Assembly: GCA_017504485.1 (NCBI GenBank)
Contig: JAFVRC010000014.1
Span: 1 to 64,000, forward strand
DNA from: Alistipes sp.
Lineage (GTDB): Bacteria > Bacteroidota > Bacteroidia > Bacteroidales > Rikenellaceae
Reading direction: 5' to 3'
Length of the DNA stretch: 64,000 nt
The notes beneath the pieces are model-generated. The model searched no databases. It was not told the DNA's origin and saw only the letters and a program-made list of their open reading frames with translations. The position numbers and the translations under genes were made by a program. Shown here one piece after another: positions 1 through 64,000 of this stretch; the stretch's first letter is position 1, and each line of letters begins with the position of its first letter.

Positions 1-143
1 TTATCGACCGAATTACGGCCTATGGAGGCCATATCACGCTGCGTGTAATGCCGGGCGGCAAACAATTCTACGTCTATATGCTCGACGATAGCGACTTCGA
101 GTATCGCGTAGAATCGACACACGGCCCTTATCAGTCGAGGTAG
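1..143 (+). CDS. C-terminal end of an unrecognised protein (partial, 5' truncated)
   Basis: Only one forward frame stays open from the window edge to the TAG at 141-143, giving 46 residues that end in HGPYQSR. The piece is rich in beta-prone residues and charged residues and has no motif I recognise. No start codon is visible, so the rest of the gene lies to the left. Codon use resembles the neighbouring genes. It could be the tail of an enzyme or a secreted domain; I cannot assign a function. Confidence 0.5.
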   Translation, partial: IDRITAYGGHITLRVMPGGKQFYVYMLDDSDFEYRVESTHGPYQSR

Positions 144-244
144 GTCACAACAAAAAAACCGTCGGCACAGATACCTGCAAGAGCGTTTTTGTCGAAAAAC
201 AACCTTTATATTATCAAAACTTGGCGATTCGTTGAAAAGATTTT

Positions 245-272
245 TTTGTTCGGCAACAATACGCTACTTTTG
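245..272 (+). promoter_or_regulatory. Bacteroidetes-type promoter for a short transcript
   Basis: A perfect -7 box TAnnTTTG (TACTTTTG, 265-272) has a TTTG -33 element at 245-248. The spacing is 16 bp, shorter than the usual 19-21, so the exact -33 is uncertain. The predicted transcription start is near 279. The only same-strand element downstream is the terminator at 314-352; the next forward gene (cdd) has its own promoter. Confidence 0.5.
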
Positions 273-278
273 TTCTCG

Positions 279-352
279 ATGTGTAAGCACATTGTAGATG
301 ATTTTAGTTGAGGAAGACCGTCGGGTAGCAATACCTTGGCGGTCTTTTTTTT
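279..352 (+). ncRNA. Candidate small RNA or leader-peptide transcript (about 75 nt)
   Basis: Between the promoter at 245-272 and an intrinsic terminator there is room for a transcript of about 75 nt. It begins almost exactly at an ATG (279) that opens a 10-codon frame, MCKHIVDDFS, ending at 311, immediately before the terminator stem. No forward gene follows, so this is not an obvious attenuator. It could be a small regulatory RNA, a leaderless micro-peptide, or the relic of a leader. I do not recognise an Rfam family in it. Confidence 0.35.
314..352 (+). terminator. Intrinsic terminator with GCAA tetraloop
   Basis: The outer stem AAGACCG (314-320) pairs with CGGTCTT (340-346). Inside it GGGTA pairs with TACCT around a GCAA tetraloop, and a run of eight T ends at 352. 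It is oriented for the forward strand and lies just beyond the 3' end of the convergent radical SAM gene. Confidence 0.75.
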
Positions 353-364
353 GTGTGCACCGCA

Positions 365-1309
365 CTATCTGCCGTAGAGTTCGCCCTGATAAAATCCTCG
401 CTCGCGCAGACGTGCTTCAAGCATCGACCACAGCGTTTCGTTGCGCACCAACCCCCAATTACGGCCATAATGGTAGCGCGGCGGCGCTTCGCTGGCAAAC
501 CGCTCGACGACAATATCGGGGCACAGGCGGCGTAAGATCTCGACGAAGAGGTCGAGATACTCATCGAGTTCCCAAAAGCGAAAACGCTCGGGATGTTCAT
601 CGTACTCACGCTCCATAGTCGTTCCACGAAATACCTGCAACTGATGAAACTTGATGGTCGTGATGGGCAGCGCATTGATAAGTGCGGTCTGCCCGATAAG
701 TTCTCGGTCGCTCTCACCAGGCAGGCCGAGCACAAAGTGCGCCCCGACCGAGAAGCCGCGCTCGGCCGTCAATGCAATAGCTCGCTCGGCCGCCGCAAAG
801 TCGTGGCCGCGATTTATGCTCCGTAGGGTGGTATCCGATGTGGACTCCACGCCATACTCAATTGCGACATATCGACCATTTGCCACCTCCTCCACGACAT
901 CCAGCACACGGCTATCCACGCAGTCGGGGCGGGTGGCTATGACAAGCCCTGCGATATCGGGATGTGCGAGGGCTTCGGAGTAGCGCGAGCGAAGCACCTC
1001 GAGTGGCGCATAAGTGTTGGAAAACGACTGAAAATACGCAAGATAGCTCGATGCTTTGCGATAGCGGCGACGATGAAATTCGATGCCCTCTTCAATCTGT
1101 TGCGAGATGCTCTTCGCGGCCTGACAATAGGAGGGTGTGAAGGCCTCATTGTTGCAGAATGTGCAACCTCCGAAGCCCACCTTTCCATCACGATTCGGAC
1201 ATGTGAAGCCGGCATTTATCGCCACCTTCTGCACGCGCTCACCGAAGTGCCGACGGAAGTATGCTGCATAACTGTTGTACGGGCGTTCATCACCCCACGG
1301 GTATATCAT
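365..1309 (-). CDS. Radical SAM protein, YhcC/TIGR01212 family
   Basis: The protein (about 314 aa) has the family's unusual cluster motif TCPNRDG...GGCTFC (C37, C49, C52), which binds the 4Fe-4S cluster that cleaves S-adenosylmethionine. It also has the typical motifs ATRPDC, EYGVEST and HFVLGLPGE. I chose the start MIYPWGDERP at 1309 because family similarity begins there, although the frame stays open upstream. A TAnnTTTG box lies in front on the same strand. The physiological substrate of YhcC-type proteins is not established; a role in nucleic-acid modification has been suggested from the Elp3-like relationship. It is transcribed divergently from cdd. Confidence 0.88.
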   Translation of the reverse strand: MIYPWGDERPYNSYAAYFRRHFGERVQKVAINAGFTCPNRDGKVGFGGCTFCNNEAFTPSYCQAAKSISQQIEEGIEFHRRRYRKASSYLAYFQSFSNTYAPLEVLRSRYSEALAHPDIAGLVIATRPDCVDSRVLDVVEEVANGRYVAIEYGVESTSDTTLRSINRGHDFAAAERAIALTAERGFSVGAHFVLGLPGESDRELIGQTALINALPITTIKFHQLQVFRGTTMEREYDEHPERFRFWELDEYLDLFVEILRRLCPDIVVERFASEAPPRYHYGRNWGLVRNETLWSMLEARLRERGFYQGELYGR

Positions 1310-1330
1310 CTTTTTTCGATTTTCGCGATG

Positions 1331-1338
1331 CAAATGTA
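1331..1338 (-). promoter_or_regulatory. -7 box of the radical SAM gene
   Basis: On the minus strand the sequence reads TACATTTG, an exact TAnnTTTG match, about 22 nt upstream of the chosen ATG. A TTTCG element lies 19 bp further upstream. It is back to back with the cdd promoter. Confidence 0.55.
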
Positions 1339-1353
1339 CAAATTTGCGCGCAA

Positions 1354-1385
1354 TTTGCGAAAGAACCAAATATTTCTTATATTTG
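1354..1385 (+). promoter_or_regulatory. Promoter of cdd and possibly of the long operon behind it
   Basis: A TTTG -33 element (1354-1357) and TATATTTG (1378-1385) are separated by 20 bp, the canonical Bacteroidetes arrangement. The predicted start is near 1392, about 29 nt before the cdd ATG. No other clear promoter appears before the end of the S1/P1 array at 17554, so this may drive it too. Confidence 0.65.
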
Positions 1386-1420
1386 CAGAGATAATTAACA
1401 CCATTTTGAGGGAGGTTTTT

Positions 1421-1876
1421 ATGGAGAGAACAATAGAACTCAAATACAGCCATGCCGACCGACTCGAGGAGCTGTCAGCCGAGGATTTGCAACTCGTCAA
1501 GGAGGCCGAAGAAGCTACTGCCAAGGCCTATGCCAAGTACTCGGGGTTCCGTGTGGGAGCTGCTGTGCGTCTGCGCAGTGGCAAGATTCTGCACGGGGCA
1601 AACTCCGAGAGCGAGGTCTTCCCGTCGGGCCTATGTGCCGAGCGTTCACTGCTTTACTATGTCGAGGCCAACCACGCCGACGATCCGGTGGATGCTTTGG
1701 CCATCGCCTCGAACCCTTCGGAGCGCGAGTGCTATCCTTGTGGCGGCTGTCGTCAAGTGATTCTCGACGTTGAGCGTCGCCAAGGCTCACCCATCCGCAT
1801 CATCATGAGCGGCAACGGAACAGCCTCGATAGTCGAGAGTGCCGAGCTGCTGCTCCCATTCACCTTTAAGCTCTAA
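1421..1876 (+). CDS. cdd: Cytidine deaminase
   Basis: Hydrolytically deaminates cytidine or deoxycytidine to uridine in cytosolic pyrimidine salvage. The 151-aa protein has the small homotetrameric form's length and its motifs: KYSGFRVGAA near the N-terminus, the zinc and catalytic motif CAERS, and PCGGCRQ with the two further zinc cysteines. The ATG at 1421 follows a strong Shine-Dalgarno GAGGGAGG. It ends 5 bp before the pseudouridine synthase start, so the two are probably cotranscribed. Confidence 0.93.
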   Translation: MERTIELKYSHADRLEELSAEDLQLVKEAEEATAKAYAKYSGFRVGAAVRLRSGKILHGANSESEVFPSGLCAERSLLYYVEANHADDPVDALAIASNPSERECYPCGGCRQVILDVERRQGSPIRIIMSGNGTASIVESAELLLPFTFKL

Positions 1877-1881
1877 CCGCA

Positions 1882-2574
1882 ATGTTTCAACCCAACGACA
1901 TAATCTACGAAGACAACCATCTGCTTGTGGTCAATAAGCGCTGCGGCGACCTTGTGCAGCCCGACCCCGACAACACCTCGGCTCTCGAGGATCAAATCAA
2001 GGAGTTCATCCGCCAGCGCGACCATAAGCCGGGCGACGTTTTCCTCGGTGTAGTACATCGTATCGACCGCCCCGTCAGCGGCGCGGTGCTCTTCGCCAAA
2101 ACCTCAAAGGCACTCTCGCGCCTCAACGAAATGTTGCGCCGAGGCGAAATCGAAAAACGTTATTGGGCCGTCGTAGAGTCGCGCCCGACTGTCGAGCAGG
2201 GAAGCCTGCGCCACTACATCGTGCGCGACGGTCGCAACAACCGCTCGCACGCCTACACCTCGCCACGAAGCGAGGCCAAGGAGGCACGACTCAACTACAC
2301 GATGCTCGGATGCAGCGAGCGTTATACGCTCCTTGAGGTGGAGTTGCTCACGGGCCGCCACCACCAAATAAGGGCGCAGCTCGCCAAGGCAGGTATGTCG
2401 ATCAAAGGCGACTTGAAGTATGGTGCCAAGCGTTCAAATCCGAATGGCGGCATCTCGCTCCACTCGCGGAGCATCGCACTGATGCACCCCGTGCGCAAGG
2501 AGCCGATAGAGGTCGTAGCCCCCACACCGACGGATGATAACCTATGGCGTTTTTTCGAGGATAGCGTCAAGTAG
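1882..2574 (+). CDS. RluA-family RNA pseudouridine synthase
   Basis: Converts specific uridines in rRNA or tRNA to pseudouridine. The 230-aa protein begins directly with the catalytic domain and lacks the N-terminal S4 domain of RluC/RluD. The catalytic motif HRIDRPVSG carries the nucleophilic aspartate, and LLTGRHHQIRAQLA plus SLHSRSIALMHP are the usual later motifs. The length and missing S4 domain suit a short RluA-like enzyme. The target site cannot be told from sequence. It sits between cdd and dtd with gaps of 5 and 20 bp. Confidence 0.88.
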   Translation: MFQPNDIIYEDNHLLVVNKRCGDLVQPDPDNTSALEDQIKEFIRQRDHKPGDVFLGVVHRIDRPVSGAVLFAKTSKALSRLNEMLRRGEIEKRYWAVVESRPTVEQGSLRHYIVRDGRNNRSHAYTSPRSEAKEARLNYTMLGCSERYTLLEVELLTGRHHQIRAQLAKAGMSIKGDLKYGAKRSNPNGGISLHSRSIALMHPVRKEPIEVVAPTPTDDNLWRFFEDSVK

Positions 2575-2594
2575 ATATTTAACCTGGACGGATT

Positions 2595-3047
2595 ATGCGT
2601 ATCGTTATACAGAGGGTTTCGCACTGCGAAGTTGTGGTCGATGGTCGAACAATCGGAGCCATCGGTCGCGGCCTTGCCGTACTGCTCGGTATTGAAAATG
2701 CCGACACGCAGGAGGATATCGAATGGCTCTGCGGCAAGATTTCGCGTCTGCGCATCTTCGACGATGAGGCGGGCGTGATGAACCTCGACATAAACCAAGC
2801 GGGCGGCGAGCTGATTGTCATCAGCCAATTTACGCTCCACGCCTCGACCAAGAAGGGAAATCGCCCTTCGTACATCCGCGCCGCCGGCGAAGCCTACGCG
2901 CGCCCGATGTACGAGCGATTTATCGCCACGGCCGAGCAGACGTTGGGGCGGCACGTCGAGCATGGTGAGTTTGGTGCCGATATGAAGGTGAGCCTGACAA
3001 ATGATGGCCCCGTAACCATCTGCATCGACTCGAAAAATAGAGAGTAA
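2595..3047 (+). CDS. dtd: D-aminoacyl-tRNA deacylase
   Basis: Cleaves D-amino acids from mischarged tRNA, a cytosolic proofreading function. The 150-aa length fits the DTD family. The start MRIVIQRVS, the motif SQFTLHAS (normally SQFTLYA) and the C-terminal NDGPVTICID with the cross-subunit Gly-Pro are all present. It ends only 21 bp before the first S1/P1-like gene, with no terminator between, so read-through into the array is likely. Confidence 0.93.
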   Translation: MRIVIQRVSHCEVVVDGRTIGAIGRGLAVLLGIENADTQEDIEWLCGKISRLRIFDDEAGVMNLDINQAGGELIVISQFTLHASTKKGNRPSYIRAAGEAYARPMYERFIATAEQTLGRHVEHGEFGADMKVSLTNDGPVTICIDSKNRE

Positions 3048-3068
3048 GAACAAAAATATAACCGCGAA

Positions 3069-3881
3069 ATGAGGAACAAAATTTTAGCAATCGTACTTGC
3101 AGCGGCTGCGCTTCTCTCGACATCGAGCGTCTATGCGTGGGATGCCGCAGGTCACGGTACCATCGGCCACATCGCCGACCGCCACCTCACGCCAAAGGCG
3201 CGTAAGATGTGCAGCAAGTATCTCGGGCACTCGCTGGCCTACTACGCCTCGTGGCTCGACAATTGGCGTTACTCGCACGAGTACCACCACACGGCCCGTT
3301 GGCACGCCGTAGGCATCAAGGATGGTAAGTTCGTACCGGGCCAACTCGCCGGCGACATCGCCGACTTCCTCGCCCCACTGACGATGGATGACCACGGCGT
3401 GGCACGTCTGGAGCAGATGATGACCGCCCTGAAGAGTTACCGCAAAATGCCCGACTCGGCCGTGACGGTAAACCTCAAATGCATAATCCACATGGTAGGT
3501 GACATGCACTGTCCCGGCCACGTCTTCTACCACGGACTCAAGCAGTACACGATGCAGGAGGGCAAGGACTCAATCCGCTTTCACGGATTTATCGACAAGA
3601 GCTTCCACCGCTTCAACAAGGGCAAGAACTCCGACGACTTCTACAAGAGCAACTGCCGCCTGACCAAGGAGGAGATTGCCGAGCTGCAGAAGGGCAACAT
3701 GAGCGACTGGATAGCCGAGAACACGCCGGTGTTCAAGGAGTGCTACACACTACTCTCGCCGACCATCAACTACCACGATCTGCCCGAGCAGAACAAATTC
3801 CGCATGAAGGAGATTACCGATGAGCTGCGCTGTAAAGCGGGCTTCCGTCTGGCCTATATTATGAACCAAATTTTCAAATAG
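3069..3881 (+). CDS. Nuc1, S1/P1-like zinc hydrolase, class A (ligands complete)
   Basis: The 270-aa precursor has a Sec signal peptide (1-23) cleaved before W24, which becomes the N-terminus. Relative to P1 nuclease the ligands are W24, H29, D64, H79, H141, D145, H151, H172 and D176; the spacing matches P1 closely. The last pair sits in HGFID, slightly different from the HxFWD of its sisters. It also has the class A cysteine (KMCSKYL) and DMHCPGH. A segment of about 25 residues after the WH motif is specific to this copy. It follows dtd at 21 bp. S1/P1 enzymes cut single-stranded nucleic acid or 3'-nucleotides, but the DxGGN segment after the HQPLH-type motif is missing, so the substrate is open. 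Confidence 0.85.
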   Translation: MRNKILAIVLAAAALLSTSSVYAWDAAGHGTIGHIADRHLTPKARKMCSKYLGHSLAYYASWLDNWRYSHEYHHTARWHAVGIKDGKFVPGQLAGDIADFLAPLTMDDHGVARLEQMMTALKSYRKMPDSAVTVNLKCIIHMVGDMHCPGHVFYHGLKQYTMQEGKDSIRFHGFIDKSFHRFNKGKNSDDFYKSNCRLTKEEIAELQKGNMSDWIAENTPVFKECYTLLSPTINYHDLPEQNKFRMKEITDELRCKAGFRLAYIMNQIFK

Positions 3882-3890
3882 CAGATCGAG

Positions 3891-4655
3891 ATGAAAGCAC
3901 TACGATACATGCTCGGGTTACTCATATCGCTCGTTGCGATAGAGGCTTCGGCTTGGACCGCCGAGCAAAACAAGGCAATACTCATGTTGGCCAAGGAGAA
4001 CCTCTCGGGCAAGGCAAAGCGCAAAGTTGTCGAGATACTCGGCACGGAGCTGCCGGCCATCAAATTCGAAAACAAGGGCAAGAGCAAGACTCGCCTCAAC
4101 GAGGAGGGCAAGTCGGTGACTACCGACGAGAAGGATGCCATAGTACGCCTCGAAAAGGCCATCGCCACGCTCTCCAATCGCGCGGCCTCAGCCGAGGAGC
4201 GCAAGGCGGCTCTGCGGACTGCGGTAGAGACCTCGGTCGATATTCATTGTGTAGCCAACATCCTTATCGACAAGCACCGCGAGGCTGACTTTATGTATGG
4301 CCGCGACAATGGTCGCCCGAAGCACTCGCGTTGGTTCAAGGTCGAGGACCGCGGCTGGGAGGATATGTGGCATAAGCACTTTCACAAGGCACTCGGCGCC
4401 TTCTCAGCCGAGATGTATATCTACGATTGGCACATCGCAACCAAGGGCATGGCCAAGAACTACAAACGCCAGGAAGTCGCACCTCGTGCGTGGGCCGAAA
4501 AGACGGGAGAGATAGCCCTCAAGGCTCTCAAAATATTCCAGCCCAAAGCGATAGTGGACCGAATCGAAATTGTGCGCTTGGAGGAGACGAGCAACCAATG
4601 TATGTACGACGCAGCATTCCACCTCGCTCTGCTGCTCAACAAAACATTAAAATAG
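3891..4655 (+). CDS. Nuc2, S1/P1-like pseudoenzyme, class B (strongly degenerate)
   Basis: The 254-aa protein has a signal peptide ending ASA before W22 and the C-terminal family helix ending LALLLNKTLK. H6, D45 and H60 positions are not recognisable. The core motif reads SVDIHCVAN, so D120 remains but H116 and H126 are replaced, and H149/D153 are gone. It is the most diverged of the early copies and contains a lysine-rich stretch (residues about 60-75). It starts 9 bp after Nuc1. A structural or binding role is more plausible than catalysis; homology rests on overall layout and position in the array. Confidence 0.7.
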   Translation: MKALRYMLGLLISLVAIEASAWTAEQNKAILMLAKENLSGKAKRKVVEILGTELPAIKFENKGKSKTRLNEEGKSVTTDEKDAIVRLEKAIATLSNRAASAEERKAALRTAVETSVDIHCVANILIDKHREADFMYGRDNGRPKHSRWFKVEDRGWEDMWHKHFHKALGAFSAEMYIYDWHIATKGMAKNYKRQEVAPRAWAEKTGEIALKALKIFQPKAIVDRIEIVRLEETSNQCMYDAAFHLALLLNKTLK

Positions 4656-4660
4656 CAGAT

Positions 4661-5470
4661 ATGCGAAAGTTAATAGCCACCTTTCTCGCAGCAACAGCGT
4701 TATTTGCACCGTGCAGGCTCTATGCGTGGAGTGCCGATGCGCACCATATTGTCGGTCACATTGCCGAAAAGCACCTCACGCCCGAGGCGCAATATATGTG
4801 TCAAAAGTATCTGCGCTACTCGCTCACCTACTACGCCGTATGGATGGATCACGTCGCCAACTGCAAAGGCTATGACCATACGCGCGTTTGGCACGGCGTG
4901 CGCTTCAATTCGAAGAACAAAGTTCTGCACCTCGACGGCAACAACGCCGTATATCAATCCCAACGTCTTTGGAACGAGATGCGCAATGGCGGTTACAAGG
5001 AGCTGCCCGACTCGGCCATCATCGACAATCTCCGCTTCCTGATACACATGGTGGGCGATATGCACTGCCCGTCGCACAATTACTACCCCGAGGAGCCTGA
5101 CTTCAAACCATACTCGATACGCCGCAATGGCAAGAAGGTCTATTTCCACAAGTTCTGGGATCGCTCGGCCGGCTTCTTCAACAAAGGTTGGTATTGCGAC
5201 GACTTCGAGCAGATAGACACATACAGCGAGAAGGAGATTAAGCGCATCTGCAAGGGTGACGTCTATAGGTGGGCACAAATCAACGGCAAGGATATGCGCG
5301 AGGTACATTCGCTACTCATCAAGCACACCGAGTTGCGCGATATGCCGAAAGAGAATCACGAGCGTATGCGCGAGATTGTCAATTTCCAGCTGCTGCGCGG
5401 AGCCTACCGCCTTGCCCATATTCTTAACGACATATTCAAGGATGTAAAGATTAGCGACTATGAGAAGTAA
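4661..5470 (+). CDS. Nuc3, S1/P1-like zinc hydrolase, class A
   Basis: I place the start at the ATG at 4661, 5 bp after Nuc2, because a signal peptide (1-22) then ends LYA before W23; the frame is open further upstream only as a shadow. The protein has 269 aa. WSADAH, AVWMD, VWHGV, IHMVGDMHCPSH and FHKFWD supply all nine ligands. The C-terminus runs on past the usual IFK end (DVKISDYEK), because the reading frame crosses the Nuc4 start and stops 11 nt inside it. That overlap suggests translational coupling. Confidence 0.85.
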   Translation: MRKLIATFLAATALFAPCRLYAWSADAHHIVGHIAEKHLTPEAQYMCQKYLRYSLTYYAVWMDHVANCKGYDHTRVWHGVRFNSKNKVLHLDGNNAVYQSQRLWNEMRNGGYKELPDSAIIDNLRFLIHMVGDMHCPSHNYYPEEPDFKPYSIRRNGKKVYFHKFWDRSAGFFNKGWYCDDFEQIDTYSEKEIKRICKGDVYRWAQINGKDMREVHSLLIKHTELRDMPKENHERMREIVNFQLLRGAYRLAHILNDIFKDVKISDYEK

Positions 5471-6227
5471 CAGCATTCGATATATAACACTGCTCGTCGT
5501 TGCCGCGATGGCAACATTCGAAGCCGCGGCGTGGAGCAGCAAGGGGCATCAGGTGGTGGCAGGGCTCGCCGACAAGTATCTGCTGCCGAATGTACAACGC
5601 GAAGTGCACGACCTGCTTGGCAGCGCGATGGAGAACTCGGCCGAGCTGCCCCACACAATCTACTACCTCAACCTCACGACCGAGGGGCAGCCGCAACTCG
5701 TGGAGGGCGATGTGCTCATCGAGATAGAGCGTCATATCGGCACCCTGCGCAACCGCAATAACCTCGCAGAGAGCGAGGCGAGAGAGGCGCTCAAGGCGCT
5801 GATACACCTTGTGGCCGATATGCACTGCGTAGGCCACGTCCGTTTTGCAGACAAAGCATGCGCTTCGGACTACACAATATACCTCCCAAACGGCGCGACA
5901 GGCAAGGCGGCGCGACGATTTAAGATGACATGGCGAGAGTATTGGAGCACCGAACATTTGAAGGCACACTACGGCTACTCGACAGCGATGCATATTCGCG
6001 ACCTCGAGCTGCGCTTCAAGGGCGAAGCCTACGATATGGCACACGGCCTCACGCCGCGCGATTGGGCCGTAGATATGGGGTGCGAGTGCCGTCCGCTATA
6101 CGCATGGGCCAAGGACGAGATGGATATACCGCGCTTGCAGCATCTTGCGCTCGAAGAGCTAACTAACCGCACACTTGCCAAGGCCGGTTGGCGATTGGCC
6201 GCCATGCTGAACAACATATTCAAGTAG
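5460..6227 (+). CDS. Nuc4, S1/P1-like protein, class B (partly degenerate)
   Basis: The 255-aa protein has a signal peptide ending AAA before W25. WSSKGH keeps W1 and H6, and IHLVADMHCVGH keeps H116, D120 and H126. The D45 segment and the WH of H60 are lost (the region reads PHTIYYLNL), and the H149/D153 segment is the class B TWREYW. Only a partial metal site could form. Its start codon lies within the end of Nuc3. It is followed by the longest internal gap of the array, 66 bp. Confidence 0.78.
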   Translation: MRSNSIRYITLLVVAAMATFEAAAWSSKGHQVVAGLADKYLLPNVQREVHDLLGSAMENSAELPHTIYYLNLTTEGQPQLVEGDVLIEIERHIGTLRNRNNLAESEAREALKALIHLVADMHCVGHVRFADKACASDYTIYLPNGATGKAARRFKMTWREYWSTEHLKAHYGYSTAMHIRDLELRFKGEAYDMAHGLTPRDWAVDMGCECRPLYAWAKDEMDIPRLQHLALEELTNRTLAKAGWRLAAMLNNIFK

Positions 6228-6293
6228 CCTGCAATAAGACTCCGAAAAATCACAACAATCAACAATAAGTTTAACTTTAACAACTCAAAAACA
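6228..6293 (+). other. Longest gap inside the array; no clear promoter
   Basis: These 66 bp are A-rich and contain TAAGTTTA and TAACTTTA, near misses to TAnnTTTG, but no exact box and no hairpin with a T run. It is the only place within the array with room for an internal promoter. Confidence 0.3.
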
Positions 6294-7088
6294 ATGAACA
6301 AGAGACTTTTAATCTGTACGCTGGTTGCGGTGCTCTTTGCCTCTTTTGAGGCACAGGCATGGGGCGGCTATGGCCATGGAGCAATCGCCTATGTTGCCGA
6401 ACAACATCTCACGCCCGAGGCAAAGGAGAAATGCCGCCACTACCTCAAGCACACGCTCCCTTGGTACGCCTCGTGGATGGACCATTGGCGCGCCGTACCA
6501 CCATTCCACCCTACAAACGCCTGGCACGGCTTCTCGGCCACAGCTGATGGCCAAGTGAATTGGGAGAAGAGCAACGGCAAGGCCATGGGCGAGATTATGC
6601 GCATCTTCCGCACGATGGAAAACGGCAAATACAAGCAGCTGCCCGACTCGCTCGTGCGCCACAACCTCCTTATCCTCGTACATGCACTGCCCGACATGCA
6701 CTGTCCGGTACACGTCGGCTTCTCGAAGAAGGATTTCCCGCACTACAAGTACAATCTAACGCGCAAAGGTAAGCCTTACAAGTTCCACGCCTTCTGGGAT
6801 GGCTCGCCGGCCTTCGAGCGCAAGGGTTGGACCTTTGAGCGTTACGCCAAGGAGGTCGATAAGATAACTCCGAAGCAGGCCAAGAAGATTATCAAGAAGG
6901 GCAACTTCACGGCGTGGGGCGAGGATATCATAAAGCAGGCACACCGTTGCTTCCAGATAACCACAAAGGATAAGGATATCGCCTACCTTACAGCCGAGGA
7001 GAAGCAGGCCGTACACGACTTGGCAGACGAGATGGCGATGAAGTCGGCATACCGCCTAGCCTACGTTCTCAACGAAATATTCAAATAA
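6294..7088 (+). CDS. Nuc5, S1/P1-like zinc hydrolase, class A
   Basis: 264 aa, signal peptide ending AQA before W23. The ligand motifs are WGGYGH, ASWMD, AWHGF, VHALPDMHCPVH and FHAFWD, all nine present. The core reads HALPD rather than HMVGD, a variant shared with Nuc7. The class A cysteine is in EKCRHYL. It is closely similar to Nuc7 over the whole length, including FSKKDFPHYKYNL. Together with Nuc6 it forms a two-gene unit that looks duplicated as Nuc7-Nuc8. Confidence 0.87.
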   Translation: MNKRLLICTLVAVLFASFEAQAWGGYGHGAIAYVAEQHLTPEAKEKCRHYLKHTLPWYASWMDHWRAVPPFHPTNAWHGFSATADGQVNWEKSNGKAMGEIMRIFRTMENGKYKQLPDSLVRHNLLILVHALPDMHCPVHVGFSKKDFPHYKYNLTRKGKPYKFHAFWDGSPAFERKGWTFERYAKEVDKITPKQAKKIIKKGNFTAWGEDIIKQAHRCFQITTKDKDIAYLTAEEKQAVHDLADEMAMKSAYRLAYVLNEIFK

Positions 7089-7104
7089 AAATAACTCCGA
7101 AACA

Positions 7105-7896
7105 ATGAAAAAGTTACTATTTATCGTGATGCTTGCCTTTGGCATATCGACGGCAAGCGCATGGAATGTCACGCTCGATGAGGGCATCCTCAAATTGGCA
7201 GTCAAGAATCTTTCGATACAGGCTCAAGACGAGCTTTTCCAGTACCTCGGCGATAATTACCGCGACGACGTGCATTACCTCTACGCCCTCGAGGCGAGGA
7301 AGAAGGCAAAACACTCGAAGGAGATTCACTACCTCCACCTCGACAGCGAGTTTCGTCCTTTAGCCACGACGACGGCCAATGACGACGCTCTGAAGGCGAT
7401 TGAGGCGGCTGCCGACATAGTACGCCACCGCACGCAGCACCCGAAGGGCAAGGTTTTGGAGGCCTTGCGCACCATCATCAACCTTATGTGCGACATGCAC
7501 AACCCTGGCCATGTGCGCATCGAGGGCATCCCTCACTCGCAGCAGGACTTCACCGTAACGTTCCGTGCCGCCGACATGGGCAAGAAGATGTCTGAAACGA
7601 AGCATGCCAAGTGGTCGCGCTTTTGGTCATTCGCGCCAAACGGCTTCACGTCCGACCTTTGGGTTGAGGATATCGAGGCGTGCAACGGCCACCGCCGCGC
7701 CGAGTTCTCGAAAGGCACGCTGAATGATTGGGCTGCCGAGGTTGGTAAGTTTGCCGCCAAGAATCTCGAGGAGATTACCCCCGAGGCTGTGCTGACACTC
7801 CAACATCGTAACACCCTCACGCAGGAGGTCACTTGCGACTGGGTAGCTCGCGCGAGCTTCCGCCTCACAGTTTTGTTGAACGAACTTTTCAAATAG
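7105..7896 (+). CDS. Nuc6, S1/P1-like pseudoenzyme, class B
   Basis: 263 aa, signal peptide ending ASA before W20. H6 is replaced (WNVTLD), D45 is lost, a histidine near H60 may survive in EIHYLHL, H116 is Asn (INLMCDMHNPGH), while D120 and H126 remain. The segment KWSRFWS replaces H149 and D153. It has the class B motif KGTLNDWAAEVG. It is the sister of Nuc8, with which it shares RTIINLMCD and GIPHSQQDF-type sequence. Confidence 0.77.
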   Translation: MKKLLFIVMLAFGISTASAWNVTLDEGILKLAVKNLSIQAQDELFQYLGDNYRDDVHYLYALEARKKAKHSKEIHYLHLDSEFRPLATTTANDDALKAIEAAADIVRHRTQHPKGKVLEALRTIINLMCDMHNPGHVRIEGIPHSQQDFTVTFRAADMGKKMSETKHAKWSRFWSFAPNGFTSDLWVEDIEACNGHRRAEFSKGTLNDWAAEVGKFAAKNLEEITPEAVLTLQHRNTLTQEVTCDWVARASFRLTVLLNELFK

Positions 7897-7908
7897 AAGA
7901 ATAAGACC

Positions 7909-8694
7909 ATGAAAAAGATTATAGCAATAGTTCTGTGTGGAGCAGCACTTTTCTCCACCTATACGGCAAATGCATGGGGTGGCTTCGGCCACGGCTCGAT
8001 AGCCTATATGGCCGAGCAGCACCTTACACCCGAGGCCAAGGCCAAGTGCCGCTACTACCTTAAGCACACCCTCCCGTACTACGCTTCGTGGATGGACTCT
8101 TGGCGTGCCATACCACCATACAACAAGACGGGTGCACACTCCTTCTCGGCAAATGCCGACGGCACCGTCAATTGGGACCATGGCAAGGCTATCGGCAACG
8201 TGAACCGCATCTACAACAGCATGAAGAACGGCAAGTACAAGCAGATGCCCGACTCGCTTGTGAATATTAACCTCAAGATTCTTGTTCACGCGCTACCTGA
8301 CATCCACTGCCCTGTGCATGTCGGCTTCTCGAAGAAGGACTTTCCGCAATACAAGTACTCGCTTTTGCGCAAGGGTAAGCCTTTCGGGTACCACACCTTC
8401 TGGGACGGCTCTCCGGGTTTTAAACGGCGGTGGAACTATGCCCGCTATGCCAAGGAGGTCGATGTAATCTCGCCAAAGCAGGCCAAGAAGATTGTCAAGA
8501 AGGGCAATATCAACGCTTGGGGTGAGGACATTATCCGTCAGGCACACCGTTGCTACGACATCACCCTAAAGGGCACCGACGTCGCATATATGACCAATGA
8601 GCAGAAGGAAGCCGTATGGAAACTTGCCGACGAGATGGCATTGAAGGCTGCCCACCGTTTGGCCTATGTACTTAACGACATTTTCAAAGAGTAA
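7909..8694 (+). CDS. Nuc7, S1/P1-like zinc hydrolase, class A
   Basis: 261 aa, signal peptide ending ANA before W23. WGGFGH, ASWMD, VHALPDIHCPVH and YHTFWD are intact. The usual WH of the fourth ligand reads GAHSF, so the histidine is kept but the preceding tryptophan is lost; this is the only class A copy with that change. It is the close sister of Nuc5. Confidence 0.87.
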   Translation: MKKIIAIVLCGAALFSTYTANAWGGFGHGSIAYMAEQHLTPEAKAKCRYYLKHTLPYYASWMDSWRAIPPYNKTGAHSFSANADGTVNWDHGKAIGNVNRIYNSMKNGKYKQMPDSLVNINLKILVHALPDIHCPVHVGFSKKDFPQYKYSLLRKGKPFGYHTFWDGSPGFKRRWNYARYAKEVDVISPKQAKKIVKKGNINAWGEDIIRQAHRCYDITLKGTDVAYMTNEQKEAVWKLADEMALKAAHRLAYVLNDIFKE

Positions 8695-8717
8695 CGCAAC
8701 AAAACGTATCGAACAAT

Positions 8718-9515
8718 ATGAAAAAGATATATCTGTCTCTTGTGCTCATCCTCGGACTCTGTGTGAGCGCAAATGCCTGGAACAAGGATGCCAATGAGGG
8801 TATCGTAGTTTTGGCTACAAAGCACCTATCAACCGAAGCTGCTTCGCTCGTGCAGCAGCATCTCGGCGACAGCTACCTCGATGACGTAGATTACCTCTAC
8901 GCGCTCGAGAAAAAGAAGAAAGCTACACACTCGAAGGAGATTCATTACCTACACCTCAATAGTGCTCTGCAACCAGCTGCCGGCACAACGGCCGCAAACG
9001 ATGCGCTGAAGGGCATCGAACAGGCCGTGGAGGTGCTTCGCAACCGCGCACAACACTCAACGAGCGAGGTGCAGACGGCTCTGCGCACCATCATCAACCT
9101 CATGTGCGACATCCATGACATTTCGCGCACGCGCATCGAAGGTGTGCCGCACTCGCAGCAGGATTTCAGGTTTGCCTGCTACAAGGGCGACATGGGCAAG
9201 CGCAAGTCTGCCTCACCGCTGAAGTGGTCGTCATTTTGGCACTACTATAGCGGCTGGCACCCGGGCTTTTCAGGGGCATTGTGGGCCGAGGATATGGAGT
9301 TGTGCCTCGGTGCACGGCGTGCCGAACTCTCGAAGGGTACGCTGAATGATTGGGTTGCACAGATTGGCACAACAGCCGCCAAGCTATACGAGCATATCAA
9401 TGCCGAATACGAAATGACAAGGCGCGAGCGCAACGAGCTTGAGGAACTTAACTACGAGATGATGGCCCGCGCAGGTTATCGTCTTGCCGAGATTCTCAAT
9501 GGTGTTGTTAAATAG
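8718..9515 (+). CDS. Nuc8, S1/P1-like pseudoenzyme, class B
   Basis: 265 aa, signal peptide ending ANA before W21. H6 is Asn (WNKDAN), D45 is lost, H116 is Asn and H126 is Arg (INLMCDIHDISR), D120 stays, and KWSSFWH replaces H149/D153. At most one or two ligands survive, so zinc hydrolysis is unlikely. The overall layout and the GTLNDWVAQIG motif match Nuc6. Confidence 0.77.
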   Translation: MKKIYLSLVLILGLCVSANAWNKDANEGIVVLATKHLSTEAASLVQQHLGDSYLDDVDYLYALEKKKKATHSKEIHYLHLNSALQPAAGTTAANDALKGIEQAVEVLRNRAQHSTSEVQTALRTIINLMCDIHDISRTRIEGVPHSQQDFRFACYKGDMGKRKSASPLKWSSFWHYYSGWHPGFSGALWAEDMELCLGARRAELSKGTLNDWVAQIGTTAAKLYEHINAEYEMTRRERNELEELNYEMMARAGYRLAEILNGVVK

Positions 9516-9525
9516 TGCAACAACG

Positions 9526-10299
9526 ATGAAAGCTAAAACTCTTTTAGTTGCGGCAGCTACACTGCTCGCAACGCTTAACGTGCAGGCTTGGGGCGGCTTC
9601 GGTCATACGATAGTCGCCTATGTTGCCGAGCAGCACCTCACACCCGAGGCCAAGGCCAAGTGCGAACACTACCTAGGTCACTCGGTACCATACTCCGCAT
9701 CGTGGATGGACTATTGGCGCTCCGTACCTCCATACAAGGAGACCACGCATTGGCACGTCTGCCGCGCTGATGAGAACAACAACCTCATACAGGAGAAGGA
9801 TCGCTGCGCCGCGCTGCAAATCGAGCGCATCTGCAAGGAGTTGAAGAACTATAAGAAGCTGCCGAATGAGCAGATAGATCTCAACCTAAAACTCTTGATA
9901 CACATGGTGGGCGATATGCACTGTCCATCGCACATTGTCTATGTTCCGAAGATTCCGAGCAACAATATCCGCGTCAAGGGTAAGCTGGTCGGTCGTCACA
10001 AATTCTGGGACTCCTCGCCGGCAACTTTCCACCCGAAGTGGAACGCCGAGAGCTACTTCAACCACCTCGACGTAGCGACCGACAAGCAGATTAAGAAGAT
10101 ATGCAAGGGCACACCCGAGGCGTGGGCAATGGAGCAGGCTCGCATAATGCGCCGCACCTATACACTCTATGAGAATGGGGCAGAATTTACGAAATTGCCA
10201 CGCGAGGTGCGCAACGAGATGCAGCAACTCGTCGAGGACAACCTCCTCAAAGCGGGTTATCGTCTTGCCTACCTGTTGAATAAAATCTTTGCAAAGTAA
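9526..10299 (+). CDS. Nuc9, S1/P1-like zinc hydrolase, class A
   Basis: The ATG at 9526 (10 bp after Nuc8) gives a proper signal peptide ending VQA before W22; an earlier in-frame ATG at 9484 would lie inside Nuc8 and spoil the signal. 257 aa. WGGFGH, ASWMD, HWHVC, IHMVGDMHCPSH and RHKFWD provide all nine ligands. It has a GTPEAWAME segment comparable to the class B GTPxDWA motif. Closest sister in the array is Nuc11. Confidence 0.87.
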   Translation: MKAKTLLVAAATLLATLNVQAWGGFGHTIVAYVAEQHLTPEAKAKCEHYLGHSVPYSASWMDYWRSVPPYKETTHWHVCRADENNNLIQEKDRCAALQIERICKELKNYKKLPNEQIDLNLKLLIHMVGDMHCPSHIVYVPKIPSNNIRVKGKLVGRHKFWDSSPATFHPKWNAESYFNHLDVATDKQIKKICKGTPEAWAMEQARIMRRTYTLYENGAEFTKLPREVRNEMQQLVEDNLLKAGYRLAYLLNKIFAK

Positions 10300-10307
10300 G
10301 CGACACT

Positions 10308-11108
10308 ATGAAACAAGCATTCAGATATATCACACTGCTGGTGATGGTTGTTGCGGCAGGACGTGCGTGGGCGTGGGCTCCACTCGGACACGAGACGGCG
10401 GCGGTCATCGCCATACAGCACCTCACACCAAGGGCCAAAGCCGAAGCCGACAAGATATTGGCCACAAACATCAAGAGTGTATCGACATGGCTCAACACCC
10501 TGCGCAAAGGCGAGGCAACGAAGCATACCGCCGCATGGCACACGCTACACCTCAATGCCGAGGGGCTCTCGACGACAACCTCCGAGGGCGATGCCGTAGT
10601 ACAAATCGAGCGTTGTGCCGATATTCTGCGCAACCCTTCGCAGCATAGCGACTCAGTGAAGGTCGTAGCCTTGCGTGCGCTCGTGCATCTTGTAGCCGAT
10701 ATGCACTGTATAAGTCATGTGCGCATCGAGGGCGAGCCTCTCACAAACGGCTTCCGCTTCTACTTCCTGCGCGGCATGGCCGCAAGCAAGAAGAGCAAGC
10801 CTCTCTCGGCCAAGTGGTACTCGCATTGGCAGAGCCGCTTCTTCGGCTATCACCAAGGCTTCACGGCCGAGATGATGGCCCGCGATATGGAGCTGTGCTG
10901 CGGCAAGCACTGCGAGGAGTATATGAAAGGTACACCGCGTGATTGGGCCGCCGATATGGGCCGTGTGACACGCAGTGCGCTCGAGGGCATGGAGATCGAT
11001 GTGGTACTCAACCGCAAGGAGATAAACCTCCATGAAGCGTATCACGAGCAGTGCCTTGCCAAGGCGGGTTACCGTCTGGCTGCCCTGCTGAACGACATCT
11101 TCAAATAA
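10308..11108 (+). CDS. Nuc10, S1/P1-like protein, class B (two metal sites incomplete)
   Basis: 266 aa. The signal peptide ends AWA before W23, so two tryptophans flank the site. W1, H6 (WAPLGH), H60 (AWHTLH), H116, D120 and H126 (VHLVADMHCISH) are kept. D45 is Asn (TWLNTLR), and H149/D153 are replaced in KWYSHWQ. It is the sister of Nuc12, with a nearly identical stretch around 10583-10619. Confidence 0.8.
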   Translation: MKQAFRYITLLVMVVAAGRAWAWAPLGHETAAVIAIQHLTPRAKAEADKILATNIKSVSTWLNTLRKGEATKHTAAWHTLHLNAEGLSTTTSEGDAVVQIERCADILRNPSQHSDSVKVVALRALVHLVADMHCISHVRIEGEPLTNGFRFYFLRGMAASKKSKPLSAKWYSHWQSRFFGYHQGFTAEMMARDMELCCGKHCEEYMKGTPRDWAADMGRVTRSALEGMEIDVVLNRKEINLHEAYHEQCLAKAGYRLAALLNDIFK

Positions 11109-11129
11109 CATTTTTTTAACGACTCAACT

Positions 11130-11906
11130 ATGAAAAGTAGAATACTAACCACCGTTTTAACGCTTGTCGCTCTAATGAGCATACAGAGCGCAATGGCGTG
11201 GGGAGGCCTTGGCCACTCGGCCATAGCATATATCGCCGAGCAACACCTCACCGACGAGGCCAAAGCCAAGTGCCACCACTATTTGAAGCACTCGTTGGCC
11301 TACGACTCGTCGTGGATGGATCATTGGCGTAACGTCGAGCCATTCTGCGAAACATCATATTGGCACTGCATGAAGGGCGACCGCGACAACAAAGTCATCG
11401 ACGATGGTCGCAGCGCACCGCTTCATATCGTGCGCATCTGCAAGGAGATGAAGAACTACAAGAGACTCTCCGACGAGCAGATTGCCATCAACCTCAAGTT
11501 GCTGATTCACATGGCCGGCGATATGCACTGCCCATCACACGTCAGCTACCCGGGCCAAGGTTTCAAGCGTCCTTCGCTCTACATCAAGGGTAGGAAGTAC
11601 AACAGCCACGCCGTGTGGGATGCGTCGCCCGCATATCTGCATCCGGGGTGGACAATAGTCGATTACCAGCGTAACCTCGACAATAAGAGTGCGAAGCAGA
11701 TAAAGCAAATTTGCAAGGGCACGCCGTGTGATTGGGCCGAGGAGTGTATCCTCAAGATGCGTGTGACGGGTTACATCTTCGACCGCAACGCGGAGTTCAC
11801 GAAGATGGACGAGGCAACTATCGAGAAGATGCGCCGTCTGAACGACGAGCAGATTCTCAATGCCGGCTACCGCTTGGCCTCGCTCCTCAACAAGATGTTC
11901 AAATAA
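11130..11906 (+). CDS. Nuc11, S1/P1-like zinc hydrolase, class A
   Basis: 258 aa, signal peptide ending AMA before W24. WGGLGH, SSWMD, YWHCM, IHMAGDMHCPSH and SHAVWD keep every ligand. The D45 segment reads DSSWMD rather than YASWMD. It is the sister of Nuc9, and has the class A cysteine in AKCHHYL. Confidence 0.87.
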   Translation: MKSRILTTVLTLVALMSIQSAMAWGGLGHSAIAYIAEQHLTDEAKAKCHHYLKHSLAYDSSWMDHWRNVEPFCETSYWHCMKGDRDNKVIDDGRSAPLHIVRICKEMKNYKRLSDEQIAINLKLLIHMAGDMHCPSHVSYPGQGFKRPSLYIKGRKYNSHAVWDASPAYLHPGWTIVDYQRNLDNKSAKQIKQICKGTPCDWAEECILKMRVTGYIFDRNAEFTKMDEATIEKMRRLNDEQILNAGYRLASLLNKMFK

Positions 11907-11927
11907 CAACCTCAAATATTCGCAACA

Positions 11928-12734
11928 ATGAAGAGATTCATCAAATATATCGCGATCGTAGCACTGACCGCCCTTGCACTCGAAGCTGCAGCGTGGAATA
12001 AAATGGGACATGAGACCATCGCCGCGCTGGCCGAGCAAAACCTCTCGCCAGAGGCGAAGGCCGAGGTAACGAAGCTCCTTGGCGGCAACCTCAAGAGCGG
12101 CGCGATGTGGCTCAACACACTCCGCAAGGAGGAGGCCACAAAGCATACAGCCTCGTGGCACCACACACACCTCGATGCTGCAGGCCGCTCAACGACTACG
12201 ACCGAGGGCGATGCCGTAGTACAGATTGAGCGTTGTGCCAACATTCTGCGTAACGCTTCGACACATAGCCGCAACGAGCAGGTCGAGGCTCTGAAGACCA
12301 TCGTTCATCTGGTGGCCGACCTGCACTGCATCCACCACATCCGCATCGAGGGCGAGCCACTCACCGACGGCTTCCGCTTCAAGTACGAGACCGGCAAGAA
12401 GGATAAAAAGAGTGGCGAAAAGATAGCCGTTGGCATAAATTGGAGCACAATATGGGGTGGTCGCATGTTCGGCCATCACGTCGGCTTCACGCCGGAGCTT
12501 ATGGCCGATGATATGGCTCTCTGCCGCGCCGAGCACAAGGAGGCGTGGTCGCAGGGCACGCCGCGCGAGTGGGCCGCCGATATGGGCGTTGCAACGCGTA
12601 AGCAACTCGAAGGCATGAAGCCGGGCATAGTTATCACGCGCAAGCAGTTCAACCTTCTCGATGCGCCGCACGAAGATTGTTTGGCCAAGGCGGGTTGGCG
12701 ATTGGCCGCACTGCTCAACAATATCTACAAGTAG
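11928..12734 (+). CDS. Nuc12, S1/P1-like protein, class B
   Basis: 268 aa, signal peptide ending AAA before W23. WNKMGH, SWHHTH and VHLVADLHCIHH keep W1, H6, H60, H116, D120 and H126. D45 is Asn (MWLNTLR); NWSTIWG replaces the H149/D153 pair. It has a short Lys-rich insertion (TGKKDKKSGEK) before that segment, compared with Nuc10. It is followed at 10 bp by another class B gene, the only B-B junction in the array. Confidence 0.8.
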   Translation: MKRFIKYIAIVALTALALEAAAWNKMGHETIAALAEQNLSPEAKAEVTKLLGGNLKSGAMWLNTLRKEEATKHTASWHHTHLDAAGRSTTTTEGDAVVQIERCANILRNASTHSRNEQVEALKTIVHLVADLHCIHHIRIEGEPLTDGFRFKYETGKKDKKSGEKIAVGINWSTIWGGRMFGHHVGFTPELMADDMALCRAEHKEAWSQGTPREWAADMGVATRKQLEGMKPGIVITRKQFNLLDAPHEDCLAKAGWRLAALLNNIYK

Positions 12735-12744
12735 TAACCCGACG

Positions 12745-13536
12745 ATGAAAGCATCACTCCTTAAAGCGGCATTTGTCGCAGTATTCGCATGGCTACCACT
12801 CTCGGGCTACGCGTGGAACGAACATACACATAGGGCTATAGCCATCTACGCCACCGAAAATCTAAAACCGAAAGTCAAGCGGCAGGTCGAGGCTATCCTT
12901 GGGGGTACGATGGCCGAGCACTCTGCGTGGCTCAACACACAGAAGAGGGTTGTGCGCGGCAGTGCCCGGTGGCACAATATCGTTCTCGACGAGCAGAACA
13001 ACCCCGTCGGTGACGAGCGCGACGGCCTGACCAAGATTGCCGAATATGAGCGTGTGTTGCGTAATCGCCGAGACCACTCGACCGAGGAAGTTGCGACGGC
13101 ACTCAAGTCGTTGATCCACGTCGTGAGCGACATACATAACCCGTCGCACGTCGTATTCACCGACATACCTCGCAGTCGAGGCTTCAAGTTCAAGACGACG
13201 AACAACCGCACGGGAGCATTCGCTCACCGCGGCATGAAGTCGTGGCGTCACTTGTGGAACATCACCTATCCGCGGCGACATCGCGGCTTCTCGGTCGAGT
13301 GGTCGGCCTACGACCTTTCGGTCTATGCCGAGCGCGACAAAGCCGAGTGGTCGAAGGGCACGCCGCACGATTGGGCCATAGGCCAAGGTGCCGAGTGCCG
13401 ACCGCTCTACGACATAATCACCGGCGAGCAGGTCGTAACCCCCGACATTATCAATCGCTTGGAGAATATCCACGACCGCTGCGCTGCGCGTGCTGCGCTG
13501 CGTCTTGCAGCTCTATTGAACAACATTTTCAGCTAA
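12745..13536 (+). CDS. Nuc13, S1/P1-like protein, class B
   Basis: The ATG at 12745 gives a signal peptide ending GYA before W24; 263 aa. W1 and H6 (WNEHTH), H60 (RWHNI), H116, D120 and H126 (IHVVSDIHNPSH) remain. D45 is Asn (AWLNTQK), and SWRHLWN stands where HxFWD should be. With Nuc14 it reverses the usual A-then-B order. Confidence 0.8.
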   Translation: MKASLLKAAFVAVFAWLPLSGYAWNEHTHRAIAIYATENLKPKVKRQVEAILGGTMAEHSAWLNTQKRVVRGSARWHNIVLDEQNNPVGDERDGLTKIAEYERVLRNRRDHSTEEVATALKSLIHVVSDIHNPSHVVFTDIPRSRGFKFKTTNNRTGAFAHRGMKSWRHLWNITYPRRHRGFSVEWSAYDLSVYAERDKAEWSKGTPHDWAIGQGAECRPLYDIITGEQVVTPDIINRLENIHDRCAARAALRLAALLNNIFS

Positions 13537-13545
13537 CTACTCGAG

Positions 13546-14325
13546 ATGAAACGACTACCGATTATCGTTCTCGCACTATTCACGTCGGGCATCTTCTGTG
13601 CCTCGGCGTGGAACGCCCACGGGCACTCCGTCATTGCATACGTCGCCGAACAGAACCTCACACCAAAGGCTCGCAAGATGTGTCACCACTATCTGCGACA
13701 CACGCTACCCTACTACGCCTCGTGGATGGATCATTGGCGTTACTGCCCGGGCTATGAGGAGTCGCGCGGTTGGCACGGCGTGCGCGTGAACAAGAATAAC
13801 GAGATGCACAACCCAAATCGCACCAATGCCATCACGCAGATTGATGCCTTCCGTCGCGAGACGAAGCAGTACCGACGTATGAGCGACTCAACCGTAATGG
13901 AGAACATCAAGTACCTGATACACATGGTCGCCGACGTGCATAGCCCTGTCCACATGGTCTACTACAACATGCCCGAGTTCAAGCAAGACACACTTTCGCT
14001 CGGCGGTCGCAGGATGCGCTACCACGACCTGCTCGACGGCTCGCCAACGCGTATGCATAAAAAGTGGACCATCGAGCAGTATAATGCCCACCTCGAAAGC
14101 GAGTGGGGTCACGAGAAGCGTGCTGTTAGTCGCGGCACGGCCGAGGAGTGGATGGTCGAGTTGGCCATCGACTCGAAGCGGCTGTGGAAGATGATGCCCA
14201 ACGGCAGCGAATGGAATAACTTGTCGAGCGAGAATCGCAAGGGTGTGGAGCATATGATTGAGCGACGCCTCTACATTGCCGGCATACGCTTGGCAACGGT
14301 GCTGAACGAGATTTTCGAGAAATAA
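13546..14325 (+). CDS. Nuc14, S1/P1-like zinc hydrolase, class A
   Basis: 259 aa, signal peptide ending ASA before W22. WNAHGH, ASWMD, GWHGV, IHMVADVHSPVH and YHDLLD keep all nine ligands. The core cysteine of DMHCP is serine here and in Nuc15 only, while the helix cysteine (KMCHHYL) stays. The HDLLD form of the last pair is unique. It is followed by a second class A gene, Nuc15, the only A-A junction. Confidence 0.86.
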   Translation: MKRLPIIVLALFTSGIFCASAWNAHGHSVIAYVAEQNLTPKARKMCHHYLRHTLPYYASWMDHWRYCPGYEESRGWHGVRVNKNNEMHNPNRTNAITQIDAFRRETKQYRRMSDSTVMENIKYLIHMVADVHSPVHMVYYNMPEFKQDTLSLGGRRMRYHDLLDGSPTRMHKKWTIEQYNAHLESEWGHEKRAVSRGTAEEWMVELAIDSKRLWKMMPNGSEWNNLSSENRKGVEHMIERRLYIAGIRLATVLNEIFEK

Positions 14326-14342
14326 TTTAAGACTTTATACCT

Positions 14343-15182
14343 ATGATTAAAAGATTATTGCCTCTACTGCTTCTTGCGATACTGCTCGCGCCGCGGCACG
14401 CCACAGCGTGGAATAATCACGGTCATGGCACCATAGCCTATATCGCCGAGCAGAACCTCACACCCACAACGCGCGAGAAGTGCCACGAATACCTCAACCA
14501 CACGCTCTACTACTACGCCTCGTGGTTGGATCATTGGCGCTTCACCGAGCCCTACAAGCATACGACACGCTGGCACGCCTCGATTTATAACGAGAAGAGC
14601 GAACTTCAGAATGTGCCGGCCATGGTCGTTATGATGACCGACAAGATTTGGAACAAGATGCGCGACGGTGGCTACAAGAGCCTCAGCGACTCGCTCGTCA
14701 CCGACAATATCAAGTATCTGATACACCTGGTTGGCGACCTGCATAGTCCGGTGCACATCGTCTTCAGCCACTCGACTGCCGGCAAACAGCACAAGCACAA
14801 TCAGGCCTTCTCGGTCTATTGGGGCAAGAAGCGCAAGCGTATGTCGTTCCACACCTTCTGGGACCGCGCCTCGCAATATATGCATCCGAAGTGGTCGTAT
14901 GATGACTACTGGCGCAACATAGACAACTACTCGAAGAAGAAGCATGCAACCGTCATCGAGGGTACTCCATACACTTGGGGCCACGAAGGGGCCGTCAATA
15001 TGCGCGAAATATACGACCTTATGCCGCCCGAGTCGTACTTCGACGAACTGCCCAAGGCCGACATACAACGCATGCGCGAGATTAACGACCGCCAGCTGGT
15101 GGTCGGAGGATACCGCCTCGCCCACGTTCTCAACACAATATTTGACGAGGCATACAACACTTCAAAAAAGAAGGAGGATTAG
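14343..15182 (+). CDS. Nuc15, S1/P1-like zinc hydrolase, class A (longest copy)
   Basis: 279 aa, signal peptide ending ATA before W23. WNNHGH, ASWLD, RWHAS, IHLVGDLHSPVH and FHTFWD supply all ligands. Extra length comes from a loop of about 15 residues before FHTFWD (rich in His, Lys and Gln) and a polar C-terminal tail TSKKKED. The tail codons contain AAGGAGG, which serves as the Shine-Dalgarno of Nuc16, whose ATG is only 2 nt after the stop. Confidence 0.86.
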   Translation: MIKRLLPLLLLAILLAPRHATAWNNHGHGTIAYIAEQNLTPTTREKCHEYLNHTLYYYASWLDHWRFTEPYKHTTRWHASIYNEKSELQNVPAMVVMMTDKIWNKMRDGGYKSLSDSLVTDNIKYLIHLVGDLHSPVHIVFSHSTAGKQHKHNQAFSVYWGKKRKRMSFHTFWDRASQYMHPKWSYDDYWRNIDNYSKKKHATVIEGTPYTWGHEGAVNMREIYDLMPPESYFDELPKADIQRMREINDRQLVVGGYRLAHVLNTIFDEAYNTSKKKED

Positions 15183-15184
15183 CG

Positions 15185-15979
15185 ATGAACAAGTGTACAA
15201 AATATATATTGGTGCTCACTGCACTCTTCGGCAGCGTTGAGCTGTATGCATGGAACGACCGAATGCACCACACCATAGCCCTTATTGCCGAGCAGCAACT
15301 CGAGCCAAAGGCCAAGAAGCGCATTGAGAAGATTCTCGACTCGACGCTCAAAGACGAGGCCGTATGGCTGAATACCCTGCGCCGCAAGCCCGAAACGCGA
15401 TATACGCAGCCATGGCACCATCTGCACCTCGACGAGAATATGATGTCTGTGACACAGAGCAAGAAGGATGCCGCCGTGCAGGTCGAGCGTTGCGCCGATA
15501 TACTCCGCAACCGCCGCGAGCATAACGACTCGACCGTTATTGCGGCGTTGAAGATCGTTGTTCACCTCGTGGGCGATATGCACTGTCCGTCGCACGTTTT
15601 CTTCACCGGAGGGCCTAACCTCTCGAAATTCTCATTCGGAATCTCGAATGACCGCTGGGACAACCCTGCAACGAGCAAGACGACGTGGCGTGCCTTCTGG
15701 AACAACCGCTATTCGACTGAACACCCGGGCTTCACGGCCGAGCTCTATGCCTACGACCTCTCGATATACAGCCGCAAGCATAAGGAGGAGTGGGCAAAGG
15801 GCGACGTGCGCGATTGGGCAAACGATATGGGGCGCGAGTGCCGCTGGCTGCACGAGCGTATAAAGCCCGACTCGACAATCAACAGCGAGCTGAAGTGTCG
15901 CCTCGAGAATGTCAATGACCGATGCATCGCCAAGGCGGGACTACGCCTCGGGGCTCTGCTGAATGAAGTTTTCAAATAA
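15185..15979 (+). CDS. Nuc16, S1/P1-like protein, class B
   Basis: 264 aa, signal peptide ending LYA before W23. WNDRMH, PWHHLH and VHLVGDMHCPSH keep W1, H6, H60, H116, D120 and H126; the core motif is as good as in class A. D45 is Asn (VWLNTLR) and the last pair is replaced in TWRAFWN. This is the class B copy closest to an intact site. The start depends on the Shine-Dalgarno lying in the Nuc15 tail. Confidence 0.8.
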   Translation: MNKCTKYILVLTALFGSVELYAWNDRMHHTIALIAEQQLEPKAKKRIEKILDSTLKDEAVWLNTLRRKPETRYTQPWHHLHLDENMMSVTQSKKDAAVQVERCADILRNRREHNDSTVIAALKIVVHLVGDMHCPSHVFFTGGPNLSKFSFGISNDRWDNPATSKTTWRAFWNNRYSTEHPGFTAELYAYDLSIYSRKHKEEWAKGDVRDWANDMGRECRWLHERIKPDSTINSELKCRLENVNDRCIAKAGLRLGALLNEVFK

Positions 15980-15991
15980 CACAAAAAAGCT

Positions 15992-16777
15992 ATGAACCAC
16001 AAACTTAACATCTGCATCATCTTTGCCATCCTTGCCACCACGGTAAGCGTGCAGGCATGGAACGGTTTCGGCCACTCGTGCGCAGCCTACATCGCCGAGA
16101 AGCACCTGACGCCCGAGGCCAAGGCCAAGTGCGAGCACTACCTCAAGCACTCGTTTGTATTCTACGCCTCGTGGATGGACCAATGGCGTTACATCGAGCC
16201 CTACAATGTATCAAACGCTTGGCACGTCATCTTTGTCGATAGCAATTGGCAGCTCGATACCGAGGATACGAAGCGTGCGCAGCACCACACCGCGCGCATC
16301 TGGAAGGAACTGAAAGACTACAAGAATCTGCCCGACTCGCTCGTGCGTCAAAACCTCATCTACCTGATACACATGGTGCCAGACTACCACTGCCCGGTAC
16401 ACACCTTCTTCCGCAAGGGCATGTTCCCGGAGCGCACCTACTCGCTGCGCAACAAGGGCAAGAAGACAGTATTGCACACCTTTTGGGATGCCTCTGTAGG
16501 CTTCCGCCGCAAGGGGTGGACCATCGAGCGTTACCACAAGGAGATTGACGTATATTCACCAAAACAGGTCAAGAAGTGGCAGAAGGGCGATGCAATACGT
16601 TGGGCAAATGATGCGGTGATGCAGTCACATCGCCTCTACGACATCACGCCGGCCGACACCGATATCAGCAAGATGCCGAAGGAACAAGTGGCAGAGATTC
16701 ACAAACTTACCGACGAGATGATTCTCAAGGGCGGCTACCGCTTAGCACGCATTATTAACGATGTATTCAAAAAGTAG
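15992..16777 (+). CDS. Nuc17, S1/P1-like zinc hydrolase, class A
   Basis: 261 aa, signal peptide ending VQA before W23. WNGFGH, ASWMD, AWHVI, IHMVPDYHCPVH and LHTFWD are complete. The core HMVPDYH has a proline before D120, resembling HALPD of Nuc5 and Nuc7. It ends 12 bp before the last array gene, and an AGGAGG lies in that gap. Confidence 0.87.
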   Translation: MNHKLNICIIFAILATTVSVQAWNGFGHSCAAYIAEKHLTPEAKAKCEHYLKHSFVFYASWMDQWRYIEPYNVSNAWHVIFVDSNWQLDTEDTKRAQHHTARIWKELKDYKNLPDSLVRQNLIYLIHMVPDYHCPVHTFFRKGMFPERTYSLRNKGKKTVLHTFWDASVGFRRKGWTIERYHKEIDVYSPKQVKKWQKGDAIRWANDAVMQSHRLYDITPADTDISKMPKEQVAEIHKLTDEMILKGGYRLARIINDVFKK

Positions 16778-16789
16778 GAGGATAGAGCT

Positions 16790-17554
16790 ATGAAGAGACT
16801 GTTTCTGATTATTGCTTTCGTGGCAGGCATAGGTTCTGCGCAGGCGTGGACCAAGCTTCTGAACGATGCTTCGCTGGTGCTGGCCAAGAAGTATATGACA
16901 CCTGCAGCTACAGCCGAGTACAATCGTATCGCTGCACTGAAAGGCTCCGTCGATTACAAATGGGCAGCCTCACAGGATGTAGCCGTTGCACTCGATGCCG
17001 ACCTACGCTCCACATCAACCGACGAGCGCGATATAGTCGTGCGCATCGAGCGTGCAGCCGAGCTCCTTCGCAACCGTACAAAGCACTCCGACAAGGAGGT
17101 CTATACCGCACTCCAAGAGATACTTATGTTGATGCCCGAGCTGCACAACATCTCGCGCATACACATCGAGGGCATAGCCAACTCGCAGCGCGACTTCACC
17201 TTCACGTGGATTGCCGGTAAGCCGGGCTCGAAGCGATTCGAGAAGCGAGGGACAATCTCGTGGAGCACATTCTGGACCCGCCTATTTTGTGGTTGGCACC
17301 AAGCGTGGTCACCCGAGTACTACGCCTACGACCTCGACATACACTTTGCAGCCGAGCGCGAGCAGTGGATGCAGGGTACACCACGCGACTGGGCGCACGA
17401 TATGGGGATGCGTGCCAAGCCGATGTATGAATGGGCCGAGCAGGACTACGTTATGCACAATGCGCAGCGTTTGAACCTCGAGGAGGTACATCTCGGCTCG
17501 GTGGCTCGTGCGGGATTCCGCATCGCAACGCTATTGAACAACGCTCTCAGATAG
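16790..17554 (+). CDS. Nuc18, S1/P1-like pseudoenzyme, class B (most degenerate)
   Basis: 254 aa, signal peptide ending AQA before W20, the only recognisable ligand left. H6 is Asn (WTKLLN), the D45/H60 region is lost, and the core motif reads LMLMPELHNISR, so H116 is Met, D120 is Glu and H126 is Arg. SWSTFWT takes the place of H149/D153. The GTPRDWAHDMG motif and family C-terminus persist, so the gene is under constraint for something other than zinc catalysis. It is the last gene before the hairpins at 17632-17711. Confidence 0.75.
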   Translation: MKRLFLIIAFVAGIGSAQAWTKLLNDASLVLAKKYMTPAATAEYNRIAALKGSVDYKWAASQDVAVALDADLRSTSTDERDIVVRIERAAELLRNRTKHSDKEVYTALQEILMLMPELHNISRIHIEGIANSQRDFTFTWIAGKPGSKRFEKRGTISWSTFWTRLFCGWHQAWSPEYYAYDLDIHFAAEREQWMQGTPRDWAHDMGMRAKPMYEWAEQDYVMHNAQRLNLEEVHLGSVARAGFRIATLLNNALR

Positions 17555-17631
17555 TATGAATAGTCGAGCCTTTGCGCTCATTGTGCTGTGAGCGTACAGG
17601 CCTAAAGTAGCGCGACCATAGAAGCCATAAC

Positions 17632-17666
17632 AGAGGTGTGTCCAACAGCTTTTTGGACACACCTCT
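17632..17666 (+). terminator. Strong hairpin after the array (weak T run)
   Basis: A perfect 12-bp stem, AGAGGTGTGTCC (17632-17643) with GGACACACCTCT (17655-17666), and an 11-nt loop. It lacks a good T run, so it may stabilise the 3' end or aid the second hairpin just downstream. Confidence 0.5.
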
Positions 17667-17679
17667 TCCGTATAACAAT

Positions 17680-17711
17680 AACGTGTATAAAATTTTATAC
17701 ACGTTCTTTTT
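17680..17711 (+). terminator. Terminator formed by a 26-bp perfect palindrome
   Basis: AACGTGTATAAAA (17680-17692) is followed directly by its reverse complement (to 17705), then C and five T. It closes the array transcript and partly overlaps the murG -33 region. A palindrome without a spacer could alternatively be a regulator site. Confidence 0.6.
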
Positions 17712-17740
17712 GTTACTTAACGTAATAAGTGTTACTTTTG
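17709..17740 (+). promoter_or_regulatory. Promoter of murG and the dcw genes
   Basis: TTTG (17709-17712) and TACTTTTG (17733-17740) are spaced by 20 bp. The predicted start is near 17747, 24 nt before the murG ATG. It separates the cell-wall genes from the S1/P1 array. Confidence 0.65.
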
Positions 17741-17770
17741 TGGTTAATTAGGCTAATTGTCAAAAAATAT

Positions 17771-18874
17771 ATGATACGAATTATTCTTTCGGGCGGTGGA
17801 ACGGGTGGCCATATCTACCCTGCAGTGTCGGTTGCAGAGGCGTTGAAGCGCCGTTTGGGCGACGAGGTAGAGCTGCTCTTTGTGGGTGCTTTGGGCAAGA
17901 TGGAGATGAAGCTCATTCCACAGCTTGGCTACCGCATCGAAGGGCTTCCGATTATCGGACTGCAACGCCGTGCCACCATCAAAAATGTAGCACTACCCGT
18001 GCAGGTAATGCGCAGCTTGGCGCGTGCTCGCGCAATCATCAAGGAGTTTAAGCCCGATGTTGTCGTGGGCTTCGGCGGCTATGCGAGTGCGCCGGTGCTC
18101 TTTATGGCGCAGATGATGGGCATCCCGACGGTCATTCAGGAGCAGAACTCCTATGCCGGACTTGCCAACAAGATTATGGCTCGCCGTGCAAAGAGCATCT
18201 GCGTGGCCTACGACAATATGGAGCGTTTCTTCGACAAGCGACGCATCGTGATGACGGGCAACCCTTTGCGTAGCAGTTTCTCGAACACCTCAATATCACG
18301 CGAGGAGGCCCTCTCGTACTACGGTTTCGATGCCTCGAAGCCCGTGCTGCTGGTTGTGGGCGGCTCGCTCGGCACACGCACGCTGAACAATATGATGAAG
18401 TCGTGGATTATGACACTCGATGGCGAGGCTTCCGTGCAGGTCATCTGGCAGACGGGGCGTTACTACGAGTTGGAGATGTCCGATTTCTTGAGGACATACC
18501 CGACGAAGAACATCTACCAATGTGCCTTTATCGAGCGTATGGACTATGCCTACAAGGCGGCCGACTTGGTCATCTCGCGCAGCGGCGCCTGCACCATTTC
18601 GGAGCTCTGCCTGGCGGCCAAGCCTACGCTCTTCGTACCATCACCTAACGTAGCGGAAGACCATCAGACGAAGAATGCCTGCGCCTTGGTCGATAAGGGT
18701 GCGGCATTGATGGTGAGCGATGCCGAGGCTACCGATTGCGGCATATCGACGGCTCTGCGTGCAGTGGCCGACAGTGCACTCCTCGACCGACTATCGAACA
18801 ACATTGCCCGCCTGGCCACACCGGATGCTGCCGAGCGCGTAGCAAACGAAGTGCTTAAATATACGAAACGATGA
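17771..18874 (+). CDS. murG: UDP-GlcNAc:lipid I N-acetylglucosaminyltransferase MurG
   Basis: Transfers GlcNAc from UDP-GlcNAc to lipid I, making lipid II at the inner face of the cytoplasmic membrane. The 367-aa protein starts IRIILSGGGTGGHIYPA, the glycine-rich loop of GT28 enzymes, and has GFGGYASAPVL, QEQNSYAG and the donor-site region SRSGACTISEL. I chose the ATG at 17771 because conservation begins there. Its TGA overlaps the murC ATG by four bases (ATGA), indicating coupling. Confidence 0.95.
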   Translation: MIRIILSGGGTGGHIYPAVSVAEALKRRLGDEVELLFVGALGKMEMKLIPQLGYRIEGLPIIGLQRRATIKNVALPVQVMRSLARARAIIKEFKPDVVVGFGGYASAPVLFMAQMMGIPTVIQEQNSYAGLANKIMARRAKSICVAYDNMERFFDKRRIVMTGNPLRSSFSNTSISREEALSYYGFDASKPVLLVVGGSLGTRTLNNMMKSWIMTLDGEASVQVIWQTGRYYELEMSDFLRTYPTKNIYQCAFIERMDYAYKAADLVISRSGACTISELCLAAKPTLFVPSPNVAEDHQTKNACALVDKGAALMVSDAEATDCGISTALRAVADSALLDRLSNNIARLATPDAAERVANEVLKYTKR

Positions 18875-20244
18875 GCAGACGAGCATACTTTTTGGGCATT
18901 GGCGGAATAGGCATGAGTGCCTTGGCACGCTACTTCCTCGGCGAGGGCTGGGAGGTGGCGGGCTACGACCGCACGCCAAGCGACCTCACGCGCCGCTTGG
19001 AGCAGGAGGGTGCCGCCATCCACTATGAGGATGATGTGAGGCTCATCCCCCCACAGTTCCTCGACAAGCAGCAGACAACCGTAATCTACACCCCTGCCAT
19101 TCCGCACGACCATAGCGAGCGACAGATGTTCCTCAACAAAGGCTTCGAGATGCGCAAGCGGTCGCAGGTGCTGGGGCTGCTCTCGCAGGGCAAGTATGTG
19201 ATGGCGGTGGCCGGCACGCACGGCAAGACCTCGACTTCGACTCTCACTGCCTGGCTCAACAGCGAGGTGGCAGGCGAGGGGAGTGCCTTCCTCGGCGGCA
19301 TATCCAAGAACTTCGGAAGTAACCTCGTATCGGGATGCGGCCGCCGCTTCGTTGTGGAGGCCGACGAGTTCGACCGCTCATTCTTGCAACTCTATCCCGA
19401 TGCGGCGGTCATCACCTCGGCCGATGCCGACCACCTCGACATCTACGGCACACATGAGGCCGTGAAGGAGGCCTTCTCGCAGTTTGTCGAGCAGATAAAG
19501 CCGGGCGGAGCACTCGTCATCAAGCAGGGTGTCGATATCGCTCTGCGTAACAACGACATCGACATCTACCGCTACTCGTATAACGAGCCGTGCGACTTCT
19601 ACGCCACGAATATCGAGCTGCTCGACGGCGGCTACTACCGCTACGACATCGTTACGCCTACGGGCCGTATCGAGCGATGCACGCTCGGCATCCCGGGTTG
19701 GGTGAATATCGAGAACTCGGTGGCTGCCGTAGCCCTGCTGTGGTGTGCCACACACAGCCTCGACAACCACGAGGCGGTGCGCAGCGCGTTGCAGCAATTC
19801 GAGGGTGTAAAGCGACGCTTCGAGTTCTATGTCAATACGCCTCAACAGGTATATATGGACGACTATGCCCACCATCCGCGCGAACTCTCGGCGACAATTA
19901 CCTCCGTCAAGCAAATGTTTCCTGCGCGGCGCGTGACGGCCATCTTTCAGCCGCACCTCTTCACTCGCACGCGTGACCTATACCGCGAGTTTGCCGAGGC
20001 ATTGAACGAGGCCGATGAGGTTATTCTCCTGCCGATATATCCGGCACGCGAGGAGCCTATCGAGGGTATCACCACCGAGATTATCGCCGAGCTGGTAACC
20101 AAGCCGTGCCGCATCGTCGAGCGCGAAGCGTTGGCCGCGACTGTGGCCGATGTGGCGACCGATGTTGTGGTTTCGTTTGGTGCAGGCAACATAGATGCCT
20201 GCTGTATGGCCGTGGCCGAGGTCATAGCCGCAAAGTGCAGATAG
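18871..20244 (+). CDS. murC: UDP-N-acetylmuramate-L-alanine ligase MurC
   Basis: ATP-dependent addition of L-Ala to UDP-MurNAc, the first step of stem-peptide synthesis. 457 aa. The Rossmann motif GIGGIGMSALARYFL near the N-terminus, the P-loop GTHGKTSTSTL (about residue 115) and EADEFDRSFL followed by YDDYAHHPREL are all MurC-typical. The order murG-murC-ftsQ is conserved in Bacteroidetes. Confidence 0.95.
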   Translation: MSRRAYFLGIGGIGMSALARYFLGEGWEVAGYDRTPSDLTRRLEQEGAAIHYEDDVRLIPPQFLDKQQTTVIYTPAIPHDHSERQMFLNKGFEMRKRSQVLGLLSQGKYVMAVAGTHGKTSTSTLTAWLNSEVAGEGSAFLGGISKNFGSNLVSGCGRRFVVEADEFDRSFLQLYPDAAVITSADADHLDIYGTHEAVKEAFSQFVEQIKPGGALVIKQGVDIALRNNDIDIYRYSYNEPCDFYATNIELLDGGYYRYDIVTPTGRIERCTLGIPGWVNIENSVAAVALLWCATHSLDNHEAVRSALQQFEGVKRRFEFYVNTPQQVYMDDYAHHPRELSATITSVKQMFPARRVTAIFQPHLFTRTRDLYREFAEALNEADEVILLPIYPAREEPIEGITTEIIAELVTKPCRIVEREALAATVADVATDVVVSFGAGNIDACCMAVAEVIAAKCR

Positions 20245-20261
20245 CGATTAACTGAAAGCGT

Positions 20262-21356
20262 ATGTGGCAGAGAGTTATTAAAATAGCCGTTTCACTTGTG
20301 CTGTGGGGAGTCCTCAGCGCAGGTGTTTTCTATGCTACAACTCTGGTCGAGGCTCACCGCGCCGCACAGACGATAACCGCCATAAACATCGAAATTGCCG
20401 ACAGCACAACATCGCGCCGCCTGGTAAGCACTACCCGCGTACAGCAGTGGATAGAGCGAAGCGGCATAGAGGTCAAAGGCAAGAATATCGACTCGGTGGA
20501 TATCGCCGCCATCAAACGCACCATCGAGCAGAACGGCTTTATCGAGAAGGCCGATATCTACGCAACCTACTCGGGCGAACTCAATATATCGGTCACGCAG
20601 CGCACACCCGTCGTGCGACTTATGGTGAATGGCTACGATAGCTACCTCACCTCGGAGGGCATTATATTCCGCACGCCGCCGCAGTCGGCAATCTATGTAC
20701 CCGTCATAACGGGCGACTATCGGCCACTCACCCCTCCCGACTACGAGGGGTGCATCGAGAGCCATATCGCAACCGAGCGCGGCACCTTCGAGCGACGAAT
20801 TGCCGAAATCGAGGAGGAGCTCTCCGAGCTGAAGAGGGAGCGTGACGGCTATACGGCTATGCGCCGCCCACCGAAACGCGACATTGGCGAGGGCTTCTTC
20901 GCCTATCACTCTCGTAAACGAGAATGGCGCAAGATATGGAACTTGAACAAGAAAAAGATACGCCGCTACTCGATAGGCATGGAGCGCGACGTTGATTTGC
21001 GCCGCAGCAAGGTAGAGCAGCGACTTGCCGCCGTCGAGAGCGAGCAAAAAAAGTTTGAAAAAAGATATGCCGATTTTCGGAATCTTATTACCTTTGTGGA
21101 GCGATTGAGCGATGACGACTATTGGGGAGCCGAGGTCGTGCAAATCGTCGCTCACAACACCCCTGATTTAGAGCTAGATATAGAGCTTATTCCGCGAAGC
21201 GGCGACTTTCGTATTCTCTTCGGTGACCTCAACAATGCCGAGGAGAAGTTCGACAAGCTCACCCATTTCTTCGACAAGGGGCTCAGCCGCACAGGGTGGG
21301 GCAAGTATAAAATTATTAACATAAGATACAACAAACAGGTTGTTTGTACGGAGTAG
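20262..21356 (+). CDS. ftsQ: Cell division protein FtsQ with an extra charged helical insert
   Basis: One N-terminal membrane segment (about 5-27) is followed by a POTRA-like domain (about 40-120: KNIDSVDIAAIKRTIEQNG, ISVTQRTPVVRL) and the FtsQ-type beta domain (PVITGDYRPL ... ELDIELIPRSGDFRILFGD). Residues about 164-275 are a block of Glu/Lys/Arg-rich heptad-like helices that interrupts the domain. The total of 364 aa is about 100 longer than the FtsQ length I know for the phylum. FtsQ links early and late divisome proteins in the periplasm. The gene ends 3 bp before ftsA. Confidence 0.85.
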   Translation: MWQRVIKIAVSLVLWGVLSAGVFYATTLVEAHRAAQTITAINIEIADSTTSRRLVSTTRVQQWIERSGIEVKGKNIDSVDIAAIKRTIEQNGFIEKADIYATYSGELNISVTQRTPVVRLMVNGYDSYLTSEGIIFRTPPQSAIYVPVITGDYRPLTPPDYEGCIESHIATERGTFERRIAEIEEELSELKRERDGYTAMRRPPKRDIGEGFFAYHSRKREWRKIWNLNKKKIRRYSIGMERDVDLRRSKVEQRLAAVESEQKKFEKRYADFRNLITFVERLSDDDYWGAEVVQIVAHNTPDLELDIELIPRSGDFRILFGDLNNAEEKFDKLTHFFDKGLSRTGWGKYKIINIRYNKQVVCTE

Positions 21357-21359
21357 GAT

Positions 21360-22835
21360 ATGGAGAAGAAGAGTTACATCGTAGGAGTCGATATTGGCTC
21401 CTCGCAGGTTATCATTACGGTTGGTTGCATGCGCGAAGAGGGTGTCGTCGAGGTGCTGGGCATCGAGACGCAGCCCGTGGGCGATAGTGTGAGAAATGGC
21501 TCGATCGAGAACGTGATACGTCTCGGTCAGGCAATCTCGCGTGCCAAGAGCGAACTGGAGCACACGCTCAACATCCGTATTCAGGAGGCCTACGCCGGCA
21601 TCTCCGGCGGTGCGGTATATTGTGCGAAATACTCCGACCACGTCTTTATCCGCAACCACACCGACGGATGCATCGCTCCCGAGGATATGCGCGAGCTCGA
21701 CGAGCGTATGCTCAAGGTAGCTACGGGCAATGGCGACGAGATTCTCGAGCGAATCCCGCAGCGTTACATCATCGACGACCAACAGGAGGTCTCCGACCCC
21801 GTAGGTCGCTACGGCAAGAAGCTCTCGGCCGAGTTCCTCTTCCTGCTCTGCAACAGCCGCCAAAAGGACCGCGTGGGCCACGCCTTTCACAACGCCGGTC
21901 TGAAACTCCTCGGACTATGCATCAAGCCGGCCGTGATGCCAGAGCTACTACTCTCGAAGGAGGAGCGCGAGTATGGTGTCGCTATCGTTGATATAGGTGC
22001 ACACTTAACGGATATATCTATCGTGCGCGGCGGTCACCTATGCTACTTCGCTTCGCTGCCTATCGGCGGAGCCTCGATAAATCAGGACCTGCTCGCCTTT
22101 GTGCAGACCTCGAAGGAGGAGATCGAGAAGGTAAAGCGCCGCTACGGCTCCGTCGTTCCGAGCGAGATTCCGGAGAATACGACGGTTGCCGTCAAGATGC
22201 CGGGCCGTCCGAACAAGGTTATCCTCCATCGCAATATCGCCGAGATTACAGAGGCGCGAGCCAAGGATATCGCCAAGTTCGTGCAGACCGAGATTCGCGA
22301 GGCCAAGTTCTCGAGCAAAATTGCCTGCGGCATAGTGCTGACCGGAGGCACCGCCCTGCTGAACGGCATCGACGAGCTCTTCGCTCGCGAGATGAACAGC
22401 TCGGTGCGCCTTGGCGACACGCTCTACGGCATTGACGAGGAGTCGCAGCAGAATATCGCCTCATACTCGCAGTCGGCCGCCGTGGCCATACTGCTCTACG
22501 GCGCAAAGAGCAAGCCTTGCTCGGCGGTTGAGATTGTTCGTCCAGCGACAACCGTAACGCCGCCACCAACGACAGCCAAACCGACGACAACCGTCAAACC
22601 GACGGCAACGGCAACTACACATGCAACACCACCCGTAGCTCCACCGACCACAACTACGGTGGCACCGCCGACAACTACAACCACCGTGACACCGCCACCA
22701 ACAACGGAGACGCCGCCACCAACGCCACCAACGCCACCAACGTCTATCGATACGAGGTCGAAAGGTATGTTCGGCAGGATTTCCGATTGGTTTGACAGCA
22801 TTGTCAAGGGCAATAGTGATAACTACTTGGAGTAA
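21360..22835 (+). CDS. ftsA: Cell division protein FtsA with long Thr/Pro linker
   Basis: Actin-like ATPase that tethers FtsZ to the membrane. 491 aa. The N-terminus YIVGVDIGSSQVI is phosphate-1; VAIVDIGAHLTDIS is phosphate-2; GIVLTGGTALLNGI is the adenosine motif. Residues about 396-460 are almost only Thr, Pro, Ala and Val, followed by an amphipathic helix MFGRISDWFDSIV that would bind the membrane. The linker is far longer than in well-studied FtsA proteins. It sits between ftsQ and ftsZ with gaps of 3 and 5 bp. Confidence 0.93.
   Translation: MEKKSYIVGVDIGSSQVIITVGCMREEGVVEVLGIETQPVGDSVRNGSIENVIRLGQAISRAKSELEHTLNIRIQEAYAGISGGAVYCAKYSDHVFIRNHTDGCIAPEDMRELDERMLKVATGNGDEILERIPQRYIIDDQQEVSDPVGRYGKKLSAEFLFLLCNSRQKDRVGHAFHNAGLKLLGLCIKPAVMPELLLSKEEREYGVAIVDIGAHLTDISIVRGGHLCYFASLPIGGASINQDLLAFVQTSKEEIEKVKRRYGSVVPSEIPENTTVAVKMPGRPNKVILHRNIAEITEARAKDIAKFVQTEIREAKFSSKIACGIVLTGGTALLNGIDELFAREMNSSVRLGDTLYGIDEESQQNIASYSQSAAVAILLYGAKSKPCSAVEIVRPATTVTPPPTTAKPTTTVKPTATATTHATPPVAPPTTTTVAPPTTTTTVTPPPTTETPPPTPPTPPTSIDTRSKGMFGRISDWFDSIVKGNSDNYLE
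22545..22739 (+). repeat. Low-complexity Thr/Pro-coding region in ftsA
   Basis: Degenerate ACC/ACA/CCG/CCA codon runs encode blocks such as TTTTVAPPTTTT and PPPTPPTPP. Repetition at the DNA level is imperfect, but long enough for copy-number change by slippage. Confidence 0.7.
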
Positions 22836-22840
22836 GCGAT

Positions 22841-24166
22841 ATGGAGGGAAACAGCATACTACACAACATTGCGGCATTCCGCAAGAGTATTCCGGCCAAG
22901 ATTATGGTAATGGGTATTGGCGGAGCGGGCGGCAACGCCATCAAGCACATGTGGGAGATGGGCATCGAGGGTGTGAACCTCGTGGCCTGTAACACCGACC
23001 AACAAGACCTCGACAAACTCAAAATACCCGAGGAGAACAAGATTGCCATAGGCGAGGGTCTCGGTGCGGGCAACGAAGCCGAGCGTGGCGAAGCTATGGC
23101 TCGCGGTGCGCTCGACAAGATTCGTTATGCCCTCGAATCGCGCAGCACGAAGATGCTCTTTATCGCGGCAGGTATGGGTGGCGGCACGGGCACGGGAGCT
23201 GCTCCTGTGGTTGCCGAATTGGCACGCGAGATGGATATCCTCACGGTGGCTATTGTCACTATGCCACCGACGAACGATGGTCCCCTGCGTATGGCGCAGG
23301 CACGCACGGGCCTGACCAAGCTGCGCAACTATGTCGATTCGCTTATCGTGTTGAGCAACGATGCCATCAACAAGCTCTTCGGCGACAATTCGCTCGGTGC
23401 GGCCTTCGACAATGCCAACGACATTATCGCCCAGGCAGCCAAGGGCATTGCCGAGATATCGACTCACAGCCACAACCTCGTAAATGTCGACTTTGCGGAT
23501 GTTTGTACCGTGATGCGCAATAGTGGCTATGCCGTTATGGGTGTGGCCAAGGAGTCGGGTGACGAGCGTGCGGAGGTCGTTGTCGATAAGATTCTCAAAT
23601 CGCCACTCTTCGGCGATATCAAGATTGCAGGCGCACGCAACGTTCTACTCAACATATCCGTGTCGTCGCAGGAGAAGCTCTCGACAAACGAGGTAAATCG
23701 CGTGAAAGACCGCGTGCAGATGCACGCCAGCACGCAGGACGACAACGGCGTGACACAGCTCACGAATATCATCTGGGGCACGAGCGACAAACCGCACCTC
23801 GGCGACGACGAGTTGGAGGTGATTGTCGTAGCCACGGGTTTCTCGGCCGAGTATTGCGACGAGGTTATCGAGAAGCAGATTATGAACCCCATCGTCAAAA
23901 TCGCAGCTCCAACGCCCGAAAGTGGCGTTATCGAGCCACTCAACAAGCCGGCTATACAGCCTCTAAACATATCGGCCTCGCCATCGCTCATCGAGCGACC
24001 GATGCGCTCCTATGAGGCTATCGAGAAGAGCAAGCGACAACCGGCATATTTGGCGCAGGGCGTAAGCCTCACCAAGGCCCCCGTCGGCAAGACACAGCCG
24101 ACAAGCAAAGTGGCCGAAGAGGAGGAGACCAATACGCCAAAAACAACCCAAATTTCGATGTTTTAG
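22841..24166 (+). CDS. ftsZ: Cell division protein FtsZ
   Basis: Tubulin-like GTPase that forms the division ring. 441 aa. GIGGAGGNAIKHM (nucleotide binding), the signature GGGTGTGAAPVVAE and the T7-loop region (VNVDFADV) are intact. The C-terminal tail after about residue 330 is variable; it has QPAYLAQGV, resembling the FtsA-binding peptide of Bacteroidetes, but then continues for about 35 residues to end in TQISMF. It lies 5 bp after ftsA. Confidence 0.96.
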   Translation: MEGNSILHNIAAFRKSIPAKIMVMGIGGAGGNAIKHMWEMGIEGVNLVACNTDQQDLDKLKIPEENKIAIGEGLGAGNEAERGEAMARGALDKIRYALESRSTKMLFIAAGMGGGTGTGAAPVVAELAREMDILTVAIVTMPPTNDGPLRMAQARTGLTKLRNYVDSLIVLSNDAINKLFGDNSLGAAFDNANDIIAQAAKGIAEISTHSHNLVNVDFADVCTVMRNSGYAVMGVAKESGDERAEVVVDKILKSPLFGDIKIAGARNVLLNISVSSQEKLSTNEVNRVKDRVQMHASTQDDNGVTQLTNIIWGTSDKPHLGDDELEVIVVATGFSAEYCDEVIEKQIMNPIVKIAAPTPESGVIEPLNKPAIQPLNISASPSLIERPMRSYEAIEKSKRQPAYLAQGVSLTKAPVGKTQPTSKVAEEEETNTPKTTQISMF

Positions 24167-24186
24167 AGGCGAAGGAGGAGTAGAGT

Positions 24187-25473
24187 ATGGACCTTATCAC
24201 ATTCAATGGATGTAGTGCCAACGAGGCGATGTTGCTCGTTACGACACTGCTGTTGCTCATCTGCTCGGCAGCGGCCTCGGCCTCGGAGTCGGCCTTCTTC
24301 TCGCTAACGCCGGCCGACATTCGCAATCTGCGACAGCGGGGCTCCTTCTCTTCGGAGGCAGCCCTCAAACTACTCGGCAAAGCCGACCGTCTGCTCGCCA
24401 CGATTCTCGTGCTGAACAATCTGGTCAATATCGCTATGGTCATCGTCTCGGCAATGGCTATCGACAAGATGTTCACCTTCTCGAGCGACACGGTGGAATT
24501 CCTCTTCACGGGTGTCTTTGTCACCTTCCTGCTGTTGCTCTTCGGCGAAATTCTCCCGAAGGTCTTTGCCCAAGGTGCCAATATCCGCGTAACACTGCTG
24601 CTTTCGCAGCCCCTGTTGCTGCTCGAAAAGCTATTCTATCCGCTCTCCTATCTGCTTATCCGCACGGGTGGCCGCATCGGAGAGTTAGCCACCTACGGCA
24701 ACAACGATATCTCCATCGAGGAGCTGGCCGATGCGGTGGATATGACCACCTCGACAACCAGCGAGGAGCAGAAGATTCTCTCGGGCATCGTGGGTATCAC
24801 TTCGCGTGAGGTAGAGGATATTATGAAGCCACGTATGGATATCCGTGCCGTCGAGCATACAATGTCGTTCAGCGAGGTGAAGCGCGTGATTATCGAGTCG
24901 GGGTACTCACGTCTGCCGGTCTATGATGACGACATCGACCATATCAAGGGTACAATCTTTGTCAAGGATCTCCTGCCACACATCGCTTGCGGCGACGACT
25001 TCGGCTGGCAACGGCTCATCCGCGAGCCATACTTCGTGCCTATGCACAAGAAGGTCAATTCGATGCTCGAGGATTTTCAGAGCGACAAGGTACACATGGC
25101 TATCGTGGTCGATGAGTACGGCGCAACACAGGGTCTTGTTTCATTGGAGGACATCTTGGAGGAGGTCGTAGGTGAGATTTCCGATGAGAGCGACAACGAC
25201 GAGTCGTTCTACCGCCGCCTCAACGAGAACACCTACCTCTTCGATGGCAAGACTCATATCGTGGATATGTTGCGTGTCCTGGAGCTCGACGACGAACTCC
25301 TCGAAGATGTGCAGGGACGAGCCGAGACTATTGCCGGCCTGCTCCTCGAGATAAACCGCAACTTCCTCAAGAAGGATGACGAGGTGACAGCCCATGGCAT
25401 TCGTTTCGTGGTGAGTGCGATGGAGGGGCGACGCATCGAGAAGATTAAGGTCATTCTGCAGAACAATGAGTAG
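24187..25473 (+). CDS. gldE: GldE-like protein (DUF21, CBS pair, CorC/HlyC domain)
   Basis: The 428-aa protein has four membrane segments of a DUF21 domain (about 15-165), two CBS domains (about 210-330; MDIRAVE, GYSRLPVYDDDIDHIKG, VDEYGATQGLVSLEDILEEVVGEI) and a C-terminal CorC_HlyC domain. The layout matches GldE of gliding Bacteroidetes; in non-gliding gut species its role is unclear and may be cation export. It follows ftsZ at 20 bp and overlaps the next gene by 8 nt. Confidence 0.8.
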   Translation: MDLITFNGCSANEAMLLVTTLLLLICSAAASASESAFFSLTPADIRNLRQRGSFSSEAALKLLGKADRLLATILVLNNLVNIAMVIVSAMAIDKMFTFSSDTVEFLFTGVFVTFLLLLFGEILPKVFAQGANIRVTLLLSQPLLLLEKLFYPLSYLLIRTGGRIGELATYGNNDISIEELADAVDMTTSTTSEEQKILSGIVGITSREVEDIMKPRMDIRAVEHTMSFSEVKRVIIESGYSRLPVYDDDIDHIKGTIFVKDLLPHIACGDDFGWQRLIREPYFVPMHKKVNSMLEDFQSDKVHMAIVVDEYGATQGLVSLEDILEEVVGEISDESDNDESFYRRLNENTYLFDGKTHIVDMLRVLELDDELLEDVQGRAETIAGLLLEINRNFLKKDDEVTAHGIRFVVSAMEGRRIEKIKVILQNNE

Positions 25474-26032
25474 CCGCTTGCACATCGAGCCTATCGGCGA
25501 GGAGGAGCAACTTATTCAGCAAGTGAGTAGCGAAGACTGCGCCCTTGTCGCCACCTTCGCCTCCGCAAAGCGGCGGCGCGAAGCGTTGGCGTGGCGTGCA
25601 GCACTCTACCGCCTTATCGGCACTACAGTTCAAACATCATACGACGAGTGGGGTGCCCCCACGATTGTCGGCTCGAGGCTCCACATCGGCGTTTCGCACA
25701 GCCGCACACACGTCGCCGTAATCCTCTCGGAGGAGCCGTGTGCCGTGGATATCGAGTCGCTCGACCGCGACTTCTCGAAGGCCTTCGAGCGATACCTCAC
25801 CCCCTCGGAGCAGGCACTCTCGACCGATATGCACTATCCGGCCGTGGCGTGGTGTGCCAAAGAGGCTCTCTACAAACTCCACCGGCGGGGCATTGACGAC
25901 ATCACACGCGAACTTTCAATCATCGAGGCCGACCTGACGAATGGACGGCTACGAGGCTCAATAAAGGGCTCTGCGCCAATCGATATCCTCGTCCGCAAGG
26001 TCGAGGGGCACATCGTTGCCACAATCGGATAA
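25466..26032 (+). CDS. 4'-phosphopantetheinyl transferase superfamily protein
   Basis: 188 aa. Transfers phosphopantetheine from CoA to a serine of carrier proteins. The magnesium-binding motif is AVDIESL, and the second motif is WCAKEALYKLH (family W(C/S)xKEA). HIGVSHSRTHVAVIL matches the conserved SHS segment. I chose the ATG at 25466, which overlaps the end of gldE by 8 nt. This short Sfp-like form often sits behind gldE in Bacteroidales. Confidence 0.87.
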   Translation: MSSRLHIEPIGEEEQLIQQVSSEDCALVATFASAKRRREALAWRAALYRLIGTTVQTSYDEWGAPTIVGSRLHIGVSHSRTHVAVILSEEPCAVDIESLDRDFSKAFERYLTPSEQALSTDMHYPAVAWCAKEALYKLHRRGIDDITRELSIIEADLTNGRLRGSIKGSAPIDILVRKVEGHIVATIG

Positions 26033-26047
26033 CTTTTCGTATATTTG
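26016..26047 (+). promoter_or_regulatory. Promoter of the MATE exporter
   Basis: TTG (26016-26018) and TATATTTG (26040-26047) with 21 bp between. It lies across the 3' end of the PPTase gene. The predicted start (about 26054) is only 3 nt before the ATG at 26057, so the message would be nearly leaderless. Confidence 0.55.
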
Positions 26048-26056
26048 CAGCCGAAG

Positions 26057-27502
26057 ATGAGCAACAAGAGCAACACACTATCGTTGGGCACCGACAGCCT
26101 CGGCTCGCTGCTGTTCCGATATGCAGTACCTGCGATTATCGCTATGGCCTCGTCGTCGATATACCATATTATCGACAGCGTCTTCGTTGGCCACGGTGTA
26201 GGGGGTGCTGCGATCGCCGGAATGGCCGTCACGATGCCTATAATGAATATCTGCTCGGCCTTCGGAGCTATGGTCGGCATAGGTGCTGGAGCTCGAATAT
26301 CCATTCGTCTAGGCGAGGGCAACCGCTTTGCAGCCGAAAAGACACTCGGCAATGCCGTGTTGCTCAACGTGGTTATAGGCCTCACAATGACGGCCATAAT
26401 GTACCTCTTCCTCGACCCTATCCTAAACCTGTTCAGCGGAGGCCGTGCCAACGAGCAGACACTCGGCTACGCTCGCGACTTTATGCAGATAATCATCGCC
26501 GGCAACGTCATCACGCACCTATATCTGGGTATGAACGATATGATTCGTGCCTCGGGATATCCGCGCAAGTCGATGATGATAATGCTCACGACCGTAGCAC
26601 TCAACCTTGTACTCAATCCGCTCTTTATCTTCAAGTTCGGGTGGGGGATACGCGGCTCGGCAGCAGCCACAGTGCTCTCGCAGTGCGTTGCTTTCTGCAT
26701 AGCCCTCTCGCACTTTTGCTCGAAGAGCAGTTTCATACACTTCCGCCGCGAGGCGATGCACTTCGAGTGGAAGACCATTTTCGCCATCCTCTCGATAGGC
26801 CTCGCACCATTCCTGATGAACATCTGCGCCTCGATGGTCACGGCGTTTGTCAATACCGCCCTGCTGCGCTTTGGCGGCACGGGAGCCAACGATGTGGTGT
26901 CGCTCGGCGAGGGTGCAGCCGACCTCTATGTCGGCGCTTACGGCATAGCCAATCGCGTTATCCTGCTGATGATTATGATTATCCAGGGACTTAATCAGGG
27001 TATGCAGCCAATTGTTGGCTACAACTACGGAGCACGCAATTACGCACGCGTGCGCAAAACATTATATATGACTATCTGCTGCGGTGTGGCTATCTCGACG
27101 GCCGGATTTCTGCTTGCGCAATTCGCGTCCGAGGAGATTGCTCGCGCCTTTGTGGATGAGGCACGAGGAGGCGACGAGCGACTTATGGTCGCTGCGGCGG
27201 CGCAAGGTCTGCGCACAATGGTAATCATGTTCCCGTTGGTGGGATTTCAGATTGTGGCAGGCGGTTTCTTCCAATATATAGGCAAGGCACCGCTGGCTAT
27301 CATCACCTCCATCACCCGACAGCTTCTCTTTCTGCTGCCACTACTGTGGATACTGCCTCGCTCGATGGGGGCCTATGGCGTATGGATTTCGATGCCTATT
27401 GCCGACTCAGCATCCATAGTGCTCGCTACCGCGTTGCTACTCTGGCAACTCGGCAAGATGCGCCGCGAGGAGCGCGATATGCGCAGTGGTCTTCGCGCCT
27501 AA
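26057..27502 (+). CDS. MATE family efflux transporter
   Basis: Multidrug and toxin extrusion-type inner-membrane antiporter with about 12 membrane segments in two repeats (SLLFRYAVPAIIAM... and FAILSIGLAPFLMN...). 481 aa. Motifs SIYHIIDSVFVGHGVG and GLNQGMQPIVGYNYGARNY are typical. The ATG at 26057 is preferred to an upstream TTG. Substrate and coupling ion are unknown. Its stop codon overlaps the convergent DUF3098 gene. Confidence 0.92.
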   Translation: MSNKSNTLSLGTDSLGSLLFRYAVPAIIAMASSSIYHIIDSVFVGHGVGGAAIAGMAVTMPIMNICSAFGAMVGIGAGARISIRLGEGNRFAAEKTLGNAVLLNVVIGLTMTAIMYLFLDPILNLFSGGRANEQTLGYARDFMQIIIAGNVITHLYLGMNDMIRASGYPRKSMMIMLTTVALNLVLNPLFIFKFGWGIRGSAAATVLSQCVAFCIALSHFCSKSSFIHFRREAMHFEWKTIFAILSIGLAPFLMNICASMVTAFVNTALLRFGGTGANDVVSLGEGAADLYVGAYGIANRVILLMIMIIQGLNQGMQPIVGYNYGARNYARVRKTLYMTICCGVAISTAGFLLAQFASEEIARAFVDEARGGDERLMVAAAAQGLRTMVIMFPLVGFQIVAGGFFQYIGKAPLAIITSITRQLLFLLPLLWILPRSMGAYGVWISMPIADSASIVLATALLLWQLGKMRREERDMRSGLRA

Positions 27503-27771
27503 AATCGCTTCATTATAGCGTAAATCTCGAATACAAAACCTCCAACAACGAGAATCGGAGCGAGCGTTATGCGTCGCCACGAGAATATCTCGTAGTGGAA
27601 CTCTTCGGGCGTAGCTTCGCCACCACCCGCCATTAGCACAAAGCCGACAACAATGACCAACGCTCCCGCGAGAAGCAGCACATAGTTGCGCATCGTGAGG
27701 GGCATCGCGCTATCATTCTCGTTCTCTATCTTGTTGAATCGAGCCACAAGGCTCTGCCAAAACTTCTTCAT
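27499..27771 (-). CDS. DUF3098 family small membrane protein
   Basis: 90 aa with two membrane segments (about 28-47 and 68-85), separated by GGGEATPEEFHYEIFSWRRITLAP, the conserved part of DUF3098. It lies directly behind ftsX as usual in Bacteroidetes. Function unknown, perhaps accessory to FtsX. The stop codon overlaps the stop of the convergent MATE gene, leaving no room for a terminator. Confidence 0.8.
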   Translation of the reverse strand: MKKFWQSLVARFNKIENENDSAMPLTMRNYVLLLAGALVIVVGFVLMAGGGEATPEEFHYEIFSWRRITLAPILVVGGFVFEIYAIMKRF

Positions 27772-27788
27772 AACAGGCTCTCGCTTTT

Positions 27789-28670
27789 TTAGTAAAGATG
27801 TATCTTGTTAGACTTCATATTCACAAACTTGCTCACGGCAGCAGCCGTATATATCACGGCCAGCACAATGCCTGCCACAACCATCGCTCCTGCCGTAATC
27901 AGCGGCACTTCCAACCGCGACAACAGGTGCAGCTCGGGCATCGCATAGTCCAACCCGTAGAGCGTCGCGGCGAAGAGCAGCGCTGCAACAACGCCTGCCA
28001 CTAACCCCTGCAAGGCACTATCACCGACAAACGGCTTCATTATATACCATTTGGTTGCGCCCACAGCCTTCAAGGTCGATATTGTCTGACGGCGCGAATA
28101 GACGGCCAAACGTATCGTATTGCCCAGGAGTATCAGCGATATGATGAGCATCACACCAGCAAAGGCGAGGAGTATAATCTGCACCGTATCGAGTGCCGAG
28201 TGCATCTTCGAGAGGAAAATCTCGGGATAGGAGATGTGCCCCACACCCTCAACCTTCTCGCACTCGGCGATAAAGGCGTTGAGAGCCTCACGATCGGCTG
28301 CCGCGGCCGAGAGTGTCACATCGAAGGAGTCGGGCAGAGGATTGCCGTTCAGCACCCCCTCGATATCGACAGCAAAGGCCTTGCGAAACTCCTGATCGGC
28401 AAACTTCTCCTCCTTCGAGACGAACTTTATCGAGGCCACAATATCGCTCTCGGCAATCTTATCCGACAGCGCAATGCGCTGCTCCTCGGAGAGATTGTCG
28501 TCTATCTCGACAATCATTGTCACCTGTCGGCGCATCTCATTCGAAGTCTCATAGAGCGAATGGAGCGCATAGCCAATCGTGCCCAGCAAATAGAGTACGA
28601 GAGCAATACTCACGGTCGATACCGTATATGAGCGGCGCACGCTACGCCTTATACTCTTTTCGTTTTTCAT
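27789..28670 (-). CDS. ftsX: Cell division permease FtsX
   Basis: 293 aa with one membrane segment (about 18-38), an extracytoplasmic domain (about 45-160) and three further C-terminal segments, the usual FtsX plan. GNTIRLAVYSRRQTISTLKAVGATKWYI is the conserved cytoplasmic loop. With FtsE it regulates cell-wall hydrolases at the septum; ftsE is not in this window. The start overlaps the end of the YfhO-like gene by 29 nt. Confidence 0.88.
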   Translation of the reverse strand: MKNEKSIRRSVRRSYTVSTVSIALVLYLLGTIGYALHSLYETSNEMRRQVTMIVEIDDNLSEEQRIALSDKIAESDIVASIKFVSKEEKFADQEFRKAFAVDIEGVLNGNPLPDSFDVTLSAAAADREALNAFIAECEKVEGVGHISYPEIFLSKMHSALDTVQIILLAFAGVMLIISLILLGNTIRLAVYSRRQTISTLKAVGATKWYIMKPFVGDSALQGLVAGVVAALLFAATLYGLDYAMPELHLLSRLEVPLITAGAMVVAGIVLAVIYTAAAVSKFVNMKSNKIHLY

Positions 28671-31119
28671 TTATACGATAGATTACGATTACAATCAACA
28701 TTACAATAATAAGTAGCGAGCAGACAAGTGTCACACCCTCTGCCACATCCCACGACGGCGCACGAAATCGCCACTCAACGGTATGCTCGCCCGCAGGCAG
28801 GCGTATAGCACGCAACAGATAGTCGGCACGGAAGTAAGGCACCTGCTCACCATCCAGATAGGCGCACCACCCCTTGTCGTAGAATATCTCCGAGAAGATG
28901 GCCGTCGCCTCACCACCCTCGAGCGAGTAGCGGTAGAGCAGGCGATTAGGGCGGTACTCGACAAGCTCGATAGTGCCTCGCCCGAGGCTCGGCTCGGCAT
29001 AGGCGGCATCCGCCTCGGCCACCACCGCAACATCACGCAGGTCGTACTCGCCCAGAGCTGCAAGTTCCTCGGTCGGCGTAGCGGCCACGACCGTTTGCGA
29101 CACAAACCACGCGGCACCATACTGCGTACTGCGCTCCAAAGCCTCTCCCTCACGCGAAATGACATACTTCGTGTTGAGCATATCGAACACCTCCTCGTTA
29201 CCCCGTGTCAAGTAGCGGTCTATAACATCCTGATAGCGTCCCATCTTTGCACCGTGGTAGCCACCTACCGAGCGATGGTAGAGCGAGGTCGTCGCATCGT
29301 TGAACGGCGACACCGAGAGGTTCAACACACGGAAGCCGAGCTCTTTGTCTGCCATAATGGCGCGGTCGGCAGCCGAAGGGCGGCTCTCCACCTTACGCTT
29401 GACAACAAACGAATCGTATGGCAGATAGCGCAGATTGACGGGCAGTATATCGACCATCACAAGCAGAGCCATCGCCGCAAAGCCCCACTTGCGCCACTTC
29501 GCATCCATATAGAGAGAACCGAGCAGCAGGGCCGCAGCCGCCAATACGAAGAGCAACGAGCGCCACGCATCTGCGGCGAGGATGTCTGCACGCTCGGCCG
29601 CCATAGCCTCGGCCGTACGCCACCCCATCTCATCGTGCATGCCCCGAGCGATATACTCCGCACCTCCATCCATGCTCTCGAACATATAGCGAAACTGTTC
29701 GCTCATCATCGCGCCATCACGCTCCACAGCGAAGTCGAAGAGCTGCCCTCCGGCCACGGCAAGCACGAAGCAGAGGGCTGCCACCACACCACCTGCGATA
29801 CATATCGCACGCTTAATGCGGCGTTTATCGTCGCCCTGACGGCACACCTGCCACAGAGCCACTCCTGCCATAAGCGGAGCGCACCACTCGATGATGACCA
29901 AGGCCGTAGATACGGCGCGGAACTTATTGTAGAGCGGGAGATAATCGAAGCAGAGGCGCGTAAACCACATCGCATGATAGCCCCACGCCATCAGCAGCGA
30001 CAGCACCACAGCCGCCACAACCCACCAGCGGTCACGCGCCGACGAGAGGAGCAGGCCAAGGAGCGCCAAAAAGAGGACAACAGCACCGATGTATGTCGGG
30101 CCGGCAGTATATGGCTGCTCGCCCCAGTAGGCAGGGAGTTGCTCCGCCACCGAGCGATCCACGCCCATTGCCGAGAGTTCCTTGGCCACCGCTCCACTAC
30201 GCGAGAATGTGCGGCCCGAGTCGCCACCCATAAGGTCGGGGACCAGCATATTGAGGCTCTCGTCGATGCCGTAGCTCCACGCCGTAGCGTACTCGACATC
30301 GAGACCTTGGCGATCCTCCTCGCGCTCGGCAACAGCACTGCCGCCACGCACCGTATCTCCGGTATGCTGCATCGTATAGTAGAGCGGTGCGAAGTTCGAA
30401 CCGAGGGCCACGAGGGCCGCCGCGGCGAGTAGTGCCGTGCGCTTCGCGAACTCCTTGATGCGACGCTCACGCAGGGCATAAATAAGCTCCGAAATGAAGA
30501 GTGCTGCGGCCACCAACACGAAGTAATAGCTTATCTGCGGATGGTTTGCACCCACCTCGAGCGAGGCGAAGAGTGCCGTAAGTGCGCCTCCGAGCCACAT
30601 ATTGCGGCGCAGCGTGTAGTGTATGGCCCCGAGCATCGGCGGAGCATATACCAAGGCCCACATCTTCGTTATGTGGCCTGCGCCAATGATAAGGAAGAAG
30701 TAGGTCGAAAGTCCGTAGGATAGTCCGACAATCAACCCTACCCACGCCGACATACCCATCAGCAGGGCGGCAACAAAGGCCCCCAACATCGCGAAGAAGA
30801 GCATCGAGGCAGGCTCGGCAAAGAGCGACTGCACCCAATCGACCGTGCGCTTGATAATCTGCGCCGGATACTTTATGTTTATCTGATAGGCAGGCATACC
30901 CGAGAACATCGCCCCCGTCCACTGCGGATCCTCGCCAAACTCTGCACGGCACTCGCGGATATCGCGGCTCATGCCGTCGAACTGTCGCACGTCGTGCTGC
31001 GGCAGCACACGCCCCTCCAATTGCGGTGCAAAACCGACAATCGAGACTATCCCAAATATGGCCACTGCTACCACCGTGGGCACAGCCTTGCGTAATATAT
31101 CGCCTACTCTTACCTTCAT
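28642..31119 (-). CDS. YfhO family membrane protein
   Basis: 825 aa with about 12 predicted membrane segments, a large periplasmic domain near residues 530-770, and a final segment. GAGHITKMWALVYAPP and EVGANHPQISYYF are conserved in this family. YfhO-type proteins resemble GT-C glycosyltransferases and in Gram-positive bacteria act in glycosylation of wall polymers; the function in Bacteroidetes is not known. First gene of the unit YfhO-ftsX-DUF3098. Confidence 0.88.
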   Translation of the reverse strand: MKVRVGDILRKAVPTVVAVAIFGIVSIVGFAPQLEGRVLPQHDVRQFDGMSRDIRECRAEFGEDPQWTGAMFSGMPAYQINIKYPAQIIKRTVDWVQSLFAEPASMLFFAMLGAFVAALLMGMSAWVGLIVGLSYGLSTYFFLIIGAGHITKMWALVYAPPMLGAIHYTLRRNMWLGGALTALFASLEVGANHPQISYYFVLVAAALFISELIYALRERRIKEFAKRTALLAAAALVALGSNFAPLYYTMQHTGDTVRGGSAVAEREEDRQGLDVEYATAWSYGIDESLNMLVPDLMGGDSGRTFSRSGAVAKELSAMGVDRSVAEQLPAYWGEQPYTAGPTYIGAVVLFLALLGLLLSSARDRWWVVAAVVLSLLMAWGYHAMWFTRLCFDYLPLYNKFRAVSTALVIIEWCAPLMAGVALWQVCRQGDDKRRIKRAICIAGGVVAALCFVLAVAGGQLFDFAVERDGAMMSEQFRYMFESMDGGAEYIARGMHDEMGWRTAEAMAAERADILAADAWRSLLFVLAAAALLLGSLYMDAKWRKWGFAAMALLVMVDILPVNLRYLPYDSFVVKRKVESRPSAADRAIMADKELGFRVLNLSVSPFNDATTSLYHRSVGGYHGAKMGRYQDVIDRYLTRGNEEVFDMLNTKYVISREGEALERSTQYGAAWFVSQTVVAATPTEELAALGEYDLRDVAVVAEADAAYAEPSLGRGTIELVEYRPNRLLYRYSLEGGEATAIFSEIFYDKGWCAYLDGEQVPYFRADYLLRAIRLPAGEHTVEWRFRAPSWDVAEGVTLVCSLLIIVMLIVIVIYRINEKRKEYKA

Positions 31120-31137
31120 AATCGCTTAAATAACGCT

Positions 31138-31145
31138 CAAAGTTA
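31138..31145 (-). promoter_or_regulatory. -7 box of the YfhO-ftsX unit
   Basis: The minus strand reads TAACTTTG, an exact TAnnTTTG, 18 bp upstream of the YfhO ATG; a TTG lies about 22 bp further upstream. Confidence 0.5.
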
Positions 31146-31187
31146 GAAAAAAATTCGCTTTTTAGGGCAACTATCTCGAAATTTCAC

Positions 31188-31195
31188 TATCTTTG
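31188..31195 (+). promoter_or_regulatory. -7 box of the polyprenyl synthase gene
   Basis: TATCTTTG fits TAnnTTTG and lies 19 bp before the ATG at 31215. It is divergent from the YfhO promoter 43 bp away. Confidence 0.5.
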
Positions 31196-31214
31196 TTCGG
31201 ATATAGGACTTTTT

Positions 31215-32204
31215 ATGGCAACAACTCTTGATATAATTCGACGACCGATAGAGGAGGATATCGAGCGATTCAACGAATTTGTGCGCGAGAATTTTCGGGA
31301 GGAGCAAGGTACGCTGCTCGGCGACATGCTCGACTATGTCCTCGGCTCACGCGGCAAAGGTCTGCGCCCGATTGTCGTGATGCTCGCCGCGGGGGCCAAC
31401 TCCTCGGTCGGCACATTCGGCAAGCGCACGATGCTGGCCGCAATGCTCGTCGAGATGATACACGTCGCCTCGCTTATTCACGACGACGTGATTGACGAAT
31501 CAAATCTGCGCCGCGGCCAAGCCTCGGTCAATGCCCGCTGGCAGTCGCGCAACGCCGTTATTGTGGGCGACTATATTTTGGCGCGAAATATGAGCATTGG
31601 CCTGCAAAGCGGGCAGTACGATATGCTTTCGCACATCATAGGCACGATGTCGTCGCTCTGCGAGGGCGAGCTCGTGCAGAGTGACCACGCCGGCAAACTC
31701 GACACCACGCGCAACGACTACCTCGACATAATCTACAAAAAGACCGCCTCGCTCTTTGCTGTCAGTGCTTCGGTGGGTGCAATGTCGGTGGGTGCGCCGC
31801 GCGAGCAGGTGGAGAATATGCACCGCTTCGGCGCAGCACTCGGCATGGCCTTCCAGATTGTCGATGATATACTCGACTACGAGCCTACGGGCAACACGGG
31901 CAAGCCGGCCGCCAACGACCTGCGCGAGCGCAAGATAACCCTGCCACTCATCGAGGCTATGGAGCTGGCCTCGGCCGAGGAGCGCGAGAAGGTACTGCGC
32001 CACATCGAGCAGTGCGCCGAGAGCGCCGAGAGTATCGAGGCCGTGCATCGCTTCGTCGAGAAGTACGACGGTGTCGCACGCGCACGCAACTGTGTGCAGG
32101 CCTACCTGCAACGCGCTATGTCATACGTTGCCAAATGCAGCGAAACGCCTTACCGAGAGTCGCTTCTCGCCCTATGCAGTTTCGTTGCCGAGCGCGACAA
32201 ATAG
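31215..32204 (+). CDS. All-trans polyprenyl diphosphate synthase
   Basis: Condenses isopentenyl diphosphate units to a long-chain prenyl diphosphate, probably the menaquinone side chain. 329 aa. GSRGKGLRP binds IPP, HDDVIDES is the first aspartate-rich motif, and FQIVDDILDYE is the second. The residues before the first DD motif are small or medium (SLIH), as in long-chain synthases, but the product length cannot be fixed from this. IspB-like. Confidence 0.9.
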   Translation: MATTLDIIRRPIEEDIERFNEFVRENFREEQGTLLGDMLDYVLGSRGKGLRPIVVMLAAGANSSVGTFGKRTMLAAMLVEMIHVASLIHDDVIDESNLRRGQASVNARWQSRNAVIVGDYILARNMSIGLQSGQYDMLSHIIGTMSSLCEGELVQSDHAGKLDTTRNDYLDIIYKKTASLFAVSASVGAMSVGAPREQVENMHRFGAALGMAFQIVDDILDYEPTGNTGKPAANDLRERKITLPLIEAMELASAEEREKVLRHIEQCAESAESIEAVHRFVEKYDGVARARNCVQAYLQRAMSYVAKCSETPYRESLLALCSFVAERDK

Positions 32205-32257
32205 CAACCAAAAACTACATTAATACACATATCAAAAACCTTTAATTTCAAAACATT

Positions 32258-33544
32258 ATGTCACAAAAACAAAGTTCAAATGTGCCGGCGATTATCGTGT
32301 GCATCTTGCTCTTCGGTATGATTTCGTTCGTCACAAACCTTGCGTCGCCAATGGGCGACATTCTCAAAAACCAGTTCCAGGTAGCGAACTGGATGGGCAC
32401 CCTCGGTGTCTTGTGTAACTTCATCGCATACGCCGTTATGGGCATTCCTGCCGGCAACCTCTTGCAGAAGAGAGGCTACAAGTTCACCGCCCTCTTGGCC
32501 GTAGTTGTAGGCTTCACGGGCGTCGGCGTTCAGTTTATTGCCGGCAAGTTGGCAGGCGACATCGCATTCGGAATCTATCTGCTTGGTGCCTTTATCGCAG
32601 GATTCTCGATGTGTATGCTCAACATCGTCGTTAATCCAATGCTCAACAAGCTCGGCGGCGGCGGCAACCGCGGCAACCAGCTCGTGCAGGTGGGCGGCTC
32701 GTTCAACTCATTGATGGGCACGGCCGTAATCTTCCTCACGGGTGTATTCGTGCCAAACATCGCCAAGGCCCAAATCAGCGACGTATCGCCATTGATGTGG
32801 CTTGCACTCGCGATCTTTGCAGTGGCTTTTGTTGTTATCCTCCTGACCAAGATTCCGGAGAATCCGGCTGTCGAGGCAAAGGCCGAGGAGAAGTCGCAGT
32901 ACGGCCCAATGTCGTTCCGCCACTTTGTGCTCGGTGCGGTTGCCATCTTCATCTACGTAGGTGTCGAGGTGGGTATTCCTAACGTTCTGCAGAAGTGGTT
33001 GCAGAATGGTGGTCTGAATGTCGAATCGGGTGCCGAGGCTATCGCCGGAACAGTTACCGCAACCTACTGGTTGCTGATGCTCGTAGGCCGCCTGTTGGGC
33101 GCTGCGCTCGGCGCAAAGGTCTCGGCAAAGACGATGTTGACGGCCGTGTCGGCCGTAGGTTTGGTACTTGTTTTGGGTGCCATGTTCCTGCCACAGATTG
33201 GTGTAAGTCTCCCTGTATTCAAGGGCACTGCGGGCTTCGGCTTGGCCGAGGTTCCCGTAAATGCAGCTCTGCTCGTATTGTGTGGTCTCTGCACGTCGGT
33301 AATGTGGGGCGGCATCTTCAACCTCGCAGTGGAAGGCCTCGGCAAGTACACCGAGAAGGGTGCCGGTATCTTCATGGCAATGGTTTGCGGTGGCGGTATC
33401 CTCCCATTCGTTCAGAATGCTGTGGTCGATTGGACGGGCAGCTATCTCGTAAGCTACTGGGTAATCGTTGCGGGCCTCGCATTCCTGCTCTACTATGCAT
33501 TGGTAGGCTCGAAGAACGTGAACAAGGATATCCCTACCAAGTAA
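32258..33544 (+). CDS. FucP/GluP-type sugar MFS transporter
   Basis: 428 aa with 12 membrane segments. ASPMGDILKNQF near the N-terminus, NIVVNPMLNKLGG and the C-terminal MVCGGGILPFVQ are hallmarks of the fucose-galactose-glucose proton symporter family. The substrate is probably a hexose or deoxyhexose, not decidable here. The 53-bp leader is A-rich without a clear Shine-Dalgarno, common for strongly expressed Bacteroidetes genes. It ends before a strong terminator. Confidence 0.88.
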   Translation: MSQKQSSNVPAIIVCILLFGMISFVTNLASPMGDILKNQFQVANWMGTLGVLCNFIAYAVMGIPAGNLLQKRGYKFTALLAVVVGFTGVGVQFIAGKLAGDIAFGIYLLGAFIAGFSMCMLNIVVNPMLNKLGGGGNRGNQLVQVGGSFNSLMGTAVIFLTGVFVPNIAKAQISDVSPLMWLALAIFAVAFVVILLTKIPENPAVEAKAEEKSQYGPMSFRHFVLGAVAIFIYVGVEVGIPNVLQKWLQNGGLNVESGAEAIAGTVTATYWLLMLVGRLLGAALGAKVSAKTMLTAVSAVGLVLVLGAMFLPQIGVSLPVFKGTAGFGLAEVPVNAALLVLCGLCTSVMWGGIFNLAVEGLGKYTEKGAGIFMAMVCGGGILPFVQNAVVDWTGSYLVSYWVIVAGLAFLLYYALVGSKNVNKDIPTK

Positions 33545-33563
33545 ACATCTCGGTCATACGGAC

Positions 33564-33601
33564 AAAGAGCGCACTTTTTTTCGAGAGTGCGCTCTTTTTT
33601 T
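33564..33601 (+). terminator. Intrinsic terminator after the sugar transporter
   Basis: AAAGAGCGCACT (33564-33575) pairs with AGTGCGCTCTTT (33586-33597), 12 bp, followed by a T run to 33601. Confidence 0.85.
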
Positions 33602-33614
33602 GTTATATAATTTA

Positions 33615-33622
33615 TATCTTTG
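33615..33622 (+). promoter_or_regulatory. -7 box before the barrel-like protein gene
   Basis: TATCTTTG matches TAnnTTTG. The ATG at 33627 lies only 4 bp later, so the start would be leaderless or translation begins at the ATG at 33636. Confidence 0.4.
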
Positions 33623-33626
33623 TGTT

Positions 33627-34550
33627 ATGAGGTGGATGTTTCGAATAGCACTTGCGATGTTTGCGCTGCTCTCTGCGCGAGGAACCCTCGCACAGACGGA
33701 GATTGTGCGCCCCGACCTGGGCACGCCTTCGAAGATTAGCCCAGCATACTTCGGCCCCAACGCCTTCCCGGTGCCCGATATGCTCGATGGGCGCACATCG
33801 GCCGACCTGAAGGTCGAGCTCTACGGCGACTGCTTCCTCGGCACAACAACCACCTCGGCGAGCGACGACATCACGGCCGACCTCTTCGCGCGTCTCACCA
33901 TTCCGCTCTTTACGCCCAAGGCTAACCTTGTGGTATGGATGCCCATCTTCGAATATTTTCACACCTCGGCCGAGGTGAATGCACTGCGACGCCTGCCGCA
34001 CTCCGGCACACTCGAGGGCTTCGACTCGGGCGACGTATATGTGTCGGCCGACGTGCAGCTGCTCAATCAGGAGCGGCACTACTGCGACATGGCCGCACGA
34101 GCCGCCATCAAAACAGCCTCGGCAAATCGCTTTGCCGAGGGGCGTTGCTACGATGCTCCGGGCTACTTCTTCGATGTAGCAGCAGGGCGCAACTTCAACC
34201 TCGGCAAGCAAGGGGGCGACCTGCGCCTCGCCGTCAGCACCGGCTTTCTCTGCTGGCAGACCGACAATGGCCGCCAGAATGATGCGGTGATGTATGGCCT
34301 CAAACTATGCTACTCCTACAAGCGATTTACGATAGATACCTCCCTCGGCGGATATGTCGGTTGGGAGGGTGATGGCGACAGCCCGATGACTCTCAAAACA
34401 GGTATCTCCTATGCGCTGGGCGACTTCTCACTACGTCTCTCGCATCAAGTGGGATTTCTCGACTGGCCATACCATCAAATACGCCTTGGTGCAAGCTACC
34501 GCTTCGATATGCTCTCGAAGTTGCCCCTGCGCCGTAAGCGCGACAAGTAG
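33627..34550 (+). CDS. Putative outer-membrane beta-barrel protein
   Basis: About 307 aa with a signal peptide (MFRIALAMFALLSARGTLA, cut before QTE). The mature part has alternating hydrophobic strands, many Tyr/Phe/Trp girdle residues and repeated turns (KANLVVWMPIFEYFH, GGDLRLAVSTGFLCW, FSLRLSHQVGFLD, HQIRLGASYRF), as in 10-14 strand barrels. The C-terminus continues with a basic tail (PLRRKRDK). No named family recognised; an outer-membrane porin-like role is inference. Start could be 33627 or 33636. Confidence 0.6.
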   Translation: MRWMFRIALAMFALLSARGTLAQTEIVRPDLGTPSKISPAYFGPNAFPVPDMLDGRTSADLKVELYGDCFLGTTTTSASDDITADLFARLTIPLFTPKANLVVWMPIFEYFHTSAEVNALRRLPHSGTLEGFDSGDVYVSADVQLLNQERHYCDMAARAAIKTASANRFAEGRCYDAPGYFFDVAAGRNFNLGKQGGDLRLAVSTGFLCWQTDNGRQNDAVMYGLKLCYSYKRFTIDTSLGGYVGWEGDGDSPMTLKTGISYALGDFSLRLSHQVGFLDWPYHQIRLGASYRFDMLSKLPLRRKRDK

Positions 34551-34588
34551 CGGCAACGGCCCATTCCCACAACAAAGATAATTGCTAC

Positions 34589-34615
34589 AAAAAAAGGAGT
34601 TGCTCATGCAACTCC
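34589..34615 (-). terminator. Terminator of tRNA-Leu
   Basis: On the minus strand GGAGTTGC pairs with GCAACTCC around ATGA and is followed by seven T. It starts 8 bp after the tRNA CCA end. Confidence 0.75.
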
Positions 34616-34622
34616 CCTTCTG

Positions 34623-34709
34623 TGGTGCCCAGGACGAGACTCGAACTCACACGGGCTAATGCCCACTACCCCCTCAAAGTAGCGTGTCTACCAATTCCAC
34701 CACCTGGGC
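34623..34709 (-). tRNA. tRNA-Leu (anticodon GAG)
   Basis: 87 nt with encoded CCA. The acceptor stem GCCCAGG pairs with CCTGGGC, the anticodon stem CTACT pairs with GGTAG around TTGAGGG (anticodon GAG at 34673-34675 on the complementary strand), a long variable arm GGGC-ATTA-GCCC marks a class II tRNA, and the T arm has GTTCGAGTC. It reads CUC and CUU codons. Confidence 0.95.
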
Positions 34710-34741
34710 CTAAACCTGCCGTTCTTTCTCAAACAGCGGGG

Positions 34742-34772
34742 CAAAGATATGCATTTTTTTTTGACCTGCAAA
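34742..34772 (-). promoter_or_regulatory. Promoter of tRNA-Leu
   Basis: On the minus strand TTTG is followed after 19 bp by TATCTTTG (34742-34749), 33 bp before the tRNA 5' end. A good Bacteroidetes promoter. Confidence 0.65.
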
Positions 34773-34793
34773 ATTTATCGGCATTTTTTTTTG

Positions 34794-34812
34794 AAAAGTC
34801 GATAAATTCGAC
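34794..34812 (-). terminator. Short hairpin behind the lipoprotein gene
   Basis: On the minus strand GTCGA, ATTTA loop, TCGAC, then TTTT. A weak terminator between the lipoprotein gene and the tRNA promoter. Confidence 0.35.
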
Positions 34813-34829
34813 CCGTCGGCTGCCATTAT

Positions 34830-35948
34830 CTATCGACGCGGCTTCGAAAAACAGCTCTGCGACACACGCGGAGCATAGAGCATACGCCGAGCCGACGAGA
34901 TGGCCTGCAGCGAGGATTGTCGCTCACGATTCTCGACAGAAACCTCGCCGTGCCACGAGCCGGTGATGCGATTCTGCGTGAGGCCATCGTCGAGGCAGTC
35001 GAGCGCGACCGTATATTGCCCGTCATCGCCCTTCGTGATACTTATTGTACCACCTACGAGCGGTGCCCACGGGCCATTATTCGGCATCTGGCGATTCTGC
35101 ATATAGCAGTACCAGGAGTCCATCAGGTCGCCATAGTCGTACACACCCGGATAGAAAGTGCCCTGCTCGCCACCAGCGCTGCAAGTATATACACCTTCGA
35201 GGCTGTTGTCGATACTCACACCGCGGCTCATCATCGTAACTTGCAAAGCATCGCCCGTGCCACTCTTCGGCGCAAGCATAAACACCCAATGCGCATACCC
35301 CTTACCGAAGTAGTCGCCATAGTAGTCGGCCATACCCGCCGCATTCGAGAAGTCGAGCGTCGTGTTTTGCGTCAGCGTCGTATAAGGGCCATCGGCACCA
35401 CTACCCGGCACGGCCGGCAGGTCGTAGTCGCCATGATAACTCACCTTGTGATGGCTACCGTCGAGCAGTGTCACGTCGAGCTCTATCTCCCCATCCGCAC
35501 GCACGATAAGCAGTGCGTCCTCAAAATCGACATCCTTTTCAGGATAATACTCGGCCGACTCATCCGTACAGTAATAGTGGCTGTAGAGCATCGAGATTGT
35601 GCCATCGTCGAAGCTGTCGCTCTTGTCGAAGGCATAGGCCCCGACCGGCAGATTTATCTTTGCGCCGCGCTCAGCAGCCACGGGCGAATAGACATCTACA
35701 TAGTAGTATCGCGCATTGGGCAGATATTCGCCACTCTTGGTAAAACCTTTATCCGAAAAGACGAGGTAATAGTTGTAGGATGGCGTTTCGTAAACCTTGC
35801 CACAATACTCACCACCGAGGTATGCCGCCTCGAGAACAACATTACCATTGCCACCACTTGCCATCCCTTCCGAATCAGGGGTATCGCACGCCGCAGCAAA
35901 CACAATAGCGCACAACGCGGCGCTCAAGATTCTGAAAACCTGCTTCAT
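34830..35948 (-). CDS. Hypothetical secreted lipoprotein
   Basis: 372 aa from MKQVFRILSAALCAIVF, with a lipobox FAAAC (Cys21) followed by a Gly/Asn/Ser spacer. The mature part has two similar halves: each contains GxY..FD/DFSN, a DD/GD segment, and a beta-rich block (ALLIVRADGEIELDVTLLDG and GTISITKGDDGQYTVALDCL), then K/SYHG or GSWHG. This suggests an internal duplication of a beta-sandwich unit. The start at 35948 is chosen because the signal peptide begins there. No known function; single gene with its own promoter. Confidence 0.75.
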   Translation of the reverse strand: MKQVFRILSAALCAIVFAAACDTPDSEGMASGGNGNVVLEAAYLGGEYCGKVYETPSYNYYLVFSDKGFTKSGEYLPNARYYYVDVYSPVAAERGAKINLPVGAYAFDKSDSFDDGTISMLYSHYYCTDESAEYYPEKDVDFEDALLIVRADGEIELDVTLLDGSHHKVSYHGDYDLPAVPGSGADGPYTTLTQNTTLDFSNAAGMADYYGDYFGKGYAHWVFMLAPKSGTGDALQVTMMSRGVSIDNSLEGVYTCSAGGEQGTFYPGVYDYGDLMDSWYCYMQNRQMPNNGPWAPLVGGTISITKGDDGQYTVALDCLDDGLTQNRITGSWHGEVSVENRERQSSLQAISSARRMLYAPRVSQSCFSKPRR

Positions 35949-35976
35949 ACAGCCATAGAAATTTTGATTGTTTCGC

Positions 35977-36001
35977 AGGTGCGGCACCGACGGTCGCACC
36001 T
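35977..36001 (-). promoter_or_regulatory. Hairpin in the 5' leader of the lipoprotein gene
   Basis: AGGTGCG and CGCACCT form a 7-bp stem with an inner ACCG/CGGT pairing. It lies between the predicted transcription start (about 36004) and the ATG at 35948. It may stabilise the message; no riboswitch family recognised. Confidence 0.35.
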
Positions 36002-36010
36002 CTTGCGACA

Positions 36011-36018
36011 CAAAGATA
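36011..36018 (-). promoter_or_regulatory. -7 box of the lipoprotein gene
   Basis: The minus strand reads TATCTTTG, an exact TAnnTTTG, about 63 bp before the ATG. Confidence 0.5.
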
Positions 36019-36041
36019 ACACTTTATTTCCAATCGCGCAA

Positions 36042-36710
36042 TTAATCTACCATGCGAAACATCACACGAACCCCCGTAGCAACAATTTGAATACCTACGC
36101 AGAAGGTGAAGAAGGCAACCATCTTGTTGAGCAGCGTGCCCCCTGCGCCTCCCATACGGCGGATGACGCGCTGCCCATGCACCAGAAAGAGGTAGAGTAT
36201 GGCGGCCATCAGCAGTATCGTAATGGCTATGACAGCATAGGTGAGCAGACTATGGCGCAAATCGGCACGAATATTGGTCGAGGCCATAAGCGTAAGGATT
36301 ACCGATATGGTACCCGGGCCGATGGTTATCGGAAAGGTTATGGGATAGAATATGTGTTGTTCGATCATCCGCACCGTCTCGCCCGACGACTCGACATCGG
36401 CCAAGCGGCCGAGCGCCGTGTCCGAATCACCGAGCCACTGCCACGCCGTGCGGCAGATGAGCAGTCCGCCTCCTGTCTGTATAACCGGAAGCGAGAGCCC
36501 GAAGAGCAGCAACACGAGGTGACCGACAACCAACGCACCAAGGCCGATGAGGGCATAGGCCACGACAATACGGCGAATAAGTTCCCGCCGATGCGGCTCC
36601 TCGATACGCGAGAGCATACCGCTCACCAGCAAGCCTGCCCCCGCCGGATTCGATACGGGAAAGATGGCCATAAACGAGGAGATGAAGATAAATATTACGG
36701 ATTTAAGCAT
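36042..36710 (-). CDS. MarC family integral membrane protein
   Basis: 222 aa with six membrane segments. FMAIFPVSNPAGAG near the N-terminus, GGGLLICRTAWQWLG and FPITIGPGTISVIL are the family's conserved blocks. MarC proteins were once linked to antibiotic resistance, but that role has not held up; the transported substrate is unknown. It ends 23 bp upstream of the lipoprotein promoter. Confidence 0.87.
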   Translation of the reverse strand: MLKSVIFIFISSFMAIFPVSNPAGAGLLVSGMLSRIEEPHRRELIRRIVVAYALIGLGALVVGHLVLLLFGLSLPVIQTGGGLLICRTAWQWLGDSDTALGRLADVESSGETVRMIEQHIFYPITFPITIGPGTISVILTLMASTNIRADLRHSLLTYAVIAITILLMAAILYLFLVHGQRVIRRMGGAGGTLLNKMVAFFTFCVGIQIVATGVRVMFRMVD

Positions 36711-36762
36711 GATAAACTCGATTTTTGACGCATAAATTCAACAATTATTCCATTTTTTTTAT

Positions 36763-36770
36763 TATATTTG
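36763..36770 (+). promoter_or_regulatory. -7 box of the PepSY-like gene
   Basis: TATATTTG fits TAnnTTTG, 30 bp before the ATG at 36801; the leader includes the Shine-Dalgarno AAAGGAGG. Confidence 0.5.
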
Positions 36771-36800
36771 TAATGAACACTTAAAAACAAAGGAGGTATT

Positions 36801-37238
36801 ATGAGAAGATTTTGGATTGTAGCAATCGCGATTGCTATGTGTGCAGGTTCGGCCTCGGCCGACAATGATCGACCTATCACTTTCGAGCAGCTCCCGAAAG
36901 GGGCACAAACGCTCATCAAGAAGCACTTTGCTGATGCGACCATTCAGCTTGCGAAGGAGGATCCGGGAATCCTCGGCAGCGAATACGACGTGGTGTTCAG
37001 CGACGGTACGAAGGTGGAATTCAACGACCGGGGGCAGTGGGAGAGCATCAAGTGCCGCAACAAAGCCCTGCCTGCAGCAGTCGTTCCACAGCCTATCGCC
37101 GACTATGTGAAGAAGCACTACCCTACGGCTTTCATCACGAGTATCGATCGTGATGCACGCGACTACGAGGTGGAACTCAACACGGGCGTCGAGCTTACTT
37201 TCAACATGCAGTTCCACTGTATCGATATCGACTATTAG
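36801..37238 (+). CDS. PepSY-like (DUF2874-type) periplasmic protein
   Basis: 145 aa with signal peptide 1-20 (AGSASA before DND). The mature part contains two PepSY-like repeats: LPKGAQTLIKKHFADATI...YDVVFSDGTKVEFNDRGQW and PQPIADYVKKHYPTAFI...YEVELNTGVELTFN. Such proteins are thought to bind ligands or inhibit proteins in the periplasm; the partner is unknown. A strong Shine-Dalgarno AAAGGAGG precedes it. Single-gene unit with promoter and terminator. Confidence 0.82.
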   Translation: MRRFWIVAIAIAMCAGSASADNDRPITFEQLPKGAQTLIKKHFADATIQLAKEDPGILGSEYDVVFSDGTKVEFNDRGQWESIKCRNKALPAAVVPQPIADYVKKHYPTAFITSIDRDARDYEVELNTGVELTFNMQFHCIDIDY

Positions 37239-37263
37239 GATTCGACTACCACGATTACTCTAC

Positions 37264-37302
37264 AATGGGCGTGTCCAGAGTCGTTGGGCACGCCCATTTT
37301 TG
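37264..37302 (+). terminator. Terminator after the PepSY-like gene
   Basis: AATGGGCGTG (37264-37273) pairs with CACGCCCATT (37289-37298), extended by TCC/GGG, and is followed by T residues. Confidence 0.8.
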
Positions 37303-37374
37303 TGGCAATTAGAAGTTGTCCCATCTTTTCGTTCCGTATTTTTACCTATTTTGAGCAACTTTGCATCCAATTTC

Positions 37375-37406
37375 TTTGCTTTTTACGCAAAAGTACTTTA
37401 CTTTTG
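37375..37406 (+). promoter_or_regulatory. Promoter of the glycerol-3-phosphate dehydrogenase gene
   Basis: TTTG (37375-37378) and TACTTTTG (37399-37406) with 20 bp between; predicted start near 37413, giving a 48-nt leader. The rest of the region 37303-37460 holds no gene. Confidence 0.65.
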
Positions 37407-37460
37407 CAACAAATTACGAGGTGAGCAAATCCAATAAATCTATAAAACAAAATTAAAACG

Positions 37461-39026
37461 ATGAAAAGAGAGAATCTTTTGAAGCAACTTGAGAATACCG
37501 AAAAGGTATGGGACGTTGTTGTTATCGGAGGAGGCGCGACCGGTTTGGGCTGTGCTGTCGATGCTGCATCGCGCGGCTACAGCGTGGCACTCTTCGAGCG
37601 CGAGGACTTCGCAAAATGCACGTCGAGCCGCTCGACGAAGCTCGTACACGGTGGTGTGCGCTATCTTCAGAAGTTGGAGGTAGATTTGGTTCGCGAGGCT
37701 CTTCACGAGCGCGGTCTTATGAAGCAAAATGCTCCGCATCTCGTCAAGGACCAGGCCTTCGTAATCTCGAACTACAGCTGGTGGGAGAACTTCCTCTACT
37801 TCTGTGGTCTTACGTTCTACGACATCCTCTCGTTTGGCTTCGGCTATGGTCGTTCTCGTTTCATCACTCCAAAGACGGTAATGAAGTACCTGCCTACCTC
37901 GGTCGAGAAGGGTTTGAAGGGCGGTGTGGTATACCACGACGGTCAGTTCGACGATGCGCGTATGGCTTGCAACCTCGCACAGACCTGCGTTGAGCAGGGT
38001 GGCGTAGCCGTAAACCGCACGGCTGTCGAGAAGGTGCTCCACGACGAGAAGGGCAAGTGCTGCGGCGTGGTAGCCAAGGATTTGCTCACGGGCAAGGAGT
38101 ACACCGTTAAGGCCAAGGCTGTTATCAATGCTGCCGGAATCTTCGTTGATGAGGTTATGCAGATGGACGAGCCGGGTATGCAGAAGATGGTCGTTCCGTC
38201 GCAGGGTGTTCACCTTGTACTCGATATGAAGTTCCTGCAGAGCGACTACGCCATTATGGTTCCGAAGACCTCGGATGGCCGCGTGCTCTTCGCCGTGCCT
38301 TGGCACGACAAGGTTGTCGTAGGTACGACCGATATTCAGCGCCCTACGCCTGAGAGCGAGCCACGTCCGCTTGAGGAGGAGATCGACTTTATCCTCAACA
38401 CGGCAGGTCTCTATATGACTCCGGCCCCTACGCGTGCCGACATCGTTTCGGTATTTGCCGGCCAGCGTCCTCTCGCAGCACCAAAGAAGGAGGGCAAGAA
38501 GTCGAAGGAGGTATCGCGCAGCCACAAGATTATCGTGTCGGACAAGGACTTGATTACCATCACGGGTGGCAAGTGGACTTCGTACCGCAAGATGGCCGAG
38601 GATACTATCGACAAGGCTATCAAGATGGGCAAGATTGAGAAGCGCAAGTGCGTGACGCGCAAGCTCCACATCCACGGCTATCGTCCAAATCCGGACCTCA
38701 CGAACCACATGTACGTCTATGGCTCGGACGAGCCTGCAATCCTCAATATGATTAAGGAGAATCCTGCACTCGGCGAGAAACTCTCGGAGAAGTACGGCTA
38801 CACAGTGGCCGAGGTACTTTGGGCTATCCGCGAGGAGATGGCACTGACGGTGGATGATGTATTGGCACGCCGTGTCCGTCTGCTCTTCGTCGATGCTCGT
38901 GAGGCCGAGAAGGCAGCACCTCGCGTTGCCGAGATTATGGCCGCAGAGCTCGGTCGCGATCAGGCTTGGATTGACGAGCAGGTTAAAGCCTTCACGGAGA
39001 TTGCACAGCACTACTACATCGCCTAA
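37461..39026 (+). CDS. glpD: FAD-dependent glycerol-3-phosphate dehydrogenase
   Basis: Oxidises sn-glycerol 3-phosphate to dihydroxyacetone phosphate and passes electrons to quinone at the membrane. 521 aa. VVVIGGGATGLGCAVDAASRG is the FAD-binding Rossmann motif, followed by FEREDFAKCTSSRSTKLVHGGVRYL, the family signature. WHDKVVVGTTDIQ and TITGGKWTSYRKMAEDT are further conserved blocks, and a C-terminal DAO_C domain is present. No glycerol kinase or uptake gene lies nearby. GlpA-type naming would be equally valid. Confidence 0.93.
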   Translation: MKRENLLKQLENTEKVWDVVVIGGGATGLGCAVDAASRGYSVALFEREDFAKCTSSRSTKLVHGGVRYLQKLEVDLVREALHERGLMKQNAPHLVKDQAFVISNYSWWENFLYFCGLTFYDILSFGFGYGRSRFITPKTVMKYLPTSVEKGLKGGVVYHDGQFDDARMACNLAQTCVEQGGVAVNRTAVEKVLHDEKGKCCGVVAKDLLTGKEYTVKAKAVINAAGIFVDEVMQMDEPGMQKMVVPSQGVHLVLDMKFLQSDYAIMVPKTSDGRVLFAVPWHDKVVVGTTDIQRPTPESEPRPLEEEIDFILNTAGLYMTPAPTRADIVSVFAGQRPLAAPKKEGKKSKEVSRSHKIIVSDKDLITITGGKWTSYRKMAEDTIDKAIKMGKIEKRKCVTRKLHIHGYRPNPDLTNHMYVYGSDEPAILNMIKENPALGEKLSEKYGYTVAEVLWAIREEMALTVDDVLARRVRLLFVDAREAEKAAPRVAEIMAAELGRDQAWIDEQVKAFTEIAQHYYIA

Positions 39027-39050
39027 TCGGACAGATGATAATACGAATAA

Positions 39051-39082
39051 GGGGGCTGACCAAAAATGGTTAGCCCCCTTTT
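39051..39082 (+). terminator. Terminator shared by the convergent glpD and GH50-like units
   Basis: GGGGGCTGACC pairs with GGTTAGCCCCC around AAAAAT, followed by TTTT on the plus strand. It lies between two convergent genes and may work in both directions, though the T run is better for glpD. Confidence 0.75.
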
Positions 39083-39102
39083 CGTGCTATTGCGTCACGC
39101 TG

Positions 39103-41220
39103 CTACTTTGTATAGCGAATATTATACATATCGTAGCCCACGCGACGGATACCCTCGATGGTTTCGTAGTACGGCGTGTCGCAGACGTCCGTAAAGCCAA
39201 CGTTGAAGTTCTCGCCATCGAAGCGACCCGTGGTCGCCTGGTCGGAGAACTGATGCCAATGGGTGCCCACAATATTCGGGTGCATCAAAGCCGAGCGCAC
39301 ATACACTTCGTAGGCCTTGCCGCGCTCCTCGTGGTTCTTCACCTCGATGAGCGAGTGGTGGAACATACCGCGGTCGCGCGTACCGAAGTGGAACTCGCCG
39401 ACAATCATCGGCTTATCGATGCCCTCCGGCTGCACATAGTCGTCAATGGTGTAGCGGTAGAGGTTGTGACTTAGGGCATCGCAATACTTGGCACCGATGA
39501 CTAGCGCCCTCTTGTTGGAGCCCGCAAAGCGGCAACCGAGATACAATACACCCGGCGCATACTCGTTGAACACCTCACGGCATACGCGGAAGTATTTGTC
39601 GATAACCTTGTCGTTGAACTCTACGAGCTCTTTGTGCGCGCGCCTTGGAAGGTCTTTGGTATTGTTGAGCAGGGCATCCCACGAAGCAAACGATGTGCCC
39701 CACGCCTTGTTCAGCGCAACAATATCCTCGCGATACTTGGCCTTGTAGTGCTTGACCAGCTCCTGCTTACCCATCAACGTAGCAGGATTCTTGGCTATCA
39801 TCACCGCGAGGTAGCTCTCGTTGCCCCAACGCAGCTCGTTATCGACGAACAATCCTACCAAGTAAGGGTCTTTGAGCGACTGCTCGCGATCCTTGAGTTG
39901 GTCGATGATGCTCTGACGGAAGCTCGGATCAAATGGGTCGCGGAACGGCCACCAGCCACCAATACCCTTGATAGGCACGCCACGAGCCTCGAGTCGCTCG
40001 ATATACGGAGTCTTCGACATCAGGCATATATCCTTATCCGACGAGTTGGCTATGGTATTCAGACCCCAGCTCTGCAAGCGGCGATGTGCCAGCTCGCCAT
40101 ACACCTGCTTGTAATCCTTGCCGTACTTGCGATAGCAGTTAGCCGACGAGAAGTCGTAGGTCTCCTTGATGTGACGCGCCGTGTAGTAAGGCTTGAGCAG
40201 CGAGTCGTGCGTGAAGTAGAATTGCTCGAACTCATCGCCCTTCTTCGGCAGGTTTTCGAAGTAGTTGCGGCGGCCATCGAGCGGCGTAACAGCCGACGAA
40301 GGGGTTACGCGCACTACGCCGTGCGACCACCAGAGGCAACCTTCGGGATCGACAAACCACCACTTGCCGTCCACCTTCTTGAAGTAGAAGCGACCCGTAG
40401 CCTCCTGACGAGGACCACTTGCCCAACCACCATACTTATTGCGATCCGCAGGACCTGCGTACTTGGCCAAATCGGCCTCCTCCACCTTGCGAGCCTTCTG
40501 CAAATCCTCGTCCGAATGTATCTTGCCCGGCCACTCCTTATACTTATACTGACCGTAGCAGTCGATAAATGGGAAGAACTCATTGTAAGACATCTGCACC
40601 ACCTTCGGATTCTTCACACGCTTGCCCGGCAGCACCTTCATATCGACGATACGCCAGCCATTCTTGGCCTTGACAGCGTTCTGCGCCATGTGCTGGCTAT
40701 GGAGCGATATGATACGCACGTCGGACATATTGCCCTCATATGAGTAGAAGCCGAACTCTCTCGAGTATGGCGTACAACGCATTAGGCGGAAGGCCTTGGC
40801 AACATCCGGATGCTGCAGCGGCTCGGGGAAGTTGAGCACCACCTCGCGACGCTCGTGCGGAGCCAGATAGTAGGCATCACCCACCGTAGCCGGAACCGTA
40901 CGACGGAACTTGGCAACATACTTACGCGAATCGGTAATGTAGAGTGTGATGCGCAACGGCTGATCCTCCAAATTCTCGAGCGTAAAGCTGATGGATTTGT
41001 AGTCCGTAAAATCGAACTGCTTGTCAATGGTTATGCGCGTGTGCTTCTCATTCTTATTAGGTACAATCGTCACATTGTTACCCTCAACCACAAGGCGCGA
41101 CTTGGCACTCTTGAGACACTCACGCGGAGTATCACGAACCAGATTTATCTGCTTCGGCTTGGCCGCAACGACCATTGACACGGCCATAAAGGCCAACGAC
41201 AATATCAGTATCCTTCTCAT
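39103..41220 (-). CDS. GH50-like (clan GH-A) glycoside hydrolase, copy 2
   Basis: About 705 aa with a signal peptide (MRRILILSLAFMAVSMVVAA). An N-terminal beta-sandwich domain (about 30-190) precedes a TIM barrel. VDGKWWFVDPEGCLWWSHG, the candidate acid/base in GLFVDNELRWG (about E462) and the candidate nucleophile in MIVGEFHFG (about E609) fit GH50. Known GH50 enzymes are beta-agarases, but in gut species other galactans are possible. About 19 bp behind its paralogue. The start at 41220 gives the best signal peptide. Confidence 0.7.
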   Translation of the reverse strand: MRRILILSLAFMAVSMVVAAKPKQINLVRDTPRECLKSAKSRLVVEGNNVTIVPNKNEKHTRITIDKQFDFTDYKSISFTLENLEDQPLRITLYITDSRKYVAKFRRTVPATVGDAYYLAPHERREVVLNFPEPLQHPDVAKAFRLMRCTPYSREFGFYSYEGNMSDVRIISLHSQHMAQNAVKAKNGWRIVDMKVLPGKRVKNPKVVQMSYNEFFPFIDCYGQYKYKEWPGKIHSDEDLQKARKVEEADLAKYAGPADRNKYGGWASGPRQEATGRFYFKKVDGKWWFVDPEGCLWWSHGVVRVTPSSAVTPLDGRRNYFENLPKKGDEFEQFYFTHDSLLKPYYTARHIKETYDFSSANCYRKYGKDYKQVYGELAHRRLQSWGLNTIANSSDKDICLMSKTPYIERLEARGVPIKGIGGWWPFRDPFDPSFRQSIIDQLKDREQSLKDPYLVGLFVDNELRWGNESYLAVMIAKNPATLMGKQELVKHYKAKYREDIVALNKAWGTSFASWDALLNNTKDLPRRAHKELVEFNDKVIDKYFRVCREVFNEYAPGVLYLGCRFAGSNKRALVIGAKYCDALSHNLYRYTIDDYVQPEGIDKPMIVGEFHFGTRDRGMFHHSLIEVKNHEERGKAYEVYVRSALMHPNIVGTHWHQFSDQATTGRFDGENFNVGFTDVCDTPYYETIEGIRRVGYDMYNIRYTK

Positions 41221-41239
41221 AGTACAAATATTCATCAAT

Positions 41240-43375
41240 CTATTTTGCATTTGCACGGATGTTATACATATCGTAACCTACGTTACGCAGAGCCTCGACC
41301 ATCTCGTAGTATGGCGTGTCGCAGACATCCGTGAAGCCCACGTTGAAGTTCTCACCATCGAAGCGGCCCGTGGTTGCCTGGTCGGAGAACTGATGCCAAT
41401 GCGTACCCACGATGTTCGGATGCTCCAAAGCCGAGCGCACATACGCCTCGTAGGCCTTGGCTCGCTCCTCCTGATTTGCCACCTCGATAAGCGAGTGGTG
41501 GAACATACCGCGGTCGCGCGTACCGAAGTGGAACTCGCCGACAATCAGCGGCTTGTCGATGCCCTCCGGCTGCACATAATCCTCGAGCGAGAAGCGGTAG
41601 AAGTTGTGGCTTATGGCATCGCAATACTGCGCACCGATGACAATGGCCTTCTTGTTGGAGCCCGCAAAGCGGCAACCGAGATACAACAATCCCGGAGCAT
41701 ACTCGTTGAACACCTCGCGGCAGTTACGGAAGTACTTATGAATAACCAAGTCATTGAACTCTACAAGGTCGGCATGCGACTGCTTCGGCAACTCCTGCTC
41801 ATTCTGAAGCAGTGCCTGCCACGAGGCAAACGAGGTGCCCCACACGGCATTGAGAGCCTTGATATCGCCCTTATACTTCGCCTTGTAGTGCTTGATAAGT
41901 TCGTGCTTGGCTTTGAGTGTCGAAGGGTTCTTCGCAATAGTTGCGGCGAGGAAGCTCTCGTCACCCCATTTAAGTTCGTTATCTACGAAGAGGCCCACCA
42001 AGTATGGGTCTTTTAACTCCTTCTCACGAGCCTTAAGTTGGTCGATGATGCACTGCTTGAACGATGGGTCCCATGGATCCATAAAGCGCCACCAAGTGCC
42101 ACCCGACCCCTTAATCTCCTTGGCCAACACCTCCAAACGCTCAATATACGGAGTCTTCGACATCAGGCATATATCCTTATCCGACGAGTTGGCGATAGTG
42201 TTCAGACCCCAGCTCTGCAAACGGCGGTGCGCCAGCTCACCATATACCTGCTTATAATCCTTGCCATACTTGCGGTAGCAGTTGGCCGACGAGAAGTCGT
42301 AGGTCTCCTTGATATTACGCGCCGTGTAGTATGGCTTCAAGAGAAGATCGTGCGTGTAGTAGAACTGCGCAAACTCACTACCCTCCTCCGGCAAATTCTC
42401 AAAGAACTCGCGACGGTCATCGAGCGGCGTGAGGGCCGACGATGGAGTTACGCGCACCGCACCGTGCGACCACCAGAGGCAGCCCTCGGGATCGACAAAC
42501 CACCACTTACCATCTACCTTCTTGAAGTAGAAGCGGCCCGTAGCCTCCTGGCGAGGACCACTTGCCCAACCACCATACTTATTGCGGTCCGTAGGACCGA
42601 CGTGAGAAGCAAGGTCGGCCTCCTCGACCTCGCGAGCCTTCTGCAAGTCCTCGTCCGAGTGAATCTTATTCTTCCACTCGTTATACTTGTACTGACCATA
42701 GCAGTCGATGAACGGGAAGAACTCGTCATGCGAGAGTTGCACCTCCTTCGGATTCACCTTGCGCTTGCCCTCCACAACCTTCAAGTCGGACACACGCCAT
42801 CCGTTCTCGTGGCTGGTCTCGAAGAGCGCAAGATACGTTGCTTGGAATACGATATAGCGCACATCGGTCAAATCGCCCGAATACGATGCGAAACCAAACT
42901 CGCTCGAGTATGGCGTGTAACGCATCGGGCTCTTGCGGAGCGTAGCCTCAACATCCGGATGCTGCAAAGGCTCCGGGAAGTCAAGCACCACCTCACGACG
43001 CTCGTATGGAGCGAGGTAGTACATATCGCCTACGGTCTCTTGGAACGAGCGACGCGAGCTCTTGAAGTACTTGTCGCTATTGGTCATACGGAATGTCACA
43101 CGCAGAGGCTTTTTATCGAGGTTCTCAAGCGTGAAGGATATCGCCTTATAGTCGGCAAAATTCCACTTGCCCGTCAGCATAACTGCCGATTCGTGAATAC
43201 CCTTCTCGGGCATAACCCAAACGCTGTTACCATCGCACTCGATGGCGGCCTTCGTACCCGTAATAGACTCACGCGGAGTCTCCTCAATAAGTTTCAGCCC
43301 TCGTGGCATAACCACTACAGCAATCACCGCGGCAACTGCTACAACCGCCAATAAAAACAATACAACTCTTTTCAT
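41240..43375 (-). CDS. GH50-like (clan GH-A) glycoside hydrolase, copy 1
   Basis: 711 aa. The N-terminus MKRVVLFLLAVVAVAAVIAVVV has no clear cleavage site and may be a membrane anchor rather than a signal peptide. Same layout as its neighbour: beta-sandwich domain, then the barrel with LFVDNELKWG (about E467) and LIVGEFHFG (about E614). Long stretches are nearly identical to copy 2, most of all from GPRQEATGRFYFKK to the C-terminus; the N-terminal domains differ more. It is the third gene of a minus-strand operon that starts near 47153. Confidence 0.7.
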   Translation of the reverse strand: MKRVVLFLLAVVAVAAVIAVVVMPRGLKLIEETPRESITGTKAAIECDGNSVWVMPEKGIHESAVMLTGKWNFADYKAISFTLENLDKKPLRVTFRMTNSDKYFKSSRRSFQETVGDMYYLAPYERREVVLDFPEPLQHPDVEATLRKSPMRYTPYSSEFGFASYSGDLTDVRYIVFQATYLALFETSHENGWRVSDLKVVEGKRKVNPKEVQLSHDEFFPFIDCYGQYKYNEWKNKIHSDEDLQKAREVEEADLASHVGPTDRNKYGGWASGPRQEATGRFYFKKVDGKWWFVDPEGCLWWSHGAVRVTPSSALTPLDDRREFFENLPEEGSEFAQFYYTHDLLLKPYYTARNIKETYDFSSANCYRKYGKDYKQVYGELAHRRLQSWGLNTIANSSDKDICLMSKTPYIERLEVLAKEIKGSGGTWWRFMDPWDPSFKQCIIDQLKAREKELKDPYLVGLFVDNELKWGDESFLAATIAKNPSTLKAKHELIKHYKAKYKGDIKALNAVWGTSFASWQALLQNEQELPKQSHADLVEFNDLVIHKYFRNCREVFNEYAPGLLYLGCRFAGSNKKAIVIGAQYCDAISHNFYRFSLEDYVQPEGIDKPLIVGEFHFGTRDRGMFHHSLIEVANQEERAKAYEAYVRSALEHPNIVGTHWHQFSDQATTGRFDGENFNVGFTDVCDTPYYEMVEALRNVGYDMYNIRANAK

Positions 43376-43421
43376 AACACCTAATAATATTAATTACACA
43401 TTTAATCACATCTTGCCGACA

Positions 43422-45236
43422 CTATCGCACAACGATATAGTTCTCAGGCTCAACCGTCATACCCTCATAGGTATATGGCTCATTCGTGTAGTTCACCACC
43501 ACACGCGTACCATCCGAGAAGATACTGCACTTAACCCCCTTGGCCAGCTCGAAGTTGTCGTCCAAAGTGCAGAGTTGCAGGTGCTGCAGGGTCTTGAACT
43601 CGTCGTAGCCCTGCTTGATGACGGCCACCGAGCGTTCCAAGTCTGCCTTATCCTTCATTGTAAGGTCGATCTCACCCATCCAGTTGTGGCCCTTATTACG
43701 ATATGCCGAGTAGAAGTAGAATATCGGGCGCGAAGCGTACTCTATGACGCGCAGTGCCGACTTCGGCTCCTTGAGCGGGTAGTTCACGGTCTGCGCCGCT
43801 GCGTTATTGAGGATGTAGCCGTTGAACACAATGTGCCACGTCGGAACATACTCATCGATTATCTCATACTTCTGTGTACGGTTCATACGCATCGAAGCGT
43901 AGAGAGCATAGTCGAGTGACTTGGCAACATAATAGACACCACCCTCCGACTGGCTGCCGCCAAACATCGGGCGCAGGTCGCTCAACATCTTATTGGCATA
44001 CTCGGCAGCCTCCTTGCGCGTCACCGGATGTTCCGGATTGTGGCACTCATGCGGATAGATAACCGACAACACGTCGATATACTCCAAGCCGCGGAAACCC
44101 AACTCGGCAACCTTCGGTTCCTCCTCCTTGTAGTACTTCTCGTAGGACTGCTTGTAGCAGATATCGTACATCATACCTCCTCCGATGGCATAACGCTCCA
44201 CAAGCGAGCCGTCGGCCTTACGCGCAGCATCGGCACCATTGTTCCAATCCTTCGAAATCTCGTAGATATCGGTGCGACAAGTGTGGGCGACAATCTTGTA
44301 GCCATTATCCTGCGCATACTTAATGCACTCGCGTAGCTTCTCCTCGCCACCGAGCTGTGGCTCTACGGGGAGGTGGTCAGGGAAGCGACCATCGTGGCCC
44401 TTCACGTTCCAACCAACCAAGCACAACTGTGCCTCGTTTACACCTTGTCGTTTCAACTCGTCGACAATATCCTTTACTTGGTCGAAAGTAACAGCCACAA
44501 TCATCTCTGGCTCATTCTCCAAGGTCTGGTGCAGCTCCGGCGTAGGTACAGGCTTCCAGCCGAGGCGGATACGAATCTCTGGGGACTCCGAAGCGTACTT
44601 CAGATACTCGTTCTCGCCAATACGATCCTTGACGAGCTGCGGCATACGATCCGCATCAATCAAGTATTGACGGCACAGACGCGCCATACCTGCATAGTTG
44701 GCATCCTTGCCCTCGAGCGGATAGAAGTCAATCGAGAGAGGCTCGTAAGGCTCAATATCCTTCAGCGTGCCGTAGTGGTAGTAGTATTGATACTCCTTGT
44801 CGTCCACAAGGGTAACGAACTGATGACACTCATACTCCAACCCCTTAATAATACCGGCATAGCACTTATCGCCCACCTTGAAGCAGTTTGCAGGCAACAT
44901 ATTTACCGAAGCTCTGCGCAAGCGGCGAGCATCCTTCGACAACGGCTTAAAAGTCGTCATCAAGCCGTCCGACGACACAAAGTATCCCTCGTCGCCGACG
45001 TTGGCACGACCAAACGAAGGCAACACCTGCAAGTCAGCAATCGTCGAGAGTTCCTCCTGCGACATCTCAAAGTGGAGATACTTATCTCCACACAAGCACC
45101 CTTTGACCTCCAGCGGGCGCACCTCAATAGCGGTAGTTCCGTCTTTGTAGGCAATGCGCAACTCTACGGTCTCGCTCGTTCTGCAACACGACATTGCAAC
45201 AACTACGGCAACGAGTGCCAAAAATAGTTTTCTCAT
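43422..45236 (-). CDS. DUF5696-like TIM-barrel lipoprotein, copy 2
   Basis: 604 aa, lipobox VAMSC (Cys17, followed by a second Cys). After an N-terminal beta domain, the region from about residue 215 (RIRLGWKPVPTP) has barrel-type strands: LCLVGWNVKGHDGRFPD, YKIVAHTCRTDIY, GLEYIDVLSVIYPHECH, MFGGSQSEGG. Several aspartates and glutamates at strand ends could be catalytic. I think it belongs with DUF5696-type glycosidase-like proteins, but this is memory of the layout and not a search. Surface location is likely. It lies 46 bp upstream of the GH50-like pair. Confidence 0.55.
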   Translation of the reverse strand: MRKLFLALVAVVVAMSCCRTSETVELRIAYKDGTTAIEVRPLEVKGCLCGDKYLHFEMSQEELSTIADLQVLPSFGRANVGDEGYFVSSDGLMTTFKPLSKDARRLRRASVNMLPANCFKVGDKCYAGIIKGLEYECHQFVTLVDDKEYQYYYHYGTLKDIEPYEPLSIDFYPLEGKDANYAGMARLCRQYLIDADRMPQLVKDRIGENEYLKYASESPEIRIRLGWKPVPTPELHQTLENEPEMIVAVTFDQVKDIVDELKRQGVNEAQLCLVGWNVKGHDGRFPDHLPVEPQLGGEEKLRECIKYAQDNGYKIVAHTCRTDIYEISKDWNNGADAARKADGSLVERYAIGGGMMYDICYKQSYEKYYKEEEPKVAELGFRGLEYIDVLSVIYPHECHNPEHPVTRKEAAEYANKMLSDLRPMFGGSQSEGGVYYVAKSLDYALYASMRMNRTQKYEIIDEYVPTWHIVFNGYILNNAAAQTVNYPLKEPKSALRVIEYASRPIFYFYSAYRNKGHNWMGEIDLTMKDKADLERSVAVIKQGYDEFKTLQHLQLCTLDDNFELAKGVKCSIFSDGTRVVVNYTNEPYTYEGMTVEPENYIVVR

Positions 45237-45245
45237 AGCTTTGGG

Positions 45246-47066
45246 TTATTTACTAATTATAGAGTAATTCTCTGCTGCAACCTTTACACCCTCAAACACA
45301 TAAGGCTCTCTGTTGTAGTTTACCACCACACGAGTACCATTGGAGTAGGTCGAACAATATACCCCCTCTGCCAACTTATCGTGCTGCTCCATAGTCTCAA
45401 ACTGCAGATGCTCCCACTGCTTAAACTCGTCATAACCACGCTTAATGGCTGCTACCGACTTCTCCAAATCGGCCTTATCCTTGTATGTTATATCTATATT
45501 GCCCATCCAATTCTTATTTGGATTGTCGATAAATGCCGAGTAGAAATAGAACATCGGACGAGCCGCATACTCCACATTGCGCAAGGCATAGAACGGCTCT
45601 TTCAATGTAAAATTAACTGTTTGCGATGCCGGATTGTGCAGCAAATAGCCATTGAACACGATATGCCAAATAGGGGCATAGCCATCAATGTAAGGATACC
45701 TCTCTTTGTTGGTCAAACGGTTAAGCGCCATCGTTACATACATAGCATAATCCAACGACTTGGCTACAAAGTAGCAACCACCCTCCGACTGGCTACCTCC
45801 AAACATATCGCGCAATCCTTGCAACATTTTGTTGGCATACACTGCGCCCTCACGACGATTGCAAGGATGAGTTGCATCGTAGCATGCGTGAGGCTTGATA
45901 ATCGAGAGTACATCAATATATTCCAACCCCTTGAATCCCAACTCGGCTACCTTGGGCTCATAGCCCAGGAAGTATTTGTCGTATGACTGCTTGTAGCAGA
46001 TATTGAACATTTGACCTCCCGACCACGCACGATTTGCCTGCAACGAGCCGTCGGGATTCTTCGCCGCATCTGCGCCATTGTTCCAATCCGAAGAAATCTC
46101 ATAGCAATCGGTACGATTGGTATGTCCTACGATATGATATCCATTTTCCTGCGCATACTTTATACACTCACGCAACTTCTCTTCGCCGCCGAGCGAAGGC
46201 TCAACAGGGAAGACCGTAGGATAGCGACCGTCGTGTCCCTTGTGATTCCAACCCACCAGACAAAGTTGCGCCTTCTCCACACCTTGACGCTTCAGCTCGT
46301 CAACAATATCCTTAACTTGGTCGAACGTTACAGCAACAAGCATCTCGGGTTCATTCTCCAAAGTTTGATGCTCAACCGGTGTCGGCACAGGCTTCCACCC
46401 CATACGAATACGAATCTCGGGCGACTCCGAAGCATATTTCAAGTATTCATTCTCATTTACACGCTCCTTCAACATCCGAGGCATTTGACAACTCTCGATT
46501 AGGTATTCACGATAACGACGCGCCATTGCGCTATAATTGCTCTCGTCCTTGGGCATCGGATAGAAATCTATCACAAGTGGTTCATACGCACCACACTTCG
46601 AGAGGTCGTACTGATACGCGAATGAATATTCACCATCTTTATGATGGTAACACTGTACACTCTCAAATTCAAGGCTTTTCAATATGGCAAGATAGGCTCC
46701 GTGCAGAGTATTGATGCAGCTCATTGACATTCTCAGATTCTTCGCCATACGACTATACTCACCCATTCCATTATGCTTAAACCCGTAGAGAAGGCCATCC
46801 TCCGCAACAAAATATCCATCTTCGCCATCCTTTGCACGACCAAACGAAGGCAACACCTGCAAGTCAGCAATCGTCGAGAGTTCCTCCTGCGACATCTCGA
46901 AGTGGAGATACTTATCGCTAAAAATTCCACCTTTTACCACCAAGGGGCGCACCTCGGTAGCGGTTATACCATCCTTGTAGGTAATTCGCAGCTCTACCGA
47001 CTCCTCGAATTTACAACATGACATAGCAACAAATGCTGCCAAAATCGCAATAAGTACTCTCTTCAC
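45246..47066 (-). CDS. DUF5696-like TIM-barrel lipoprotein, copy 1
   Basis: 606 aa, lipobox VAMSC, paralogue of the next gene with the same blocks (GWKPVPTPVEHQTLENEPEM, GGSQSEGGCYFVAKS). The region encoding residues about 100-200 is diverged, and third codon positions look more A/T-rich than in copy 2. One 83-nt stretch is almost identical between the copies. First gene of the four-gene minus-strand operon (two DUF5696-like, two GH50-like), so it is probably part of a glycan-degrading unit. Confidence 0.55.
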   Translation of the reverse strand: MKRVLIAILAAFVAMSCCKFEESVELRITYKDGITATEVRPLVVKGGIFSDKYLHFEMSQEELSTIADLQVLPSFGRAKDGEDGYFVAEDGLLYGFKHNGMGEYSRMAKNLRMSMSCINTLHGAYLAILKSLEFESVQCYHHKDGEYSFAYQYDLSKCGAYEPLVIDFYPMPKDESNYSAMARRYREYLIESCQMPRMLKERVNENEYLKYASESPEIRIRMGWKPVPTPVEHQTLENEPEMLVAVTFDQVKDIVDELKRQGVEKAQLCLVGWNHKGHDGRYPTVFPVEPSLGGEEKLRECIKYAQENGYHIVGHTNRTDCYEISSDWNNGADAAKNPDGSLQANRAWSGGQMFNICYKQSYDKYFLGYEPKVAELGFKGLEYIDVLSIIKPHACYDATHPCNRREGAVYANKMLQGLRDMFGGSQSEGGCYFVAKSLDYAMYVTMALNRLTNKERYPYIDGYAPIWHIVFNGYLLHNPASQTVNFTLKEPFYALRNVEYAARPMFYFYSAFIDNPNKNWMGNIDITYKDKADLEKSVAAIKRGYDEFKQWEHLQFETMEQHDKLAEGVYCSTYSNGTRVVVNYNREPYVFEGVKVAAENYSIISK

Positions 47067-47125
47067 GGGTTTTAGTTTTTATAGTTACTCTATTCGGTCC
47101 GTTTTTAACAACAAATCACCATGTG

Positions 47126-47144
47126 TGGTATAGTTTGGTATAGT
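47126..47144 (-). repeat. Direct repeat in the leader of the glycosidase operon
   Basis: TGGTATAGT occurs at 47126-47134 and again at 47136-47144, a 10-bp period (one helical turn). It lies just downstream of the predicted transcription start (about 47153). It could be a repressor or AraC-type regulator site. Confidence 0.4.
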
Positions 47145-47159
47145 ATCTCACATACATTG

Positions 47160-47191
47160 CAAAGTTAGCATTTTTTTGCGTGAGCGCCAAA
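47160..47191 (-). promoter_or_regulatory. Promoter of the DUF5696/GH50-like operon
   Basis: On the minus strand TTTG and TAACTTTG (47160-47167) are spaced by 20 bp. Predicted start near 47153, leaving a leader of about 87 nt. Confidence 0.6.
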
Positions 47192-47231
47192 CAAATTGGT
47201 GCAAAAGTAGGAAGCTCTCTCTATTTTTTTG

Positions 47232-47239
47232 TATATTTG
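47232..47239 (+). promoter_or_regulatory. -7 box of the EEP gene pair
   Basis: TATATTTG fits TAnnTTTG and lies 31 bp before the ATG at 47271; divergent from the glycosidase operon. Confidence 0.5.
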
Positions 47240-47270
47240 CACTATACAAACTCTAAAAACCAAGACGACG

Positions 47271-48212
47271 ATGAAAAAACTAATTCTTATGTTGCTGGTC
47301 TTTGCGCTTATTACGCCTATCTCCGAAGCTAAACCGAAGAAGCAGAGCCCTGAAAAGGATGGCACGATGCTCGTCGGCACCTACAACGTATGGACCAAGG
47401 CGGCTCGCGCCGGCAAGATACGCCGTGGACAATCTCCCAAGTATCGCAATTGGGATAATTGCAAGGAGGCCGTAGCACAAATTATTGTCGATACGGGCTT
47501 CGACATATTCAGTATCCAGGAGGCCGATGCCGCTGTGCAGGAGGAACTGCCGGCACTTGTCAAGAAGGCAGGTGGCAAGTATGCCTTCTGGTTCTGTCAG
47601 GCCTACCCACCCGAGTCGGGCCGCAACGCCTGCGGAGGCATTGTCTATCGCAAGGACCGCTTCAAACTCACCGATAAGCACATCTTTTGGATGTCGCCAA
47701 CGCCCGACGAGCCATCGAAGGGCTGGGACGAGAAGAAGTATTATCGCATCGCCGCCAGCGCAATCGTCTTTGACAAATGGACGGGCAAGCGATTTCACTT
47801 TATGTACACGCACGGTCCTCTCGGCAAGACAGCCAACGCCAATAGCGCACCGATTATCATCGAGCGCGAGAAGATGTACAACAAGGATGGCCTTGTTTCA
47901 ATCTTCGTGGGCGACATGAATGCACGCCCGAACTCTCCGTTCGTGCAGACCATACGCACACACTACAAGGATGCAATAGATGTTGCCAAGGGCCGCACGA
48001 CGGTCGAGGGCACATTCACAGGAGCAAACGAGGATATCAAGAACTTGAGTATGCCGGAGCGTCGCATCGACCAGATTTACATCCGCTCGAACAACCCGAA
48101 TGCCTACGAGGTGCTCTACTACGACGTGAATACCAACAAGTACAACGTGGGGGATGCCGTAACCTTCCCTTCGGATCACTGCCCCGTATCCGCCAAAATC
48201 CGTATAAAGTAG
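47271..48212 (+). CDS. Secreted endonuclease/exonuclease/phosphatase-fold protein, copy 1
   Basis: 313 aa with a signal peptide (about 1-20, ending SEA). The catalytic blocks of the EEP fold are present: GTYNVW, FSIQEAD (metal glutamate), FMYTHGPLG, VGDMNARPNS (Asp/Asn), and the final SDHCPVSAKI. The family includes nucleases, sphingomyelinases and inositol phosphatases; the substrate cannot be told. I chose the ATG at 47271 as it opens the signal peptide. It is cotranscribed with a paralogue 14 bp downstream. Confidence 0.87.
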   Translation: MKKLILMLLVFALITPISEAKPKKQSPEKDGTMLVGTYNVWTKAARAGKIRRGQSPKYRNWDNCKEAVAQIIVDTGFDIFSIQEADAAVQEELPALVKKAGGKYAFWFCQAYPPESGRNACGGIVYRKDRFKLTDKHIFWMSPTPDEPSKGWDEKKYYRIAASAIVFDKWTGKRFHFMYTHGPLGKTANANSAPIIIEREKMYNKDGLVSIFVGDMNARPNSPFVQTIRTHYKDAIDVAKGRTTVEGTFTGANEDIKNLSMPERRIDQIYIRSNNPNAYEVLYYDVNTNKYNVGDAVTFPSDHCPVSAKIRIK

Positions 48213-48226
48213 AGATAGAATAGACC

Positions 48227-49162
48227 ATGCATCGTATTCTCACCGCCCTCCTCTGCTTCGCCATGGGGCTGAATATCGCATCGGCCAAGAGGATTGCCGA
48301 CACGAACTCCGATGTGCTGCACGTCGGCTCATTCAACGTGTGGGGCGACAAGCAGCGCAACAACGTAATCAAGAAGGGCAACGCACCGCAACTACGCTCG
48401 TGGGCAAATGGTCGCGACGCTGTAGCACAGATGATTGTGGATGCCAATTGGGACATCTTCGGCGTGCAGGAGGCCTGTCCAACGGTGCGCAAGGAGCTAC
48501 CGCAGCTCGTCAAGCGCAATGGCGGCCGCTACAAGTGGTGGTTTGCCCTGCCCGGCGAGTACGACCCTGCCAAGCCGAGCAAGCACCTCGCCAACGGCAT
48601 AGTCTATCGCAAGAGCCGCTTCAAGATGCTCGACACCGACATATCGTGGATATCCGACACTCCTACGCGCTCGAGCTACAACAAGGGCGACAAGATTCAC
48701 AAGCGCGTCATCGGCAGTGCGCTGATGAGGGACAAGCGCACCGGTAAGCTCTTCATCTTCACGGCAACACACGGTCCACTGCGCTGCGCCGACAGTGCCG
48801 AGAATGCGCAGATTATAATCGACCGCATACGTCTCTTCAACAAGGACCAGCTACCCACTATTCTCGTGGGCGATATGAACGCACAACCTCACAGTGCCTT
48901 CTCTGCACGGCTGCGCACGGCCTTCGACGACACACAAGATATCGCCACCCGCAAATCTGAGGTGCGCGGCACGGTCAATGGTTCGAGGCCGCTCGAGGGG
49001 GTGCCGGGACCGCGATGCATCGACTACATCTATGTCGGCAGCGCAGATGGTTCGCACAGCGTATCGGAGCACAATGTATTTATCAATCGCTACGAGATTG
49101 GTGGCAAGATGTTCTATCCATCGGATCACTGCCCTATAGGTGCGCACATAACCTTCAAATAG
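48227..49162 (+). CDS. Secreted endonuclease/exonuclease/phosphatase-fold protein, copy 2
   Basis: 311 aa, signal peptide ending NIASA before KRIAD. GSFNVWGD, FGVQEAC, FTATHGPLR, VGDMNAQPHS and PSDHCPIGAHI give the same catalytic set as copy 1; the two are similar along the whole length. Both are exported enzymes with a complete metal site. A strong terminator follows. Two secreted EEP enzymes beside glycosidase and SusCD genes hint at phosphorylated or nucleic-acid-like substrates, which is inference. Confidence 0.87.
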   Translation: MHRILTALLCFAMGLNIASAKRIADTNSDVLHVGSFNVWGDKQRNNVIKKGNAPQLRSWANGRDAVAQMIVDANWDIFGVQEACPTVRKELPQLVKRNGGRYKWWFALPGEYDPAKPSKHLANGIVYRKSRFKMLDTDISWISDTPTRSSYNKGDKIHKRVIGSALMRDKRTGKLFIFTATHGPLRCADSAENAQIIIDRIRLFNKDQLPTILVGDMNAQPHSAFSARLRTAFDDTQDIATRKSEVRGTVNGSRPLEGVPGPRCIDYIYVGSADGSHSVSEHNVFINRYEIGGKMFYPSDHCPIGAHITFK

Positions 49163-49190
49163 AGTACCGAGCCACACGGCCGGCAGCCAG

Positions 49191-49238
49191 AGCGAGAGAG
49201 CACCCAACGAATTTTTCGGGGTGTTCTCTCGCTTTTTT
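49191..49238 (+). terminator. Terminator of the EEP pair
   Basis: AGCGAGAGAGCACCC pairs with GGGTGTTCTCTCGCT (one mismatch) and is followed by a T run. The remaining bases to 49307 hold nothing I recognise. Confidence 0.85.
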
Positions 49239-49307
49239 TGGAGGGTGCGTATCGCAACCTCTTCTCTCCACCTCGAACACCCTCCAATGGATGCCAAACC
49301 GCTACGA

Positions 49308-49345
49308 CAAAAGAGGGGCGAGCTCCGCGTGGAACTCGCCCCTCT
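49308..49345 (-). terminator. Terminator of the SusCD locus
   Basis: On the minus strand AGAGGGGCGAG pairs with CTCGCCCCTCT, with inner TCC/GGA, followed by TTTT. It ends the long minus-strand operon about 20 bp after its last stop codon. Confidence 0.8.
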
Positions 49346-49364
49346 GCTTATCGCGCAACACCTA

Positions 49365-50036
49365 TTAGTGCCACGTCTGATTTACGGTGATAATCGTGGT
49401 TGACTTCTCCTTCCATCCGTTGATGTACGAAATCTCGATCTTGGCGGTACGAGGATTCTGCGTGTTGTTGGCCAGCACGTCAAACGAAAGTACCTTATTG
49501 TCATCGAGATTGATGTTAGAGACAATATCGGTCTGAGGAGTCGAGATAGTGATATCCTTCTCCAACAGACCCGTAAACTCGATACGGAGCTCGAAATGGC
49601 CGCCCTTAACCGGTGCGGCGATAGTCGATTCGCCAACGAGCGTCACAGCCTCCTCATAGAGACCATGCTGCTTGATGGCAATCGTATCGCGACGCTCCTT
49701 GGCCGAGAGCACGATGTGTGCCACGCGAGGACCTGCCATATTGGCATCGTAGTTGAACGAGAGCACCTTCTCATAGGAACCGCGAGCCGTCGAGAGCTGG
49801 TCGGTATCGCTAAACGAAGCCCACTTATCGCCCGAGATAATTCGGGCCTCATAGTCGCAGTTCGTAACGATGTTGAACGAACAAGTGCCATCCGTCGAAG
49901 GGCACTCGATGCTCTTCTCCACAGCACCCAACTCAATCGCATCCACATAGTGTGCATCATCATAGACATAGCCATCGACGCACGACGTGCAGAGTGCAGC
50001 TGCGACAAAAACGCTTATTGCAAATAACTTCTTCAT
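49365..50036 (-). CDS. BACON-domain lipoprotein
   Basis: 223 aa, lipobox ALCTSC. Two BACON-like beta-sandwich repeats: SIECPSTDGTCSFNIVTNCDYEARI...WASF...IAIKQHG and APVKGGHFELRIEFTG...TAKIEISYINGW...TITVNQTW. BACON domains are thought to bind glycans or mucin or to act as spacers. The second of two close ATGs (50036) is better spaced from the AAGGAG. Last gene of the SusCD operon. Confidence 0.78.
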   Translation of the reverse strand: MKKLFAISVFVAAALCTSCVDGYVYDDAHYVDAIELGAVEKSIECPSTDGTCSFNIVTNCDYEARIISGDKWASFSDTDQLSTARGSYEKVLSFNYDANMAGPRVAHIVLSAKERRDTIAIKQHGLYEEAVTLVGESTIAAPVKGGHFELRIEFTGLLEKDITISTPQTDIVSNINLDDNKVLSFDVLANNTQNPRTAKIEISYINGWKEKSTTIITVNQTWH

Positions 50037-50048
50037 ATTCATAACTCC

Positions 50049-50561
50049 TTAAATCGCCTTTTGAGTGATGTTAATAACTTTACGCACGCCACTGCCCACG
50101 ACTACGAACTTCACATAGCGGAGTCCGCCCGAGAGGTTCTGGTCGTAAATCATATGGCAGTAGGTCATACCTGCACCGCCCGTCGAGTTCTCCAAATAGC
50201 ACCAATCCGGCGCATATACACTATTGTTCTCATTGAGTGCAGATACCCATTCGCCTGTAGCAGCATCAATAGCAGGCACAAGCATGTCAGGTTTTGCCAC
50301 ATCTGGAACGAGTTCTACGGCCTCAAGGTGAGCCTCCCAGCCATTCGACGAGTCGATACGGATATGCTCATAAAACTTGTCGGTGTAACCGGCAACAAAG
50401 TTGTCCGTGTCAAAATCGGCAATAGTACCCGGAAGCTCGAGCACAAGATTCGTGATGCAAAGCGGCTGCGTCTGCTCGAACTCGCGTCCTGCCAGGCGGC
50501 AGCTAACGGCAGACACGAGCACAACGGCCGCCATAACCATATATTTCAATACTCTTTTCAT
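50049..50561 (-). CDS. Hypothetical lipoprotein of the SusCD locus
   Basis: 170 aa from MKRVLKYMVMAAVVLVSAVSC, lipobox SAVSC. The mature part looks like one beta-sandwich: LCITNLVLELPG, WCYLENSTGGAGMTYCHMIYDQN and a C-terminal KVINITQKAI, which resembles the end of a BACON strand. No known function; the position directly after SusD suggests a surface glycan-binding protein (SusE/F-like place), which is inference. Start chosen at the signal peptide. Confidence 0.65.
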   Translation of the reverse strand: MKRVLKYMVMAAVVLVSAVSCRLAGREFEQTQPLCITNLVLELPGTIADFDTDNFVAGYTDKFYEHIRIDSSNGWEAHLEAVELVPDVAKPDMLVPAIDAATGEWVSALNENNSVYAPDWCYLENSTGGAGMTYCHMIYDQNLSGGLRYVKFVVVGSGVRKVINITQKAI

Positions 50562-50574
50562 GTTTTCTCTGTTT

Positions 50575-52296
50575 TTACAATCCATACTTTGCATACTCAT
50601 CGTTATCGAGTGCACCACCGGTCAGAGCAACCTGCTCGTCGGCGATTGGATAGTACTCGCGGCAAGGGTAATCCTTGATATTCTCCTTGAGGCGCGTACC
50701 ACCGAACTTCATCACGCGGTCGTACCAGATACCCCAACGGATAAGATCGTGACGGCGGTTGAACTCGCCGAGCAGCTCACGAGCGCACTCGTCCTGAATC
50801 TCCGCGAGGAGCGAGTCCTCGGTGTGGTCACCGGCCGAAACGGTCTTGATACCGGCGCGGTTCTTCACCTCGTTCAGGTAGGCACACGCAAGATCCATAT
50901 CGCCACGGCGCAGGTGACACTCGGCCAAGCAGAGCAGAGCACCGGCATAACGGAAAATCTTGTGGTTGTTGCTGTCGTAGGTGTAGATCATACCGAAGCA
51001 CCAGAACTTGTTGCCGAGGTATGGACGATCCTGTCCCGAGTCGAGGCCCGAGAACCACTTGATCGACGGCTCAACATTTCTACGATCCTCCGTCTTGTCA
51101 TAACCGACCCAACGCCAAGCCAACGTACCGGCATTGTCGCCATTGTTGATTATCGTACCATCCTGATTGTAGTATGCACAACGGCGGTCGAGCGTGTTGT
51201 TGGCATAGGTGAAGAGGGCCTTGTTCTGATAGCGTATGCCATCTACCGTGAAGTCGTTATCGTAGAGGATAACACCCGGACGGTACGGCGAGGTGGTACG
51301 CTGCTGGTCGCCCATCTCCGGAATACCCACACCGGCATAGTAGTCGCCGGTATGCTCATCGGCATACTCGTCGTCATCCATCTCGTCACCCTCCTCAACG
51401 GTAACCGTCGAGCGCGATGGCGTAACTACCGAAGCGAGCGTATGGGTTACCTCGTAACCATACTCGTTGTAGGTGTTCGACGACTCAAGAATCGACTCGC
51501 CCACGAACTTCTTGCCAAACGGAATATCCGAGAGCGGATACTTACCGTTGAGCGAACCCTCCGGTGCACCCGGACCATTACCATAAATCTCCTCAATCTT
51601 GTTGAAGAATGTGATGGCATCGCCCCAACGCTTCGTCCACATAGCCATCTTACCACCGAGGAAGAGGCCTACGGCAGCACCAATACGGTGATCAGGGTTG
51701 TCATATGTGCGCTGGAATGGCAGAGCCTCCTTCTCGAGAATCCAGTACTGCAACTCGTCAATCATCGCATTACGGGTATCCTCGGCCGACATACGCGGCA
51801 GGTGAGTAATCTCATAGTTGTTCTTGTCGGTCACCTCATCGAGGTAGAACGGCACGTTGCCAAAGTTGTTGGTCAACGTGTAGTAGTAGAATGCACGCAA
51901 GATAACACACTCGGCGAAGAGGGGATCCTTCTCTGCCTCTGTGAGAGGTGCACGCTCGATAGCGGCATAAATGGCGTTACAACGCATCACGCCGACATAG
52001 CAGTTATTCCAAAGGTTATCGCCAAACTGCGGGTCCACAGGCGAGAAGTTCGACGTACCGTCCTTCTTATCGTAACGCGTGTAGTAGTAGAGGTCAGTCG
52101 CCACCTCCGTATGGGCGAAATACTGATACGAGCCATAGATGCTCTTCAACGGAATGTAACAACCGTTGAGACCCGTTATAATCTGCGGCACGGTCTGGTA
52201 GTAGTTCTCAGGCATCGACGACGACACCACCTTCTCCTCCAGCGTGCAGCTCGACATCACAAGTGCCGAAAGTAATATTACAAATATCCTTTTCAT
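50575..52296 (-). CDS. SusD/RagB-family outer-membrane lipoprotein
   Basis: 573 aa, lipobox LVMSSC. SusD proteins form the surface lid of the SusC channel and bind the nutrient. The TPR-type helices are seen in GLNGCYIPLKSIYGSY, CNAIYAAIERAPLTEAEKDP...ECVILRAFYYYTLTNNFGNVP and the C-terminal LCLAECHLRRGDMDLACAYLNEVKNRAG...ECARELLGEFNRRHDLIRWG, which are family signatures. It begins 2 bp after the SusC stop. Confidence 0.94.
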   Translation of the reverse strand: MKRIFVILLSALVMSSCTLEEKVVSSSMPENYYQTVPQIITGLNGCYIPLKSIYGSYQYFAHTEVATDLYYYTRYDKKDGTSNFSPVDPQFGDNLWNNCYVGVMRCNAIYAAIERAPLTEAEKDPLFAECVILRAFYYYTLTNNFGNVPFYLDEVTDKNNYEITHLPRMSAEDTRNAMIDELQYWILEKEALPFQRTYDNPDHRIGAAVGLFLGGKMAMWTKRWGDAITFFNKIEEIYGNGPGAPEGSLNGKYPLSDIPFGKKFVGESILESSNTYNEYGYEVTHTLASVVTPSRSTVTVEEGDEMDDDEYADEHTGDYYAGVGIPEMGDQQRTTSPYRPGVILYDNDFTVDGIRYQNKALFTYANNTLDRRCAYYNQDGTIINNGDNAGTLAWRWVGYDKTEDRRNVEPSIKWFSGLDSGQDRPYLGNKFWCFGMIYTYDSNNHKIFRYAGALLCLAECHLRRGDMDLACAYLNEVKNRAGIKTVSAGDHTEDSLLAEIQDECARELLGEFNRRHDLIRWGIWYDRVMKFGGTRLKENIKDYPCREYYPIADEQVALTGGALDNDEYAKYGL

Positions 52297-52298
52297 AA

Positions 52299-55200
52299 TT
52301 AGTAACGTATTTTAAGGCTGATGGTATAAACTCGAGCACGCGGATAAGCACCGTTGTCGAAGCGACGGATGCTGCCCGATGTCGATACGTCTGGGTCGTA
52401 GCCGTTATAACCTGTCCAGAGGAAGGCATTCTGCACGTTGGCAGCCACCGTGATGTCACGCAGGTAGCGCGTCTTCTTCTTCAGGTCAAAGCGGTAGCTG
52501 ATGCTTGCGTTCTGCAGACGCAGATACGATGCATCGTGCAGGATACGCTGGCTCGGATAGGAGTCGGCACCCATACGCGCTGCCGGAATATCCGACCAAG
52601 GGTTACGAACCGGATGCCAAGCGTTAATCATATAACGATACTGGTTACGCGTCGTAGCACCGCTACCCATACCGATCTCCGAGAGGTTGTAAATCTTACC
52701 ACCGAGCGAGTAGGTGAAGTAGAGGCCGATCGAGAGGTTCTTGATAATCTTGAACGTATTGTTGAAACCACCATTGATGAGCGGATCCGACGAACCCATA
52801 TATACGAGGTCGGCATCACTCAACAGACCGTCGTGGTTTACATCGACGTACTTAGGCACACCCGGCTTCTTGTCGTAGGTGCCGTAGGCCTTGGTAGTCT
52901 TGTTCTCCTCGATCTCCTGTGCATTGTGCCATACACCGGCGAACTGGAAGCCCCAAAGCGAGTTTGCAGGATAGCCCTTCACATAACCGTAGGCCATCTT
53001 ACCACCCGTCGAGTAGGTTGCGATATAAGGGATATCCGAACCGAGGTCGGTCACAATCTGGCGGTTGTGGCTGACGGTGAGGGTCGTAGTCCACTGGAAC
53101 TTCGGACGCGAGATATTACGCGAGGTAATCGAGAACTCGACACCCGTATTTCGCGTGCTACCGATGTTCATATAACGCTTGCTGAAACCCGACTGTGTAG
53201 GGTTATTCACGTTCATCAGCAGGTCGGTCGTGTAGGAGAGGTAACCCTCGACGGTCATCGTAACGCGGTTGTTCAGGACTGCGAAGTCAACACCCACATT
53301 GTACGAATCGGTCTTCTCCCACGTCAGGTTAGGGTTGTCGAGGCGGGTTGGGTAGTAAGCCACATCCTGCACATCGTTGAAGAGCCAGCCCGAAACGCTG
53401 TTCGACAGCGACATCTGCGACACATAGTTTGCCACGGCGTCGTTACCCGAGCGACCGGCACTGAGACGAATCGAGAGGTCCGAAAGCCAATCTACGCTCT
53501 TCAACCAACGCTCGTTGTTGAGACTCCACTTGAAGGCGGCAGCAGGGAAGAAGCCCCACTTGTGGCCATCAGCGAAGGCCGACGAACCATCGTAACGCAT
53601 CGTGAGCGTAGCGTGGTAACGGCCCTTATACGAATATGTTGCACGGCCGAGTACCGAAAGACGTTGCGTCTCCTTGAACGAGCTCGAGCCCGTCAGGTTA
53701 CGACGGTCGGGCACCGACCCCATATTGTAGAATGTTACGTTATCATCGAGATAGCCGACACCCTTCATACTCTCGGAATCAATCTTGATGTTCTGCGCCG
53801 TGAAACCGGCCATAATGCTGAACTTATGCGCCTTCTTGAAAGTGCGGTTGTAGGTCAGCGTGGTCTCGCTCAACAGACGCGTATTGTCCGTATTCGAGCG
53901 CGAGGCCGTACCTCCCTTATGACGCTTCAGTGCTACAGGCAGGAACGAAGGCGAGTATGTAAACGTATCCGTATCGGCCGTCGTGTACGAGAAGCGCGAG
54001 AGGAGCTTCAAGCCCTTGTAGAGCGTCAACTCGATGTAAGGGGCCATATTGAGTGTACGCGTGATACGGTCGTTGGTCGTATGGATAGCCAAGAAGTACG
54101 GGTTGTTATAGACCGAACCACCATTCACACCGTTATCGCCGAGGATGTTCCACGTCGAGTTAGGGTCCTGCATAGGGTTCACTGCGATAGCGCAGGTCGT
54201 TGACGTACCGCTAATCTTCACCTTGGCACGGTTCTGGTCGCGGTAGGTGTACGAGAGGTTGATACCAACCTTCATCCACTTGAAGAGTTCCTGGTCGAAC
54301 TTCAGACGAGTGGTCAGACGCTGCATACCCGAGTTCACAACCACACCGGCCTCATCGTCATAGGCCGCCGAGAAGTAAGCCTTCGACTTCTTGCCACCAC
54401 CCGACAACGAGAGGAAGTACGACTGGCGGATACCGGTGTTGGTCAATACATCAACCCAATCGGTACCTACACCAAATGCCTCCGGATTCTCAAACGAATA
54501 GCTGCTCGACGAGCGCTTGTAGTAGCCCTTGTCCGGAAGCCAATAGTTGCTCTGACCCATATACGACACATCATTACGGAATGCTGCGAACTCCGTAGCA
54601 TTCATAATGTCGAGCTCCCGCGGAATCTCCGAGATACCCACCTTGGCATTGAACGTAATGCTGAACTTGTTGCTGTCGCCTCCGTGCGTCGTCACGAGGA
54701 TGACACCGTTGGCACCACGCGAACCGTAGATAGCCGTCGAAGAGGCATCCTTCAGCACGGTCACATTCTTGATATCGGCAGGGTTGATGTCCGAGAAGTT
54801 CTCCACGGCATCCATCACACCATCGACAACGATAAGCGGCTCATTCGACGCGTTAATCGAGCGCGAACCACGCACACGAATTGTCGAACCTGCGCCCGGC
54901 TCACCATCGGCCGTCACGATATCCACACCGGCAACACGACCTTGCAGCGCCTCATCGGCCGAGAGAACAGGCATATCGGTAAGCTCCTCCATGTTAATCG
55001 AGGCCACCGAACCCGTAATATCACTCTTCTGCTGCTGACCGTAACCGATTACGACAACCTCGTTAATCGACACATTCTCCGGTTTGAGCACAATATTTAA
55101 CTGCGTGCGGGTACCGACGCGCTCCACAACCTCGACATAACCGAGGAACGAGAACGAGAGCTGGTCATCCTGCTTCGCCTTGATGGTAAATTTACCATTC

Positions 55201-55385
55201 ATATCGGTCGTGGTACCTGTCGAAGTGCCGACAACAACAACCGTAGCACCAATCATTGGCTGACCTTCGGAGTCGAATACCTGTCCCGAAATATTACGCG
55301 GCTTCTGGGCCATAGCCGTCTGTGTGGCAAACGCAGCCACGAGACACAACACCGCGAACGAAAGTTTATGAATAAAGTGTTTCAT
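52299..55385 (-). CDS. SusC/RagA-family TonB-dependent outer-membrane transporter
   Basis: 1028 aa with a signal peptide (ending TAMA). Domains in order: a carboxypeptidase-regulatory-like domain (about 32-110, ISGQVFDSEGQPMIGATVVVVG), plug (about 115-235, VVVIGYGQQQKSDITGSVASI and NASNEPLIVVDGV), then a 22-strand barrel to the C-terminal aromatic VYTISLKIRY. Forms the gated channel for nutrient uptake with SusD. The substrate is unknown; the neighbouring BACON and fimbrillin-like proteins give no clear hint. Confidence 0.95.
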   Translation of the reverse strand: MKHFIHKLSFAVLCLVAAFATQTAMAQKPRNISGQVFDSEGQPMIGATVVVVGTSTGTTTDMNGKFTIKAKQDDQLSFSFLGYVEVVERVGTRTQLNIVLKPENVSINEVVVIGYGQQQKSDITGSVASINMEELTDMPVLSADEALQGRVAGVDIVTADGEPGAGSTIRVRGSRSINASNEPLIVVDGVMDAVENFSDINPADIKNVTVLKDASSTAIYGSRGANGVILVTTHGGDSNKFSITFNAKVGISEIPRELDIMNATEFAAFRNDVSYMGQSNYWLPDKGYYKRSSSSYSFENPEAFGVGTDWVDVLTNTGIRQSYFLSLSGGGKKSKAYFSAAYDDEAGVVVNSGMQRLTTRLKFDQELFKWMKVGINLSYTYRDQNRAKVKISGTSTTCAIAVNPMQDPNSTWNILGDNGVNGGSVYNNPYFLAIHTTNDRITRTLNMAPYIELTLYKGLKLLSRFSYTTADTDTFTYSPSFLPVALKRHKGGTASRSNTDNTRLLSETTLTYNRTFKKAHKFSIMAGFTAQNIKIDSESMKGVGYLDDNVTFYNMGSVPDRRNLTGSSSFKETQRLSVLGRATYSYKGRYHATLTMRYDGSSAFADGHKWGFFPAAAFKWSLNNERWLKSVDWLSDLSIRLSAGRSGNDAVANYVSQMSLSNSVSGWLFNDVQDVAYYPTRLDNPNLTWEKTDSYNVGVDFAVLNNRVTMTVEGYLSYTTDLLMNVNNPTQSGFSKRYMNIGSTRNTGVEFSITSRNISRPKFQWTTTLTVSHNRQIVTDLGSDIPYIATYSTGGKMAYGYVKGYPANSLWGFQFAGVWHNAQEIEENKTTKAYGTYDKKPGVPKYVDVNHDGLLSDADLVYMGSSDPLINGGFNNTFKIIKNLSIGLYFTYSLGGKIYNLSEIGMGSGATTRNQYRYMINAWHPVRNPWSDIPAARMGADSYPSQRILHDASYLRLQNASISYRFDLKKKTRYLRDITVAANVQNAFLWTGYNGYDPDVSTSGSIRRFDNGAYPRARVYTISLKIRY

Positions 55386-55388
55386 TTG

Positions 55389-56378
55389 CTACCTCTCCTC
55401 ACTTTTAAGGGTGAATATAATAGGATATACGGCAGGTGTTCCCGACTGTACCGGCGCGATTACGATAGGCTCATCTTCGCCCTCGCCTTCGCCTTCGCCC
55501 TCGCCATCATCCTCGTCCTCCTGCAGAAGCGAAGCTCCGGCCGAAAGATAAGAGGCCGACTTGTCGATTTCGAGCGGTAACATAGCCATCCATGCCATAG
55601 GCGAGGCATAGAGGAAGTCGTAACGAGCCTCCGTAGCGATATACGGATAGTTCATAAACTGCGCAGCAACGCAGTCAGTCAGGTTGTTGGCCAACAGCGG
55701 CGCGTGGCAGGCGAACTGCCAAGCATAGAGCTCCGACGTAGGGCCTACCTCCGGATCAACCTCCACGTCCGTATAAGGGCGGCCGTACTTTTCGAGGTCG
55801 ATTCGCGACACAGCGTTCATATTCAACGCGAACACCCATTTGGCGTTACCCGGATACTCGGACTTGTCAATCGTCTCACTGATGATGTACGACACCTGCT
55901 CGGTGCGCTGCAGGCACTCGGCCTCGGTCGTACCTTTAATGAGCGAAGCGACAATGTAGTAAGTCGAGTTGTAGTCGAAGAACAGTGCGCTCAAGCCAAG
56001 CGTGCTGTTTTGGACATCTCTCAACTCGGTCAGAGGGTTCTTCGAGATAGCATAGGCTACAACCTTGTCCGTCGCAGAGAGGGCCTTGTTGTACTCGTTA
56101 GTCTCGCAGAGAGCGTCAATCTCGTCTATCGTCGATGCTGGAGCGAGCAGCAGAACCAACTCCACACCATTGTTCATCTGGGCATTGACATAGTCGAGAG
56201 CAGAGGAAATGTCGATATTTTCGACATCATTCAGATTACAGAAGAGTGTCTTTTGCTCCGTCGTTGTGAGCTGACCCACCTCGGCCGAAACCTCATGGTC
56301 GCGCATCACGAGCTTCTCCTTCGTACAAGATGCGAGGAGGCAAGACACCGTAAGCAATGTATATAAAATTCGTTTCAT
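55389..56378 (-). CDS. Hypothetical lipoprotein upstream of SusC
   Basis: 329 aa from MKRILYTLLTVSCLLASC, lipobox LLASC. The mature part alternates helices and strands (VELVLLLAPASTIDEIDALCE, LGLSALFFDYNSTYYIVASLI, KWVFALNMNAVSRIDLEKYG), and near the C-terminus is an acidic Gly-Glu run. No known family. Its ATG overlaps the stop of the upstream BACON gene by one base (TAATG), so the two are coupled. Strand and loop order faintly recalls a degenerate EEP fold, but no catalytic residues are evident. Confidence 0.65.
   Translation of the reverse strand: MKRILYTLLTVSCLLASCTKEKLVMRDHEVSAEVGQLTTTEQKTLFCNLNDVENIDISSALDYVNAQMNNGVELVLLLAPASTIDEIDALCETNEYNKALSATDKVVAYAISKNPLTELRDVQNSTLGLSALFFDYNSTYYIVASLIKGTTEAECLQRTEQVSYIISETIDKSEYPGNAKWVFALNMNAVSRIDLEKYGRPYTDVEVDPEVGPTSELYAWQFACHAPLLANNLTDCVAAQFMNYPYIATEARYDFLYASPMAWMAMLPLEIDKSASYLSAGASLLQEDEDDGEGEGEGEGEDEPIVIAPVQSGTPAVYPIIFTLKSEER
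55476..55505 (-). repeat. Hexanucleotide repeat encoding Gly-Glu
   Basis: Five YTCGCC units in a row (plus-strand view) encode the acidic GEGEGEGE stretch near the C-terminus of the lipoprotein. As whole codons are repeated, slippage would change length and not frame. Confidence 0.6.
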
Positions 56379-57016
56379 TATTCGCTTTGCTTTTGAGTGA
56401 GTGTGCAATAAACGGTTGTAGCATCACCCCACGCATCGGTGAAGGTTACTTCGATAGTGCTCTGACGCTCTACGCCCGTGTTCTCACCGAACACTACGTC
56501 GAGAGCTTTGTTGTTGCTGGCGATAGCCACACTCCTAACCCACGACTCCGTTGCACGGCACACGATCGAAGGGTGCTGCTCGCTGGTGAGGTTAGTGTCA
56601 AACGGCACCTGAGCCTCTACTTCGTAGGCCTCGGCAACAACGTCTGTCAGATTCATAAACGGTGTAAGACCGCGTTGCTTAACTCGGATTGTGTCGGCCG
56701 TATATTTATCGTGCGTAGCGATAACGACGTGACCTACACGGTTGAAGTTTCTACGGGCAGCGGTCGATTCATTCGAGTCGTGATGAATCATCACGGCATA
56801 GTTGCCCTCGACGAGGCTCTCGTCAACGTGCAACCACTCATCAAGCGCAATGGCCTGCCATACGCCTGTAGTGGCGATAGCAACAGGGAAGCTACCCTTG
56901 GCTGCCGACACCTCGGTCTCGGCGATGAGCTTACCCTGGGTTACCAGTACCTCCTTCGTACAAGAGGCGAGGAGCAGGGCCGCCATCAAAGAGATTAAAT
57001 AAAATTGTTTTTTCAT
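56378..57016 (-). CDS. BACON-like lipoprotein
   Basis: 212 aa, lipobox LLLASC. Two tandem beta-sandwich units: VSAAKGSFPVAIATTGVW...WLHVDES...DTIRVKQRG and YEVEAQVPFDTNLTSEQHP...STIEVTFTDAWGDATTVYCTLTQKQ; ending in the (V/L)(K/T)Q typical of BACON strands. Probably a surface binding or spacer protein. It lies between the fimbrillin-like protein and the lipoprotein before SusC. Confidence 0.72.
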   Translation of the reverse strand: MKKQFYLISLMAALLLASCTKEVLVTQGKLIAETEVSAAKGSFPVAIATTGVWQAIALDEWLHVDESLVEGNYAVMIHHDSNESTAARRNFNRVGHVVIATHDKYTADTIRVKQRGLTPFMNLTDVVAEAYEVEAQVPFDTNLTSEQHPSIVCRATESWVRSVAIASNNKALDVVFGENTGVERQSTIEVTFTDAWGDATTVYCTLTQKQSE

Positions 57017-57050
57017 ATCTATAAACTTTTCAATTTTTTAGACACTTTGA

Positions 57051-57938
57051 CTAATTGAACGTACCCGACTCAAAGTCGAAGTCGCCCGCTCCGTAGTCGT
57101 AATTAATATCTTGCACAGCACAGTCGGTAATCTTCGCGCGCTCGACAACAAACGGACCCTTCACCGGTTTGGTTACAGCCCACTCCTTACCCTCGGCATC
57201 GGTTCCGTAGAATCCGAATACGAAGTTCTCGTAGGTGCCCGGAGCAGCAACAACCCATATATCGAGTGGTGCGGCCTCCGAGCTATTCTGGCCACCGATG
57301 TTCGACACCCTGACAACCTGCGATGCATTTGTCATGAAAGGCTCAACGCCATCCACAAAGGCGACATCACCCACAATATTCGAGTCGTAGCCCTCCTCGA
57401 TATTGCGCACCGTGAAGCGCATCGTCTCGACACCCTTCATATCGAGCTGTGCCGAAACGTGCAACAAGCCAACGTTGTGAGTCAGCGTGAAGTGCTCCTC
57501 AACGGCCATACCCACAAACACGACATTGTTGCTGATATGGTTGAGGGCCGACGCGTAGTACACCTGCTCGGCAGGGATTGTTTGACGATACTCCAAGAGC
57601 GGAGCGTAGCCGCCCTTGCTGTAAGGATAGTAAGCCAGAAACTCTCCGGCAATGGTCTCACCATAGAACTCGCCCACCTTCTCGCCAACAGTTGACGAGA
57701 GCAGGTCGTAACGACTGTTTACGCCCTTCACCGAGCCGTAAATGCCGAGGTGGTCGGAGGTGCTCCAAGTGTGTTCGAGCACATCATCGAGGCCCTCGAA
57801 TACGATTGGCTCGATTTCGGCCGTTACCATCGTAGTCTGCTTCACCTCTACCTCGGGGTCGGCAGTCTCCTTCAGGAGTTCCGAACACGAAACAAGTGCG
57901 AAAGCAAACATTGTCGTTATATATATTGCAGTTTTCAT
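57051..57938 (-). CDS. Fimbrillin-like lipoprotein
   Basis: About 295 aa from MKTAIYITTMFAFALVSC, lipobox ALVSC. The fimbrillin-type pattern is seen in TWSTSDHLGIYGS (W..GD.I.I), EFLAYYPYSKGG, and the DIWVVAAPGTYENFVFGFYGTDAEG block. Such proteins form Mfa/FimA-like pili subunits or surface-bound adhesins in Bacteroidales. A longer start at 57959 is possible; I prefer 57938 because the signal peptide begins there. No FimB or Mfa2-type anchor gene is seen. Confidence 0.65.
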   Translation of the reverse strand: MKTAIYITTMFAFALVSCSELLKETADPEVEVKQTTMVTAEIEPIVFEGLDDVLEHTWSTSDHLGIYGSVKGVNSRYDLLSSTVGEKVGEFYGETIAGEFLAYYPYSKGGYAPLLEYRQTIPAEQVYYASALNHISNNVVFVGMAVEEHFTLTHNVGLLHVSAQLDMKGVETMRFTVRNIEEGYDSNIVGDVAFVDGVEPFMTNASQVVRVSNIGGQNSSEAAPLDIWVVAAPGTYENFVFGFYGTDAEGKEWAVTKPVKGPFVVERAKITDCAVQDINYDYGAGDFDFESGTFN

Positions 57939-57975
57939 ATTCCGCATATCTTTATTCATTTATTCTCTTGCCTTA

Positions 57976-57999
57976 CCCCCTCGCTCATAGCCGAGGGGG
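57976..57999 (-). promoter_or_regulatory. Hairpin between the giant repeat gene and the fimbrillin gene
   Basis: CCCCCTCG and CGAGGGGG form an 8-bp GC-rich stem without a T run. Within an operon it may set relative expression by mRNA processing or stability. Confidence 0.4.
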
Positions 58000-58021
58000 A
58001 TGTCGGCATCACTTAATTTCG

Positions 58022-61000
58022 TTATTCGCCTATATTTTCAGAGTTATCAGGTGTTTCGGTATTCTCACCGCCCTCCGGTTGCTCCGGCTGCTCCGGCTGC
58101 TCCGGTTGTGGCTGCCAACTTGTAGGCGACACACCATCCCAGTACTCATTACGGCCCGAGTTATTTGCATTCTGGCCATAGATGTAGTTGTAGAAGTTGT
58201 CTGGCAACACGTCGTTACCGACCTCACCACGCACTACGCGACCACCGGCAGCACACTCGGTTGCCATACCGCGCAAGTCACCATACGAGTCTGTCGCAGG
58301 AATCTCACCCGAAATTGAACCGGCCTTACCACCGAAACCATAGATTGCACCGGAACTCATACAGTACTTGGTCTGACGACCCGCACGCAAACCCGACGTA
58401 CCACGGCCCGTGATACCGCCCACGTTGGTCACGCCACCCACGTTACCGCGGTTGATACAGTACTCAACCCAGCACTCGTTGTGGGCCGTTCCCGCAACAT
58501 CATTCGTTGGCGTAGCCGAACCCTCGTAGCTGTAACCCACGATACCGCCGACATACGAGCTTACGAGTACACCATCCACCGACACGAGGTAGTAGCTTGG
58601 CGAGGTGATGATATTGTTTGTCGAGTCGAAGCGAAGACCTACGTTACCCTCGTTCACGCAGTAGCTGTCCGGCGTACCGACAACGCGGCCATAGGAACGC
58701 TGATAACCCACGAGACCACCCAAGCAACCGCACCAACCATAGATATTACCATAGTTGCGGCACGACTTGACGGTTGGCAAATGGAAATCGCTGGCAAGCT
58801 GCGCTCCCGCATCGCGGTTAGGCTCGACACCACCGTGCATATATCCTACGATACCGCCGGCAGAATAGTCGCCCAGGCCGTACTCTACCGGGCCATTCTC
58901 GACCGAAGGGTCAAACTGAATATCGCCATAGTTTTCGCACTCGCGGCACTCGAAGTCCGTAGCCGAGAGCGACTCGTAGCTCGTGTTCAAAGCACCCACG
59001 AGACCTACGATACCACCGGCGAACGACTGCGTTGCCTGATGCGACTTCGAGCGGCGGCTGATGTTACCGTAGTTCTTGCATCGCTCAACGAGAATCTTGA
59101 GTTGGTAGTCGGTACCACTCAGCGTACTCATCAGGTTAGCGATGATACCGCCGGCACTAGGATGCTCCATACACGACGAGTCGGAGAGGTGGAAGCTACC
59201 GTAGTTCGTACAGTCGCTGATAGTGTAGTCAGCCAGCGTAGCTGTCTGCTGATAGATGAAGCCGATGTGGCCTGCCATGTGCAAGAATTGGTTATTCTCG
59301 CCCGACGGACCCTCAACGGTGATATTACCGTGCTCCTTACTGTTGAGCTTACCGTTCGTACAGTTGCGATATGTCAGCTTGGCCACCGATATATCGCCGA
59401 CAATACCGGCCAACGATACCGACGAAGCGTAGAGAGCATTCGGCATATGGATATTACCCGTATTATGGCACTCCTCGACGAGGGTTGTCATGTTCACATT
59501 GCCGGCGACGTGGCGGATACGGCCAATTACACCGGCGATGTTGATACGGTTGTAGTAATAGTAGTCACGACGACCGTTGTAGTTATATACGTTGGCCAAC
59601 TCGTCGTGCGTAAGGTTCTTGACCGTGCGCGGGCCACCATTTACGGTAATGTTACCGCTGTTGGTCATGTTCACGAAGGTCATCTCGAGGGCTGCCGTAG
59701 TATCGGTAGCTACGTATGCAACCACACCACCGACACACATAGGCTCGGTGCAGCGGTCTGCATCATCCGGAATACCGACAACGTCGAATACGATATTACC
59801 GCTGTTCGATGCATCGTGAATGTGGTGCCAGATACGGCCCGACACACCGCCGACGCTCAAACCGTTGTTATCGGTTGTCGCAAGACCCTTCGAGTAGATG
59901 TTACCCGAGTTCACAGCATCGCATACGTTGTAGGCGAAGCCCGTACAGCCTCCCATATCCATCTGACCGCCGGTAACCGTACCCTCGAAGGATATATCAC
60001 CGCTGTTGTTCAGGTTGTTGAGTGCGCTGTTGTGCGTACTGTTGTACGAGTAGCCCTGACAGCCACCGATAGCCGAGTCACCCGTGCACGTACCCTTGAA
60101 CGATAGGTTACCTGTGTTGGTGAGGCCCGTCACGGCCTGACCGGCCGACGAGTTACGACCGAGGCAGCCACCCATAAAGAGTCGAGCCACGAGGTCGGAC
60201 TCAAACTTCACGTTACCGTGGTTCTCGAAATTCGAGATTATCTCGGTCGAGTTCGAAGCGACGAAGCCAGCCACACCACCGAGGTCGTTGTAATCAGCCT
60301 TCGAGTAGGTCTTACCAAGGAACTCCACGTCGCCATAGTTCGTACAGCCCGTAGGAGCCGTCTCGGCCTTGAGATAACCACCGATTACACCACCCATACA
60401 GATCGACGAGGCGTCGTTCGGAAGGTCGAGACCAAAGGTCTCACCGGCGAACACCACCTTGCCATCCGTCGAGCCGGCCTGACCATTCGTACAGCCCGAC
60501 ATCGAGATTGAGCGGTTCGTACCGGCCTCCGCACGGCCCAACACGCCACCGACATATACGGCACCGCGCGTCTTGGCGTTATAAGTTACGTTACCGAGGT
60601 TCGACGAGTTGGTGAGAGCGCCATTCTGCAACGAACCCACAACACCGCCGATGCACGAAGTACCGCTACCATCGGCATCCATATCTTCCATATCTATCGT
60701 GTATGCCACGGTTACATCGCCGTAGTTCTGACAGTTAATCACATCGGCATTTGCGGAGGCTACAACACCACCCACCTGTATCGCGTTCGTTGCGCGAGCA
60801 CCGCGGATGCGACCATTGATTACGAGGTCGCCGTAGCTGTTACAGCCGTTGATAGGAGCGCCGAGGCTACCCACCAAGCCACCGATGTAGAATGTCGAGG
60901 TCGAGGTATTGTCCAGAGCATCGAGCGTACCGTTGAACTCGAAGAGACCGTAGTTCGACGAAGTCTCAATCTTGGCACCACCGGACACATTACCTGCGAG

Positions 61001-62680
61001 GCCACCGATTTGGAGCACCTTACCGAGCTTGGCCGTCTCCTCAATCACACAACGAGCACGGTTCTCGCAGTTCTTCATCAAGGCATCGTATGCCATCGTC
61101 GAGGCGATACCACCGTATGTGAGGTCACCCGAGAATGCGCCGTCGAAGTCGAGCAGACCGTAGTTCTTACAGCCAATCGTCTTGGCGTAGCAGTACGACA
61201 CGATACCGCCGGCATTAAGGCGGATGCGGGAATTGACGAAGTCGTCTGCCCATACGATCTTACCATTGTTCACGCAATCGACAATCTGCGAGTCGATAGG
61301 AGCATCCCACACGTCGGTGTATGCCACCAGACCTGCTACATACATGGTTTGGTTACGCGACGTGTTGGTCGAAGCGACCTTGATGTACACCTCGGCATTG
61401 TTCGTACAGCCCGACACTAATGCATTGTAGAAGTTACCAAACATACCCGCCACACGAACATCTGCCTTGTGATTAGGGTTATTATAGGTTACCGTACCGC
61501 TGGTCACACAGTTGATAGCTTGGCCATTCTCATTGATTTGGCGGGCGATGATACCCAGACGGTCCTGCGATGTCTCGACGATGTTACCCTCGACATAGAG
61601 GTTAAGCAGCGTACCCGACATATAGTTGAAGAGCGGAGCCTTGAGGCCACGAATCACATACTCGTTACCGTTGAGCGTCTTCTTGAAGTCGCTGATTGGC
61701 GTCCACTCCATCTCCGACATATCGATATCGTTGGTCAGCACAGCGGTCTCCCATGTGAAAGTATTGCTCTTAATCTTTGCGGCAAACTCAATAAGGTCCT
61801 CAGCCGAGCTGATAAGATATACCTCTGCCGATGGAACGAACTCCACGGTCTCGAACTCACGCACGACACCCGCCTTAAGCGCCTTCTCGCCATCAGCCGC
61901 AAACGACAGCTCCATCGAGCCACCATCAGCAGCTACGACCGTAGCCTTGAAACCCTCGTACTCACCGGCCGGAATGGCGATGTAGAACACCGACTCCGAC
62001 TCTCCGAGCTCGAAGCCCTCGGGCAGCAGGTAGGAGATAACCTTCTGCGCACCTACGCGCGGCGTAAGCTCGCCCGTCGTGCAATTCACATCATAGGCAC
62101 CCGAGATTGGAGCATTGTCCGTCGTCGAGAGGGCGATATACTTCAGGCCCAGAGCACCCTTACCTGCCGGCATCTTCATCGAGATACGCACGATGGACGA
62201 CAAGTGTCGGAGAGTCGCATCCTCGAAGCCGGAGGCTACGCCGCACATTGGCGTGCTCTCGGGCGCGAAGGTGCCCTCGACATAATCCTGCGTCGGAGCG
62301 AAATAGACAGGGAACTTACCCGGCTCCTCCGACTCTCCCAAATCATTCGCCGGATAGACGATGTGGTACGGCAGCGAGATGTCAGCGCTGTTGATACGGA
62401 ACACCGCCTGCGACGGATTCTCCTCGTCGATTTCTGCCTGCTCCGAGTTATCGCCGTTGATATCCACCTTGTCGCCTGCTGACCAAACGACCGGATACTT
62501 GCTCAACTCGGTAGGCTCACCAAACGAGGTTCGCATTGTTGGGTCAGCAAGCGTGAGACGGAGCTCATTTTTAGCCGACTGACCGAAATCAATGCTTACC
62601 AGATCCTCGGTTGTATCGGTCGTACAGCCTATGGCCGCGAGCGCAACAACCGCAGTGAGTAGTTTAGCAAAACTTTTCAT
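58022..62680 (-). CDS. Giant lipoprotein: fimbrillin-like N-terminus and about 26 GLUG-like repeats
   Basis: About 1,552 aa, lipobox LAAIGC. Residues about 30-290 are fimbrillin-like (WSAGDKVDINGD, YHIVYPANDLGES, VFYIAIPAGEYEGFKATVV). From about 290 on, some 26 repeats of roughly 40-50 residues follow the pattern C.N.G.(V/I)......GG(V/I).G, predicted to fold as a beta-helix stalk. The last 25 residues are Pro/Glu/Gln-rich (QPEQPEQPEQPEGG). I use the second of two adjacent ATGs. A paralogue is encoded just upstream. A surface adhesin or glycan-binding stalk is likely; the ligand is unknown. Confidence 0.75.
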   Translation of the reverse strand: MKSFAKLLTAVVALAAIGCTTDTTEDLVSIDFGQSAKNELRLTLADPTMRTSFGEPTELSKYPVVWSAGDKVDINGDNSEQAEIDEENPSQAVFRINSADISLPYHIVYPANDLGESEEPGKFPVYFAPTQDYVEGTFAPESTPMCGVASGFEDATLRHLSSIVRISMKMPAGKGALGLKYIALSTTDNAPISGAYDVNCTTGELTPRVGAQKVISYLLPEGFELGESESVFYIAIPAGEYEGFKATVVAADGGSMELSFAADGEKALKAGVVREFETVEFVPSAEVYLISSAEDLIEFAAKIKSNTFTWETAVLTNDIDMSEMEWTPISDFKKTLNGNEYVIRGLKAPLFNYMSGTLLNLYVEGNIVETSQDRLGIIARQINENGQAINCVTSGTVTYNNPNHKADVRVAGMFGNFYNALVSGCTNNAEVYIKVASTNTSRNQTMYVAGLVAYTDVWDAPIDSQIVDCVNNGKIVWADDFVNSRIRLNAGGIVSYCYAKTIGCKNYGLLDFDGAFSGDLTYGGIASTMAYDALMKNCENRARCVIEETAKLGKVLQIGGLAGNVSGGAKIETSSNYGLFEFNGTLDALDNTSTSTFYIGGLVGSLGAPINGCNSYGDLVINGRIRGARATNAIQVGGVVASANADVINCQNYGDVTVAYTIDMEDMDADGSGTSCIGGVVGSLQNGALTNSSNLGNVTYNAKTRGAVYVGGVLGRAEAGTNRSISMSGCTNGQAGSTDGKVVFAGETFGLDLPNDASSICMGGVIGGYLKAETAPTGCTNYGDVEFLGKTYSKADYNDLGGVAGFVASNSTEIISNFENHGNVKFESDLVARLFMGGCLGRNSSAGQAVTGLTNTGNLSFKGTCTGDSAIGGCQGYSYNSTHNSALNNLNNSGDISFEGTVTGGQMDMGGCTGFAYNVCDAVNSGNIYSKGLATTDNNGLSVGGVSGRIWHHIHDASNSGNIVFDVVGIPDDADRCTEPMCVGGVVAYVATDTTAALEMTFVNMTNSGNITVNGGPRTVKNLTHDELANVYNYNGRRDYYYYNRINIAGVIGRIRHVAGNVNMTTLVEECHNTGNIHMPNALYASSVSLAGIVGDISVAKLTYRNCTNGKLNSKEHGNITVEGPSGENNQFLHMAGHIGFIYQQTATLADYTISDCTNYGSFHLSDSSCMEHPSAGGIIANLMSTLSGTDYQLKILVERCKNYGNISRRSKSHQATQSFAGGIVGLVGALNTSYESLSATDFECRECENYGDIQFDPSVENGPVEYGLGDYSAGGIVGYMHGGVEPNRDAGAQLASDFHLPTVKSCRNYGNIYGWCGCLGGLVGYQRSYGRVVGTPDSYCVNEGNVGLRFDSTNNIITSPSYYLVSVDGVLVSSYVGGIVGYSYEGSATPTNDVAGTAHNECWVEYCINRGNVGGVTNVGGITGRGTSGLRAGRQTKYCMSSGAIYGFGGKAGSISGEIPATDSYGDLRGMATECAAGGRVVRGEVGNDVLPDNFYNYIYGQNANNSGRNEYWDGVSPTSWQPQPEQPEQPEQPEGGENTETPDNSENIGE

Positions 62681-62752
62681 CATGTTGGTTAAAATAGTTA
62701 ATAATTAATTGTTTATTGAGTTTATTTTCTGTTTTCGAAGCTCACAAGCAGA

Positions 62753-62896
62753 CTAATAGTAGAGTTCGCCCTCCTCGGTTTCGAGGTCGCCGAGGCCCAA
62801 CGAGTTACCAAATCCACACTCCACGCGGGCTACGAGAAGCTCCACACGAGGAGCTTCGTAGTCCGATACCTTATTTATATTATATATATAGTTCAT
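62753..62896 (-). CDS. Small 47-residue protein of a Bacteroidales surface locus
   Basis: This frame opens at 62896 and ends TAG at 62753. It encodes MNYIYNINKV..., then YEAPRVELLVARVECGFG, and ends GDLETEEGELYY. The YEAPxVE...V.CGF...G pattern is one I recall from many short hypothetical proteins beside fimbrillin, BACON and SusCD loci in Bacteroides and Alistipes. It is not a shadow, since it fills the gap between two repeat genes on the same strand, 21 bp after the stop of the upstream gene. Function unknown. Confidence 0.65.
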   Translation of the reverse strand: MNYIYNINKVSDYEAPRVELLVARVECGFGNSLGLGDLETEEGELYY

Positions 62897-62917
62897 ATCA
62901 AAAAATGTTTTTCAGTG

Positions 62918-64000
62918 TTAGTCAAGTGCCTCGGCGATATCAACGATAAGTTGATGTTCAGGCTCGACCGGAGTATTGTCAGTCGGATTATATGTCCATG
63001 GGCCACACGCACCATATATCTCCGGAGTGTCAAGGTCGTCATAGAGCTCGCTCCAAATAAGTTCCGTCACGCCATTGCCCGATACATCGTGTGCCATGGA
63101 GGCACCTATGGTATTCTTACCCGATTCATTTATTATAATATCATCCGTAAGACCACCGACAGCACCTACATACGCCTTGCCCGTCACGCTTTGGGCACGC
63201 AGGCGCAACATACCATTCTGCGTATTGTTGTAGGTATTGGCTTTAGTTGTCACGTTCTTGGTACCGGCAAGACCGGCGATACCACCAAGATAGAGATTGC
63301 CGTTGATTGTGCCAAGCACCTCAACAACGCCATCATTCACAGCCGTTACAGTATTGGAAACTGCCATTCCGCAGACGCCACCAATCATCGAGTGTCCACT
63401 CAACACTGCCGACTTGGCAATAACAACCTTACCGTAGTTGTGGTTCGTTCCGTCATTATCATTCGGCGAACGATAAGCAAATACGCCGCCGATACACTGG
63501 TGCGAGGTCTCCAGCGTGCCGTTGATGGTAAGCGTACCGTGATTCTCGCTCTTTGCGCGGCCCGACGTCACGGTACGGCCCGTACATCCGGCAATCCAGC
63601 AGTCGCGCGTGCCCTTAACCGAGCCATTAATCTCGAGGTCACCGCGGTTAACCTCGGTCGTGGCGTAGCCGTTACGATAGCCGGCAATACCGCCAAACCA
63701 AATACCCATACACGTTGCCGTCTTATCGAAGACCACCTTACCCGTGTTAGTATGGTTTTTATTGGTATCGGCATTAGAATTATTTGCCTGACCTACAATA
63801 CCACCCATATATACCGTCTTTGGCTGCGTAGCAGTGCTCGAGCCGCCGCGATAGGTCACATTACCCGAGTTGGTAGTATAGGTGTTATTACCTGCCGTGT
63901 AGCCGATAATACCGCCCACGTGAACGGCCTGGCCCGTTGCGGAGAATGTTGCCGTTGCGTCGATATCGCCGGCATTGGTACATTGCGTAACGGCCAACAC
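62918..64000 (-). CDS. GLUG-like repeat protein (partial; N-terminus beyond the window)
   Basis: 360 residues are seen, reading in from the right edge. About eight repeats of the form (T/N).G.(V/L).(I/V)...GG(I/V).G match the downstream giant protein, so this is probably a second fimbrillin-repeat lipoprotein. The C-terminal 60 residues (ELIWSELYDDLDTPEIYGACGPWTY...) differ and may form a cap. The ATG near the window edge is within the repeats and is not the true start. It ends 21 bp before the small-protein ATG. Confidence 0.7.
   Translation of the reverse strand: MLAVTQCTNAGDIDATATFSATGQAVHVGGIIGYTAGNNTYTTNSGNVTYRGGSSTATQPKTVYMGGIVGQANNSNADTNKNHTNTGKVVFDKTATCMGIWFGGIAGYRNGYATTEVNRGDLEINGSVKGTRDCWIAGCTGRTVTSGRAKSENHGTLTINGTLETSHQCIGGVFAYRSPNDNDGTNHNYGKVVIAKSAVLSGHSMIGGVCGMAVSNTVTAVNDGVVEVLGTINGNLYLGGIAGLAGTKNVTTKANTYNNTQNGMLRLRAQSVTGKAYVGAVGGLTDDIIINESGKNTIGASMAHDVSGNGVTELIWSELYDDLDTPEIYGACGPWTYNPTDNTPVEPEHQLIVDIAEALD

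Follow-up and report, generated by a model that had tools for sequence, protein, structure and literature searches.

Alternating intact and degenerate S1/P1-superfamily genes in a tandem array of Alistipes

The array and its surroundings

The window, a stretch of 64,000 nucleotides from Alistipes sp. (contig JAFVRC010000014.1, positions 1 to 64,000), contains an array of 18 paralogous genes at 3069–17554 on the plus strand. All lie on one strand with ATG starts and a single stop each, and encode proteins of 254–279 residues. The intergenic gaps range from −11 to 66 bp (median 12), 98.3% of the interval is coding, and in each of the 18 proteins a hydrophobic N-terminal stretch runs up to an A|W, as identified by pattern and by eye. 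These values confirm the initial annotation, which described 18 exported same-strand paralogues and nothing else in 14.5 kb. Start sites differ from those of the longest open reading frames at three genes, namely 4661 (g3), 9526 (g9) and 12745 (g13). The copies are 13–70% identical to one another; this divergence, together with arrays of the same kind that further assemblies carry at this locus, led to the rejection of an assembly artefact.

The genes fall into two types when compared with the zinc-ligand list for the S1/P1 family given in PMC11705217. Nine of the 18 keep all nine ligands and are termed type A: g1 (3069–3881), g3 (4661–5470), g5 (6294–7088, 70% identical to g7), g7 (7909–8694), g9 (9526–10299, 49% identical to g11), g11 (11130–11906), g14 (13546–14325), g15 (14343–15182) and g17 (15992–16777). 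In the other nine, termed type B, the zinc site is lost, including the catalytic Asp. These are the putative pseudoenzyme g2 (3891–4655, ligand string WNN-EDNEH), g4 (5460–6227, WHHYHDHRS), g6 (7105–7896, WDYHNDHSS, 53% identical to g8), g8 (8718–9515, WNYHNDRSH), g10 (10308–11108, WHNHHDHYQ, six of nine ligands, 58% identical to g12), g12 (11928–12734, WHNHHDHSG), g13 (12745–13536, WHNHHDHRN), g16 (15185–15979, WHNHHDHRN) and the strongly degenerate g18 (16790–17554, WNA-MERST). The identity of 30–70% among the A genes and 23–58% among the B genes of the window supports the diversification that had been suggested for the array.

Upstream, also on the plus strand, lie a cytidine deaminase-like gene, cdd (1421–1876, PF00383), a gene for an RluA-type pseudouridine synthase (1882–2574, PF00849) and dtd, encoding a D-Tyr-tRNA deacylase (2595–3047, PF02580). 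The Bacteroidota promoter consensus is TTTG-N-TAnnTTTG, and the window holds six matches of this type against 0.32 expected. One of them, on the plus strand ahead of cdd (1354–1385), is by its motif a likely operon start, and the array genes may share a transcript. Behind the array a terminator-like hairpin of 11 pairs with a T-rich tail (17680–17705, plus strand) is no more than suggestive, since such sites are as frequent in shuffles (15.9) as in the region (16). This is followed on the same strand by a second promoter candidate, again a motif match (17709–17740), and by the murG-like gene ahead of which it lies (17765–18874, PF03033 and PF04101). The latter is a conserved downstream flank, and the array adjoins murG in 13 genomes.

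Homologous arrays were found in 17 stretches from 14 genomes, the window included. The genome of the window carries 37 copies and a related genome 30 such genes. The expectation that such genes occur as one or a few per genome is true outside the genus, where genomes of the order and phylum samples have at most two PF02265 matches (E ≤ 1e-6); since some B proteins escape PF02265, these counts are lower bounds. Outside the genus, a search of the order sample gave no type B in any of 392 genomes (E ≤ 1e-45).

Zinc site, fold and phylogeny

The models for A and B were built from the nine and nine window genes sorted by their ligands, so that the window classes are set by construction; in other species the class was assigned by whole-sequence score. 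The label 'A' covers 112 rows, of which 106 make up the array A group and six fall outside it. The nine ligands are complete in 104 of the 106, the exceptions being one D120E and one protein truncated at a contig end. A complete set is found in no type B protein (0/9 in the window, 0/103 overall), which rules out eighteen equivalent hydrolases. Among the 103, D45 survives in two, H149 in three and D153 in nine; three or fewer ligands are left in 75, and six or seven in 11, including g10, g12, g13 and g16. The Trp column is W in 71/84 across all B. Judged by the zinc-ligand test, type B is a homologue of the S1/P1 enzymes and not an enzyme of that family. Of the earlier description of all 18 products as S1/P1-type zinc hydrolases, the superfamily assignment therefore stands, while the zinc site is present in 9/18 and absent from 9/18.

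The superfamily assignment was examined with the PF02265 profile, which scored above its cut-off for 14 of the 18 translations (9/9 A and 5/9 B). Below it were g6 (E 1.9e-5), g8 (E 9e-6) and g18 (E 0.061), and the search gave no match for g2. The B profile aligns to the A profile (hhalign E 2.4e-48) and matches solved S1/P1 structures (best E 2.1e-11), and these matches place g2, g6, g8 and g18 in the superfamily. NCBIfam has no family for type A, with one weak unrelated match in 1/59 members. A lipoprotein reading was rejected, as lipobox-like sequences are nearly absent (1/112 A, 2/103 B), and so was a role in anti-phage defence, as PADLOC models matched 0/9 A and 0/9 B proteins of the window.

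Type B forms a single clade with a support of 100 in three trees, one of which leaves out rows shorter than 215 residues and two of which comprise 86 and 57 rows that are partly random draws. The label 'A' does not correspond to one clade (7 changes on the tree). The window's genome also has a single-copy S1/P1 gene, L019, which in the tree sits among the single-copy genes of other Bacteroidales and outside A and B. A second family of arrays, with 3–8 genes, also has a broken copy. A common origin of this pseudoenzyme with B was not rejected (p-AU 0.384, with 20 of 57 rows constrained together and the ligand columns masked), and an independent origin was dropped as unsupported.

Both types are under constraint. 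The median dN/dS is 0.112 for A and 0.115 for B, calculated for pairs of at least 66% identity with dS below 2 (A, 118 of 154 pairs; B, 81 of 92). Purifying selection on B is thus as strong as that on A, and values of about 0.11 rule out decay of B as a pseudogene.

A genes and the B genes directly behind them are inherited together

The gene order is A-B-A-B with A upstream. In the window 15 of 17 neighbours alternate (p = 0.003), the breaks being B after B at g12/g13 and A after A at g14/g15. Taking the 17 array stretches of the 14 genomes together, with the window among them, alternation holds for 153 of 166 neighbours, compared with a mean of 90.1 and a maximum of 118 among 10,000 shuffles. 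These counts include three partial genes at contig ends. The analysis as a whole left out 11 loci repeating stretches already in the set, as well as two parts of one gene split at a region border. The 13 breaks (9 AA and 4 BB) include the two of the window, and dtd lies between the members of the first AA of two arrays. The final gene is B in 31/32 cases. Loci of only two genes, one A and one B, have the order A-B in 15/15, some of them far from the array; the genome of the window also has three two-gene loci in which both members are intact. In the second array family the broken copy is at position 2, directly after the first enzyme, in 15/15 loci.

The relationship between A and the B directly downstream is close (r = 0.82 for 96 pairs from 23 genomes; at most 0.17 after partner shuffling), with a concordance of 848/1069 against at most 338 in shuffles. 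Between B and the A that follows it (n = 68) the correlation is 0.23, above all 500 shuffles despite its low value, and the concordance of 169/686 is inside the shuffled range. Each A and the B directly behind it are therefore inherited together, and the pairing is shown genetically. Copying of an A-B unit would by itself yield both alternation and correlated trees, so neither proves contact between the proteins. A multi-subunit system and a dose effect had been among the suggestions made for the array; the alternation, which had gone unseen, favours the former over a pure dose effect.

Proposed function and relation to known systems

The explanation that we tentatively prefer, giving it somewhat less than an even chance, is that the array encodes about nine cognate enzyme–pseudoenzyme pairs, A-B heteromers that were multiplied for different phosphate esters. 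The upstream A would be an exported phosphoesterase of the S1/P1 superfamily whose trinuclear zinc site is intact; the downstream B, likewise exported as its signal peptide predicts, would be a relative with a dead metal site. A and its own B would most likely form a complex, probably a heterodimer, in the periplasm or extracellularly, and B could, like a prozyme, stabilize, activate or steer A. Repeated duplication of the whole pair, followed by diversification, would have given a set of phosphoesterases of differing specificity that perhaps act on nucleic acids, nucleotides or other phosphodiesters of the gut. The known members of the S1/P1 family are not known to require a partner, and the word 'dimer' does not occur in the SmNuc1 paper; this counts against heteromers, as do the 13 breaks in alternation and the three two-gene loci with two intact members. 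It is possible, if doubtful, that the arrays go further and represent a combinatorial secreted system new to the superfamily, with up to about 15 cognate heteromers per array, in which the pseudoenzyme supplies the substrate recognition lost by the catalytic subunit and new specificities arise as whole pairs duplicate and diverge.

A and B might instead act independently, B having given up catalysis to bind, for example, nucleotides or other compounds containing phosphate, and the two genes staying together because tandem duplication copies them as one unit. Co-duplication can account for the alternation and the tree correlation, and an aromatic residue is found at the Tyr89 position in B (Y or F in 41/103) but in 0/106 array A proteins. 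We nevertheless regard independence as rather unlikely, given the constant order of the two-gene loci, even at a distance from the array, and the broken copy that follows the first enzyme in the 3–8 gene arrays. It is less probable again that B still catalyses, using a metal site that is reduced or of another kind; the 11 proteins with six or seven ligands would permit this, but the almost complete loss of D45 and H149 and the 75 proteins with three or fewer ligands make it improbable.

The order of enzyme first and partner second is common in effector–immunity sets, and B could accordingly be an inhibitor or immunity protein against a potentially harmful exported A. Inhibition of this kind is exemplified by a pseudophospholipase that blocks an active phospholipase through heterodimerization (PMC10211241), and Het-C toxins are predicted to be distant relatives of the S1/P1 fold (PMC3482391). 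However, neither a delivery domain nor a secretion gene was recognized in the flanks examined, where open reading frames were judged mostly by eye, PADLOC matched no A or B protein of the window, and orthologous pairs are maintained across genomes with low dN/dS. An inhibitory B is thus distinctly unlikely, although not so improbable as a catalytic one. Decaying duplicates or an assembly artefact are scarcely credible. The draft genome is about 82% complete, and elsewhere in it lies one B-like remnant interrupted by a stop, but no internal stop occurs among the B matches listed, and the dN/dS, the high divergence and the locus and pattern shared by other assemblies are against it.

The arrays resemble the S1/P1 family (PF02265, including P1, S1, TBN1 and SmNuc1) in their fold by profile, the Trp at the predicted mature N-terminus and the nine zinc ligands of type A. 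They differ in forming tandem arrays and not one gene, in the absent metal site of B and in the absence of parts of the nucleobase site from array A. Partners that have lost catalysis are generally encountered as isolated examples. Enzyme–prozyme pairs of trypanosomatids, in which an active enzyme works with a dead paralogue (PMC6221367, PMC5201418 and PMC3663545), are similar in that B is a dead paralogue retained under selection alongside its enzyme; they involve other enzymes, with one pair each, while here many putative cognate pairs lie in tandem. Strings of polymorphic toxin and immunity genes (PMC9484751 and PMC3482391) likewise contain tandem diversified paralogues near a nuclease-type protein, but the array partners are homologous, paired and both equipped with export signals, with no delivery system recognized in the flanks. 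No description of a many-paired secreted enzyme system of this kind was found in the literature. In one group of bacteria an enzyme and its inactive twin seem to have multiplied jointly, many times over, and because each of the 96 divergent pairs has a known neighbour, enzyme–pseudoenzyme co-evolution and the separation of specificities become testable.

The nucleobase site of SmNuc1 consists of Tyr89, Asn91, Lys158 and Asn161, and array A lacks it as judged by the features scored (Tyr89, Asn91 and GGN). By alignment, an aromatic residue after H60 and the HxPxH..GGN motif are each found in 0/106 array A proteins, and Asn at the Asn91 position in 12/106. At single-copy loci the first two are found in 16/24 and 17/24; L019, which has the superfamily in common with the array, keeps WHYAN and GGN and differs from it in this and in its separate tree position. 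The lack of key pocket residues makes a nucleic-acid substrate doubtful for array A and leaves the name 'nuclease' unproven. As a label for PF02265 it is misleading here, as the nine-ligand zinc site is missing from half of the proteins and nucleobase-pocket residues from the remainder. The arrays may throw light on the harvest of phosphate esters by Alistipes-like bacteria of the hindgut. A label of EEP type, given by eye to the gene behind one array (L087), had no Pfam support and was dropped, and other neighbours tested are unrelated (an M14 peptidase, GH30, DUF5689 and one without a Pfam match). In favour of the preferred explanation, exported phosphoesterases adjoin some loci: a PHP-type gene lies behind 11 of 15 arrays of the second family (Pfam run on one), Exo_endo_phos behind one A-B pair and His_Phos_2 behind another.

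Two gene types within one array

The window covers positions 1–64,000 of a 140 kb contig from a draft genome of 1.92 Mb that is ~82% complete. The array consists of 18 + strand genes (g1–g18, 3069–17554) between dtd (2595–3047) and a murG-like gene (17765–18874), both flanks being named by Pfam. The genes have 254–279 codons with a median gap of 12 bp, giving a coding share of 98.3%, and 14 of the 18 score above the cut-off of the Pfam S1-P1_nuclease profile (PF02265). All 18 proteins begin with a hydrophobic N-terminus ending in A|W, from which export is predicted. The predicted mature N-terminus is a Trp, similar to the reference S1/P1 nuclease SmNuc1, where, according to PMC11705217, the N-terminal residue is a zinc-binding Trp.

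The nine zinc ligands of SmNuc1 are listed in the same source, and the corresponding positions were read from alignment to its structure (8qjl). Nine genes (g1, g3, g5, g7, g9, g11, g14, g15 and g17; type A) retain the full set of nine ligands. The site is incomplete in each of the remaining nine (type B); in the least degraded of these (g10, g12, g13 and g16) Asp45 is replaced by Asn, and H149 and D153 are gone. Across all distinct genes collected, the complete set is found in 104 of the 106 genes grouped as array A, the two exceptions being one D120E substitution and one gene truncated by a contig end, and in none of 103 B genes. An hhalign alignment of the B and A profiles spans 257 columns (probability 100, E 2.4e-48), and the B profile matches S1/P1 structures with a best E of 2.1e-11. 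Judged by these profile comparisons, B is homologous to the S1/P1 family along its length despite loss of the site.

B is monophyletic with support of 100 both in FastTree (103 rows), a run that gave a long-branch warning, and in IQ-TREE (26 rows). The array A genes likewise form a clade in FastTree (106 rows, support 98) and IQ-TREE (26 rows, 98). B is under selection: for pairs with dS under 2, the median dN/dS is 0.115 (81/92 pairs; maximum 0.239), against 0.112 for A (118/154 pairs; maximum 0.254).

Alternation and inheritance of A–B pairs

The window order is ABABABABABABBAABAB, with 15 of 17 neighbours unlike (p = 0.003), and the main repeat family of the window is mostly spaced at ~1.61 kb, the length of one A–B pair. 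Over 17 stretches of more than two genes from 14 genomes, the window included (183 genes including three partial ones, 93 of type A and 90 of type B), 153 of 166 neighbours are unlike; 10,000 within-stretch shuffles gave a mean of 90.1 and a maximum of 118. The breaks comprise nine AA and four BB. In G121 and G084 dtd sits between the two genes of the first AA, and in each of these genomes one type A gene lies ahead of the main array, flanked by rluA and dtd (L022:3389–4204 and L024:1244–2062, respectively). All 15 two-gene A/B loci read A then B, and B is the final gene in 31 of 32 loci. Three loci of the window's own genome (L013, L014 and L018) were excluded from the two-gene count as both members are intact and belong to other branches; both genes of each keep the nine zinc ligands and fall outside the A and B clades.

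The unit of inheritance is an A gene followed by its downstream B. For 96 adjacent A–B pairs from 23 genomes, distances between A genes correlate with those between their B genes (r = 0.82), a value reached in none of 500 shuffles of partners within genomes (mean 0.05, maximum 0.17). When a pair is compared with another genome, its nearest A and nearest B there belong to the same pair in 848 of 1069 comparisons, against a mean of 188 and a maximum of 338 in shuffles. Comparing B with the next A gives r = 0.23 (n = 68), which exceeds all 500 shuffles (maximum 0.15), and a concordance of 169/686, within the shuffled range (mean 159, maximum 265). Duplicates in the window follow this pattern: g5/g7 (70% identity) stand alongside g6/g8 (53%), and g9/g11 (49%) alongside g10/g12 (58%). 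Copying of whole units, with no contact between the proteins, could give the same correlations, which demonstrate linkage and not assembly.

Locus, transcription and distribution

In 13 genomes (that of the window, G005, G078, G083, G084, G091, G119, G121, G124, G128, G140, G154 and G156) murG is ~0.1–0.2 kb away from an array with more than two genes. In 12 of these dtd is at the opposite array end; the contigs fetched for G154 stop short of that end. G157, G030 and G184 carry a lone A–B pair after dtd with murG distant, 10–14 kb off and in opposite orientation. The arrangement fits growth in place from a single pair. As murG lies directly behind the array in expanded genomes, a rearrangement may accompany expansion.

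A consensus match to a Bacteroidota-type promoter precedes cdd (1354–1385), no + strand match to this consensus occurs within the array, and a hairpin (17680–17705) and a further consensus match are found before murG. These features suggest that cdd, rluA, dtd and the array may form one transcript. An opposite-strand match (3051–3080, −) spans the dtd–array junction and is a possible antisense start.

The window's genome holds 37 copies, 25 with and 12 without the full zinc site, plus one short S1/P1-type remnant with an internal TGA (C33:9259–9402). PF02265 is matched in 143 of 180 genomes of the genus sample, 97 of them with one or two matches (up to 13 matches being scored per genome), and four expanded genomes have at least 26, 37, 46 and 49 match rows, fragments counted. 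In wider samples of the same kind, the genomes with PF02265 at E <= 1e-6 number 28 among 392 others for the order and 148 among 394 for the phylum, and none of these has more than two matches. With the B profile (E <= 1e-45), 35 of the 180 genus-sample genomes give a match, two of them borderline, and none of the 392 others in the order-wide sample does. The named relatives bearing arrays are MAGs labelled 'Alistipes sp.' or 'Rikenellaceae'. Among 17 such MAGs with an A–B pair, the record title names a ruminant hindgut for 11 (sheep, goat, yak, water buffalo, roe deer and water deer) and no host for six.

Possible function and other S1/P1 loci

Array A genes lack two parts of the S1/P1 nucleobase site while keeping the zinc cluster: the aromatic after H60 (0/106, against 16/24 single-copy loci) and the GGN motif (0/106 against 17/24). 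Asn at the Asn91 position is present in 12/106 against 15/24, and Arg at the Arg74 position in 98/106. In B, Y or F follows H60 in 41 of 103. Because these residues are missing in A and the aromatic is retained in some B, A, the catalytic member, may no longer recognise the base, a capacity that some B proteins may partly retain. Seven flanking proteins were compared with Pfam: three are phosphoesterases (PHP, Exo_endo_phos and His_Phos_2), the others being an M14 peptidase, a GH30 and a DUF5689 protein, and one without a match. The reading that we favour, tentatively and at somewhat under even chances, is that cognate A and B work outside the cytoplasm as heteromers with phosphate esters as their substrates. 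No description of tandem S1/P1 arrays or of pseudoenzymes in this family was found in the open-licence literature, judged by titles and abstract starts among the matches listed.

A second family comprises fifteen loci of 3–8 related genes each in Alistipes-like genomes (L070, L073–L078, L080, L082–L084, L086, L087, L089 and L090). Ligands are lost in the second gene of all fifteen, and also in the sixth gene of L075. Eleven of the fifteen are followed, at a distance of −16 to 24 bp, by a gene of a single protein family; the member tested (L075) is a PHP-domain protein by Pfam with an export-like N-terminus. An rplU-like gene (L21, by eye) is upstream in 8 of the 15. Dispersed A–B pairs are directly followed by a histidine-phosphatase-like gene (PF00328; L010:6197–7597) and by an Exo_endo_phos gene (PF03372; L079:5267–6034), each product with an export-like N-terminus by eye. 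In three Rikenellaceae loci (L019, L088 and L092) a single-copy S1/P1 gene lies directly behind a rho-like gene (by eye).
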